64,000 bases of DNA, from positions 87,483 to 151,482 of the forward strand of contig NW_020312020.1 of NCBI RefSeq assembly GCF_003144115.1. The letters are read 5' to 3'. A model generated the notes under the pieces. It was not told the origin of the DNA. It searched no databases and worked only from the letters and a program-made list of their open reading frames with translations. The DNA is from Tilletiopsis washingtonensis. Its lineage: Eukaryota; Basidiomycota; Exobasidiomycetes; Entylomatales. Below, in pieces: positions 1 to 64,000 of the stretch. Position numbers and translations under genes: made by a program. The number at the start of each line of letters is the position of its first letter. The stretch's first letter is position 1.

Positions 1-148
1 GCGACCGCGAGCGTCGTGTCAGCGACTGCGCCTCTGGCACCCGCCGAGCCTGCCTCTCACCACCACCTCCGCCTCGCACGTCTCACCCTCGCCGCTCCCG
101 CAGCGCTCACCTCCGCCGCCGCTGCGCCCGCCGCGGCCCGTCCCGCGC

Positions 149-3100
149 GTGCGCCTCCTCCGCATCATGCCGCGCCTCTCGCTCCTCGCCGCGCTCCTCG
201 TGGCGCTGGGCGCACTGCTCTGCTCCAGCGCCGCCGCCAGCGGGCTCGAGTTCGCCTTCTACCCACCCGGCTCATCTTCACTGTCAGCGCTCGCCTTTGA
301 CCCGCCGAAGCGGCCCGCCGACTGCCCCGAGTGCCCCGCATGCTTCAACTGCCAGCTGCCCGCGTTCACCTGTGCGCAGTACGGCACGTGCAGCGAGTAC
401 GACGGCCTCTGCGCCTGTCCCGTGGGCTTTGGCGGGCAGGACTGCGTGAGTGGAAAGGAGAAGAGTGCGAGTCAGTGCTGTGCTGATCGCCGTGTCTGCC
501 ACCGCCCCCCGCTCCTCGCCCGTTTCTCTGCTGCGCACGTCCTCCATTTGCCCATCTCACCGCTCTCACCCAACAGCTGACGCCGCTCTGCGGCTCGCCA
601 GCCGAGGGCAGCAAGCGCTATCCGCGCACGGGCGACACATGCGAGTGTGCGCCCGGCTGGAGCGGGCTGAACTGCAACGTGTGCGTGCCGCCGTCCAACA
701 CCACGCTGGGGCACGACGACGGCGGCGGCGTGAACCCGTGCGCCGAGGTGCGCCTGCACGGCGAGCGCCTCGGCGAGAACGGCACGTGCTACACGGGCGG
801 CGCGACGGTGCGCCAGAGCTTCCAGGAGTGCGACGTGACGAACAAGAAGATCACCGAGATGCTCCCCGGCCGCCCGCCGCGTGTCACGTTTAGCTGCGAG
901 AGGGAGGACGCGACTTGCAACTTCCAGGTGAGTGTGAGGCGAGCGTTGAAGGCCGCGTGAGGTGGTGCGAGGCGCCAAGGAGTGTCTTGCTTCTGCACGA
1001 GGAGCGACGGCTCCACTTCTTGCAGCTGGCGCGCTGACACTCTCCGCCACAGTTCTGGATCGGGCAGCAAGAGTCCTTCTACTGCGGCCTCGACGAGTGC
1101 GTCGAGACGCTGGAGCGCAGCAGCGGCAGCAACAGCACGAAGCACACGTGTGCCAAGGTCAAGTGCGAGTGCATTCCGGGGCGCATGCTCTGCGGCGAGA
1201 GCGGCAGCGTCGACATTGGCGACTTCCTCACGGAAGAGATCAAGGGCCCCGGAAGCATGACGTGCAAGACGGGCAAGGATGGCAAGCGGCAATGCCGCTT
1301 TGACGAGCCGGGCATGTCACAGTGAGCTGCGAGATGGACTGCTTTGCTCGCCGCATCCTTGCTGACACATGCCAGACTCATCGGCGACGTCTTCGGCGAC
1401 GAGGCCATCTTCCTCTCGTGCCAGTCGGGCGAGTGCGTGCACTACTCGCAGGTGCCGGGCTACGCGCAGCCGGCACCTCCGCCGCCGCCGCGGCTCTTCT
1501 GGGTCATCTTCTCGGCGGCGGCGGCATTCCTCGTCGTGCTGGCGGTGAGCGCGGCGCTGTGGTTCCTGGGGCGCCACTACAAGCACGAGGAGCTCGGCAG
1601 CGTGCGTCTGCCGGAGGATGAGGCGGCACGCCTCATGGCAGACCATGTGCCCGCCACGCTGCATTTCGACGGCCTCTCGTACCGCGTCGGCGAGAAGCTC
1701 GTGCTCGACGGCATCTCCGGCACTGTCAAGCCCGGCCAGGTCATGGCTATCGTGGGCGCAAGTGGCGCGGGCAAGTCGACCTGTGCGTAGCTGGGCGTCT
1801 GCTGCTGCTCGCGCGTGACCTCATGCTGATGGTGCGACACAGTCCTGGACCTGCTGGCTGGCCGCAACAAGCGCGGCTCCAGCTCCGGCCGCGTGCTCGT
1901 CAACGGCCGCAGCATCAGCAACGCCGACTACAAGCGCGTCGTCGGCTTTGTCGACCAAGAGGGTGCGCCTCAGCATTGCCCATCCCGGGTCTCCTTGGGC
2001 TGACAATGCCGTGCAGACTGCCTCATGTCCACGCTGACTGTGTACGAGACGGTGCTCTACTCTGCCCTGCTGCGCCTGCCGCGTGAGATGTCCATCGCCG
2101 CCAAGCGCTTCCGCACCCTCGAGACGATTGCCGAGCTGGGCCTGCTGGGCGTCAAGGACTCGCGCGTCGGCGACGCCGGCCACCGCAGCATCAGCGGCGG
2201 CGAGAAGCGGCGCGTCTCGATTGCCTGCGAGCTCGTCACGAGCCCGAGCATCCTCTTCTGCGACGAGCCCACCAGTGGCCTCGATGCGTACAACGCACAC
2301 AACGTCGTCGAGAGCCTCGTCACGCTGGCGCGCAACTACAACCGCACCGTCGTCTTCTCGATCCACCAGCCGCGCTCGAACATCGTCGCGCTCTTCGACC
2401 ACCTCGTCCTGCTCGCTGCCGGCAAGGCCGTGTACTCGGGACCGCTGGAGAAGTGCGGGCCATACTTCGAGTCGATCGAGCACGGCTGCCCCGCGGGCTT
2501 CAACCTAGGCGACCACCTCGTCGATCTCACTGCGTCGGCCACGAACTCGACGCCGTCTGGCTCCGCCAACGGCTCCAGCGTCGCGGCGCCTGCGGTCGGC
2601 TCAGGCTACCGCGACGAAGAGGCGGGCCCGCACAGTGCCGCGACGGACACGGAGCTGCGCACGCGCTCCAACTCGACCGCCGCGGCCGGCACGCCGAGCA
2701 CGCCCTCGTCGCTGCGGCAGAAGACGAGCCGACTGGCGACGGGCGTGCGCAATGCCTTTGGCGCGCGGCCGCACGGCCCGACGAAGATAGCGCCGCAGCT
2801 GGCGGCGCTGGTCGATGCGTTTGCCGCCAGCGACATTGCCCGACAGACGCACGATGAGATCGTGGCATTCGAGGCTGCGCCGCGCGATGCGGACGGCAAC
2901 GAACTGCCAGACGTCAGCGACGCGGACCGCACGCTGCGCGGCTACGACAAGGCCAGTCTCTTCACGCAGCTCGTCATTCTCTCCGGCCGCGCATTCAAGA
3001 ACCTCTACCGCAACCCGCAGCTCATGGCGGCGCACTATGCGATGAGCGTCGTGCTTGCTCGTGCGTTGGCCCGGCCCTCTGCCTCTGCTTCCTTCTGCTG

Positions 3101-4074
3101 ACACTTCTGCGCCCAGTCTTCTGCGGCGTCCTCTACTCGGGCATCACCAACGACATTGCGGGCTTCCAGAACCGGCTGGGCCTCTTCTTCTTCCTGCTCT
3201 CACTCTTTGCCTTCTCCACGCTCACGTCGCTCGGCGTCTTTGCCAACGAGCGGGCCCTGTTCGTGCGCGAGCGCGCCAATGGCTACTACTCGCCCGTCAC
3301 GTACTTCTTCTCCAAGGTGCGTCGTGCCCAAGTGCAACGCAAGTGGCCATCGCTGACGAAACTCTGTTGCTGCGCAGCTAATCTTCGACGTGCTGCCGCT
3401 GCGTGTCATTCCGCCGTTCATCTTTGGCTCCATCGTGTACGTCGCACCAGTGCGCCTCCTGCCGCTCTGCTGACGCGCTGGGCACAGGTACTTTGCGGTG
3501 GGCCTTGTGCCGAAGGTCGACATCTTCTGGAAGTTCCTCCTGTGCGTTGCTCCCGACACTGCGCCACGAGACCTCAGCTGACCCATGCAACGCAGCGTCC
3601 TCGTGCTCTTTTCGCTCGCTGCGAGCGCCGCGGTGCTCTTCATCAGCATCGCCATCAAGGACACGGGCGTGGCGAACCTCGTGGGCACGCTCACGATGCT
3701 CTTCAACCTGCTCTTTGCCGGCCTGCTCATCAACCGCGACCGCATCCCCGTGTATCTGCGCTGGGCGCTGCACGGCAGCTTCATGCACGCCGCCTTTGAG
3801 GCGCTGCTCATCAACGAGCTCAAGACGCTGAGTCTCACTGAGGTCGTTAGTATGCGCTGCGGTGCTGCGGCGCTGCGGAGCCCTGCTGACATCTACCGCC
3901 ATCCAGCGCTACGGCCTCTCCATCGAAGTGCCGGCGGCCACGATCCTGACGGTGTTTGGCTTCGACTCGCAGGCCTTCTGGTTCCCCGACGTGGCGTCGC
4001 TGGCCATCATCACCGGCGGCCTCTGGGCTGCGAGTCTGCTGTGGCTCTGTCTCTTTGTGCGCGAGGCAAAGTGA
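149..4074 (+). CDS. ADP1: Adp1-like ABCG half-transporter with EGF-like ectodomain
   Basis: Eleven exons: 149-445, 577-927, 1053-1321, 1376-1782, 1843-1962, 2017-3060, 3117-3316, 3378-3436, 3488-3541, 3596-3845 and 3907-4074, giving 1072 aa. A signal peptide (about 1-31) leads into a Cys-rich lumenal part with EGF-like stretches (about 74-99 and 121-135). A first membrane span (about 346-371) follows a proline run. The cytosolic ATPase has Walker [10 protein letters not shown] (433-441, split by an intron), the ISGGEKRR signature (about 540), Walker [10 protein letters not shown] (about 563) and the switch His in IHQP. The C-terminal third holds several membrane spans. Yeast Adp1 (1049 aa) has the same unusual order, EGF-TM-ABC-TM, and its substrate is not established. 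The start at 149 gives two nearby Mets; 167 is equally possible. The 3061 donor was chosen over 3051 because only it keeps frame. Confidence 0.9.
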
Positions 4075-6546
4075 GCACTGCTCCTTGTCCGCACTGGCCG
4101 CGGCGGGAAATGCATCTTGGTTTCATGCTTCGGCCCGATTGGGCAGCAGAGGGCCGTGAGGCTCTTGTTCGCGCGCGACATGCTGCGGCTCCTTGTGCGC
4201 GCATTCCCTTGTCCTGGGTCGCTAGCGTGCCTACCGTTCCGCGGAGCTGAGCTGCCACACTGCCGGCGGCCAATGCGGGTGCGGCGCCGCACTCCCGCAC
4301 CGGCTCGGAGCATTAAGCGTGCGCTAGCGAGGCGGTCTAGGCACAGCGGACGCTGCGCATGGCCGAGGGGCCCCCGAGCCGCGGTCGCGATGGAGGAGGG
4401 CGATGCGCAGCGCGCGCAAGCGGATGGCCCTGGCGGCTGGCGGCTGCGCAGAGGTACGCCGCCACGCCGCTGCACCGTTCCTCGCTGCCATGCGCTCGGT
4501 GCCTGGCGAATTAGCGCAGAGCCTGTCTCGCTCCTGAGAGCTCGGCATCAGCAGTGCGGCGGTCGCCCTCGCGTCCGAGCGCCGGGCCCCCGCCGCTCAG
4601 GCCGCCTCTGCTGCTGCCCCACGCCCCTGCGCGCGCTGCACCCTGAGCCTGAGCGAGCGAGATGCAGCACGGCACAGGCCGCCTTTGTCTCTGCCGTGCT
4701 GCTATGTGGCCCAGTATGTTTGCCTCTCTTCCACATCCACCTCTGCGCCCCTCTCTTCGCCTCTTCACAGCCCCCAACCCCTGTCCCATTCGGCTACCTC
4801 TCGGCTCGCGTCCTTGCTGTGCTGTGCGCCTGCTCGGCTGCCTCTCGTCGTCAAGCGCCACGCACGCAAGCCCGACAGGGCGTACAGACCCATCCGCACA
4901 GCGCTTGTGCCGCACATCCTGCCCGTCTGCTGGTGAGTCTCGCCCGGAGCGCGACCTGCCGCTGCCGCCGCAGACGAGGCAGTCGTTGTCTGCGCCCTCT
5001 CGATGGCGAGCTCGGGGCCTGGTACGTTCGGAGCAGCGTGGCAAGGTCCTTGCTGCGCTGCACGAGCTGCGCCTGCCAGAGCATCGCTGCAGCGGCGCGC
5101 ACTCCGTGGTGTCTCGGAGGATGTGCAGCTCGTTGCCGTGCGAACAGCGGCGCCCGTCTCTCGCACGTACCGCGCGACATCCGTCACATCCGAGCCGCGC
5201 GCGCCATCCCCGCCGTCGGCTGGCGGTGCCTTGCTCCGCTTTCTATTTGTGGCGCACTCCGAGAGGCCGGCTCGCTGATGCTGCCTGCCAAGCGTTGTGT
5301 GTCGGCGAAAGCTTGCTTCGGCGGCGTGAATGGGCCATCGCAGCACATAGAAGGCCGTGCTCGTGGCCTTCTATTCATGCCTGGGTGCTCCGACCGGCAC
5401 CCTCGGGCGAGAGCTCGGCGTCGACGCGGCGCAACAAACAACGCAGCGGCGCTTCTCCCGCGGCCGCTCCTTGCACCGTCGCCGAGGACGTCGGGCAAAG
5501 GAGCCGGCGTCTGCGCGTGCGACCAGCCCATGAGACGGCTGACCGGCTCGGCTCCCGGCAGCCGCAGTCGACGACGCTCGGCAAACTCGCTGTGTCCGGG
5601 ACTGCTGCGGCACGGCCGAGGCGGCACGAGGCAGCGAGCACGCGAGGGCCTGCCCTCGAAGGGAGAGCTGCGACGATGGCTGCCTCTGCTGCAGCTTGCT
5701 CGAACTCTGGGCGCCCTTGCGCCTTCTTTGTGTCCTGCATCTGGCAGACGCAAATGCTATGCTGGGTGAGGTGCTCGCTGCGGCTGCGGCAGCGCTGGAG
5801 TTGGCCGCGGTGGGTCCGTCCATCCATCGGGATGGCGGCGGCGCGCTGCAAGGGCGCTCGCTCTGCGCTGCTTGCTTGTGGCGCGAGGGCGGGCGCCGAG
5901 CTGTCTCTGGCTGGCCGCGCTGCAGCGCTGCGCCCGCCCGCAGCAGAGAGGCGACGCGCCGCGCCTGCAGGCGGCGTGCCTTGCTTTGTGCTGCTCAGCT
6001 CCTCGCCGCCGCCGTGCGCCTCCAAGCTGCCTCGCCTCTGTCCGGCACTGCTCGCCGTCGCCCTCCTTCTCTCTCCCACCTTCCCGCCCGTGCCCTCGCT
6101 GCCTTCGCTCCTCTCTACATCGCCCGCTGCTCCGCTAATTCTCCCTCCCTCTCTCACCCTCGCGCTCGCGCCGCCTTCTCTGCCCGAGCAGAACTCGCCC
6201 TGCTCGCTCGCAGAACCCCACACCACCGCGCGTCCAAAGCGCCCCTGACGCACCCCGCCGATAACGGCGCACACGAGCACAGCACCTCTGCTGCGTACAT
6301 CCGCCGGCTGCGAAGCACACGGCCACTGCGCAGCCCTGCTCTGCACCTCTCCAGCGCTCGCCCGAGCCTCTAGCGCCGCGCCGCCCTCTTCTCCGCGCGT
6401 CCTTCTTCCTCGGCGCTCGCCGGTGCCGTGCCATCCGCGCACGCGCGGCCTTGCGTCCTCTCTCTCTGCGCAGCTCTGCGCTACCACACCACAGCGACTT
6501 TCTCTGCGCCACACACGCGGCACGTCGTGCCCCTCTCGTCTGAGCG
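4075..6546. other. intergenic, no supported gene
   Basis: This stretch holds two long overlapping plus-strand open frames (4117-5769, 4662-6248), but their translations are low-complexity Arg/Ala/Ser/Pro runs with no recognisable domain. The last 500 bases are pyrimidine-rich and probably form the promoter and 5' leader of the RGS gene. Confidence 0.6.
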
Positions 6547-9266
6547 ATGGCGAGCTCGAGCACGTCGCTCGACTCGCAGTCGGCTGAGGCGCAGGCGCAG
6601 CAGCGCACGCGCCAGCGCACCAGCAGCCGCATGATGAAGACGACGCGCAGGGGACGGCCGTTCGCCAAGGTGAGTGTGGTGTGCTGGACGGGAAACATGT
6701 AGACAGGCGCGAGCCGGGCGCGCATCAGAGGAGTGGATGGCGAGGGAGCATGTATGCGCGGCTGCACTTGCGAAGCGCGAGGCGGCGCTCGGCAAGAGTT
6801 AGCTGTCGCCGCTCGCATGTCATGTGCAGCAGTGTGAGACCTTGCGGCGCCAAAGGAGTCTTGAGCTGCATCTGCTCTGGAGTATGGCAGGCAGCGCGAG
6901 CGAGCCTGTCGTCACACTCTTGCTGCTTCGGGCGATGGCATCTGAGCGCTGCTCGACGGGCGCTCTATGCGCGCGCCTGGCACGTTGCCAGCTCCGTTCT
7001 CCTGTCTTTACATGTACTCTGCAGCACCCGCTGGCCCGCACGACTTACGCTACCCTTCGACCAGGACACGCACGACCTCTTCGCCACGCTCATCGTCTCG
7101 CTGCAGCTGCAGACGCACCGCCAGTACTTCAAGACGTACCACAACTCCTTCACCACCGATGAGGCTGCCGAGAACCTCGCCGCGCTGAAGTTCTCGCAGA
7201 GCAACCGCGCGCCAGATCCGAAGGAGCCAAGTCGCGTCGTCACGACGACGACCACGACGACGTTCAGCATGAACCGCGACATGGCCAAGGGCATCTGCCA
7301 GCACTTCATGGACGCGCGCCTCATCGAGAATGCGGCGGACCAGGGCAGCAGCATCTTCAAGGACAAGGGTGTGTACCTCATCACGCCCAAGGGCCTGCAC
7401 ATCCTCGAGCGCTTCATCACCAAGAACGGCATCAACGGCGAGCACCTGCTCAAGGTGTTCAGCTCGCAGCCCATCTGCATGAAGCTGCTGCACCTCGAGC
7501 GCCGCTCGCACGACGACGAGCTGCTAATCAACCGGCCCGTCATCGAGGTCATCTTCCGCCGCTTCGTCGGGCGGCAGCCCAACTACCCGCCCACCGCCGC
7601 CGGCGCCTCCTCCGACGGCGCGGCGCCGTCCGAGGGCGACTTTGACCGCACGATGGGCATCGAGATGCAGGACATCATCGACAAGATCAAGCCGGCCAAG
7701 GGCGGCTCGGCGACGCGCGTCATGAAGCACTGCTTCTCAGCCATTGCCGCACTCGACTGGCTCTGCGACTTCACCACCATCTGCGGGCGCGACGAGGCGG
7801 CCGAGGTTGCAGCACACTTTGTGCGGCTCGGGCTCATCGAGCTCGTCATGGACCGCAGCCGCAAGGACTCGGACGAGCACGCCAACATTGCCGTGCGCGG
7901 CGACGACGGCAGCGGGCGCATCACCGAGGGCGAGTTCCGCTGCCACTACAAGGCCATGTACGGCTGCACGGACCGCGGGCGCGGCGTGGCGCGCTGGCCC
8001 GGCTATGCGCACCTCGCCGAGATGCAGCAGACGCAGAGCTTCCACTCGGGCGCGGGCCTCGAGGAGGACATGCAGCACGCGCTCAACATCAGCGGCGCCA
8101 ACAGCGGCGCAGACGGCGGCAGCACGGCCTCGGGCAAGCCAGACGGCAGCAAGAACGGCTCGGCGGGCACGGAGAACTCTGGCTCGAACGGCGGCCTTGC
8201 GCGGCGGCCGTCGGCCAGCGAGCGGCTACGCAGTGAGTTCGTCGCGCACGGCGGCAACGGCGCGTCGTCGAGCCAGCCCAGCTTGCACCTGGGCGACAGC
8301 ATCACGACGGGCGGCCCCGGCGGCTCGTCGACGTACAACTCGCGCGACAGCAACACGAACCGCCTGAAGCAGATCCTCGAGGAGCCGGCGCTGCGCAGCC
8401 TCTTCCGCGAGTTCCTCAAGCAGAACTTCTGCGAGGAGAACCTGAGCTTCTGGCTCGACGTGCAGGACTTCAAGCGGCGCTTCCACACGACGAGCAGCGC
8501 CGTGGCCGTGCGGCCAGGCGCGCCAGGTGCCGATGCCAAGGGCTCGAGCGCAGGCGGCGGCATGGCCAGCGCCGTCGGGCGGCGATTGGGCCGCGGCGGC
8601 CAGAGCTCCAGTACGAACCAGTACGGCTTCACGGCGATGGAGCGGCATCAGCAGGACCTGATCGCGATGGCCTTCGTCATCTACAACACCTACCTGGCGC
8701 CCGCCTCGCCGTGCGAGCTGAACATCGAGCACAACCTGCGCGCCGACCTCGTCGCCTACATGAACAAGGTCATCAGCGACGCCAAGGGCCCGGGCGGCGA
8801 GGGCGTCGAGAGCGTCTCGGCGCAGGAGGTGCGCGGCCAGACGCAGGGCTTCAACGCGTCTGCGCCGGGCAGCAGCCAGGGCCACGGCAGCGGCGGCGTC
8901 GGCGGCCTGGAGGAGCGGCGCGCGGCGGTGCACGCGTCGATGCCCAAGGCGCCGCTGCACGCCAGCCAGCTGCAGACGATGGTGCGCCTGTACGAGCGCA
9001 TCCAGGACCACATCTTCCGCCTCATGGCCACCGACTCGGTGCCGCGCTTCATCAAGGATGCACGCTTCCTCAGCCTCGTGCGCAGCGTCGAGGAGTACAC
9101 CGAGGCGCTCGAGAGCGGCCGCCTGGACCCCAACGACTCGAGCGGCCCGGCCATTGGCAAGGCCGTCGTCGACGCCATGGAGCTGGGCGAGATGCGCGCC
9201 TCGGCCGCCACGAGCGCAGCGCCGCTCCGCGTGGCCAGCTCGTCGGGCGGTCCGATCGCCAAGTAG
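6547..9266 (+). CDS. DEP-RGS regulator of G-protein signalling (Sst2/FlbA type)
   Basis: Two exons, 6547-6669 and 7065-9266, joined by a long 395-nt intron, give 774 aa. After a short basic N-terminus come two fungal DEP-type regions (about 42-135 and 255-310). A Gly/Ser/Ala-rich linker follows, then an RGS domain (about 474-712) opening with LKQILEEPALRSLFREF and containing FCEENLSFWLDV, the core that contacts the G-alpha switch regions. The RGS domain is split by a roughly 60-residue low-complexity insert, common in fungal members. Family role: it accelerates GTP hydrolysis on G-alpha and so damps pheromone or nutrient signalling; DEP domains tether it to receptors at the plasma membrane. 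The start is the first ATG in frame with the splice and lies downstream of a pyrimidine-rich leader. Confidence 0.88.
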
Positions 9267-11573
9267 CCCGATCTCGACTTCTTCTGCGCGTATCCGACCT
9301 ACTCTCACCTACACAACTCTTTCACTCCGGCGCGCATCCCGCGCTCAAGCTTCGTATCTTAATTTTCGGCCTCTCGGGTCTGCTCTACCTCGCGCATCCT
9401 TCCTTCTGTGCGCGTGCCCTACCTCGCGACCTCGCTCTGCGTTTGCCAGTTACACCCCCGGCTGGACCGCGCGATGCTCTCTGCTCTCTTCGGCCTGCTG
9501 CTAGAATGGCAACTCGACTCGACCCGACCGCCGATTTACGTCCGTCACGATGTCCACCACCCCTCCGTGCCTCCTCGCGCGTCTCTCCCACCTCCGCGTG
9601 CCACTGAGTCCGGCGCTGTTCTGTCATGTCGTCGGCAAGCGGCGCAAGTCACGCCCGCCGCATGGCTGTCTCTTCGCCAGCCCTCGCCTCGCCCTGCGTT
9701 CCCTCCGGCCCCTTCACCCTAACTCTCTCGTCCCGACTTTACGCTGTAATGTGATTTGCGACGCAGGCCGCATGGACCTCCGCCACGCTGGCCCGTGTGT
9801 GTACCCTCATCACCCATCTGCCTGCTGTGTGTCGCTGCGTCTGAGACGTGCTGGGGCTTGCGGGCGCTCGCAGCTGCCCCGGCTCCACGACGCAGGCGCA
9901 CCTCGGGACAGCCGTTGCGCTTGCGCACGGAGCCGTCGTGGTCCACAAAGGTAGACGCCGTGCTGGGCATCTGCACGTCACCATATGGCGTCAAGGTTGC
10001 TAACGGCAGAGCCGGGAATGTCGCACACGCTCGGTTCCGCTTTCTCGCTCAGTAGCTGCGTGGCGGATGTGCGCTCCGAGGGGCGAGGTGCAGACGCCAC
10101 TTGGTGTCAGTCCCGCTTCTCGGAGGTGCCGCGAGTGCACTCTCGACTCTCTCAGCTGCCGAGCTTCCGCATTCGAGCGTGCAGCTGCTTCCGCGCCAAA
10201 GCGATGACTCTGTCGCTCGAGACCTGCCAACGACGACGAGACCAGCTGTGCTCAGAGGGCATCGGGTGCAGCATCGGGATGGCACCTTCGACGCGGGCGA
10301 TGCGGAGGCGCTGGACCCGTCCGCGCGCCCTGCTGCGGCACCGACCTCGACGTCAAACAGGGCGCGCCATCAGCCCGGCCTCGCCCCTGGAAGGCCAGAA
10401 ATTAAGGTTGCGAGTGCCGCTGCACCGCCCACTCGACGCCCTCGAGGCTTGCCCCCGCTCTGCGGTCCGATTGTCGCCCCTGCCTCTCTGTGCCTCACCA
10501 TGTGCCTGTGCAGTGCTGCGGTAACGAGCTGTCGGGGTCAGACGACCTGGGCCACCTCGTTGACATCACGTCGCCCCGCGGCCAAAAGCGGCGCACCTCC
10601 CTGCCTCGGCCACGTCGCGCACGCGGCGCATCTCGCAGAAGGAGAGCGGGCAGCACAGCGCGACGCCAAGGCAAGGGCTCGCAAAGCGGGGTGCGCTAGC
10701 CGCGGGTGCCGGCACCGGGCCGGCGTGCGTGCGGTGCGCCGCCGCCGCACGGCTCGCTGCCGCTGCACGCCGTGCCGCTTCTGCGCATCTCTCGGCACCC
10801 GAATGGACGTGCTGCCGGCCCACACCGCCGCAGCCGCACAGCGCACCAAAAGCTGTGCGACCGGCAGGGCGGCCATCGCGGCGGGACCGCGAACAGCACA
10901 GCACAGCGTGGCTGACAGCCGACCTCTCTCTCTCTCGAGCGGCGTGAGCTTGCCGCGGGTCGCGGCGCTCGGGCTGCACTCTCGCGGCAGCCGCAGGGGC
11001 ATGCGAGATGCGCCCTAAAGTGGACGTGGGCTTCTCCTGCGGCGCCAAAGGCTGCGGCCGGCGCTGCGCGTGGCTGCAGCAAGAGGCGCAGGCGGGACGC
11101 GAGCACCGTCGGGGTGCGGTGCGCCCGCAGCGTGCGTGCGCTGCTCCGAGGCGCGCCCGCGCACGCACACAGCGACGAGCGTGGCCCGCTCCAAAGCCAG
11201 CTCCGCCGCGCACCTCGCTCGCCCCGGCCGCACCTCCTTCGCAGCGCTGCCTTCAGCCTCCTGCTGCTCGTCCACCTCCATCCCGCTCCGTGCGGTGTCG
11301 CTGCCCGCACGCATCCTAGGCCGCAGCAGCGAGCGCGCAGGCTCGGCGCCGTCCCTCTCTTCTTGGCGGATCCTGGCTCTCGACCACCTCTCACGTCCAC
11401 CCCGCACTCGCGCACGCCCAGCCATCGCTGTCGCACGCGCCAGCGTCCGCAGCAGCAGCAGCGTCCCTCTCCGCGCTCGCGCTCCTCTGTGCATGCTCTA
11501 GCACCGTTCAGCCGCGCGTCTGTGCCGTACCCGCGCCACCCGCAAGTCACGCACCTGCCTCTCGCCCTCGCTT
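9267..11573. other. intergenic, no supported gene
   Basis: This is the 3' flank of the RGS gene followed by a long upstream region of the Rim15-like gene. Short frames on both strands lack domain-like composition. A CT-run lies near 10927-10936. The final 300 bases are C/T-rich, as expected of a fungal leader. Confidence 0.55.
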
Positions 11574-14500
11574 GTGTCGCCCGAGCGCGCCCCGTCGCCA
11601 GCGCGCGGCTGCGGGCCTGCCATGGCCTCGGGCCAGCCGCCGTCCGGCTCCGCACCTGGCGCAGCGCCATTGCGCCAGCACCCCACCTCCGGTGAGCGCC
11701 GCTCGCCGCAGCATGTGTCCGAAGGCAGCGGCAGCAGCGGCGGCAGCGGCGGAGGAAACACGCCGCTGCGAGCCTACGCCATCCCGGCGCGCTCGTCGCC
11801 GCTGCGGCACTCGCCGTCGGCTGTATCGCTAGAGAGCGCTGCGGCGGGCGCGCACGGCGGAAGTCTCAGCGACGCCGAGGACGAGCGCGAGGTCGAGGCG
11901 TCGGCGGCGCTGCGTCCGCGCCGCGAGCCGCCGCCGCTCTCGCCCTTCTCGCATGCCACGCCCTGGAGCGCCGACGAGCTGAGCGAGGAGCCTCGGCGCG
12001 GCACGCTGCGGCACAGCGCTTCGCCGGCCCGCGTCGCACATGCTACGCCGTCGGCTGCACAGCGTCACGCACTGCGCTCGCCGTCGCCCGTCACAACGCG
12101 CGCGCTCGAGGTCGACATGGCTGGCATGCATTTGAGCCGGCCACGCTCCTCCGACCCCGTCTCGCCAGACTCGCTGCACAGCTCGTCGCTGGGCGCGGGC
12201 AGCTTCGGCAACCTGCAGCCGCACGGCCTTGGCGTCGCTGCGGCGGGCCAGCCGTCCATCTCGTCCGACTCGTATCTATCAAAGATGCCGCGCGAAGACT
12301 CGGCCCTCTCAGAGGCAGACGGTGCGTGTCATATCTGGCTGACTGCGCCATCCCAGCCCGCTGCTGACAGCTGGTTCATTTCCGCAGGGCCTCCTTTGAC
12401 GATCAACCGGCGGCTGCAACGCAGCTCCTCCACTGCCGGCATCTTCGATCTCGACGATCCGCCAGTGCCGCAAGGGCCGCCTCAGCCCATGACAGTGCCT
12501 CGGATCCGCCAGCAGTCATCCTTCAGCGACCCGTTCACCTCGCGTGCCGACGAGCCGCTGCTCTCCCCGCGCAGCACGCGCTCGGGCTTCAGCCATGCGC
12601 AGGGGCCTGTCTCGCCGACGCCTGTGCCGTCCAGCTCGCCCGAGGCGGTGCGGCGAGCTGCGCGGCTGAGCCTCGGGCCTGCTGCGATGTCCACGTCGTC
12701 CGGCGGCGCGCTTAGCGTCCCGATCCCATCCGCGTCGGGCGCCATCAGTCCCGTCGGCGGCAAGCCGGGCAGAGCGCCATTCGACAATGCGCCGTCCTTC
12801 TCCAGCCCTCTGGCGTATGCGTCGACGCTGCCGCAGGAGCAGGCCGACGATCTCGAGCTCGACCCGCCTGTCTCGCCGCCAGAGAGCTTCGACAGTGCTC
12901 GTGCACACAGCGAGCGTTTCCAGGGCAGCGGCAGCAGTGTCCGCTCGACGTCGCCGAGTGCGCCGCGTCGCGAGCGTTCCAGCTCGGCGCGCGCCAAGCT
13001 CATGGCGTGGGGCGAGGGCCACACGCCGCAGTCGCTGCCTCGGTCGGTAGGCGGGCCGTCAAGAGCAGCTGTGCCTGGCTTTGACTCGGTCTCGGGCGAC
13101 GCCGGCACTTCGCCCGAGAGCACAACGTCGTCTGCGCCGAGCTCCGTCTCCAAGGCGGCGCGGCGGAAGAGCGCGCTTCCGCCCGGCTCGGTCATGGGCC
13201 CGCCTTTGATCATCCCGCGGAAGGTCAGCACGCCGCTGCGCATCCCGACGGAAGCCGAGCTTTCTGCTTCCTCGTCGCTGCCACGCGAGCGAGGAACGAT
13301 GTCGGCCCGTATTGCGCGCGACGGCAGCGATGACAACCTGCTCGGCCTGGGTCTGCCGTCTCCGTCCGGCTCTGTCTCCACCACATCGAGCGGAGCTCCT
13401 GGCTCGTCTGCGTTCTCGCCGCCCGTCGCCTGGGAAGGTCGGCCGCATCTGCAGACTGGCGAAGGCAGCCGCCCGCCGGTGAGCGCGAGCGGCAGCCTTG
13501 CCAAGCGACGGCGGTCCTCGGCCGCCGGATCGTCGGCCAGCCGCGCGCATCGTCGTGCGCGGTCGCTCGGTGGTGCGCTTCTGGGCGACGCGGCCGCAGC
13601 AGTGGGTGGGCCTGATGGTGTTGATCCGAATCTCGTAGCTGCCATCCGTGCGGGCGACTCGAGCATCCCAGGCACGCCCATGTCGACGCAGCAAGATCTC
13701 GTTGCCGCCATGCAGGCAGCAGCCATCACCTCGTCGCCGACGCTGCACAGCTCGACACTCGCACCGCCACAGGTGCAGTCAGGCGGACCGACATCGCCGC
13801 GCATCGCCTCGCTGCCATCGACACCCATTGGGTCCTTGCGGCAGCCCGGTCGGCGGCCAGACATGCTCAACGTGATGCCAGACACGCGTGCTCTGGCGAA
13901 CAGCTATCCCTCGATGCAAATACCGGGCAGCTCTCTGCGCAGCGCTGCCTCACACGGCAGCGGCACCGAGGCCTCACCTGGCTCAGAAGAGTCTGCGCGC
14001 GCCTCGCCAGCGACTTCAGCGGCAACGCCAGGCAGCGCGCCTGGCGCAGCTCAGCTGGTGACGCCCACGCACGCTCCTCTCGGCGCGCCCGACGGCTATG
14101 TGCGATCGCGTGTCCGCAGCCAAACACTTGCTGCCGCGACCTCGCCCGTGCCTGGCTCGGCGTCGTCCTTCAGCTCCTCCATCGGCGCTGGCGGTGGCAG
14201 CAACCTCGGTCTGCCGCTCGGCGAGGCGATCCGGCTCCAGCGCATGCCGACATCCGTGCGCCTGGCGACCGACTTCTACGTGCCGCCGCACTCGCCGTCT
14301 TCGACGCGGGCTGACTCGAACCGCATGTCCATGTCCTTGGCGTCTCTGCCGTCTTCGGCCACGACGCCTTCGACGAGCGGCGAGGCTGGCCGACATGGAT
14401 TGGGCATCGGCATGAGCAGCGCGGCGACGGGCGGTGACACGCGCCTCCACGCGCCGCACACGCCCAGTGCGACGCGCAGCAACAGCCCGATTCCGGCTGC

Positions 14501-17500
14501 GAACATTGCGTTGCCGCTCTCGACGGCTACGTCCGGCCGAAACTCTCCGGTGGCCAGCCGTCGCTCGCACACGCTCGTCTCGATCTCGGGCACGTCAAAC
14601 ACCAGCCCTACCTCGCCGATCTCAGGCTCGCGGCCCGGTCGGCCAGCCTCGCCTGCCGCGCCAAACGCATCGCCTGCCACGACCTCCTCGGCCCTCGAGC
14701 CCCGCTCAGCCGCGACTGGCTCTGCGTTCGCGCCGCTTCTTGCGATGCCGCCCAGTCCTCAAGTCAGCCGCAAGCCTCTCGCGCGCACAGATCGAGGCAA
14801 GGCGCGGGACCTGTACGATGTGCCAGACCTTGGACGACCATTCGGTGCGTACACGCGCTCGGCAGATAACCAGCAGCTACTGATGCCTTCTTCGCACGCA
14901 GATCCCACTGCACACCCTGCGCCGTGGATCTCGAGTTCGCAAGAAGTGCGCCAGCGGCCTCCGAAGAGCCTGTCGCCTGTCATTCCTAGACGGCCTGGCT
15001 CTTCGCAAGGCGCCGATGGCGCGACCAGCAGCAGCCAGACGATGGCCGTTCGCGGCCGGGCATCGTTCGCGCTGCCCTCTGGCGACGGCCGAATGATGCC
15101 GACTCGCGGACAGCCGACGACTGGCATCGACGAGTACGCTCGGATCATCGTGCAGTCGCGCAATGCGAAGATGCAGAAGTGGCGCGCCCCCTCGCGCAAC
15201 CCGCTCTCGCCTCCGCCTTCAAGTGCCGGCGCGCGCACGCCGCTACAGCGCGCGCAGACGGACACTGCGGGCCTGACCCTTGCCGACGCGCAGGCAGGGC
15301 TCGGCATTGCCGGCTCGAGCAGCCCGCCCATGCGCCTGCTCCGCCGCGAGACCACACTCGGACTCCTGGGCCCGCAAGGCTTCATGAGAGCTCGGCATGC
15401 GTCCGGCAGCCGAGGCACATCTCCTGCTCCATCGCCTCTCAGCTCGCCAGTGCCCGACAGCGACGATCTGCCCGACGACAGCGCTGTCGCGGGCGAAGGA
15501 TCGCGCGAGATCGAGTGGGTCGACTGGCTGGACGAGTACCGCCGGATGAAGGAGGCCAAGCTTCGCTCGGAGCAGGAGGAGGCAGCTGACTCGCCGAAGC
15601 TCCGGAGCGTCGAGCCGATTGAGTCCGCGACGGCGTCAAGCGACATCGACGAGCTCGATGCGCCGCAGCGCCGCTCGGAGGACATCCTCAATCGCTCCGC
15701 TCGCAGCGGCCTGTCCGCTGCGCTGGGCATCACTGAGGCTCGCTCTCCTGGCCTCTCTACCTCGCTCGGCACCGACCTGCGCCAATATGAGCGGCCGCGC
15801 CGGCCATCAGAAGCGCCGCGCTACCAGCGACAGCGCTACGAGGTCGCGCGGAGCTCCTCGTCGTCGCAGCTCGGCCAAGGGCTCGACGAGTATGCGCCCT
15901 TTGCCAGCAGCAGCTACGCGCCGCCCATCCGGCGCACGAGCCTGTTCCCTGACAAGCCGCGCAATCTCTCGCTCTCGCCCATCACGTCTCGCATCACGAG
16001 CACCGGCTCGCAGCAGTCGCAGGCGAGCGCCTCTGGCCGCCGGCGGAAGAATTTGGGCGGCAAGATCGAGGCCTGGTGGGGCGCCGTCAAGTCTGGCTTT
16101 GGTGGATCACCAGCCTCGATGTCGTCGCCGCGATCCAGCGCGGGCTTTGAGGGCCAGCGCAGCGGCTCGCTCCGGCGGCCCAGTGCGTCAGTCGCCGCTG
16201 GCTTCGCAGCCGGCACGGCCGCCGGCTTCAATTCGCACGTCCGCAGTCAGACTAACAACCACCAGTCGGTGGCGCCCTCGTCGAACTCAATTCACACCCT
16301 TCGAGCCACCTCGTCGGCGCAGAACCTCAAGCAGGCGCCTCTGCCCGGCAAGCGTGTGTCTGGCAACACGAGTCGCGCCGCAAGCCGGTCGTCTTCGGTC
16401 TCTGGCCATGCAGACGACAGCGCAGAGCTTGGCAGCAAGCGGAAGGGCCCAAAGCTCTCGCTCAACATCGACAAGGGCCTCAGCTCGTTCGACGCTGGTG
16501 CGTTTGAGGGTCTCGCTGGCAGCAGCGCTCGTGACAGCGGGCCCTCGGCGAGCTCGTCTGGGCCTGCGTCGGGCCAGCAAGTCGACAGCCGGCGTCCATC
16601 GGATCGCTCATTCAGTAGTGACGTGCCCACCTCGCCGAAAGACACGCGTCGCCTGTCCGACGCATGGGAGCAGCGGCGAGGCTCGGACACGGCCGCTGCA
16701 AGCGACGGGGCCGCCAGACGCGCTGTCGACGGCACGGTGCAGCAGCGCACACACGGCAGCCAATCCGAGCGGTCCGATTCTGGCAAAGGGCCCGGCCATT
16801 CCGGCATGCAGGCCTCGAGCAAGGAGACCACCATCAACTCCATCCGGCAGCACATCCGGCATCGTCTGGCAGCGTCGAAGGAGAGCTGCGACAAGGAGCT
16901 GCGACGCATCGTGCAGGCGGTCAACTCCTTCGTGGAGGAGGCGATGCAAGCCCGCCAGGAGCAGCAGCAGCTCGAGAGCGGCACGGACACGGAGCCGGAG
17001 GACAGCGCGCTCTTCGGCGTCAACGCAGACAGCCTCGCACTGGGCCTGAGCGCCAGCATGACGACGGAGCCGAACAGCCGCGGGCCACAGCTCGCCCAGA
17101 TCTCGCGCGACAGCAGCGTGCACTCCATGCTCGGCAGCTCGGCCTCGTCTGCGCTGCAGAGCGAGCAGTCTGACAGCTTTGATCCTGATCAGACGCCGCA
17201 GGGTGAGTCGTTGCGCTCTGAGCATCGCGAGTCTCCTCAACTGACCGCAATCTCTTGACCAGCTGCGCTCGAGCCGCTGGAGGCACCTACACCGCGCCGC
17301 CCATCAGCCCTGGCTGACACCACTTCGACGCTCGGCGAGTATAAGCTGTCGCCTCCACCAGCTCGTGCGGCCGCTGGTCCTGTGAGCGGCGGCCCGTCGC
17401 CGTCTTGCGGCGAGCTGCTCGCCGGCACTCCGTCGGCGCCTCCGCGCGTGCTGCCGTACCGTGCCATCTCGCGGGCGCGCTCACGCGAGATGATGCGCTC

Positions 17501-20500
17501 CGTCTCGGGCTCCCGCTCGACGTCGCGCTCGCACTCGCCCATGCCCGGCGGCACCGGCATGACGGACTCGCCGCAGTTCTCGCCCGCCAGACGCACGCGA
17601 CCGCTGCCCACCGAGGACGCGCCGTTCGAACCGTGGATTCCAGCGCTGCAGGACATCGTCTGCGTGGCGATGGACGTCATCGACACCTCCATCTCCGCGC
17701 TCGCTGCCCGCTCGGGCGCGTGCTCAGAGGTGATCAGCCACGTGCAGACCATCGGCCGCGCCTGGGACGAGCAGCCCGAGTGGCCTGGACGCGGGTGGTA
17801 CGTGCGCCTCCTGCTGGCGGTCGCCGGCCTCAGCAGAGTCGTGGAGTGGTGGGAGGCCGAGAAGGGCTTCTGGAATTTCGAGGACGAGGATGAGCTGCAG
17901 GGCGGCGAGGCGATCCGCTTCATCATGGGCGACCACGAGCAGCACGTTGCCCAGCCCGGCTCGGGCAGCCTGGCGGCCTCGACGGGCATGCCGAGTCCGG
18001 TGCGCGCACGCGGCTTGCCGCTGCCGCCGTCGGCGCTCAGCAGTGGCACCAGCTCGCCTGCTCTGGAGCCGCAAGGCAGCAGGCGCGTGGTCTCGGAGGG
18101 TGACCGCTCTCGCCTCGTCGCGGTGCAGGCTGCAGAGGCTGCGGAGGCGGATGCAGCAGGGTCCAAGCTCGCGCCAGTCGAGGAGTCACAAGCACAGCCC
18201 AGCAAGTCGACACAGGAGGGCATCAACGTGCTCATGGAGCTGAGCCTCGACGGCGAGCGCTTGCTGTACCTCAGTCCGGCTTGGCGCACGGTCGTGGGGT
18301 GAGTCAAGCAGGACCGCTTTCTTCCTCCCACAGCTGGACTCACACTCTCATGCCTTGCAGCACGGATCCGAACGAGCTCTTCGACCGGCCCATTGCCGAC
18401 TTCCTCGCGCCGGGCGACGCATCCACCTTCGCAGAAGCGATGGAGCAGCTGCAGGCGAACGATGCGCACACCGTCGAGGTGGCCTTCCGCCTGCAGGTCG
18501 ACCGCTCCGTCGTCGCCGACGCCGATGTCGAGTCTGAAGAGCAGGACGAGGCCGGCGACGCAGTGCTCTACTTCCAAGAGATGGAGGGCAAGGGCATGCT
18601 CATGCGCGACCGCCAGTCTGGCGCTGCGTCGCACGTCATGTGGGTCTTCAAGCCCACGAGCACGCCCGAGCCCGAGGCGGAGCTGCTGCCGGGACAGCAG
18701 CGCGTCGCAGCCGATGCCGGCGAGCCGCCAGTCGTGGCAGGCCCTGTCGCCGCAATCTCCACCGAAGCTCTGCTCTGCCGCATCTGCGAGCGCGACGTGC
18801 CGGCCTGGTTCTTCGAGAAGCACTCAGAGATCTGCAACGAAGTGCACCGCCTCGAGATGGAGATTGGCGAGTGCAACGAGACGCTGGCCGAGCTGCGCCG
18901 CGTGGTCAAGGGTCTCGATCGCAGCGTCGAAGGACTGGACGAGGCGGCCGACACAGACGCACCCGAGTACAGAGGCGTCGCGCTGACCACGCCGCCGCCC
19001 TCTTCTGAGCCGCCGTCCGCTCTCGAGGCCGTCAACCGCTCCATCTCGCCCCGCCACCCGCACGCCGCGAACGTGCGCAAGCAGCATCTCCGCGCCCTCG
19101 AGGCCTTCGCCGAGGTGCTCAAGGTGGCAATCTCCATCTCGACGCCGGCTGTCAAGGAGGACACAGCGGAGCAGCCCATCGAGCGCCAGCGTCTCTTGTC
19201 CCCCGACTCGGAAGGCAAGGTTGTCCAGGTGCGCGCGTGGAAGCGTCCCGTCATCGAAGACGCTGCACTCGAGATGCTGGCGGGCGACATCGAGTCGGCG
19301 ACGCGCAGCAAGCTCAGCGCGGTGAACCGCATGCTCAACACCATCATCTACGTCGAGACGGTGCGCCAAGAGTGGGAGGCGCGCGTCGAGGCCGCCCTTG
19401 CCGCCGCCAGCTCCTCTGGTGGCTCGACTGGCTCGCCCGAGGAGGACGTCGAGGAGCTAGAGGAGCTTGCCGATGACGACGCCGGCGAGATGGAGGAGCG
19501 CGGCGATCTGTCCACCGCCATGGAGCTGTCTGAGCCAGAGGAGGGCGACACGTCCGGCATTCTTCTGGAGCCCGACGAGCGCGAGCCTCTCCCTCCCTCA
19601 GTCGCGCCATCGGCGACTGGGCGGGGCGATGGTGTCGAGGACGAGGACGACATTCCCGGCGTCGAGAGCCACATGGGCGGCTCCGCTGCCGCCGATCTGT
19701 CGCCCATCCCGATCCCGCGCGCGCCGGCGCCCCGGCCTGTGGGCGCACCCGACGCTGCGAGCAGCAAGGAGATGCGCCGCGCCGGCTCGGGGAGCAAGGA
19801 AGCGGTGCCGCCGGCCAGCAGCCTCTCGGCCGCGGCTCCCGTCTCGTCCATCCAGGCGCGCCGCGCATCCCTGCTGGCGGCGTCTACCGACCGCTCGCTC
19901 CTGTCCACTCCGCCGCTCTCGCCGCGCCAGCCACCGGAGCTGAGCACGAGCGCCCTCAAGAGCCGCCGCGTGTCCGTCTCGCACCGCCACAGCCCTCACC
20001 TCAGCGGCTCCCTGACGCTCTCGCCGCGCCTGCCGCCCATGGCGCCCTCGTCGCGGCCGACGGCCTCGTCGATCAAGGACTTTGACATCATCAAGCCGAT
20101 CAGCAAGGGTGCCTTCGGCTCCGTGTTCCTCGCCAAGAAGCGCACGACGGGCGACTACTACGCCATCAAGGTGCTCAAGAAGTCGGACATGATCGCGAAG
20201 AACCAGATCACCAACGTCAAGGCCGAACGCATGATCCTCATGACGCAGACGCAGTCGCCCTTCGTCGTCAAGCTCTTCTTCACCTTCCAGAGCGCCGAGT
20301 ACCTCTACCTCGTCATGGAGTACCTGCCCGGCGGCGACTGTGCCTCGCTCTGCAAGGCGCTCGGCGGCCTGCCCGAGGACTGGGCGCGGCAGTTCGTCGC
20401 CGAGGTCGTCGTTGGCCTCGAGCAGCTTCACGAGAAGGGCGTCGTGCATCGCGACATGAAGCCTGACAACCTGCTCATCGACCAGAAGGGCCACATCAAG

Positions 20501-22827
20501 CTCACGGACTTCGGTCTGTCGAAGTACGGACTGCTCGGGCGCCAGACGCGCCAGCACGCCGGCGCATCCGGCCAGCGACAGAGCGTGCAGGGCGAGAACA
20601 AGTCCGAGGCTGGTCCCACAGGCTCAACCGCTGGCTCGCCCGCGCCCAGCTCTGCCGGCTCACTGGGAACGCCCATGAGTCGCGCTGGCTCGCAGGGCAA
20701 CGCTTCCTCGACGTGGCGCGACTCGTCCGCCGTCGGCGTGCCCGTGACACCAGGCCTCGCCGGCGTGATGCAGGCGCAGACGTTCTACACTGGCCCACAG
20801 CGCGGCCGCCTCGTAAGCTCCTCGACAGACGCCAGCGAGTCAAGCAGCTCCGAGCACGCCCTGTCGGTCTCCGCCTCGACGTCGGCGCCAGGCGGCGGCA
20901 AGCAGAAGCTCGTGCCTGTGCCTGCGACTGCGTTGCTCGACAGCCCCGGCCAGCTGTTCGGCTCGAGCGTCCTTGCCGACGCCGCCGCTGCGCCGCATGC
21001 GCCCTCGAACTCGGGCGCCCAGCTCAAGAAGTTCGTGGGCACGCCCGACTATCTGGCGCCGGAGAGCATCCTCGGCATTGGCATGGACGACATGGCCGTC
21101 GACTGGTGGGCCCTCGGCGTGATCCTGTACGAGTTCCTCTACGGCTATCCGCCGTTCCACGCCGACGCGCCCGAGAAGGTCTTTGACAACATCCTCTCGC
21201 GCAACATCGACTGGGAGGAGGGCGCGATGGACATCTCGCCCGAGGCGCGCGACCTCATGGAGTGCCTCATGTGCACCGACCCAAAGACGCGCCTCGGCAC
21301 GCAAGGCGCCGACGAGATCAAGCAGCATCCCTTCTTCGAGGGCATCGACTGGAACAACGTGGCCGACGGCGAGGGTCCGTTCGTTCCGCAGGTTACCGAC
21401 CCCGAGTCGACCGACTACTTCGACCTGCGCGGCGCCGTGCACCAGGAGTTCGCCAACGACTCGCAGGTCTCGTCGCGCAGCGAGTTCGCCAAGGCCATCG
21501 AGGGCTCCAAGCGCCACCGCATCGATATGAGCCGTCCTGCATCGCGGCTGCGCAACCGCCTCGCCGAGCGCATCAAGCACGAGCAGCAGGCGACCGACGA
21601 GTTTGGCTCGTTCAGCTACAAGAACCTGCCGGTGCTCAAGCAGGCCAACGACGAGGTCATCCGCAAGATGCGCAACGACCAGATGCCGCCGCTCGCGCAC
21701 ACGCTCGAGCAGCCGCTAATTCATGCGCGCCATCGTAGCCTCTCAGGCAAGGCCGGCGGGCGTGGCGGCGGTAGCAGCGGGCGTCTCTCCGGAGTTCCTG
21801 GCGGACCGCCGTCGCCCTCGACATCGGTCTCCTCGCAGAGCTCCGTGCCCTCTCGGTCGACGGCACCAACGTCGCCGTCCGGAGTGGGAGGCGTGGGCAG
21901 CAGCAGCAGAGCGCACCACAAGCGCATGCCTTCGGAACTGCCGGGCACTGTGGCGCCGTCAACCCCTCCCGTCGCGCCGTCGGCTGCCAGCGCCGCAAGC
22001 ATGGAGCGCCGCCGCTCGCACCTGGCGGAGAGCAGCGATGCAGGGGTAATGCGGCGTAGCTCCATGCCGGTGCGTCTGCGGACCACATCGCTGAGCAGTC
22101 CGGATCGTCCTGGGCTGCCGAGCAACTGGAGAGAGGCGCGCCGCCAGGCCGAGCTCGCCGTCGAGCCGTCAGGCCTCGGTAGCAGCGTCGACACCCTGCC
22201 GCATCAGCCGCCGTCCACGTCGACGTCTGCCGTGCCGGAGCAAGTGCACTGCCTCATCGCCGAGGACAACCCGATCTCCATGCGCATGCTCGAGACGATC
22301 CTCGCTAAGCTCGGCTGCCAGTGCACCTCGGTGCGCAACGGCGCAGAGGCCGTGCGCCTGGCCATGGGCGACACCAAGTACGCCGTGCTGTTCGTCGACG
22401 TGTCCCTTCCCATTGGTTAGTGTCTCTCGTGCTTCTGAAAGCGGCAGCAAGCTGACTTGACGCTCGCTCAGTCAACGGCCAGGACGTCGCGCGCATGGTC
22501 AAGTCGACGCGCAACGTCAACTCCCTCACGCCCATCGTCGCGCTGGCATCGTTCGACCGCGACTCGGGCCTCGACGCCTCGCGGAGTATCTTTGATGCCG
22601 TGCTCGCCAAGCCGCTCGAGCGCTCAGACGTCTGCGCCATCCTGCCGCGCCTCGGCTTCATCTCGCAGGCGCCGCCGCGCCGCTCGGCCGGCAGCCTGTC
22701 GGGCCCCTCGAGCGGCCAGGACGGCCCGCGGTCCGACGAGGCGGCGCCGAGCAGCGACACCGCAGCCGGCACGGAGCCAGCCTCGGCGCCCGTCGGTGAC
22801 TCTTCGCGGCGCGGCAGCAGAGACTGA
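11574..22827 (+). CDS. RIM15: Rim15/Greatwall-family kinase with PAS and receiver domains
   Basis: Six exons: 11574-12321, 12388-14844, 14902-17202, 17263-18298, 18361-22415 and 22472-22827, giving 3650 aa. The first ~1750 residues are disordered Ser/Pro-rich sequence with many SP/TP sites. A helical segment (SIRQHIRHRL...) and a conserved region precede a PAS domain (about 2155-2280). A zinc finger follows with C-x2-C and H-x4-C (about 2318-2340). The AGC-type kinase starts near 2755 (GAFGSVF, then HRDMKPDN, DFG and GTPDYLAPES). A ~170-residue insert separates DFG from the GTPDYLAPES segment, the split typical of the Rim15/Cek1/Greatwall family. A receiver domain closes the protein (about 3476-3580; acidic AEDN, Asp in LFVDVSLP, Lys in LAKPLE). 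Family role: nutrient-controlled entry into quiescence through endosulfine phosphorylation. Met at 11622 is an alternative start. It is about twice the length of yeast Rim15. Confidence 0.88.
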
Positions 22828-23015
22828 AGCCTGCGCCTGCTCCTCTCCTTTCCCTTCCCTATCTAACGACTCTCCGCGCAACGCCTGCGCGCATGCATCT
22901 CCTCACGAACGCTCAAGCCATCGCTGTAGACCCTTCTCACTGCTACCCGCTAACTTCGACGCGACATAATGCAGACAGATTGATCAGAGGAGCGACGTGT
23001 GCATTGCGGCGCCGG

Positions 23016-26000
23016 TCACCACGTGCGAGCGTGCGTCGGGCAGGCCTTGCCGCGGCTGAACCACGAGTCGATGCACGCGCGGTGGAAGTAGCAGAGGCAG
23101 GGCTGAGGGCGCAGCGTGTAAGCGGCAGCAGAGCGAAGGTGGGCGCAGAGGTGCGACGTACCAGACGGGCGATGATCATGCCGGGCAGCAGGTCCTCGAG
23201 GCAGATTACGCACTCCTTGCCGACGATGGGTCCCGTATCCGGCAGCTTGTAGACCAGGTAGCGTCCGCCCTGCAGCGATCCTCCGCCGCCCGTCTCGAGA
23301 CACGCCTGCAAAGAGCGGCTGTGAGCATGCAGCTTCGCAGCGCTCGGGCGAAAGCGAACTCACCCTGACATGCTCCTCCTGTGTGATCGAGTCGCCAAGC
23401 GTGGCCAGAGTGGTGCTGCAGACTGGGCACTCATTGAGCTCGCTGGCGCGGGAGCTGACGTCGCTCATCGACGACGGCAAGTCGCTCTCGGTGTGGCTGC
23501 TCGGCAGCTGCGACAGCAACGAGCGCACGGCGGTGCCGGGCGGCAGCTGCCGGTCCGCATTGCAGGCGTTGCAGATGCGTGTCGGGCCACTGCTCTCTGT
23601 GATGAGCATTTCTGGCATGGCCGGGTCGATGACGAGCTCCGCAGCGGAGAGGTGCACGCGATGCGACGAGCACCGATCGCATCGGATCTGGCCGCAGCGG
23701 CGGCAGTGGTGCTTGCGCACGAAGAAGGTGAAGCGCCGCTGGCAGTCTGGGCACTCCGACGCAGTGTCGTCGCTCTGCCATGTCGGCACGAGGTTCTGCT
23801 CGCGCAGCGTCGCGGCGCCGACGGGCTGCGAGAAGCGGTTCGGCACCTCATGCGTCGGCACACGGAACTCGCTCGCGGCTGCCAGATCCGCGCTGCGCAT
23901 GGCTGCAAAGCTGACGCCGGCCTCTGAAGGGGCTGCCGCGCCAAAGGCAGACGCGCTGCTGCCGACGCGGACGGGCGGGCCGGGACGCACAGCAGCGCTC
24001 GAGGTCTGGTTGAGCCCGATGCGCGTGATGACCGACTGGCCGTCATCCTTGTAGGAGTTGGGGTAGATGAACTCCTCTGCGTCGCTGTCCTCGTCCTCGC
24101 TGCCCTCCTCCTCGATGCCGATGGCCTGGCGCAGCTGGCCGAGCTGCAGCGTGTACTCTTTCAGCATGTCCTCGGCGCGGCTTTGCCGATCCGAATCAGC
24201 ATCGCTGAATGCAGAGCCACGCAGCTCGCTGATCGCCAGATCAAGGCGCGCTATGCGGCGCCGCAGCTCGTCTGCTCCTTCGCCCATGGCGTCTGCGGGC
24301 GTCGAGCCAGAGGCAGCGCCGAGGCCAGCTAACGCGCGAGCGCGAGCGACGTAGTCGGCGGACGGGCCGAGAGAGGCGGCTGCTTCTCGGGCCTCTTGTT
24401 CGGCAGCGACAACGCTCGAAGGCTTGAGGCTTGCGCCGGGTTCAGCGTAGGCCGCACTAGAGTACTGTGCAATCTCGGCAGCCTCGAGCTCGTCGCCAAA
24501 GTCGATGTCGAGGCGCCGCCGGATCACACGGACCCAGCGGCGCCGCCGCACCCAGCCGGTAGGCACAGCCTCTTGCTCGCCGCCAACGCCGTTGACCGAC
24601 GTCTGGCCGGGACCAGGCAGCGCTCCGCCAGTGATGGCACGCGTGACACTCGAGCCTAGCCCGCGGCCTTCCAGGAGACGGGCGAGCGGCGGCGGCACTG
24701 CAGCGCTCCAGCGCTCGTCGGGCGCGTCGAAGGACTGGGCGTATTGCCAGCCGTCGTGGGCGTCGACGAGCGGGTGCGTCAGGTCCGGCTGCCAGTCTGA
24801 CAGCCAGAAGTGGCATCGCTCTCCGTTCGGCATCTCGCGCTCCAGCGAGGAGGATCCCGAGGCGCGCCGGTCGAGCACGCTCTGAGGCGTAGGGGTGCTG
24901 CCGAGCTCGCTCTCGCCGAGACCTTGCGCGGCATGCCTGCGGGCGTTCGCGGCCGCGATCTGGGCGGCCCGAGTCGGAAGCACGAGCTTGTACGGGTTCT
25001 CGCGAAGCGGCAGGCCGACGTCTTCGCGGCGCATGGGCGCATTGCGCGTGCGGCTGGTCGACAGCGGGCCAGGCGGCATCGTGCCGGGAGCCCGTCTGTC
25101 TGGCTTGTGCGGCCGTCCGGCGCTTGTGCCGCTCCAGCGCGGCTTGCCGCCGTGCACGGCGAGCGTAGAAAGTCGCATGTCGAGACGCTGGTTCTCGTGC
25201 AGAATGACGGGCACTGTCGAGTGCAGCCGCAGCGGGTTGTACGCCTGCTGGATGGCGCTTGCGCGAGTCTGCCGGGCGTCGCCGGAGCCGGTGGCGTGCG
25301 AGAGGCGCAGCGCGGCCCAGCGTTCGGCCTCGTACTTCTCGAGCACCTCGCAGACGTACGTCTCGAACGTCGCAGCGGCAATGTCGTACGCAGTCTCGCC
25401 GGCAGTGTTGCGTGCAAAGGGATCGGCCTGCGACTTGGTGCAGAGATAGCGCACGACGGTGACGTGGCCGCCGGCAGCTGCGTTCATAAGCGGCGTCCAC
25501 TCGCCGCGCCCTCCCTTGGCATCAACAATCGCTTCGGCGTTCTCGCACAGCACGCGCACGATGTCGAGGTAGCCACGCGCACAGGCATTGTGCAGCGGCG
25601 TCCAGCCATCGAAGTCGACGGCGTTCGCCGATGCTCCGCGCGACAGGAGGAAGGTGAGAGCAGGCAGGCGGCCGGCGAGAGCCGCTTTGTGCAGCGCAGT
25701 CTGTGCACGCGTGTGAGCAATGCTGGCACGCAGCAAACGGACACTCAGCTGCGACTCACCTCGCCCTCTTTGTCCTCGAGCTCCACCAAAGCACCAGCCT
25801 CCTCAATCAGCCACCTGACGATGTCTGCCTTGCCCTCTCGCGCGGCGTAATGTAGCGGAACAAGGCCGGAGTTGGGCCCTGGCTCATTCGCGAGCACGAA
25901 GCTGGAGTGCCCATCGGCAGAGGCCTGGGCGAAGAACGCCTCAAGCGCCGAGAGCGGCCCAGTCGTCGAGAGCGATGCGAGCGTAGCGTGGTCCAGCGGC

Positions 26001-26632
26001 ACCTCTGGCTGTGCAGGGGCGGCTGGCTCGAGTGGGGCAGTGTCTGCACCGCGGCTCGTCTCGGCGTCTTCTGCGACGGGCGCTGCGACAGCAGGGACAG
26101 GCTCCTCGCTCTCCTCGGCCTCGGCAGCTCCAGGATAGACGAAGGCCTCCTCGTCATCATCGTCCTCCTCCGCGTTGTACTCATCGTCTGGCCGCTCGCC
26201 TGCTGTCTCTTCCGCCACCGGGCTGGGATCGAGCACATCTCCTTGAGCCTCTGCGTGGGTGGCAGACGCTTGCGCGTCGGTCTCCGGAGCCGGGAGTGCG
26301 GTGTCGCCGGCACTGAAGGTCAAAGCCGTGGGCGTGCTGGCGTCGGCGCTGTCGTCGAGCGGCCGTTCGGGCAACGAAGATGCTGGCGGCAGATCTGGCG
26401 CGGCGACAGATGCGGCATCGCTTGCTGCGCCAGCTGTACTGCCTTCAAGAGGCAGCACAGGCTTATCGGCGGGCAGCAGAGGCGGCGGCGTCGAGACGCG
26501 AATGTGGTCGGCCCACGGGTCCTCGCCGCTGCAGGGCGCAGGGTCAGCAGACGCACGACTCGCCAGGCGACCGGCCGGGCTACCGACGGATCTTCACAGA
26601 GCCCTGAACATCGCGCCTACTCACTCGGCCAT
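23016..26632 (-). CDS. ankyrin-DysF-FYVE-RING protein, probable endosomal E3 ligase
   Basis: Five exons on the minus strand: 26632-26625 (8 nt), 26528-25760, 25700-23364, 23305-23162 and 23102-23016, giving 1114 aa. An acidic N-terminus is followed by about four ankyrin repeats (223-370). Next is a DysF-like pair of segments (about 573-660) with GWQYAQSF and VRRRRWVRV. A FYVE zinc finger (about 907-970) carries the RKHHCRRCG phosphoinositide signature. The end is a RING finger (1070-1108) opening CVIC and closing with FHRACIDSWF and ACPTH. FYVE domains bind PI3P on endosomes and RING domains recruit E2, so a membrane-directed ubiquitin ligase like yeast Pib1 is inferred. The ankyrin and DysF parts are not in yeast Pib1. 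The 8-nt first exon gives an ATG in frame; without it the long exon has no good start. Confidence 0.82.
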
Positions 26633-27115
26633 GGTGCGCGACTGACCGCTGGAAGCGCAGCGGTCTCAGAAGTCAGAAGAGTGTCGCGTGCGTGAGGCGG
26701 TGCAGCTCGCCGGGCGCAGGGGTGCGCGGGCCACGAGGTATAGGTGTGTCAGGAGGTGCGTGCTTGAGTGTGGGCCAGTGCAGGCTGGTGCTGGGTAATA
26801 GAGAATAGGACGATGTCGAGGGGAGCGAGAGGAGCAGAGGCAAGCCTCGAGCAGCAGCTGGCGCCGTGCGAAGTGTTCTTTGGCCGCAGCGCCGCGCGGC
26901 TAAAGTGCTCGTGCGCCGCGCAGCGGAACGAACGGACGTCGTGCCGTGCCGCCGTGCCTCGAACCGCGAGCATCACTCTGTCACATCTGCATCGGGCGCC
27001 GCAGCGGCGCATCCTCCCTTTGTACCACACCAGGCAACACCAGCCGTAACACACTCTCAGCGGCGTCACGCCAACATGGGCTGCAGTGCTATGATTGCAC
27101 GCCCGTCTGGCCGCA
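26633..27115. other. intergenic between two minus-strand genes
   Basis: This is the promoter side of the ankyrin-FYVE-RING gene and the 3' flank of the GH31 gene. No open frame or motif in it can be supported. Confidence 0.5.
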
Positions 27116-29827
27116 TCATGGCGCAGTGTCCAGGCCTCGGCCCTCCTCGAGCAGCACAACCTCGACGGGCGCACTGAAGCCCTTCGGCTCCAGCACCTGC
27201 ACCTGGCCCTGCCCGTCCACCTCGACCAGCAGGCGCGAGCCATCACGGAAGTGCATCTCGCTCCGCACGGGCTGGGCTGCGTCGGCCAGCGTCGTCTTTG
27301 CGACGACGAGGACGAAGCCGCGCGTGCGCACGTCGTCGTCGAGCGCGTGCCCCTTGCGGCCCATGAGCAGCGCGCTGCCGGGCCGCAGCAGCAGCGGCAG
27401 CGAGAGCATCGAGTGTGCCTCGTCGCGCACGTACTTGGGGCCCGTGCGCGTCGAGCCGTCGAGGATGTTCGTCCACTTGCCCTCGGGCAGGTAGTAGGAG
27501 ACGTGCGTCTCGTCGAACACGGGGCACACGAGCAGGTCGCGCCCGAGGAAGTACTGCGTGTCGACGTTCCACGAGCACCAGTCCTCGGGATACTCGAGGA
27601 ACAGCGGCCGCATCAGCGGCGTGCCCTCCGGAATCTCGGTGAACATCGAGTCCATCAGGTACGGCACCAGGCGGTGCTTGAGGTGTGTGAACTTGGAGAC
27701 CACCAGGGACGCCTCGTCGTCGATCAGCCACGGCACGCGGTACGACGCAGAGCCGTGCAGCCGCGAATGGGACGAGAGCAGGCCGAATTGCACCCAGCGC
27801 TTGCTGCAAGCAGGCCACAGCGTAAGCAGTGGCAGGCAGATGCTCTTTCGAGGCACTCACTAGATCGCGGCAGCCGGCGTCTTGGCCAGGTCGCCGCCCG
27901 CCTTACCCTCGGCCTTGAAGCCGCCAATGTCGTGGCTGAAGTACGCAAAGCCGCTCAGGCCGAGCGATAGCCCACCGCGCAGCGTCTCTGCGAGGCCAGT
28001 CCACTCCGTGTCGACGTCGCCTCCCCAATGGACTGCACAGCTGTCAGCAACAGATCGCTCCGAGAGACAAGCACGAGGCCTCACCTGGTAACCGCTGTCC
28101 GCCGACGGTGGCTGATCGTGCGAAGAGACAAGCCTCGGCCACACCGCGCTTGCGGACGATAACGTCGTACACTGCCTCATTGTACAGACCCGTGCTGGAA
28201 GGAGCAGCGGTCAGCGTCTGGGTTGCTGCCGTCACGCATGACCCACTAGGCATTGTGCATCGTCCGCGGATTTGAGCCGTCATGGAACACCACGTCCTCG
28301 CACACGATGCGCTCGCCGAAGTCCGTCTTGAACGAGTCGACGCCGAGGTCCATCAGCGCTTCGAGGTAGCTCTGGTACCACTTTCTCGCCTCTGGGTTTG
28401 TGAAGTCAACAGTGGCGATGCCCGCCTGCCAGTCGTTGCTCTGGAACGTCGAGCCGTCGCGCCGCTTGATGAAGTAGCCCTTCTCATCGCCCTCCTCGAA
28501 GAGGCGCGACTCCTGCGCAATGTACGGATTGATCCAGACGCACACCTTGATGCCCTGCTCGTGGATGCGCGCCAGGAAGCCCTGCGGGTCCGGAAAGAAG
28601 TCGGGGTCGAACTGAAAGTCGCACCAGCAGTGCGCTCGCTGCCAGAAGCAGTCAAAGTGCAGCACCGAGACGGGGCAGTCGCGCTCCCGCATGCCGTCGA
28701 GGAACGACTGCACCGTCTTCTCGTCGTACGACGTGAGGAAGGAGGTCGAGAGCCACAGGCCCCAGGACCAGTCGGGCACCGGCGGCGCCCGGCCGGTGAG
28801 CAGCGTGTAGCGCGCCAGGATCTCCTTGGGCGTCGCGCCAGCAATGATGTACAGCCGGATCGTCTCGCCGGGCACGGCAGCCTGCACGCGCGTCATCTTG
28901 TCGGACTGCACCTCCATCGAGACGTGGTCGAGCTGAGCGGGCGTGTGAGTCACGGTGAGAGCTGCGTGAAAGGGAGCGACGCACGTGGTCGATGTACACG
29001 CCGTAGCCCTTGTTCGTGAGGTAGAACGGGATGTTCTTGTACGCTGCGGCCATGTCAGCCAGGCCTGAGCGCATGGTGACGCTGCGACTCACCGACGGAG
29101 CTGCTGGTGCCGCCGTCCTCCTGTGAGAGCTCCACGGTCTGGCCGTTCTTGACAAACGGCCCGAAGCGCTCGCCCAGGCCGTAAACTTTCTCGCCCACGG
29201 CCAGGGTCGGGCTTGCGACCATGTAGCCGCGGCGCTGGCTCTGCGGTGCGCGGTAGTACGGGTCGGCAATCGTCGTCGTCGCATTCTCGCGCTCGGCCAG
29301 CGCCGGCGAGGCGTTGGTGAGCAGCGCCCACTGCAGCGACTCCTGGCCCAGCTCAGTGAGCCTGCGCCCACTGCGGTCCTTGAACTCGATGCGAAAGCCG
29401 TCGGCCGCGCGCGCCAGCGTGGCACTGGCGACGTCTCCGGCCGTCGTCAGGCGAGCAAAGTCGGCGTCGATGTGCGAGCTGGCCTGCGAGCCCTCGGGCG
29501 GGCCGCCGTCGGGGAAGAGCACCGCACGGGGCTCCCTGAGCGCCGGCTTGCCTGCAAAGTGGCGCGCCGAGACGCCGATGATGCCGGCGGCGGGCGAGGT
29601 GAGCTCGACGGTGATGGTGGGCTTGTTGAGTGTGTCGCCGCGATGGCGCACATGGCGAGTCGTGCAGAGCGCACGCAGCCCGCCCTGCGGCAGCTCCGTG
29701 ACGCGTGCGACCTCGGCGGCCGAGTGGACGTGCACGCCCTCGCGGCCGGCTGTGCAGCGGCGTCAGCTCGACGAACAGCGGCAGCCCGGCGCAGCAACTC
29801 ACACCAGACGCCCTCAGTGAGACGCAT
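27116..29827 (-). CDS. GH31 alpha-xylosidase, YicI-like, cytosolic
   Basis: Seven exons on the minus strand: 29827-29803, 29749-29093, 29043-28985, 28932-28247, 28194-28085, 28032-27861 and 27803-27116, giving 798 aa (bacterial YicI is 772). The 25-nt first exon encodes a start like the family's, with W-S-G-R-E-G-V following the splice. The catalytic nucleophile is Asp451 in FKTDFGE and the acid/base is Asp518 in WGGDVD, both in the YicI pattern rather than the secreted alpha-glucosidase pattern. There is no signal peptide, so it probably acts in the cytosol, removing alpha-linked xylose from xyloglucan oligosaccharides such as isoprimeverose after import. Alpha-glucosidase activity cannot be excluded from sequence alone. 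A TATA-like element lies about 55 nt upstream. Confidence 0.87.
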
Positions 29828-30692
29828 GCTTGAGAGAGGATTGTGGGACGGTCGAGCTGGGGCGCGACCAGGTGCCCTCTATATGGGGCGCCGCTCGCTG
29901 CGCTGCTCGGCAATCTTCTCGGCCTAGCTGTTCCCCGCGGCAACGTGCGGGGAGGGCGGCGCGCGGGGCGCCGCCGGCGGCAGGAGAGGAGAGCATCGTG
30001 CGCTGCCCGTTGTGACGCCGCACGGCGGATGTCAGGGTCGCCGCGCAAGCTCCGCTCGGCACGCGCGCGTGCGGGGAACGCGCAGGCAGGCGGCCAGCGT
30101 GCGCTGCGGCGGAGCACCGAGCTTCTGCCGGCGCCGGCCGCGGCAGAACCAGCAGGCCGGCTGCCGGCGCATCCGGCCAGCGGACGGCGCATCGGCGCGG
30201 CGTCGGCGTCCTACGGTGCGCAGATCTGCTGACGCTGCCGCCGGCTCGGCACACCCGATGCCGCGCCGCCGCGCCCTCTGACAGCTCTGTGCCTGCCGCG
30301 CCGAGGCACAGGCACATGACGATGCACATGCACATGCTGCCGATGCCGCGATCCGGTATGCCGGCACCGCCATCTGCCATGCGCAACGTGCTGCGGCACG
30401 GCAATCGCTGCGATTCCGCAGATGTCCGGCGCGATGCGCTTGGCCGACGGCGTCGCGCAGATCAAGATACGCAGCGGGCAAACGCACGGGCGCGCGCGAC
30501 GTGCGGGTCGCTCCCTGCGTCCGGTGTAAGATATGGTTCGTGCGTAGAGAGCAGGATGAATAGAAGCAGCGCACATGGGCGCAGCAGCGAAGGGGAAGCG
30601 CATCACGAGACGTATAGAGAGCGAATGTGGGAGAGAGAGAGGCGGCGAGGCAGGCGGGCAGGCAGTACGGAGCTGCCAAGGTATCGACACGT
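29828..30692. other. intergenic, no supported gene
   Basis: This is the promoter side of the GH31 gene, then the 3' flank of the IML2-like gene. Apart from the TATA-like element near 29880 only short purine runs (30630-30665) are visible. Confidence 0.5.
29879..29886 (-). promoter_or_regulatory. TATA-like element of the GH31 gene
   Basis: The minus strand reads CATATAGA about 55 nt before the ATG at 29827. It stands out in GC-rich flanking sequence and its spacing implies a short leader. Confidence 0.4.
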
Positions 30693-33600
30693 CTACTTGA
30701 GGGTCTCGAGGGCACCGTCTGCGCAGGGAGCGGTCAGCAGGGTGTAAGACCAGGGCTCCATGCGCCACTCACTGGAGCGCAGGATGCACATGTTCTGCAT
30801 CGAGTATTTGCCCTTGTGCGCGACGAGGTGCTTGCTCGACATGATGATGTTGAACTCGGTGCGCGCCTGGTCGATCTTGCCCTGGCAGGCGTACAGACGG
30901 CCGAGCTCGTAGTGCGCAAAGTAGACGAGGTAGTCTGCGTGCAGCAGGGATCAGCAGGGTGACCGCCAGTGCCGACCGTCAGTCACAACTCACGGTCCAG
31001 CGAGATCTTGTCGCCCTCGTCGATCACGTTCTGCAGGCTGATCTGGCACTGCTTGGCCGCCTCCTCGACCGGAATCGGGCTCTCCTTGGGGTCGACGCGC
31101 GCGTGCTTCTCGGGGTAGGCAATGTAGCGCAGCGTGACGCCGCGCAGGAAGTGCGCCAGGCAGTAGTCGTCCCAGTACTCGTCGGCGCCCGAGTGGTACG
31201 AGCTCGGGTCCTCGACGGCGCGCAGGTCGGCCAGCGCGTCCGAGATCTCGACGAGCTGCTCGTCGGCGAGCGCGTAGCGCGGCGCGTTGGTGAGGCAGTG
31301 GTAGATGTAGGAGAACTCGATGGCCGGCAGCAGCAGACGCTTCTGGCTGATGAACTTCTTGGCCTTGCGGGCGCAGTATTTCTGGCGCAGCAGTGTCAGG
31401 GCAGGTCCCGCTGCAGCGTCTTTGCGCGCCACTCACCTCCATGGGAATCGACTTGCCGGCAATGCGCTGCATCGCCTCGGGCACCTTGCGGAACAGCGCC
31501 GCCGCCTCGCGGTCGTCCTGCCCCGTCTGCGCCAGGTTCACGGCGCGGCCGTACGTGTACACGGCCTTCGACCAGTTCGACTCCTTGAGCAGGATCGTGA
31601 AGCAGTCGTAGGCCTCCTTCCACTGCGCCAGACTCATGTGGCACAGGCTCATGTCCCAGTAGCAGCTGCAGAGGGTCGGTCAGCGCCTGAAGTGCCGCCC
31701 CTCGTCACGCGCCTCTGACTCACATGTGCTGGAGCTGCACGTACTCGCGCTGCACGTCGCGCGCAGCCCGGTACTGCGTGATCGCCTTCTCGGCCAGCGC
31801 TTCGGTGGAATAGAGGCGGCCAGAGAAGTAGAGGAAGAAGACACCTGCGAAGGACGCTTCAGCCTGATGTACACGATGCGAGGCTGCGCAAGACTCACCC
31901 TGAGGGTAGCGCTCCAGGTTGTAGTGCAGCACCTTGTCGGCAAAGTCGATGTCCGTGCCGGACACGGGGATGAACGTGGAGATGACGAGGTGGTAGAGCA
32001 GGATGCCCATGTCGCACTGCGCGCGCAGTAATGTCAGCCGCGCGCGACACGCCGGCAGCTCCGTGCAACTCACAATCTGGCGGCGCAGACCCTCCTTGGC
32101 CTGGTCCATCGCGGGCTGCAGCTCCTTCTTGTCGTCGCTCCACTCGCCAGCGCGCGCGAGCGTCATGAGGCCCCACTCGCAGTCGCCAGTGTAGCCGAAG
32201 ACCTGCGAGAGCGCTGTCAGCGCGCAGTGGTGTGCGGACACGCGCACGCGCCGCTCACCTCCATGATCTTGAGCACCTTGCCGGGCAGCAGGCCGAGGAT
32301 CATGCTGATCAGGCCGTTGCCGAGGTACACGCCCGAGCGGAAGTCCTCGTCGACGGCCTCGTCGCGCTTGGCGCCGCCCTTCTTCTGCGCCTGCTCGTCG
32401 GCCCACTCGACGTACTTCGACATCGAGCGGTAGATGCCGTACGAGTTGCGCAGGTTGAGCGCCTCGGACACGAAGGCGAAGAAGTCGCCCGAGTAGAGGA
32501 CTGCGCCGCGCACAGACGTCAGCACACAAGGAGAACGGCAGAGCGCTGTGTCCACTCACTGCCCATGATTGCCTTGAGCAGCAGGCTCTCGGCGTAGACC
32601 AGCTCAGCATGGCGCTGCACCTTGGTCATCGACGCCATCGTGCCGGTGCTGGCGCCAGAGCCGCGCACAAAGCGGCCAAAGCTGGCCACGGTGCCGGCGG
32701 GCTTGCGCAGCAGGTTTGCGATCGTCAGCGCATCCTTGCAGTAGGAGATGGCCTTGGCCAGGTCCTCCGGCTCGAACGTCTGCGTGACGGCAGTGGTCAG
32801 CTGCGGTCTGGCGCAGTGCGCGCGCGCATACACACCATGAAGCCCTTGATCACCGCAATGAGCGCGTCGCCGAGCGCGTAGTACAGCTTGCGGTCGCTGT
32901 ACTTCTTCATGATCTCCTCGGCCTCGAGCATGCGCGAGTTCAGGAACAGGTTCAGGGCGCGGCGCGCTTCCTTGATGTCGCGCTCCATCTCATCGGCGTC
33001 CATCTTCACGTCGTCAAACGTGAGCTTGGCGACGCGCGCGGCCTTCTCGCGCACGTGCGTGGGCGTCTCCTTCTTGGCCTTGGCGTCTGCGGGCGTGCTC
33101 GTCTCGTCGCCGCCGACCGGCTCGGAGCCGCTGCGCCGCTTGGCGCCGGCCGTGCCGCGCAGAGCCGCGGGCGCGCCGCGCGTGCTCTCGCTGTCGCCGG
33201 CCAGCGTCGTGGCAGTGGACTCGCTGAGTCCGCGCGAGCGGCTCTGGCTGTGGTTGCTGGCGCGGCCGCGGTTCGAGCGATGCGCAGGGCCGTCGTCCTC
33301 GTCGTGCTCGGCGATGTCGGCCAGCTCGGCGTCGTGGAACTCCTCGTCCTCGGAAGAGTAGTCCGCGTCGCGCTCGGGCTTGCCGTTGGCCTGCTCGCCC
33401 GAGCCGCCGAGCACCTTGCCGGCTAGCGCTGCGGCACCGCCCGCGACAGCTGCGCCCGCGCCCACAGCGACACCCACTGCGGCTCCAAGGTATCCCTGCT
33501 GCTGCGTGTTCTCCTGAGCGCCGTTGGTCTCGCTGCTCTTCTGCCGCTGCGGCTGGATCCGCTGCTCGATTTCTCTGGCGTCGAGATCTTCGCTCGTCGA

Positions 33601-34649
33601 GACGTGCAGCGGCGGCGCCACCGTCTGCACAGTGCGCACGGGCTTGACGCTTCCATCGGCAGCCTTCTTGTTGAACGTCGTGCGGCGGCCGGAGCGCGCG
33701 CCCGAGAGGCCCGAGGAGGTGCTGTGAGCAGGCGAGGCCGGCACAGACGCCATGCGCGCGGGTGCGGCGTCGACCGTGGGGCTCGAGCCGGCAGAGCGCA
33801 GCGGGTGCTCGGGCACATCCGAGCTGGCCGGCAGCGCAGGGACCGGCGGCGGTGTCTCGCGCTCCTCGGCCGGCTCGGCGCGGCCATTGGCGCCGTTGGT
33901 GGCCGCGGCTGCGCTGGCGCCGCTCTTCTTGCTGAAGCTCGACATGCGCTGGCTCATGCTGCGGCGGTTGCTCGTGGTGCTGCCGGAGCGCGAGCGCGCC
34001 TCCTTGCCGCCCTCGTCATCCGAGCCCTGGCGCGAGCCGCGGCGCATGATGCTCGAGATGATGGCGCGCGAGCTGCGCCGCGACGAGATGCTGCGGCGGT
34101 CCTCGTCGATCTCGGGCTTCGCGGGCTGCGCGCTGTTTGAGCGCTCGCGCGACGAGAGGTTCGACGGCTGGTGGCTGCAGAGGGGTCAGCTGGGTCCTCT
34201 GCGAGTGCAAAGCGCCGAGCGCATCGCGCAAGTAGCACGAGAGCGCGACAAAGATCGCACACCCAGCTCACAAGAGCTGGCAGCTCTCTGCGCAAGTGCC
34301 GCTCTCCGTGCCTCTGCCAGCGCGCACATCACTCTACTCACCGGAGCGCCTGGCTGCCGTTGACGTCCGGGTTGGGCGAGGGCGAGTCGGCGGCGCGGCC
34401 CTTGTTGCTGAAGCTCTTGCGGCGCGAGCTGCGCGACTGGGAGCGCGCCATGTCGCCGTTGGGCGCACTCTGCTGCTCGTTGGCGCTCGAGGGCCGGCGC
34501 GAGCGCAGCAGTGCGTCCGTGTTGGACACGGGGCTGGCAGGCTCGGGCGAGGCCTCTGCCGGCTCGGCGGCCATGCTGGCGAGGATGGAGCGGCGCGAGG
34601 TGGAGACGCGCGGGCCCAGCGTGTCGGCGGGGTTCGCTACGGCGGCCAT
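30693..34649 (-). CDS. IML2: IML2/TTC39-family TPR protein
   Basis: Eleven exons on the minus strand: 34649-34342, 34174-32836, 32779-32560, 32500-32259, 32202-32074, 32016-31899, 31844-31724, 31665-31437, 31381-30994, 30934-30773 and 30718-30693, giving 1093 aa. The first ~480 residues are disordered and Ser/Arg-rich, with an Ala/Gly-rich stretch (GVAVGAGAAVAGG) that may touch membrane. From about 480 on comes the helical IML2 domain: MERDIKEARRAL, then LYSGDFFAF, GLLPGK and TPR-like segments ending near ALETLK. Yeast Iml2 is needed to clear inclusion bodies; the animal TTC39 relatives act in lipid handling. The ATG sits in a strong CCCACCATGG context. An upstream exon could replace the first four residues (see 34969-35044). 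The gene is intron-dense compared with its neighbours. Confidence 0.82.
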
Positions 34650-34968
34650 GGTGGGCAGTAGCGGAGGGGTGGTGGTGAGAGGAGAGGAGCAGAGAGCGTC
34701 AGCTGGGACAAGAGGTGGATGCCAGGCGGCGAGCAGACGCCGGCAGGATGCAAAGCGGGCCCAGACGTGCAGCAGCAGCAGCGCAGCATCCACGCCGGAG
34801 CGGCATCAGCGCGGCGGCGCCCGTGCCTGGAGAAAGGCCGCTCCGCTGTCCGCCCATGCCGCTGCCGCGCCTTGCCTCTGCAGGCCCGAATCTCTGGCGC
34901 ACCCCGCGCCCCACGCCCGCCGTTGCGGTGCCGGCTCTGCGCCTTTTCGCCCTCGCTGTGCGACTCAC

Positions 34969-35044
34969 CTCGACGGCGCGGCGCCCGCACCGAGGCCGGC
35001 CGCTCAGCCGACGACGGGTCGAGGAAGAGGTAGTGCTGGCCCAT
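34969..35044 (-). other. candidate alternative first exon of the IML2-like gene
   Basis: On the minus strand an ATG at 35044 opens 25 codons ending at a GTGAGT donor (34968). Joined to a GTAG acceptor that leaves 34636 as the next base, the frame enters the IML2-like protein at Ala-Asn-Pro-Ala-Asp. The phase fits, but by chance one in three would. The intron would be 332 nt. The downstream ATG has the better start context, so this exon is unproven. Confidence 0.3.
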
Positions 35045-37051
35045 CGCTGGCAGCGGGCACGGCGGCAGTCGAGGCGGGGCAGGCGCTGCTGTGTCGTGCG
35101 GTGCTGCTCCACTCGCTGCGAGGCAAAAGTCAGCGTCAGCGCGGCGCGGGGCCAGACACGGTCTGCGGAGCGCGGCTTGGTGACGGCACGGCAGGACAGA
35201 TGATGCGCACGAAGTGTGAGGGACGGGCGCGGCGCGAGTATCGCCGCGGGGACGACGTGAAAGGGCAGCTGCGGGGTGCGGAGAAGGAAGCGTGGAGCCT
35301 AGCGTAGGTGGCGAGACAGCGAGGCGCGAAGGCAGCCTGGCAGCACAGCAGCTGCGCTCCCGTGCCGCGGCGCTCGGCGAGAGCGACGGCCTCTCTGCGC
35401 GCCGCGAACTCAAGGCCTCTCTCCTCGCTGCCCCTCTCGCTGCTCGCCGTCGAACTGGCAGCTGCTCGACATGTTGTCAGGTGCAGGCCCTGGGGCGTCT
35501 CTGCACCCCTCATGCATGCGCTGAACGAGCTCGAGCAGCGGCACGGCGCGGGAAGGAGACGCTCAGGAACATCGCAGGGGCCCCATCGGCGCCGGCTGTT
35601 CTGCAGCTGCTTGCTTGGCCTTTCATGCGACGCTTCTTCTCTGCTTGTGTCCCGAGCAGGGGCAGTGCGGCAGACGGGCGCAGAGGTGCCTCTCGACGCA
35701 CTTGCTGCTGAGCTCGACCTTCGGATTGCGGGGAAGGACGCTGCAGCCGTCTGAGATGCGCTTTTCAAGCACGTCTGGGGCCGTTTCCCCGCGTCGGAGG
35801 GCTTGACACGCTGCAGGGCCGGCTGGCGCATGGCACGAGACCCCAGGAGCCAGTCAGAGACGCTCTGAAAGGGCTCGTGCGACCTGACATGGGCAAGGAA
35901 GGGACCGCAGCTGCAGCGGCTGAGGCGGTGCGATGCGGTGCTCGCGCGGCAGCATCAGGCCGCGCTGAGACCCGCTTGCTCGGCTCGCTTGCGCGGAGGT
36001 CGGAGCGCGCTTGGCCTCCGCAGCGCGGCGTCTGCTGGGCCTGACAGCATGCTCCCATGCCTCGCAACGCTGCCGTCTCGCGCTGATGATCCGCTGAATG
36101 CTGCACTGCACCCCATATCTGGGCAGCTCGGACGTTCCCACGCAAGAGCAGGGACCTCGAAAGATTCGGACGAGCCCCTGCGCCCGACTTGGCCGCCTGC
36201 TAATCAGATCTCGGACGCTCTGGCAGCTCAAGCGCTATATGCTGCCTTCACCTTCTAGGCAACAGGCACAGAACGTAAGGCGGCCAACTTTGAGTGCTAG
36301 ATAGATGAAGCTGGAAGCACCAAGGGCGAGCTGCACCTTGGGAAGAAGGCACTCCCGTGCCTTGAGAGGAGTGAAAGAGGAGCTTCGCCGCACCCTTGCT
36401 GGCGACCTCGAGTGATCTGCCGTTCCCACGCGAGCCCTCGCCTGGAGCAGCGGCGGGTCCTCATATGCGCCAGCCGCCAGAGCTCTCGACCTCTGAGGCG
36501 CTGGAGCGTCACTCCAGCATGTCCAAGATGCCGTCACTCGACTCGTGAGCAGCAGCAGCAAGCGCTCGGGCATCGAGACTGCAGGCACCTGTCAGCTACG
36601 CGCAACAGAATTCAGATTGAGCTCTCGCAGCGCGCGCGGCGCGATAGTCAGCCGCTCCAATGTCCTGCAGCTGGCCAGGCGGCAGGAGCAGCGCATTTGA
36701 GCCAGTCGCTGTCGAGTGTCTAGAGGCGTGCACAGCGGTGCTGTCGGGATTGTGAAGGCTACTTGGGGGATGTGAACAGCCTGTGGTACAGCTGCAGCTG
36801 CGAGATGGGGCCCGATGTGGTCCCGCTGCACGCCACGGCGCGCCATGCCGCGCGGGTGCAGGGCGCCGGCTCGAGCGGGAGGCGCAGCAGCAGCCGCCAC
36901 GCGGCACGGCGGCGGCATGCGGCCGCACCGCGCATCATCTACCGCCGCCGTGCCTTGGCGGGCGCGAGCAGCCGCGCAGCGTGGAGACCGAGCACCGCTC
37001 CGCACTGCCGCACCTATCTCTCCACCACCATCACCTCCTCCCTCCCGTCAC
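35045..37051. other. intergenic, divergent promoters, no supported gene
   Basis: This region lies between the minus-strand IML2-like gene and the plus-strand Bsd2-like gene. Open frames here are short or of biased composition. 36090-36320 is less GC-rich than its surroundings (including GCTATATGC near 36234), but no promoter element can be assigned. Confidence 0.5.
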
Positions 37052-38967
37052 ATGTCGCACGATCCCTCGGCGCGCTCTCTGCTCGGGCATGCGCGCGGCG
37101 CCGGCACCGACGTGGCACACCCGCCGCGCTCGCGCCAGGCCGAGCTCGCGGCCGCCTTCGACTCGGACGGCGACTCGGACGGCGACGACGAGCCGCGTGC
37201 CGCTGCCTCCTCCCGCCGCACACGCTCCGCCACCGACGAGGACGACAGCCACGTCTTCTTCGACGCCGGCGATGCGCTGCCGGCCGAGGACGCCTCCAGC
37301 GACGACCCGCTGGGCGCCAGCCGCATGCAGCACAGCGCCGCACCGCCACCCTCCTCGCGGCCCGCGCCCACGCCGCATGCTCTCGGCGTGCAGACGCCCA
37401 GCCCAGACCTGCAGCCAGGCGCATACGACTTCGAGGCGCCGACCTACTTTTCCGCTGCCGGCTCGTCTGCCTCTGGGCCCTCGCGCAGTGCCGGCGCATC
37501 GGGCAGCGCGTCGGGCAGCAGCGGCGTCGGCCCAACAGGCTACTCGTCCGCCTCTATCGCAGGCCCGAGCGCCTCCTTCTCCGCCGCGCCGCAGCCCAGC
37601 GGTGCTCTGGCGCGCACTCGCCTAGCACTCGGCCGCTTTGGCCGCTTCGTCGGCATGCGTGTGCCTGGCGCCACGTATGCCAGCCTGAGCCAGGACGATG
37701 GCCAGCCGGCACGTCGCCGTGTTATGGGCGGCGGCAGCGGCGACGGCGTGTTTGCCAATCTCAGCGCCAAGCCTGAGCGACGACGGCGTACCGGCGATGG
37801 CGAAGATCGCGGCGATGACGATGACTTGGTGTGTGCTTCCTGACTCGTACATAGCGAGTTGTGGGCTGACAGTCTGTGCGCAGGTCGACGAGGTGCTGCC
37901 ACCAACATACGACGTCGCGGCCGCCGACGCGGCTCCTGCTTACTGGGAGACGACCATCATCGGCGGCGGCCTGCATCCTCTCGCACCCGGCGGCATGGGT
38001 TGGACGCCGGGCGGCGCACACGTCGGCGCCATCGAGGACCTTATCATCGATGGCCTGCCCGTCGGCAACTTCTTTGGCTTTGCGTGGAACTTGCTCGTGT
38101 CGATGAGCTTCCAGTTCGTCGGTGAGTCGAAGCCTTGCCGCTCGACAAAGCGCTACGCTGACTCTTTTCGCAGGCTTCCTCCTCACCTACCTCCTGCACA
38201 CCACACACGCTGCGCGCTGCGGCTCGCAGGCCGGCCTCGGCATCACACTCATTCAGTACGGCTTCTTCCTGCGCACTCGCTCGACGCTCGACGTCGGCAA
38301 GCCCGTCGAGGATGCGCCCAGCGCCACGCCAACCGGCGACACCTCTGCTCTCGGCCATCAGTGGTGGGAGCTGCAGCACGGCGACGTCTCCTCTGCGGCG
38401 CGCAGCGTCGTGGCGCGCGGCCTGTCGATGATCGGCCGGCAGATCGCCAACGGTACAGCTGATGCGCTGGCTGCTGGCGCCGAGGCGCCCGGCCACGAGG
38501 CGCAGCACGACGACGGCCTCTTCCCCGTCGAGACGGGTGCGGAGTGGCTTGCCTACATCCTCATGGTGCTCGGCTGGTTCATGCTGCTCTCCTCGCTGCT
38601 CTCCTACTGGCGCGTGCACCGCTGGGGCTACCAGCTCGTCGCCGCGCACCGCCGCGACAACGCCGACACCGAGAGCGCCCCGGCCAGTGCCGCACCGACC
38701 ACCGATGAGACGCCGGCACAGACGCCTGTCGGCTTCATTCACACGCTGCGCGCCGCCATGAGCAACCAGCGCGGCGGCGCCGCCACGGGCAGAGATGGCG
38801 GTCGCGCCACTGGCACGGGCGAGGACTGGCTCATCTTCCCTGGCTCGCTCGCTGCGGGCCATCGCGGCGCACGCGAGGACTCAGAGGAGCCCACTGCTGG
38901 CCTCGGCCACGCAAGCCCCGAGGAGCGGCGCCTCATCGCCAACCTGCGCGGCGTCGGTCTGCACTGA
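37052..38967 (+). CDS. BSD2: Bsd2/Ndfip-like membrane adaptor with PY motif
   Basis: Three exons, 37052-37828, 37884-38121 and 38174-38967, give 602 aa. The N-terminal 255 residues are acidic, Ser-rich and disordered. A PPTY motif (265-268) directly precedes three closely spaced hydrophobic segments: NFFGFAWNLLVSMSFQFV running into GFLLTYLL, then GLGITLIQYGFF, and after a loop EWLAYILMVLGWFMLLSSLL. This is the Bsd2/Ndfip layout. Such proteins recruit the Nedd4-type ligase Rsp5 through the PY motif to ubiquitinate metal transporters and misfolded membrane proteins in the Golgi and endosomes. It is nearly twice the length of yeast Bsd2 because of the disordered head and an insert between the second and third spans. 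The assignment rests on motif order, not on an alignment. Confidence 0.8.
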
Positions 38968-39249
38968 TCCTGCGCCGCGTCCACCTTCTCTCTGCCTCCT
39001 GTACATATCGCTGCCTCGACTCGCACATCTCGATCACCCACTCAGCATGCCTCTGCACACCACATACACACTCGCTCTCGCCGCGCCTCTCTATCCCACA
39101 CTCTGCGCTCCTTCAGCTACCCGCGTCTCGTCCACTCAGGTTCAATGTGAGCTCTCTCAGCCTTCTCGTGCGTGTGTCGTGTGGTATGTCATTGGTCTGT
39201 CGCGTGTACGTCTCTCCGTCTCTCGCCCTTCGCTCGTCTAGCAGCAGCT

Positions 39250-40560
39250 CTAGCGGTAGAACTCGGCGCGCTTGGCGTTGATGCCGTACTCGCCCAGCGC
39301 CGCCGAGAGGTCGTCCATGGTGAGTACGGTGCGCGCCCGCTCCTTTGCGCCCGCCGCGCCGGCACGCTGTCGCCCTGGGCCGGCGTTGGTGCGGATGCGC
39401 GCGTACTGGAAGGCGTCCGTGGCGATGTCGGAGACGAACTTCTCGGCTGCAAGCGAGAGCAGTCGCTTGCTGTAGGTGCAGAGGATAAGCTTGTGTGCAG
39501 AGCAGCAGGCTGTATCGCGGCTGCTCACACGCGCTGGTCATCGCACTCGAAGCCGACCTTGGCCAGGTAGTACTCCGTCACCTCGTCCGGGATCTGGCGC
39601 AGCCAACGTGAGCACGACTGTAGCTCTTGAGCATCGGCTCATCACTCACCAGCGGGTCGTAGCCATCCAGCATGCCCAGGAATTCGCCAAGGGTGCGGTC
39701 CTTGCGCTTCTCCTCCTCCTCCCTCCGGCTCAGCGGTTGCCGCTGCTCGGCAGCGTCGGCAGCCGAGCCCGAGGCGCCCGCATGTGTCGGCGTCGTGTTG
39801 CCATCGACGTCCATCGGTGCCGCGGCGGCCGGACCGAGACCGCGCCGCGAAATGTAGCGCGAGAGATCCTCCGAGGTCGCGACACACATGACGAAGGAGC
39901 GCGAGGCGTCCGTCACGAAGGCGAACGGCTGCTCAGCCAGGAAGGCTGCACGGCGAGCGTTAGAAGAACGCATCTGAGGAGCACTATGGAGCGAGAAGGG
40001 TTCACGGCATGCGCTTGACCTCCTATCCTCCGCCCCCTGTCGAGCTCTCTCTCTCTCTGCCTTCTGAAACCCACACGCCTGCGCGCGAATGATCGCTTCG
40101 TCGCGTCACAGCGGCCGATCTCCCGGCGCATCGCCTCAAGCGGGCACCGCTTCACAGCAGACTCACCCTCCAGCTCGGCGAGGCCCGTCTCGGGCGTGAT
40201 GACGACGAAGCCGGCGCCTTGCGCGCCGCCGCCGAAGCGCGTCATGGCGCGCTCGACGGGCGCCGCATCCTGCACGCTGCCCTGCGCCACGGCCTGCTGC
40301 ACGGCGCGCACGTCGAGGTAGCCGCGCGGCGCGCGCCCGGCCATGACGGGCAGCTGCGAGTAGTCGTGGTCGTGGGCGATGCGCAGCGCGGCGGCGACGC
40401 TCGTGCTCGTGCTCACGCACACGGCCGGCGGCAGCTGCAGGTCCTCGACGACGGCGCCGCGGAAGCGCAGCGACGCCGCGGCGGGCGCGGCGGGCGGCGA
40501 GACGACATTGGCGGGGCGCGGCGCAGGGATGGAGCCCTTGATGGGGCCGGGCGTCGACAT
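39250..40560 (-). CDS. TAF10: CBS-domain protein fused in frame to TAF10
   Basis: Four exons on the minus strand, 40560-40167, 39945-39650, 39593-39529 and 39469-39250, give 324 aa. Residues about 20-168 form a CBS pair: [26 protein letters not shown] and DVRAVQQAV in the first half, then [17 protein letters not shown] and [11 protein letters not shown] in the second. After a ~40-residue Ala/Ser-rich linker comes a full TAF10 histone fold (about 211-324): [49 protein letters not shown] and the terminal [19 protein letters not shown]10 is a shared TFIID/SAGA subunit. The CBS and TAF10 parts lie in one uninterrupted exon, so the join does not depend on a splice guess. An internal Met (39814) could start a free TAF10. 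The CBS part has no stop of its own. The first intron is 221 nt with a TTCTAAC branch motif. Confidence 0.8.
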
Positions 40561-41291
40561 GGTGGGGGAGTGTGGCGGAGGTGGGGAGCGGAGGTGCGGA
40601 GTCACAGCGAGGTCATGCTCGGTCGCGCCTCGGCCAGCTGGCCAAGCTCGTGCTCGCCGGCACGTGCCGCACCCGCCCGAGTCGCCTCGCTTCTGCAGGC
40701 CGCGGCGCCGCGCGCGAGGCCAAGGCAGCGCTGGCGAGCGCGTCCGCCTTGCTTCCCGTACTCATCACGCGGGCTTATTGTAGGCCCTGCCTGCCCACCC
40801 ACAGGCCTGGTTCCTCTATCCGCTACGCAAGAGCGAGCGGCGGCGCATCTGCAGGCTACGCCTGCGGGGCGCTGCTGCCGACGGCTGCCGGGGCGTCCGT
40901 GCCTCGCCTCTGTGCGCCGCACGCCCGTCCCGGCACAGCCTACCGGCCCGTCTCACATCTGCTCAGGCACGTACTGCGTGTCTCCTCTCTGCCAATGCCA
41001 TGCATGCATTTGCTGCTTGTCTGCGTGCTGTGTGTGCCGTGTGTGTGAGAGGCGCAGGAGGCACAGCTGGGCTGCGCATGAGGTAAGCAGGCCTCGCTCG
41101 GCGCGGCTCCGCCTCCACACGCTGCGGGGCGCTGCTGCTTCCTTCTCCCCAACCACACCACCGCCGTTTCCTCAACCACTGCATCAGCGTCACCTTCGCG
41201 CGCTCTCCAATCGCCAGCTGCGTCTGCAGCGGCCTCGCTCGTGCAAGCCGTCGCATCTCCGCTCGCGCACCCGCGCGCGCGTGCCGCCAGC
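40561..41291. other. divergent promoter region, CBS-TAF10 and SDH assembly factor
   Basis: The two genes point away from each other across 731 bases. No TATA element is evident on either side, and no open frame looks like protein. The CBS frame stays open upstream to an ATG at 40605, an alternative start adding 15 residues. Confidence 0.5.
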
Positions 41292-41795
41292 ATGCGGCCC
41301 AGCCTCGTGCTCTTCAAGCGCTACACGCAGTCGCAGAAGGACGTCATGGCCCTCTACCGCCGCGGCCTGCGTGCTATCCGGAGCAAACCAGAGGTGAGCA
41401 TGCAGCAGCGGGTGTCGGACATGGGCAGGGTGGATCTGGGCCGGCGTGGACCTGCGACGGGCCAGCACCGGCAGTCGTCATGGTCGGACCGCCTGAAGAA
41501 GCCCGCTCTCCGAGGGCTGCTCCGGGCTTGAAAGTCTTGCTAGCATGTGCTATATTATCAGTGCTGACCGCTGCTATGCCAGGCAACGCGCCCCAACTTC
41601 CACGCCTATCTGCGCCACGCCTTCCGGCATCCATCCATGGGCGGCGGCGTGCGAGCGCGCGACTTCTCGGCCATCGACTACCTCATGCGTCGCGGCACTC
41701 GCATGATGGAGGATGTGTTTGAGAGCCGTGGCGTCAAGGACATTGGCTTGCCGGCCGGCGCCGATACGTACACGGGCCGGATACGTCGCGAGTAG
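41292..41795 (+). CDS. SDH6: LYR-motif succinate dehydrogenase assembly factor 1
   Basis: Two exons, 41292-41393 and 41583-41795, give a small basic protein of 104 aa. It contains ALYRRGLRAIRSKP, the LYR signature followed by the helix typical of SDHAF1/Sdh6, then an FRHP-containing loop and a helix with IDYLMRRGTRMME, which matches the family's conserved YLLRRG segment. Family role: a mitochondrial matrix chaperone that protects the Fe-S subunit of complex II during assembly and bridges it to the co-chaperone system. The length is close to the known factors. Other small LYR proteins are possible, but the second conserved helix favours SDHAF1. The intron ends with CTGAC followed by CCAG. Confidence 0.78.
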
Positions 41796-42138
41796 GCTGT
41801 GCTGGTGTGCGTCGACGACGCTCGACGCCCGCTCTGATGCGGCCGCACATCTGCCACGCTCGCTCAAGCTCGGCCGTCCAGACGGCATCCAGTCCGGTCA
41901 CCTGCTGCGTCAGCGACTACCAGCTACGCTTCAGGCTTGCGGCGATTCGCCGCTTCGCCGCAGCTGCCCCTGCACCAGATTGCCAGGCGCGTCAAGCCGA
42001 AGCTTGCAAGCGCCATTCTGCGATCGCTCGCGGGCTGCGCTGCGCCGTTGTTCGGCACCGGTCACCTCTCTCCGCAACAGCGAAGCAATGTATTACACTA
42101 AGGTAGAGCAAGACAGAGGGAATCATTTTGGAGGGGCA
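41796..42138. other. convergent 3' flanks
   Basis: These are the terminal regions of the SDH assembly factor and the Dur3-like gene. The bases near 42088-42105 are relatively AT-rich and may carry polyadenylation signals for the minus-strand gene, but no exact AATAAA is seen. Confidence 0.45.
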
Positions 42139-44580
42139 TCAGGGCGCCTGCTTGAGCGGGCCCTCGGCGAACTCGTTGGTCGGCGTCGACGGCGAGTCGG
42201 GTGTGGCAGGCGAGCGCTTCTCCGCAACAGACTCGGCGCGGCCAGCACCGCTCTCGGGCGCCTTAACGAGCTTGCCGCGGCCCACCACGCCGAGCGCGAT
42301 GCGCTTGACGACCGAGGCGCCCTCGAGCGGCGGCGCAAAGGTGACGTAGATGAGCGCCAGGAAGAGCCAGATGAGCGAGACGATGACCCAGCCGCGGAAG
42401 AAGGGCAGCGAGAAGGTGTAGTGTCCGGCCCACATGCCAAACGGCCACAGGATCCACGTCGCGAGGAAGATGACGACGCTTGTGTAGGCCGCCTGCTTGC
42501 TCTTGCGCGACATGAATGCGAGCTGCTCCTCGGTGAAGGCGCCCTCGGCCTCTTTCTCCGACGCGCCAATCGAGGCGTCGTCGCGGATGAGCTTGATGTC
42601 GTTGAAGCGGTCCCACTCAAACGCCGACTGGTCGGGAAAGACGAAGCTGAGGAGCGGCGCAAGCACCAGCGGCACGAAGAAGCTGACGATGTTGCCCCAC
42701 ATGCACGGAATGAGCGCGCCCGTCGTCGTGACATTGATGACGCCGCCGCCGTAGTGCCACGCCGTAGATATCCACGTCGCCAGGCCGGCGGCGAGGCCGA
42801 TGATCGGTGCAGCAATGGCCGCCACGCGGCTCTGCTTGCGCCACAGGAGCGTGAGCGCCGTCGGCACAACACCAGGGCAGACGACGACGCTGGAAAGCCG
42901 CGTCAGCCAGTGCCGCGCGACTGCCTCACGGCTCTTCACACTCACCCAAGGAAGTATAGAGTCCAGGTCAGGCTGAGGCCGATGTGGAAGAAGACGACGC
43001 TGATCGCCGAAGTGATGAGTGCAAAGCCGACGCAGGCGCCGCGGCTGACATTGATGATCTGGCGCTCCGTCGCGCGCGGGTGCAGGTACTGATGGAAGAT
43101 GTCACTCGAGACAATCGACGAGACGCCGACGAGCTGCGCCGAGATCGTCGAGGTGCACTGTCCGGCCGGCGCGTCAGTCTTGCAAAGCAGAGTGGAAAGA
43201 GCTGCGACTTACGGCCATGAAGATGACGAAGAGCACAGCGACGGCACCGCCCTTGCCAGCCGTAGCAAGCGCAGTGTAGGCCAGCACGAGGCCGTTGTTC
43301 GTCTCGTCAGCCGTAAGCGCGCGCCCAAAGGCGGGCCAGGCCGGGTTGTTCGTCAGGCTCAGGCCGACCAGGCCTGCGATCGTACCGAGCGCCCAAGGAA
43401 TGGCAAAGTACAGCAGGCCGCCGATGGTGTAGCCATCAACTGCAGCGGCGGGGTTGGCCGAGAAGGCCTTTTGCCAGTACGAGCTGTCCTGGATGACGAG
43501 GCCCAGGTTGCCAAGCTGCGCATACTGCATTAGCCCATGCGCAGCCATCGCAGTGTCTTCTCGCTGCTCACAGTGTGCAGAGTGCCGAATGCCAGCGCGC
43601 TGAGCGAGTTCATCGTGAGGTACGAGCCCTCGAGGTTGCCCGCAATCGGTGCCGTTTGAGCCAGCGCCGTGACGTTGCGCCAGACCGTGTCGAGCCCGCC
43701 AGTGGCGGGCGCGTTGATAGCCTTGAGGCTTAGGAAAATGGACAGAAGAAGGACGACTACCGTGTGAAGGTAGTCGGTAATGAATGCTGCCGGAGAGGTC
43801 AGCAGCCTTCGCGGTCAGCGCTTGCCTTGGACAACTCACTCGCGCGCAGGCCGCCGCTGATGGTGTACGCGCACACGCCGACGGGCAGCAGGAAGACGGA
43901 GGCCTCCGTGGGCATGCCCGTCAGCGCCGAAATCGTGGCAGCAGAGCCGAGCGACATGTTGATAGTGGCGATCAGGTTGGTCAGAAGGCAGAGGACCATG
44001 TAGACCAGGTGCGCAATGGTGCCGTAGCGCGCGCGGACGATCTCGAGCAGCGTGTGCGCGTGCGGCGAGCGCCGCTTGGCGCTGATGGCGAGCACGCTGA
44101 AGCCGGCGATCTGCGCAGAGGTCAGCTCCTGCACCTGCCGTCTCGTAGCTCTGACTGCGCACCTGGCAAGTGCAGCCTGCCGCGAACCTGTGGCAGAACT
44201 CCTGCGTCAGCTCGGAACCACCGGATGCACTCGAGCGCTGCTCACCAGTATGCGCCAGCGATGCCGTAGTTGTACGTCACGACGCTAGAGGAGAGCAGCG
44301 CCGTCGACCAGGCCCAGGAGCTGATCACAGCCGCCGCCGTGAGGCCGGTGCCGACCTGCCGTCCGGCGACGGCGTACGTCTCGAAGCGCGAGTTGTCCTC
44401 GCCCTGATAGCGCTTGAGCAGGTACGTAATGCCCAGCATAACGACAGCAAAGGCGAAGCCGACGCCCAGCACCACGCCGTAGCCCCATCCTTGGCTGCGA
44501 GACGGTCAGCCAGGAAAGGCAGGGCGTGATGCAGTGCCGACGCACCTCAGAGGCGGCGGAATGCCGCGGCTTGGATCCAT
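42139..44580 (-). CDS. DUR3: Dur3-type sodium-solute symporter (urea/polyamine)
   Basis: Eight exons on the minus strand: 44580-44546, 44494-44246, 44187-44163 (25 nt), 44110-43840, 43786-43572, 43515-43213, 43157-42946 and 42889-42139, giving 686 aa. The protein begins MDPSRGIPPPL and enters QGWGYGVVLGVGFAF, the first transmembrane helix typical of Dur3. It keeps SSWAWSTALLSSSVV, AHTLLEIVRARYG, the CTSTISAQLVGVSS segment and many hydrophobic helices, as expected of the ~15-span family. Family role: plasma-membrane uptake of urea and, in fungi, polyamines, usually under nitrogen repression. The upstream ATG at 44644 was rejected because its frame does not meet the second exon. The 25-nt exon restores the conserved Y-W-F-A-A-G segment between two introns. 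Confidence 0.88.
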
Positions 44581-44712
44581 CGTGTCGAGGCGAGAGGGAG
44601 GAGAGATGAGGGGGTGAGTCGGACAGAGCGTGCGAGTCGTCCATGGGACTGCTCCTTAAGTACTGAGCTCGACAGTGCCCCTCGCAGAGCCAGACGAGCT
44701 CTGCTCCTTGCG

Positions 44713-44718
44713 TGATAG
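44713..44718 (+). promoter_or_regulatory. GATA-factor site (TGATAG) upstream of DUR3
   Basis: A TGATAG hexamer lies about 130 bases upstream of the Dur3-like start. It fits HGATAR, the site of fungal nitrogen GATA factors. A single short match is weak evidence by itself. Confidence 0.3.
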
Positions 44719-47700
44719 AGATCATCAGCCCGGAGCAGCGGTATGCCCGCTCCGAGATGCACTGCCGCCGGCACTGTGCCCCTGGCGAAGACTCGCAAAC
44801 GTCTCATGCGACGCTCCACCTGCCGAAGGGGGGCCACGGTCTGCGTGTGGCGCCTGCACGTCGCTCGGCTATCCCAGCAGGTGCATCGTCCTCTCGCGGT
44901 AGCGCGCCGACATGGACGCCTTGCACAGCGCGATGTCGCAAGAGGGAGCACGCGCGACGTCAAGGCCGAACGCTAGCCTGTCCAGTGGCAGTGTCGGCAC
45001 CATGCGCGCGCACGTGCGTGGGCATCTTGCGTCCTCCACGCTGCAGCTCCTCACCGGCGGTGCCCTGCTGCTTTCCGCCCGGCGAGGACGCTTCGCATCG
45101 GCGATGGGCATGAAGCGGAGGCTCTCCTCTCGCTTCTCTCTGCCGCTTTGCGTCTCTGCGCTCGTCTCGCGTGCCGCCTGCGTGACTGGCGGTGAAGCGC
45201 GCCGGCACCTCAGGAAATCTGCGACTGAGGGGAGGACGCGAGCGGACTGCTTGGCCCTGCTGCTGCATGCTGCCGCCTCAATCTGCTGCTGTAGCTCACT
45301 TTCCTCTCAGCGCCTGCGTCAAGGCGTGGCATGCTGCTGCTGGCGGCTGTCGCCGTGGGCGTGGGGTGCCGGCGGCCTGCGGCCATTCGCACAACTGCCG
45401 GCGGAGGGAGGATGGTGTGCGCGCCAGAGAAGCGGCGCGCCACGCCGGCGGCAGATGGCGTGCGTGACGCGGCCACGTGGGAACAGTGCGCGCGCTCCCA
45501 CGCTGCGAAGCGCCCGCGAGCCTCGTTCTGCCTCTTCGCCTCACCTCGCCGGGGTTGACGCAGGCCCATGAGTTGCACCTACCTGTTCCTTTTTGGGGGC
45601 CATATTCTGAAGCAGACAAGAGATACTACCTTGAATGGCTAGCCGGCTCAGAAGCATGCGCTGCGATGCCGACTCCACCAGGCGTCTTGTTGTGACATGC
45701 GCTGGGGGCGTCCCCGCGCTTCATCCACAGTCGTTGCTTCTCGGCAGGCCATCAATGTCTTTGAGTCGCACTTCGCCACTTGGCGAGGGATTAGGCTTGA
45801 GCTCCAAGTGCAGAGCAGCCCAAGCGTGCTCAGAGCCCCTGTTCGTCCCCGGCATCACCTGCGCGAGAACATCTCGCGGGCAGCGGCGTCCGTGCGAGGG
45901 CCGTGGACATTGCCGCATCCGCCTGGATGCACGTGCACCGCAAGGCCGCTGAGCGGCAGCCAATTTGCGTTCTGAGCGCCGCTCGAAGCCTTGCTATCGC
46001 ACCGCTCGCACGGCCAGCCCGATCATATCGCAGCACGCAGTGTGCCGCTCGCAGCATGCAGCATGCAGGGCACAGCTCCCATCACGGCCGACGCAGGGTG
46101 TCGCACGGCATGCAGCAGCACCGACGCTCCGGTCCAGCGTCGCCACAGCGCTGTTCACTGCACAGAGATTGCCGCGCGAAAGCCGAAGTTCCCGCCGGCT
46201 GCGCCGAAACGGTCCCGCAGGGTGCGAGAGCGAGAAGCTGCGAGCCGCGCCCGCTCGCGCACGACCTTATCGTTGTCCAGCGGGAGCAGCAGCCGCGGCA
46301 CAACTGCTGGCGGTGCGAGGCATCGCTCTCTCTTCGGCGTCCATTCGCATGTCACGTGCGGCGCCTCACACTCCGCCCACCCAGGCAGCTTACCGACCCG
46401 TCTGCGCAGGGCATTGATGCGCCCTTGGCCTGCGGGCAAGCGTCCGAGCGCCGACCGCGCGATGCGTCCGCCACCATGCATCGGGGCTGGGATGCGGGCG
46501 TGCGGCCGCGCGACGCGAGGCGACGCGGGTCACACGACCTGCGCTCTCGCGTCTGCGGGCGAAGGGCCAGCCATCCACCTCGACGCCGCCGCAGCCCGCA
46601 CACAGCAAGATGGAGCACTGCAGTCGCCGAGGTCTGGCGTGGGACCCGCACTCTGCAGCGCTGCACGGCAGCATGAGATGGGCTGACGAAGCGTGAAGCG
46701 AGCATTGGCTGCGAGCTTCCCTCCGCAGCAGAGCAGCGCAGCGCAGCTCCGGCAGCCTCAACCTCCGGCCCGTGTTCACCGAGGGAGCATGCCATAAGCA
46801 TCCGCACCGCCATCCGCCGTTCAGACGCTCCCCTCTCGCACATCTTCCCGCGCACGTCGGTCGCTGAGAGCCCTGCCGCAAATAGTCCGTTGCAGCGCCA
46901 AGCATCCGCCAGCGTGCCTTGTAGAACACCCACGCAGGGGCGGGCCAATGGGGCCACCGGGGGTGTGCAGCATGCAGCGCGGAGGCGCAGCATCTGGCAG
47001 CCGAATAGGCGCGACGGCGAGAGGCAACGAGGCAAGCTCCTCGCCGCGGGAGTGCAGGCCGTCGTAGCGTGCTGCGGCTACGGCTGCGGCGACTCGTCTG
47101 CATCTGCAGGGCTGCATCCTGCTCAAGCCATCTGCTCAGCTGCAGACAGACCGAGGCAGCAGCAGCATCGCAGGCGCCAGACCACGCCTGCGCACCAAGC
47201 GCGAAGCATCTGCGAGGCACCCGCACGCCGGCGGCGGCTCGGGCGGCAGCACGCCGGACATCCTTTCATGCTCTGCAGCTGCGCGGTGCTGGCGCCGCGC
47301 CAAGGCCCCGCGTGGCAGGCCATCCCTGCATTTTGCTGCGGCGCCGCAGCAGCGCCGCGCGGCTGGCGGCTGTGCCACGCATTTTTGCCCCCTCCTCGCT
47401 GCAGTGCTGGCGCGCTGCAGCCGTGCTTTCATGCTGCACCCCGCGCCCTCGGGTCTCTCTGGCTGTCCGGACCAGGGAGCCGCGGCCCATGTCCGTCTCC
47501 GCGACGCGCGCCGCCCGCGAATGGCGGTGCTGCGAGCCGCCCCTCGCCTGCGCGCCCTGGCGGTGGGGCCTCAGGCCACTGGCGAGCGCGGAAGCAGCGG
47601 CCGCAGCTGCGAGAGAGGCCCTTTCTTCCTGGCTGGCCTTGGCAGAGGCGTGAATATGAAAAAGGAAGCACGCAGCGAGCGCGGCCATGGCTCGGTGGCC

Positions 47701-48651
47701 AGCCAGCCGTGTCTCTGCTCGGTGTGCCTGTGGCTTGAGGCCGGGCCCATCTGGCCCTGAGCGGCACGCGGTCGCCTCCGCGTCGATGGGCGGCGATAGC
47801 GAGCGCCGCCTGCCGATGCGCCTCGCAGGGCAAGAGCGCACTCCATTCGCCTCCCGCTCGTTCTGCGCTGGCGCTCTTGCCGCACACGCCTCGCCGTCGC
47901 GAGAAGAGACACGCGCGACGTCCACGCATGCCGCGCGCCGCAGAAGAGAGGCCCTCGCGGCGACAGCTCGGCCTCGGCGTCTGCGCCGCCTCGTGGCGCG
48001 AAGGAGCAGCATGTGGGCCGGTCCGCCGTGCGCCTGCGGCGGACCGCTGCACTTGGGCAGCAGGGTGCAGGACAGGTGCTGCGCCGGCATGTTGAGCCGC
48101 AGGCACCGGAGCAGTGTGCCGGCGCAGCGGCGGGCGCGCATGCGGCCATGCGGCGGCCCAGAAGCGGCGCGGGTGCGTCGTGGTACACTCGCGCAGTGCC
48201 TGCACGCCGCGCAATCTCCTGCGGCGCGCTGCACGCTGGCCGCACTGCTGTAATGCCGCCATGTGCATCTGCCCTGCCTTCAGCAGGCGGAAGATACGGC
48301 GCCCGCCGCCGCACCGCCGGCGCCGCAGCCGCGCCTCCGCGGCCTCTCGCGCGCCTCTCGCGTCCTTCTTCGCAACCGGCGGGGCAAGCCGCAAGCGTGC
48401 TCTGCTGGCGTGGTGCGCCGAGCTGCGTGTTGCCCCCGTCCTGCGCGGCATGCGGCGGCGTCTGGAGCCCTCTGCGCGGCTGCCTGCTGCTGCAATCGCA
48501 TCGCCGAGGTCGGCACGCGAGAGTGCGCCAGTGCCGGATGCACTCTGTGCCTAGGTCGCGTGCAGCGCGCAGCGAGCGTGGGGCACGCCACACCACCCTC
48601 GCCCGCGCCGGCGCCACCCCTGGGCCCTCGTCCAGTGCCCGCGCGCCGCTG

Positions 48652-48657
48652 CGATAA
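48652..48657 (+). promoter_or_regulatory. GATA-factor site (CGATAA) upstream of the amino-acid permease
   Basis: A CGATAA hexamer lies about 145 bases upstream of the permease ATG and fits HGATAR. The gene is of a class normally under nitrogen catabolite repression, but one site could be chance. Confidence 0.3.
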
Positions 48658-48718
48658 CATCGCTTCTCGCCCGCCGACGGTGCGGCGGCGGCCATCCTTC
48701 TGCGCCGCACCCGCTCGC

Positions 48719-48726
48719 ATACATAA
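48719..48726 (+). promoter_or_regulatory. TATA-like element of the amino-acid permease
   Basis: ATACATAA stands alone in GC-rich sequence about 75 bases before the permease ATG. It departs from the TATA consensus by one base. Confidence 0.35.
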
Positions 48727-48800
48727 GGCCCGCGCCGCCGCTGCTGCGCTCTGCGCCCCCGCTACCACCCACCCCACCACACCCCACCTCTTCGCCCAGC

Positions 48801-50754
48801 ATGGGTTTCATGAAGAGCTTCGTCGACGGCTTCAAGTGAGTGTCAGCTCCGCTGGCTGCGTCGTGCGACAGCCGCTGACCACCCTGCTCTCCCCAGGCCC
48901 GCCGAGCCCGGCCATGGCTACGACCCCAGCCAGCCGGCCATCGCGTCCAAGGACGGCTCGCCCGGCGTCGTCGAGAAGGCCGAGCACGAGAGCGGCGGCT
49001 CGGCCGACTACGGCAACCGCGAGTACGCCAACGTGCAGGGCGTGCACCTCACCGCCGACGGCGGCGCCATCCTCACGTCCGACGAGAGCGGCCTCAAGCG
49101 CAACCTCACTGGCCGCCACATGCAGATGATCGCCTTCGGCGGCAGCATTGGCACGGGTCTCTTCATCGGCTCGGGCGGTGCGCTCGCCAACGGTGGCCCC
49201 GGTTTCCTGCTCATCGACTTCATGCTCATCGGCGCCATGCTGTTCACCGTCGTCATGGACCTCGGTGAGCTGGCCACGTCGTACCCCGTCTCCGGCTCCT
49301 TCTCGGCCTACTCGACGCGCTTCATCGACCCCGCCTGGGGCTTCGCCATGGGCTGGAACTACTGGATGCAGTGGTTCATCGTGCTTGTGAGTTGCGCGCG
49401 TGTGGCGCAGGCGCCGCAGTGGCTGACACCTGCCTCAGCCGCTTGAGCTCGTGGCCGCTTCGATCGTGCTGCAGTACTGGGACCCCACCTACTCGTCTGT
49501 GCCCATCGGCGTGTGAGTGGCTGCCCAGTGGCGCGCAACGCGCATACATGCTCACTCCGCGCGCGCAGCTACATTTTGATTTTCATGGTCGCCATCATCA
49601 TCATCAACCTGTTCGGCGTCCGCGGCTACGGCGAGTTCGAGAGCGCGGCCTCGATGATCAAGATCATCGCCGTCGTCGGCTTCATCATCCTTGGCATCAT
49701 CATCGACGTCGGCGGCCAGCCGGGCGGCGAGTACCTCGGTGCGCGCACGTGGCACGACCCCGGAGCGTTCGCCAACGGCTTCCAGGGCTTCGTCTCCATC
49801 TTCGTGACGGCTGCCTTCGCCTTCGCCGGCACGGAGCTCGTCGGCCTTGCCGCTGCCGAGACGGGCAACCCGCGCAAGGAGGTGCCCAAGGCGTGCAAGC
49901 AGATCTTCTGGCGCATCCTGATCTTCTACATCGTCACGCTCTTCCTCATCGGTCTCATCGTGCCCTACACGGAGCCGCGCCTGAAGTCGGGTGCCTCGTC
50001 GTACGACGCGCGCGCCTCGCCCTTCGTCATTGCCATTGAGAACGCCGGCATCAGCACGCTGCCGTCGATCTTCAACGCCGTCATCCTCATCTCGGTGCTC
50101 TCCGTCGGCAACTCGGCCGTGTTCGGCGCCTCGCGCACGCTCTGCGGTCTCGCCCAGTCCGGCCAGGCGCCCAAGATCTTCGCCTACATCGACCGCGAGG
50201 GCCGCCCGCTGCCCGCCGTCGCCCTGTCGCTCATCATGGGCGCACTCGCCTTCCTGGTGTACTCGGGCGAGGACGCCAACAACACCGTCTTCAACTGGCT
50301 GCTCGCCCTTTCGGGTCTCTCCTCGATCTTCTCGTGGGGCAGCATCAACCTGGCCAAGATCCGCTTCCGCCGCGCCTGGGCCAAGAGCGGCCGCGACGCC
50401 AAGGACCTGCCGTGGACGTCGCCCGTCGGCGTGGCCGGCTCGTACTTCGGCTTCGGCTTCAACATCCTTGTGCTCATCTTCCAGTTCATCAAGGCTGCCT
50501 GGCCCATCGGCTACCCGAGCGGCGACGTCGGCACGCGCGTGTCTGACTTCTTCCAGTCGTACCTCGCCTTCCCGGTCGTCATCCTCTGCTTCCTGATCTA
50601 CAAGGTCGTCAAGCGCACGCGCTACATCCGCATCGACGAGATCGACCTCACCACCGGCCGCCGCGACCCCATGTCGCGCCAGGAGCTCGACCGCGAGCGC
50701 GAGGAGCTCGCTGCCCGCCCGCTCTGGAAGCGCGTCCTCTCCGCCCTCTGCTAA
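48801..50754 (+). CDS. amino-acid permease, fungal YAT family
   Basis: Four exons, 48801-48835, 48897-49386, 49439-49512 and 49569-50754, give 594 aa. A ~90-residue cytosolic N-terminus precedes LKRNLTGRHMQMIAFGGSIGTGLFIGSG, the family's entry into span 1 with the GSIGTGLF substrate-binding loop. About twelve spans follow, including the conserved FAFAGTELVGLAAAETGNPRKEVPKA segment. The C-terminal tail lies on the cytosolic side. Family role: proton-coupled uptake of amino acids at the plasma membrane; the breadth of substrates (Gap1-like or specific) cannot be told here. Lys residues in the N-terminal tail are candidate ubiquitination sites. It is divergent from the Dur3-like gene, and a TATA-like element and a GATA site lie upstream. 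Confidence 0.92.
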
Positions 50755-51123
50755 GCGCAGTCGGCGCAGGCTCGCCAGAGCAGCAGCAGGCACCACCACG
50801 CCCACGCCCACTGTCCGCCGCGGCGACGCCTTTGTCACATACCCTCCCCTCTGTCTCTCGTCCCCGGTGTGCCCTGTGGGTGTGTCCGCCGCCTGTCACG
50901 CGAAAATAAAGGTCATTCTCCTGCGGCTTGTGTGAGCGTGTAAACGTCGAGCGACATGCGGAGTTCTCGACGGCGGACCGGGTGCAGCGGCAGCTCAATG
51001 ACACAGCGTCACAGCGTCACACCCGCCAGGCCGCGAACAGGGCTGCTTGCGCGCGTGTCGAGAAGAAGCGTGACATTGAAACGACGGGCACCCAGAGGAG
51101 AGACATACATGGCCGCCCGCCGC
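50755..51123. other. convergent 3' flanks with a polyadenylation signal
   Basis: This is the region between the permease stop and the stop of the minus-strand secreted protein. It contains an exact AATAAA at 50905-50910, about 150 bases after the permease stop. No open frame is supportable. Confidence 0.5.
50905..50910 (+). terminator. AATAAA polyadenylation signal for the permease
   Basis: An exact AATAAA hexamer sits in an A-rich patch about 150 bases past the stop codon, unusual in such GC-rich flanks. Confidence 0.45.
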
Positions 51124-51929
51124 TCAGACGGCGGCAGCGAGGACAAGAGCAGCGAGTACCGCAGCACCGGACCAGCCTGCGCGCGCCGAGGCGGCATTGG
51201 CAGCCGGCGCGGTCGAGCTGAGCGGCAGAGGAATGAGCGTGGCCGTCGTAGGCGCGGCGCTGCTCGTAGGCGTAGCCGTCTGAGCGCCGCTGCCGGTGCT
51301 GCTGGCCTCCGCGGAGCCGACAGACACCGTCACGGCGCCGGCAGTGTGTGCGATGTCGTCGGGCACGACAGCCGAGTTGAGCGCCTGATTGTCTGCCTCG
51401 TCCGCCTCTGAGCTCTGCGCGCCGTCGGCCGGCAGGTTGGAGGTGGCATCTGCGTCGCCCGTGCCCTCACCGTCGCACGTTGCTTGCTGGCTGATCGTGA
51501 GGGCGTAGAGCTGGTTGCGGCCAGCCTCGAAGCAGGCGCCGTCCGTCGCAAAGACATCGCATGCGTCGCTGCCCAGCGCCACGGTGAAGTCATAGCGCGC
51601 GGCCTCGGTGATCACTGTGGGATCAAACGAGCCCGTGCCAGACGGCGAGTTGATATCGACGGCAGCGATCGTCTCGTCTGTGGCCGGCGCGTGTGTGTCA
51701 GCATTGCGGTGCGTCAAACGTCCATCTCGCACAGCCTGCACGTGGTGCTGCTCGACTCACCACGGTAGTTGATGAGCAGCACATTGGCCTGGCGCTCCCA
51801 CGTGTTCTGGTCCAGCGCATAGGTGAAGCGCACCTCGTTGCACGAGAAGGTGGTGAAGGCGAACTCGAGGGCGCGCGCTTGCAGCAGCAGCAGCGCAAAG
51901 GCAGAGACGACGTGCCAGAGGTGCAGCAT
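51124..51929 (-). CDS. secreted protein with GPI-anchor-type C-terminus, unknown function
   Basis: Two exons on the minus strand, 51929-51761 and 51677-51124, give 240 aa. A signal peptide (about 1-20) precedes a mature start LEFAFTTFSCNEVRFTYAL. The folded part (about 20-130) has a few Cys (SDACDVF, GACFEAG, ATCDGEG) and a YDFTVAL strand. A Ser/Thr/Ala-rich stalk follows, then a small-residue site and the hydrophobic end WSGAAVLAALVLAAAV, as expected of a GPI-anchored wall or membrane protein. I do not recognise the family. A TATA-like element lies about 55 nt upstream, implying a short leader and possibly strong expression. Confidence 0.75.
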
Positions 51930-51982
51930 GGTTGTTTTGGGCGTCCGGGTAGGGAGCTCGGCGTGGTGAGAAGACGCTCGAG

Positions 51983-51989
51983 GCTTATA
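51983..51989 (-). promoter_or_regulatory. TATA element of the secreted GPI-type protein
   Basis: The minus strand reads ATATAAG about 55 nt before the ATG at 51929, in otherwise GC-rich sequence. Confidence 0.45.
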
Positions 51990-54120
51990 TGACGGCACCT
52001 CCGATGCTCGGCTGCTGCAGATCGGCGGCAGGCCAGCAGTCGGGTCGAGCCGCGAGAACTAGGCTCGGCAAGAGCGGCCTCGCTTGGTCCCTCACAGCTG
52101 CCATCGCAGACTTGTCAGAAATGAGAGCAGCCGAGGCAGCCGATGCCGGCGCCGTCGGTCCCGCAGCAGCGACGCGGGAAGCTCGCTCTCGCCCATTTTC
52201 CCGCGCCGGGTGTCCCTGTGGCGTTCGCGAAGGAAGCGGTCCGACGACATGCCGACTTTGCCAAGCCGGATGCTGAGCGCGAAGGAAGCACACACGCGGA
52301 GTTTCGCGTGCGTGTGAGCCAGCGGCGGGGTTCGCGTGGTCTTGCGGAGCGCTGCTGGCTCTGACGGGCGGAGCGGGCCCACGTGCTTGTATGCTGCCTC
52401 GTGGTGCAGCAGCAGTCAGGTAGAGTCGAGTCCGCCGCGTGGGACCGATGAGCGAGAGGCGGAGTGCCGGACGGTGGCAGCGAGGCAACCGGTTGCGCTT
52501 GCGCATGATGATGGCCTTGGCTTGCAAGCATGCAGCCACCACGGGGAGGCGTGCAGGCCAAATATGAGGCGAGGAAGACAGCGCTCGGGCCGCAGTGCAT
52601 GTGTGGCGGCACCCTGAAAGCTCGGCGCATGTGCCAGCCAGCCGCTCAGGGTTCAGCAGCGCAGACGCAGTCGGTCTCCGGAATGCGACGAGCCAGCCTT
52701 CGGCTCGGGGCCCAAGCTCGCAGCACAGCGCAACGCACGGAGCGCAAGCGCAAAGGCGTGCTCCGGCGGCAGTTGAGTCGTGCGGCGAGCGGACGGTGCA
52801 GCCGGCATCGGCTCGTTGGAGTGCCGTCGCCGATGACGGGCGAGTGTCCGAGGCCGAGGGTCGCAGGGCAAGCTGAAGCCGCCGTCGATGTGAGAGGCTT
52901 CTCTCGCAGAAGCAGACAGGAGGCTCGACGTCGCTCCTTCTGTGCCGATGCTGCGCCTGCCCTCTCGGAGCGCTGCTTCCGCGGCAGTCGTCGCCGAGAC
53001 GGCGGCCATGCTGCACGCCAAGCGCTGCCAGGCACGCTGCTCCTGCATGCTGCACGTCGGCTTGCCGTCCTTCGACGCTCCGCCGCCGAGCTCCCGCGCC
53101 TTGATGGCAAGGACGGTGCTGAGCGGCGCAGCGCTCGCGCGGGCGCCGCTCCCGCTCGCAGGAAGCATGAAGGGAGGTGTGGCGCTGGCAGCCGTTCAGC
53201 GTTCGGCACCGGCAGCAGCAGCACTGAGCTGCAGCACAGCACGAAGGGGCCAGGACCGGAGCGGATCGTAGCAGATCGTCTTGCGCAGGCAGCTGTGCAG
53301 CAGACAGCTGTCGGTCCCCGTCGCAGCAGCAGAGGCCGCGGCTGCGGGAGTGACAGGCGGCAGGCAGCATCGCAGCAGGAAAGGCGCTCGCCTCCCGCGT
53401 CGCGTCGCGTCGTGCAGCGCAGCGCAGGACAAGACGTCGGGAGCCGAGCCGAGCAGACAAGACGTGCCTCTGCAGCTGAGCGGCTGCCTCTGCAAGCGCT
53501 CGACTCAGAGGCAGCATGCTGTGACTGCTCCCGCACCGGAACAAGCAGCGCATCGCAGTGGATCAGAGGCATGAAGCGCCAGGCACCGAGGCACACGCAC
53601 CTCTCAGGGTCCACGCGCAGCGCCAAGCGGCACGGGAAGCGCCTGCATCGCTCGCAGCACAGGTGCCCGCGCCGGTGTCGACCGCCAGGCAGCGCCGAGT
53701 TGCGACGGCCGCCTGCACTGGCACGCGCAGACTGTACGCTGCGAGCGAGATGCGCGATGCCATGGGCAATTCGCAGCAAGAGCACGAGGGTCCGCTGAGC
53801 AAGGGGCGTGCAGCAAGCGAAGAGAGGAAGCGAGCGGTGAAGATGCCCGAGGTCGGGAGGAGGCAAAGCGCGGCAGCGAGCGGGAAAAGCAAGCTCGCGC
53901 TGCAGCCACGCGCATGCGCATGACCGGGCAGCGCCTCGCTACGCCGAGCGCCGTCGTCGGCATGCGGGCTGCGCGAAGGCGGCGTGAGGTGGGCGTGGTG
54001 GGCGCACGCGCCTCTCCGCCTCGGCCTTGCGCTGCGAGGTGTGGCTGCGGCGGCACCTCCGCCTCTCCATCGCCGGTGCAGCATCGCAGGCAGCTGAGTG
54101 TGCCTGTCCGGGCGGGCGAT

Positions 54121-54158
54121 GCTGCACTGCACTGCGCTGCGCTGCACTGCAGTGCACT
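54121..54158 (+). repeat. degenerate pentamer repeat (CTGCA/CTGCG)
   Basis: About seven imperfect copies of a CTGCR pentamer occur in tandem. This is simple sequence with no visible function. Confidence 0.5.
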
Positions 54159-54477
54159 CTCATCGCTCCGCCTGTCGCTCAGGCTGCCGCTGCGGCTGAG
54201 ATGCCTTGTGCAGGCACGAGCGCGTGGGAGCGGCGAGCATGCGACGTGTGGCTGCGTGGGCGCCTCGCTCGCTCTCGCCCTCACCTCGCCTCGCGCCGGC
54301 TTCCTTCTCCTCGTGCCCTGCGCCTGCTCGCCTGCACGCCTTCTCGCATGCTACACTGCGTTCGGATATTCTGGCCATGCTCACTGCCTACAATACACCC
54401 TGCGCGGCCGGGAATAGGCACCGGCGGCGGCGGCGCCGCCCCCTCGCCGCGCTTTCCGCACCACATGCGCGGTGCGG

Positions 54478-54493
54478 CCCCCCCCCCCCCCCC
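54478..54493 (+). repeat. homopolymer tract of 16 C
   Basis: An uninterrupted run of sixteen C lies in non-coding sequence. Its length may be unreliable, as homopolymers are prone to assembly error. Confidence 0.6.
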
Positions 54494-55121
54494 TGGACCC
54501 TTGCGCATCAAGCCTGCACCTGGGCGACACCCGTCGATCGCTCCCTGCTCCAACGACCTCGTCCCGCGGCTCCTAAAGCATGCCACGACGGCAGACTCCG
54601 CCTCCCGTGGCTGCAGCGAGCGGAATAACGCTGCTACGCCTTCGGTGCGCACACGCATGCTCCTGTCCCGCCAGCGCACTGCTCATCGGCAGAGCGGCGT
54701 CCCGTCGGGCCCAACAAGCTCATGCCCGAGGTGAGCTCTGACCGCCGCTTGCTCAGCCGACGCCGTCCCATGCACACCTTACATGTCCGCCAGACAGGCC
54801 CCCTCCGACAGTCCTGCGAGCTCGTCGCACTCCGCCTCGCGGGACACGCCAACCCGCTCGGTACGCCTTTGCAGCCACACGGGAGGCCGCCAAGGCAGAC
54901 CCGTGCGCAGGAGAAGGGTTCATGGTGAGCGCCTCCCGAACGGACCGGCCTGCGCAGGCATCCCGCAGAGCATGAGAGCGGCAAGCCTCTGTCTCGATGG
55001 CGTGCCTGCGTTCGAGGAGCGCAGCGTTCGACGTCGAGTGGGTAAACGAGACTTGTTGCACAGCGTGCCGTCGCAGAGCGTAGCACTCGATCCGCGTCGC
55101 TCGCACATCCTCTCGCTCGCG

Positions 55122-55129
55122 TATATAAG
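55122..55129 (+). promoter_or_regulatory. TATA box of the repeat-protein gene
   Basis: TATATAAG is the best TATA match in the window, 46 bases before the ATG at 55175. The spacing implies a very short leader. Confidence 0.55.
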
Positions 55130-55174
55130 CTGGCCTCGTCTCGTCGCCTTCCCTGTCCCGGCACTCAGGTCAAG

Positions 55175-58100
55175 ATGCGCAGTCCTACTCTTCTCCTGGG
55201 CCTCCTGCCCCTGCTCGCCCTCTTCTGCCTCATCCAAGATGTCTCGGCCACCGGCGCCCTGATCCCGCGCGACCTCGATGACTCGGCCGACGCCCAGAAC
55301 TTCCTCGAGGCTCGCTCCCGCCGCTGCACGTCGTCGAAGAAGTGTGGCCGCAACAGCTACTGCTCGTGGGGCCGCTGCCGCCGCAAGAAGTGGGACGGCG
55401 ACCGCTGCCTCGCCTTTGCGAGCTGCTTCAGCGGCTCGTGCGATGTCCAGGTGAGCTCGGCGGCTCGGCATCGATGACTTCATGCTCACGCCTCCCTCCA
55501 GGCCGGCCGCTGCGCGTCGCAGAACCTCAGCCTCGGCACGCGCTGCTCGACGTCCGCCTCGTGCGGCTCGGGCAACTGCCAGAATGCCTACTGTGCGCCG
55601 AAGAAACGCATCGGACAGTACTGCTACAAGTCGTCGAACTGCCGTACTGGCTTCTGCGCGAATTCTCGCTGCACGCGCGTGCCGCAGACGGAGCAGCCCG
55701 ACCTGCAGCCGAGTCTGCCGTGGAACCGCGACCTGCGCGACCTCTCCAACCTCGACGCCTCGCCCGGTCTCGAGCTCTTCTACCTCCAGTCCGGCGCTCT
55801 CGACCCGTCCGTCAGCCAGATCTTCGCCACGCTCAAGGCCGACCTCAGCTTCCCGGCTGTCGTGCTGTCGCACTCGAGCCGCGTCGGCGTGCCCAAGTGC
55901 GAGGCGGCGTCGGTCAGCAAGACCGGCGGCGCCGGCATCGAGGTGCCCTTCTCCGACGCCGCCGCCTACACGTACGCCAAGAACTCGTGGAGCAAGCTCG
56001 CTGACAAGTTCCTCATCGTGACGCACAGCGACGGCTGCGGTGCCGCCGACAAGGCGGACGAGCGCACCTTCTGGCTCGTCGAGAAGAACGGCCTCGTCTG
56101 GGACGACGTCGCTCGCACCGTCGACGTCCGCTGCACCGAGGTCGCGCACCAGGACGTGATCAATGAGGTCAACATCAAGTTCGGCGGCTCGACTCCCGCC
56201 AACGGCGGCACCACGCCGGGCACGACGCCTGGTGGCACTACGCCCGGCACCACACCCGGCGGCACGACGCCTGGCACCTCGCCGGGTGGTACCTCGCCCG
56301 GTACTACGCCCGGCACCACCACGCCTGGCACGACTCCTGGCACCACGACGCCTGGCACGACCCCTGGCACCACGACGCCTGGCACGACCCCTGGTACTAC
56401 GACGCCTGGCACCACTCCTGGCACCACGACGCCCGGCACGACGCCCGGCACGACGCCCGGCACGACGCCCGGAACCACGACCCCTGGCGAGGCCACCTGC
56501 CAGGACGTCGACGCCTCGACGACCGTGCGCGGCCTGCCCGTCGCCGCGTGCGGTGCCGACTTCGACAAGACGCTCGACAGCCGTCTGGGCTTCAACAACC
56601 TGCGCAATGAGGACAGCTTCGCCGAGTACGCCTCGGAGCTGGCGCCGGGCCTCGGCTCGCTGAGCCCGGATGACTACGACGAGGCCGACGACGACTTCAA
56701 GGACGACACGACGTACACCAACAGCAAGCGCCAGCAGCTGCGCCGTGCCCAGCTCATGTCCGCGCGCGGCGAGCTCATGATGTACGACAAGCGCTTCATC
56801 TCGATGGGCAAGGGTAAGTGGACGACGGCACGAGGCTGCAGCTCGCGGTGCTCACCACCGCTTCTCCATAGTCTTCAGAAAGCTCGGATCTGCCATTGTC
56901 ACCGTCGTCACGGCTCCGGCACGGGTGTTCGTCCAGGGCGTCGTCACCGCCATCGGCGCGACTCCGGTATGTAGCGATGCGACACAGCCGCCCAGCCGCA
57001 GGGACTGATACAGATCCTTGCCTTAGCTCGGCCCGATCATCGACAAGGCGCTGGAGAGCGCTTCGCCGAAGATCGACAAGACGCTCAACCTCTCGCTCAA
57101 GCCGACGAAGGGCCTCCAGCCTTCGAAGACGTGGGGCAACCAGTTCCGCATTTTCCACGAGAAGTTCGACCGCAACGGCGCCAAGGGCGAGGTGGCCCTC
57201 TTCTGTGTAGAGTCAGCAGCTTCCCTCGCAGGCGTGCTTGAGGCCCATCCGCTGACCGTCTCCCTCTTCGCAGCTGCGGCATCGAGGGCTCGGCGCAGCT
57301 CACCGGCCAGCTGCAGTTCTCTATCCGTGAGTCCGACGGGCGGTGCGACGTAGAGGCCTCTGCTCACACCGCCGACGCGCAGAGAATGGAGGCTCGATCA
57401 AGCAGGCGTTCGTACAGGTCGCCGGCGGCATCAAGGCAACGGCCGTGCTCGGCCTCGAGGCGGAGGGCACGTACGAGAAGACCTGTGCGTTGCTCGAATG
57501 CCTAAAGCAAAGCGACGTGCGCTGACTGTCTGCCCTTTCAGCCAAGACGAACATCATGACGGTGCCCCTGGGCGGCTTCGCCATCAAGGATTACGTCGTC
57601 GTCGGCCCGTCCATGTCGCTCGACGCGCAATTCAAGTTCGAGGCGGCCGCGTCGGGATCCCTCAAGGTTGGCGCAACCTATGGCATGGATGCCTTCAAGG
57701 CGCGGCTTGATTTCCTCGCGGAGAGCGCCTGGTCGGCCGAGGGCTTCACGCCCAAGTTCGAGAAGGTATTCGAGGTGAAGACGGAGATCAAGGCCGAGGC
57801 GCTGCTGTCGCTGCCCATTTCCATCGGCGTCGGCGTAAAGATCAAGCCGGTCAACTTCGACAAGAAGGTGGCGATCAGCACAGAGCCCGGCATCGGCGCC
57901 GAGGCCAAGTACTTCTACGACAAGGAGGCTCCGGCCGAGACGGAGTGCAACGGCGGCGTTGCTTACGAGATTTCGCTGCGCAACGAGGTCGCCATGGATC
58001 TCTTCGGCACGCGCAAGCCGCTCGGCGAGCCGTGGAAGCACAAGCTCGCAGGCGACTGCTTCATGCTGCCCGGCGCGCCCGTCAAGGACACGCCGACGGA

Positions 58101-59073
58101 CGGCACCACGCCGACCGACGGCACCACGCCGACCGACGGCACCACGCCGACCGATGGCACCACGCCGACCGATGGCACCACGCCGACCGATGGCACCACG
58201 CCGACCGATGGCACCACGCCCACCGACGGCACCACGCCCACGGACGGCAGCGCTCCGACCGACGGCAGCGCTCCGTTCGATGGCAGCGCTCCCACGGACG
58301 GCAGCGCTCCGACCGACGGTGACGAGGTCGAGCAGCTGCAGGGCCGCAGCGTGCAGCTCCTGGCCAGCGACGTCATGAAGCGCGACGAGCGGGCACTGCT
58401 GGCGCGCGAGATCGACCTCACCGACTCGGACTTCGACTTTGCCAACGACGACCTGCTGCCCGAGGCCCAGAAGGAGCTGCAAGAGGACATCGACGAGAGC
58501 ATCGCGGCCGCCGAGAACGCCGGCTCGCAGGACGGCTTCGAGTACATCCAGATCCAGGACTCGCTGAACCGCTACAAGCTCGCCAACAACGAGGACGGCA
58601 GCCTCACGCTCGTCGAGAAGACGGCGGAGACGGGCGGCCTCTACTTTGCCGCCGTCAACAACATCGTGCTCACCGACGACGCCGAGAACCTCTTCATCTA
58701 CTACCCCGCCACGATGGCCGAGCTGGGCGTCAGCCGTCTGCGCATGGTCGACCCGACTTCGGTGCCCAAGACGGCCGACATGCTCGGCTGGGTGCCCATC
58801 AACGCCGACGAGTCGACGGGCACGCCGGGCATCTACGTGCCGCGCTCGGTCTCGGCCGCGAGCGAGTCGGGGAAGGAGGGCGAGGTCTTCTTCACGATGC
58901 TCTGCAACTTCAAGGACGGCTCGGCGAGCAAGCTCTTCCTCGCCAAGAACGCCGAGACGGCCGAGGCGACGCTCAAGAGCCAGGACGCGCTGCAGACCGT
59001 CGCCGGCAACGTCATCAGCGCCTGCCAGTTCCTCCCGCTCGTGCCCATGAGCGGCGGCTTCGCCGGCTTCTGA
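55175..59073 (+). CDS. secreted Cys-module protein with two tandem-repeat domains
   Basis: Seven exons: 55175-55450, 55502-56813, 56872-56966, 57027-57211, 57274-57326, 57383-57484 and 57542-59073, giving 1184 aa. A signal peptide (about 1-25) and a dibasic RSRR site (47-50) are followed by four 4-Cys modules of the form C-x5-C-x4/5-C-x4/6-C (C51 to about 160). A globular part follows, then a Thr-Pro-Gly repeat (about 328-421). A second large domain follows with CVDCG (621-625) and beta-rich segments. Thirteen TPTDGT-like hexapeptides (858-935) and a C-terminal domain close it. There is no GPI-type tail. The exon-4 donor is a weak GTCAGC at 57212; it alone keeps frame and yields CVDCG. I do not recognise the family; a wall-associated or secreted surface protein is inferred from signal peptide, Cys modules and Pro/Thr repeats. 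Confidence 0.8.
56208..56487 (+). repeat. coding minisatellite, Thr-Pro-Gly repeats
   Basis: Tandem in-frame units encode variants of TTPGTTPG, near residues 328-421 of the secreted protein. Units vary at synonymous positions (ACC/ACG/ACT, GGC/GGT) and in period (4-, 5- and 9-residue spacing), so the array is old enough to have diverged. Confidence 0.85.
58090..58323 (+). repeat. coding minisatellite, 13 x 18 bp (TPTDGT)
   Basis: Thirteen 18-base units encode eight TPTDGT, then TPTDGS, APTDGS, APFDGS, APTDGS and APTDGD. The central units (4-7) are identical in DNA and carry GAT for Asp, whereas flanking units use GAC, a sign of recent unit duplication in the middle of the array. Confidence 0.9.
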
Positions 59074-59635
59074 GCTTCCTCTTCTCCGGATTCCACACTC
59101 CCTTTTTTGTGTCCCCTACGTCACCCAACCTGCGCGTCTGGCATTGCTCGACGCTGCTCCAATCTCACGTCTTTGCGTCTCACCTCCTGCGTGAAGGCCG
59201 CTGCGGGCGTGCCGCGCGCGTCAGCTCACCACGCGACAGCGCCTCTCGGCTGCGAGCTCACGCGCCAAACGCCAGCGAGTGGACGAGCACTGACTTCAGC
59301 GTCCAGCAAGAATTGCGGAGATGCACATCTTTTGAACTAGGGGAAGAAGTCATGAGTCTCTGTCGCCCGACGACGGCGAGGGACAGGGCAGAAGCAGTAT
59401 ATTCGACACGGCGCCCTGTTTCTCGCACGACGCGGCGTGGCCTGAGCGCCGCTCCCACGGTGCATGCAGGTGATCGGCCGAGCGCAGCACCTCGAGGCGC
59501 GAGGTGCGCCAGGCCCAAAGCAAGCGCCGCTCTAGAGCTACCCTCAGCTCCACTTCATCCTCGCACCTCCTCACAGCCTCGCCTCACTCACTACCTCACG
59601 AATCACGCCTACAGCACGAGAGCACACACCGCACG
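59074..59635. other. intergenic between two plus-strand genes
   Basis: This is the 3' flank of the repeat-protein gene and the promoter of the Rpn11 gene. An AT-richer patch (59315-59405) precedes a C/T-rich leader. No gene and no exact PACE-type proteasome element were found by eye. Confidence 0.45.
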
Positions 59636-61328
<1,693 letters not shown>

Positions 61329-61700
61329 GTGGGGGAAGAGAGAGGCGGCGAGAGCAATCTGATTACGAGGTTTGCCAGATGCGCAGTCTCTAGGCTTGCT
61401 GCTGTGGGGTATACAAGGGAAGGAAGAGGCATGCGGGTCCGGGGCGCGCTGTGCAGGACGGCACTGCCAGTGGAACGAGGTCCGTCGAGCGAGACGGGCG
61501 GAGCTGCGGCGCCGAGGAAGGGAGTGCGAGCTGCACAGCGGCCTTGCAACGCCTGCTTGAACTGCGCCGCGCAGCTTGGTGCGTCGCATTCGTCGATCGC
61601 CGGAGCGAGTGCGGCGCATCCGAGCGAGAGGGCTAGCAGATGTGTAGACATGAGGCGCCATGTGGGGGCCCGTGGGGACGACGCAATTGGGGCGCGCGAA
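61329..61700. other. convergent 3' flanks
   Basis: This lies between the stops of Rpn11 (plus) and Sua5 (minus). No gene or exact AATAAA is visible. Confidence 0.45.
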
Positions 61701-63131
61701 CTAGGTGCGCACCTCGACCTGCTCGCCCGCTGCCTTGTTGAGGCGATTCATAACTGCCAGGCCCACGCCTTGCTCCTCGACGGCCTCGACGAGAATGACG
61801 TCGCAGTGCTTCGGCCCTTCAGAAGGCGCAACAGCGGCAGCGGATGACTCGGCGTCTGAAGAGCAAGGAGGGGCGCGCACATCGAGCTGATCCAACGTCC
61901 TCAGGCCGTCGAAGAGGCGCGCAGCTGCTTCGGCGGGCCGCGCGATGGAGCCCAGGTCGAAGCGATGCAGGGTGCAGTGTTGCGCTGCCGACAGCTCGAG
62001 GCGCGCTGGCGGCGCAAGCAATGTGCTCGTTGCGCTGCTGCTGCTGGCGTCGTCTTGTGGGCAGAGCTGGCGCAGAGACGCAGAGAGGGCGCCGTCTGAG
62101 GGAAGCATGAGGCCGACATGCGCGTCCGTCGAGCGCGACGCCAGGCTTTCGAGCAAGTCGCGCAGTGACGTCGCTGCGCCCGCCGTCGGCTTGAGCAGCA
62201 CGACTTTGGCATCGGGCGCGTAGTGGCGATACTTCATGCCCGGCGTGGTGGGGTTCTGCTCCATCTGCACATCTCGCAGCACCGCTCCCTCGGCCGCTTG
62301 ATCCGCCTGTCCATAGACGCGCAGCCTGGCCTGCACGCCCGCTGCGGCGAGGGCCGTGCGCAGATCATCCACCGTACAGGCGCCCGGGCGCAGGACGTGC
62401 ACTTCTCCCGGCACCGAGATGGCGTCGACGACGGTGCTTTCGACGCCGAGACTGGCTGCGCCGCCGTCGAGAATGAAGGGCAGGCGCCCTTGCTCGCCGC
62501 CCAGGTCGTGCGCCACATGCGCGGCCGTAGTGGGCGACGGCCGACCGGATGCATTTGCCGAGGGAGCGGCGAGCGGCACGCCTGCGGCGGCGATGAGGGC
62601 GCGCGCCACGGCATGCGCGGGCATGCGGATGCCCACGGTGCGATGTCCGGCGGTGACTTGGCGCGGAATGCCCGGGCCGGCGGGAAAGAGGAGCGTCAGC
62701 GGTGCGGGCCAGAGCTGTGCGAGGGCGTGCAGCGCCGGCGAGAGGCGGAAGTCTGGCGGCAGCAGCGGCGCCAGCATGTCGAGCGAGGCGATGTGCACGA
62801 TGAGCGGATTGTCCGCCGGGCGGCCCTTTGCGGCAAAGATGCTGTGCGCCGCATGCGCACTCAGCGCGCTGCCGCCCAGCCCATACACCGTCTCTGTGGG
62901 GAAGGCGACGACGTGTCCTTCGCGCAGCGCGGCGGCGCACTGGGCGATGCCGTCGGCGGACGTGGCGCAGACGACGCGCGTGCGGAAGGTGCGCGAGGGA
63001 TAGGCGGCAGGCGCCGCTGCGCCGCACGACGACGACGAGGAAGCCATGCGGCACGAGCGTGGCGGCACGCAGGCGAGACGGCGCAGAGGAGCAGCAGAGA
63101 GCAGACGGACGGCGCTGTGGGGCATGCGCAT
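61701..63131 (-). CDS. SUA5: threonylcarbamoyl-AMP synthase Sua5
   Basis: A single uninterrupted frame gives 476 aa from the ATG at 63131. The YrdC/Sua5 domain covers about 55-270: ALREGHVVAFPTETVYGLGG, the KGRPADNPLIVHI loop, PGIPRQVTAGHRTVGIRMP and PLAAPSANASGRPSPTTA, then ESTVVD and VLRPGA. The C-terminal Sua5 domain begins after SPTTPGMKYRHYAP-type linker sequence (NPTTPGMKYRHYAP here), which closes over the active site. The enzyme makes threonylcarbamoyl-AMP from Thr, bicarbonate and ATP for t6A37 of ANN-decoding tRNAs. Residues 1-29 are Arg-rich without acids and resemble a mitochondrial presequence. Met at 63047 would give a cytosolic form of 448 aa; the frame also stays open to an ATG at 63233. 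It is the only long intronless gene here. Confidence 0.88.
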   Translation of the reverse strand: MRMPHSAVRLLSAAPLRRLACVPPRSCRMASSSSSCGAAAPAAYPSRTFRTRVVCATSADGIAQCAAALREGHVVAFPTETVYGLGGSALSAHAAHSIFAAKGRPADNPLIVHIASLDMLAPLLPPDFRLSPALHALAQLWPAPLTLLFPAGPGIPRQVTAGHRTVGIRMPAHAVARALIAAAGVPLAAPSANASGRPSPTTAAHVAHDLGGEQGRLPFILDGGAASLGVESTVVDAISVPGEVHVLRPGACTVDDLRTALAAAGVQARLRVYGQADQAAEGAVLRDVQMEQNPTTPGMKYRHYAPDAKVVLLKPTAGAATSLRDLLESLASRSTDAHVGLMLPSDGALSASLRQLCPQDDASSSSATSTLLAPPARLELSAAQHCTLHRFDLGSIARPAEAAARLFDGLRTLDQLDVRAPPCSSDAESSAAAVAPSEGPKHCDVILVEAVEEQGVGLAVMNRLNKAAGEQVEVRT

Positions 63132-63388
63132 GCGCAGTGTGCCTGCGCGTGCGGCGGTGGTGCGCGGCGCGTGAGGAGCGAAGAGGCGGCAAAGGAAGAC
63201 GTGGGTGAGGGCGAAGGTGAGGCAAAGGTCCAAATTTCCGCCTGGACAGCGAGGAGGCGGCGCCGGGTGGAGGCAGCGCGCGGCATGCTGAGTCAGCAGC
63301 GGCGCCGCCTGCTGAGGCAGCGATGCTGCTCCTGGCCGTGCCCCGCCCCTCTCCTCGGCCTCTCTCCCACCACCACGCCTGCACCAGC

Positions 63389-64000
63389 ATGGGCTTCTTC
63401 TCCTCCTCTCCCTCCTCCTCCTCCTCCTCCGCCCCCGTCGCCGGCGAGGGTGGTTCGCTGCCCACGCGTTCCTCGCGCACGGCCTGCTGGGACGCGCGCG
63501 ATGCCTACTACGCCTGTCTGACGCAGCGGCACGTCGTCATTCCGCCGGGCACCGACATGAGCGACGGGCGCGGGCCCGTGGGCAAGGCGGCCGCGCAGGC
63601 GCAGCGCCAGCGCGCAGAGTCGCTCGAGGAGCAGAGACTGGCGGATCCGTGTGCCAAGCTGCGCGGCCCGTATGAGGGCAACTGCGCAAAGAGCTGGGTG
63701 AGTGGCCCGGAGCAGCGCGGGCAACGCCGGGAGGAGGGCAAGCGCAAAGGAACGTCAGGTGGTCGCACGTGGGCTGATGAACCACGTGCGTCGGAAAGAA
63801 AGTGGGCGCAGCGGGCAGAGGTCAAGCTGCAACTCTGCACATCGGGCCGGCTGAAGGGGCAGCAGGGCCGGGCATTGGGCGCTCAAATGGGCGCGGCTAG
63901 ATGGGGCGGGGGGCGACTAGATTCACAGCAGAGATCCGCAGGTGCTGCGGGCTAGCAACGTCGTGGCGGGCATGCGTGTGCCGGGCCAATTGGGCCGGGG
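63389..64000 (+). CDS. COA6: COA6-like cytochrome c oxidase assembly factor, 3' end missing
   Basis: Exon 1 is 63389-63697 (103 codons, phase 0), ending at a GTGAGT donor. The following exon lies beyond the window, as no acceptor before 64000 gives the expected end. After a Ser-rich head, ACWDARDAYYACL supplies a C-x9-C pair, and CAKLRGPYEGNC supplies C-x10-C followed by AKSW, the spacing typical of COA6. Family role: an intermembrane-space twin-Cys protein helping copper delivery to Cox2. It diverges from Sua5 across about 257 bases. A longer relative of the twin-Cys family cannot be excluded without the end. Confidence 0.78.

Follow-up and report, generated by a model that had tools for sequence, protein, structure and literature searches.

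In a window of 64,000 nucleotides of Tilletiopsis washingtonensis DNA (contig NW_020312020.1), one gene on the reverse strand (39250..40560) appears to join a CBS module to TAF10, and at the level of the reading frame this joining is well supported. The likeliest explanation, to which we give a probability of roughly 0.6, is that two ordinarily separate genes, one for a small CBS-pair protein and one for TAF10, have fused, and that the locus mainly yields a TAF10 of about 34 kDa bearing the CBS module at its N-terminus. Second in order, and rather unlikely, is the production of both a long and a short protein from the same locus.

The gene runs from an ATG at 40560 to a stop codon that ends at 39250, and its four exons join into an open frame of 975 nt including the stop, encoding 324 amino acids (34.3 kDa). 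Exon 1 (40167..40560) encodes residues 1-131, that is, the N-terminal tail, the first CBS half, and the start of the second. Intron 1 (39946..40166; 221 nt) lies inside the CBS pair and carries a GTGAGT donor, a branch-like TTCTAAC, and a CAG acceptor. Exon 2 (39650..39945), which rests on the joined frame, the coding score, and a codon scan, completes the CBS pair (up to roughly residue 166) and continues through the linker into the first helix of TAF10. It is followed by intron 2 (39594..39649; 56 nt; GTGAGT...CAG), exon 3 with part of the TAF10 histone fold (39529..39593), intron 3 (39470..39528; 59 nt; GTGAGC...CAG), and exon 4 with the remaining fold and the stop (39250..39469); exons 3 and 4 are supported by the joined frame, the Pfam TAF10 match, and the alignment with PDB sequences. 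From its N-terminus, the 324-residue product thus comprises a CBS pair (about residues 28-163), 48 linker residues (167-214), and the TAF10 histone fold in full (218-323). The start ATG has an A at position -3, and another ATG, 56 nt upstream of it, opens a frame of 4 codons. When the product was searched against the window by tblastn, these exons were recovered and every other match had an E value of 1.1 or worse.

The profile search placed both CBS and TAF10 above their gathering scores, in agreement with the domain assignments of an earlier note on this DNA. Pfam CBS (PF00571) matched residues 38-87 with an E value of 1.1e-5 and 26.1 bits (cut-off 24). The second CBS half, searched alone against Pfam and NCBIfam, gave no match, and among PDB chains the CBS part had no relative below an E value of 0.2. 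Residues 28-163 as a whole matched positions 329-456 of the 457-position NCBIfam cystathionine beta-synthase profile, TIGR01137 (E 2.8e-9; 36.2 bits), and the first half alone reached 16.4 bits against the same profile. Since the longer segment scores about 20 bits above the first half, the second half adds support, and the prediction of a CBS pair is supported, its second half only in context.

Pfam TAF10 (PF03540) matched residues 218-323 along profile positions 2-102 of 102 (E 4.2e-38; 130 bits; cut-off 28). Five distinct PDB sequences (6tb4_J, 6t9i_G, 9ynu_G, 30ff_DJ, and 4wv4_A) were found at E values of 0.01 or below, all named TFIID subunit 10, with E values from 2.9e-31 to 1.2e-24, and identity to four aligned PDB segments was 51-57%. 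F220 and F263 of the fusion align with F119 and F162 at the TAF8 interface of human TAF10, so that both phenylalanines are kept; according to the available part of PMC4309443, F119 is the centre of the contact of the TAF10 N-helix with TAF8, and F162 lies where the second helices cross. By the account of the same source, human TAF10 116-218 fully complements TAF10-null mouse cells, and import of TAF10 relies on the signal of TAF8. As far as this source goes, the N-terminus of TAF10 can therefore vary, and an N-terminal addition should be tolerated and brought into the nucleus by the partners, because the fold suffices and is imported through the TAF8 signal. It also reports that human/yeast TAF10 chimeras are non-functional in mouse cells, which indicates that the fold itself is not freely exchangeable. 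TAF8/TAF10, TAF3/TAF10, and Spt7/TAF10 are described as pairs in the available text of PMC12969390, and we infer that the fold of the fusion still pairs with TAF3, TAF8, and SPT7.

Given that both domains are recognizable, the argument turns on the sequence between them. The earlier note had placed the end of the CBS pair and the start of TAF10 in one uninterrupted exon, at 39945-39650, and had put an internal ATG at 39814. Both coordinates are correct, and since the last part of the CBS pair, the linker, and the opening TAF10 helix all lie within the 296-nt exon 2, the join needs no splice. If intron 1 is right, the CBS pair spans it, which makes exon 2 part of the CBS gene, and the same exon runs on into TAF10. 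The shared frame holds no stop codon between the CBS pair and the TAF10 fold, and this lack of an in-frame stop to end the CBS protein ahead of the fold is the main argument for reading the locus as a single gene. A CBS transcript that is spliced to a stop ahead of TAF10 finds little footing in exon 2, where none of the nine GT positions forms a GTGAG or GTAAG donor.

The linker (39698..39841) was described in the earlier note as some 40 Ala/Ser-rich residues; by the boundaries used here its length is 48, with 13 Ala or Ser residues by visual count and a charged end (EEEEKRKD). Its openness alone is weak evidence, since in the non-coding DNA of the window a fixed frame likewise stays open for 48 codons from 22407 of 40448 positions (55%). 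Its coding character is the stronger point; the linker was scored with a codon model built without the fusion gene and compared with open non-coding windows of this stretch. The score was +7.4 bits in the shared frame, a value reached by 0.6% of the 2713 open non-coding windows, and it was negative in the two other forward frames (-44.3 and -32.9 bits) and on the opposite strand (-13.3, -36.3, and -11.0 bits). Per codon, the linker (0.154) scored below the first CBS half (0.478), the second CBS half (0.497), and TAF10 (0.523). Were TAF10 to start at the internal ATG (Met176), the greater part of the linker would be coding all the same, and residues 167-175 alone are unique to the join.

These data also bear on a sequencing or assembly error in the linker through which two separate genes would be misread as one, an explanation that we consider most improbable. 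None of the 25 codons from 165 to 189 is one substitution away from a stop codon, which rules out a stop hidden there by a single-substitution error. A frameshift is improbable as well, given that no frame of the linker but the shared one looks coding, and the join itself sits within a 296-nt exon. These results speak against the hidden stop that the earlier note had named as a danger to the fusion.

Splicing was considered as a further source of products. Across the window, 29 candidate introns of 47-372 nt were gathered from gaps of up to 400 nt, and intron 1, which belongs to this set, is the fourth longest. A CTRAY branch motif occurs in 22 of the 29, a figure that is not independent of the selection, since donor and branch motif had served to rank the candidates; the set does not include introns 2 and 3 of the gene. 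Retention of intron 1 gives a 215-residue protein whose frame is left inside the CBS pair, and retention of intron 3 gives a protein of 252 residues. If the 56-nt intron 2 stays in, the reading frame changes and a stop is reached 23 residues into the intron, yielding a 253-residue CBS product devoid of the TAF10 fold. A switch in which retained intron 2 specifies this CBS protein and removed intron 2 specifies the fusion, so that splicing separates the two functions, can accordingly be drawn up, but it is very unlikely, given the GTGAGT donor of intron 2 and its length, which is a common one in the window.

A more substantial alternative is that both the long CBS-TAF10 protein and a short TAF10 are made as a nested pair sharing one frame, the short one from Met176, ATG 39889, or ATG 39973 by means of a promoter lying within intron 1 or exon 2. 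Intron 1, at 221 nt, is long enough that it could hold a second transcription start, its rank among the candidate introns fits this view, and a start at Met176 (39812..39814) would yield a TAF10 of 149 residues. There is a precedent in several mushroom fungi, in which up to 8% of transcribed genes are reported in polycistronic transcripts and are also transcribed alone (PMC4503453, in its available part). However, the context of Met176 (gcaccgATGG) has a C at -3, along with a G at +4, and, once the transcript is spliced, Met176 is separated from the start codon by five other ATGs (at coding positions 52, 216, 292, 315, and 450 on a zero-based count), of which three are in frame. Scanning from the long transcript to Met176 is unlikely because these five ATGs intervene, and a separate transcript would be needed. 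Such a transcript is itself constrained: when it starts above 39889, it meets the in-frame ATG there, which is inside the CBS coding part, and carries a CBS fragment, so that a clean TAF10 needs a start at about 39888-39815, within CBS coding sequence. On this evidence the production of two proteins is doubtful, and of the free TAF10 that the earlier note had drawn from ATG 39814, the version made off the long transcript is disfavoured, leaving the version made from a transcript of its own.

The ATG at 39973 (reverse strand), within intron 1, shares the frame of exon 2 and opens a stretch of 202 residues that extends to the TAF10 stop; a transcript that starts in intron 1 and keeps this stretch would encode TAF10 together with part of the CBS pair. 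A (GA)n tract at 40045, also in intron 1, was tried as a mark of an internal promoter and rejected, as it is one of four GA/CT tracts in the window, which show no consistent position. A scan for bacterial promoters and terminators, whose scope does not extend to eukaryotes, returned nothing.

The fused protein thus remains the preferred main product. Its expression would proceed from a single promoter upstream of 40560, with removal of the three introns from the transcript and translation as one chain, in which a CBS pair, a flexible 48-residue tether, and the TAF10 histone fold follow one another. The CBS pair would then be carried on its tether, outside the fold, into SAGA and into TFIID, the latter with two copies. 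The presumed promoter region is the 731-bp gap (40561..41291) to a divergent gene of the LYR family, which starts with an ATG at 41292 (Complex1_LYR, E 1e-7, Pfam search with a hand-joined protein), and this region would serve both genes. Downstream of the fusion gene lies a convergent gene of the NEDD4/Bsd2 family.

The ligand motif of the CBS pair invites the question of sensing. T/S-x-x-D is the ribose-contact motif of CBS domains that bind adenosine ligands. The second CBS half contains it, with T155 and D158, and the first half seems to lack it, with D83 and A86 at the matching place. By way of conjecture, the pair may act through this one kept motif as a metabolite sensor, with an adenosine compound (ATP/AMP or an S-adenosyl compound) altering TFIID and SAGA. 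Taf10 is among six subunits present twice in TFIID, according to the available part of PMC6220335, and two CBS pairs could consequently join across the lobes of TFIID and couple them to metabolic state. We regard this as improbable. It is no less plausible that the CBS pair is a passenger that the protein tolerates, or that it serves dimerisation. As a passenger it would be made within the fusion, bind no ligand, and have no effect on TFIID or SAGA, which is compatible with the fused protein as main product. The apparent lack of the motif in the first CBS half speaks for a passenger, as does the placement of the fusion at the N-terminus, which human TAF10 can do without (PMC4309443, in its available part). 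On the other side, the CBS frame is open, its codon bias is strong (GC3 of exon 1, 0.97), and T155 and D158 are kept. A passenger is a serious contender, short of an even chance.

TAF10 belongs to both TFIID and SAGA, and a lineage with a CBS-bearing TAF10 would offer a naturally occurring test of direct metabolic input to the core transcription machinery. Fused proteins tend to be functional partners, and by this reasoning the fusion might place the small fungal CBS proteins in the neighbourhood of TFIID or SAGA.

Measured per 4 kb, the GC content of the window is 66-70%, against 44.95% for Golubevia in the available part of PMC7272565, and the sequence has the look of genes with introns; searches of the window for tRNAs and for Rfam families above the gathering score found none. 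A large frame at 18359-22414 (forward strand) contains a protein-kinase domain in two matched stretches and, at its end, a receiver-domain match that is weak and below the cut-off; we take it to resemble the Rim15-type kinases. It is preceded by an open frame of 1845 residues (11676-17210) that has no Pfam match at an E value of 0.001. Further features are a protein with RGS and DEP domains (7047-9263, forward), presumably a regulator of G-protein signalling, and a single frame with ankyrin repeats and a FYVE finger (23373-25679, reverse). A frame with a DUF7029 match (55490-56827, forward) looks cysteine-rich by eye, and in another frame (57541-59070, forward) a DUF7223 match falls below the cut-off. 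Within 59986-63682 lie a JAB-domain frame that presumably resembles Rpn11 (60565-61005, forward), Sua5 (62085-63008, reverse), and a COX6B-type frame (63383-63682, forward).

Among open-licence papers, no CBS-TAF10 fusion was found, which is weak evidence of novelty. In its available part, PMC1282579 treats TAF10 as a substrate of a SET-domain protein and CBS as SAM-binding, and does not link the two. A relation of the locus to telomerase RNA was considered and dropped; PMC12506658 describes, in its available part, a Ustilago maydis transcript that joins Emi1 and telomerase RNA and a similar one with NDK1 in Malassezia, and its main text as available contains TAF10 0 times. Contig collections of viruses, bacteria, and archaea, the results of which say nothing on fungi, were scanned with the fusion protein, giving 0 pattern matches in viral contigs and 33 in bacterial and archaeal genome contigs, 0 of them confirmed; a five-row TAF10 alignment gave 42 pattern matches in viral and 190 in genome contigs, again with 0 confirmed.

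The fusion can be set beside several known proteins. Its residues 28-163 match the C-terminal region of cystathionine beta-synthase, which holds the CBS pair of that enzyme, but it stays far below the TIGR01137 cut-off (510.25 bits) and has no catalytic domain. Small fungal CBS-pair proteins are stand-alone and little studied, and they end shortly after an SRRG-like motif; their pair is similar in size and has the SRRG-like end, whereas the pair of the fusion is joined to TAF10. In the gamma subunit of AMPK/Snf1, CBS pairs are sensors of adenylates with an effect that reaches transcription. That subunit acts through a kinase, outside TFIID and SAGA, whereas the CBS pair of the fusion sits on TAF10 itself. 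Finally, TAF10 is customarily a stand-alone subunit of about 200 residues, and in the four longer PDB chains (204-218 residues) the match starts after an N-terminal tail of 48-114 residues; in the 324-residue fusion, by contrast, the fold is preceded by a CBS pair.
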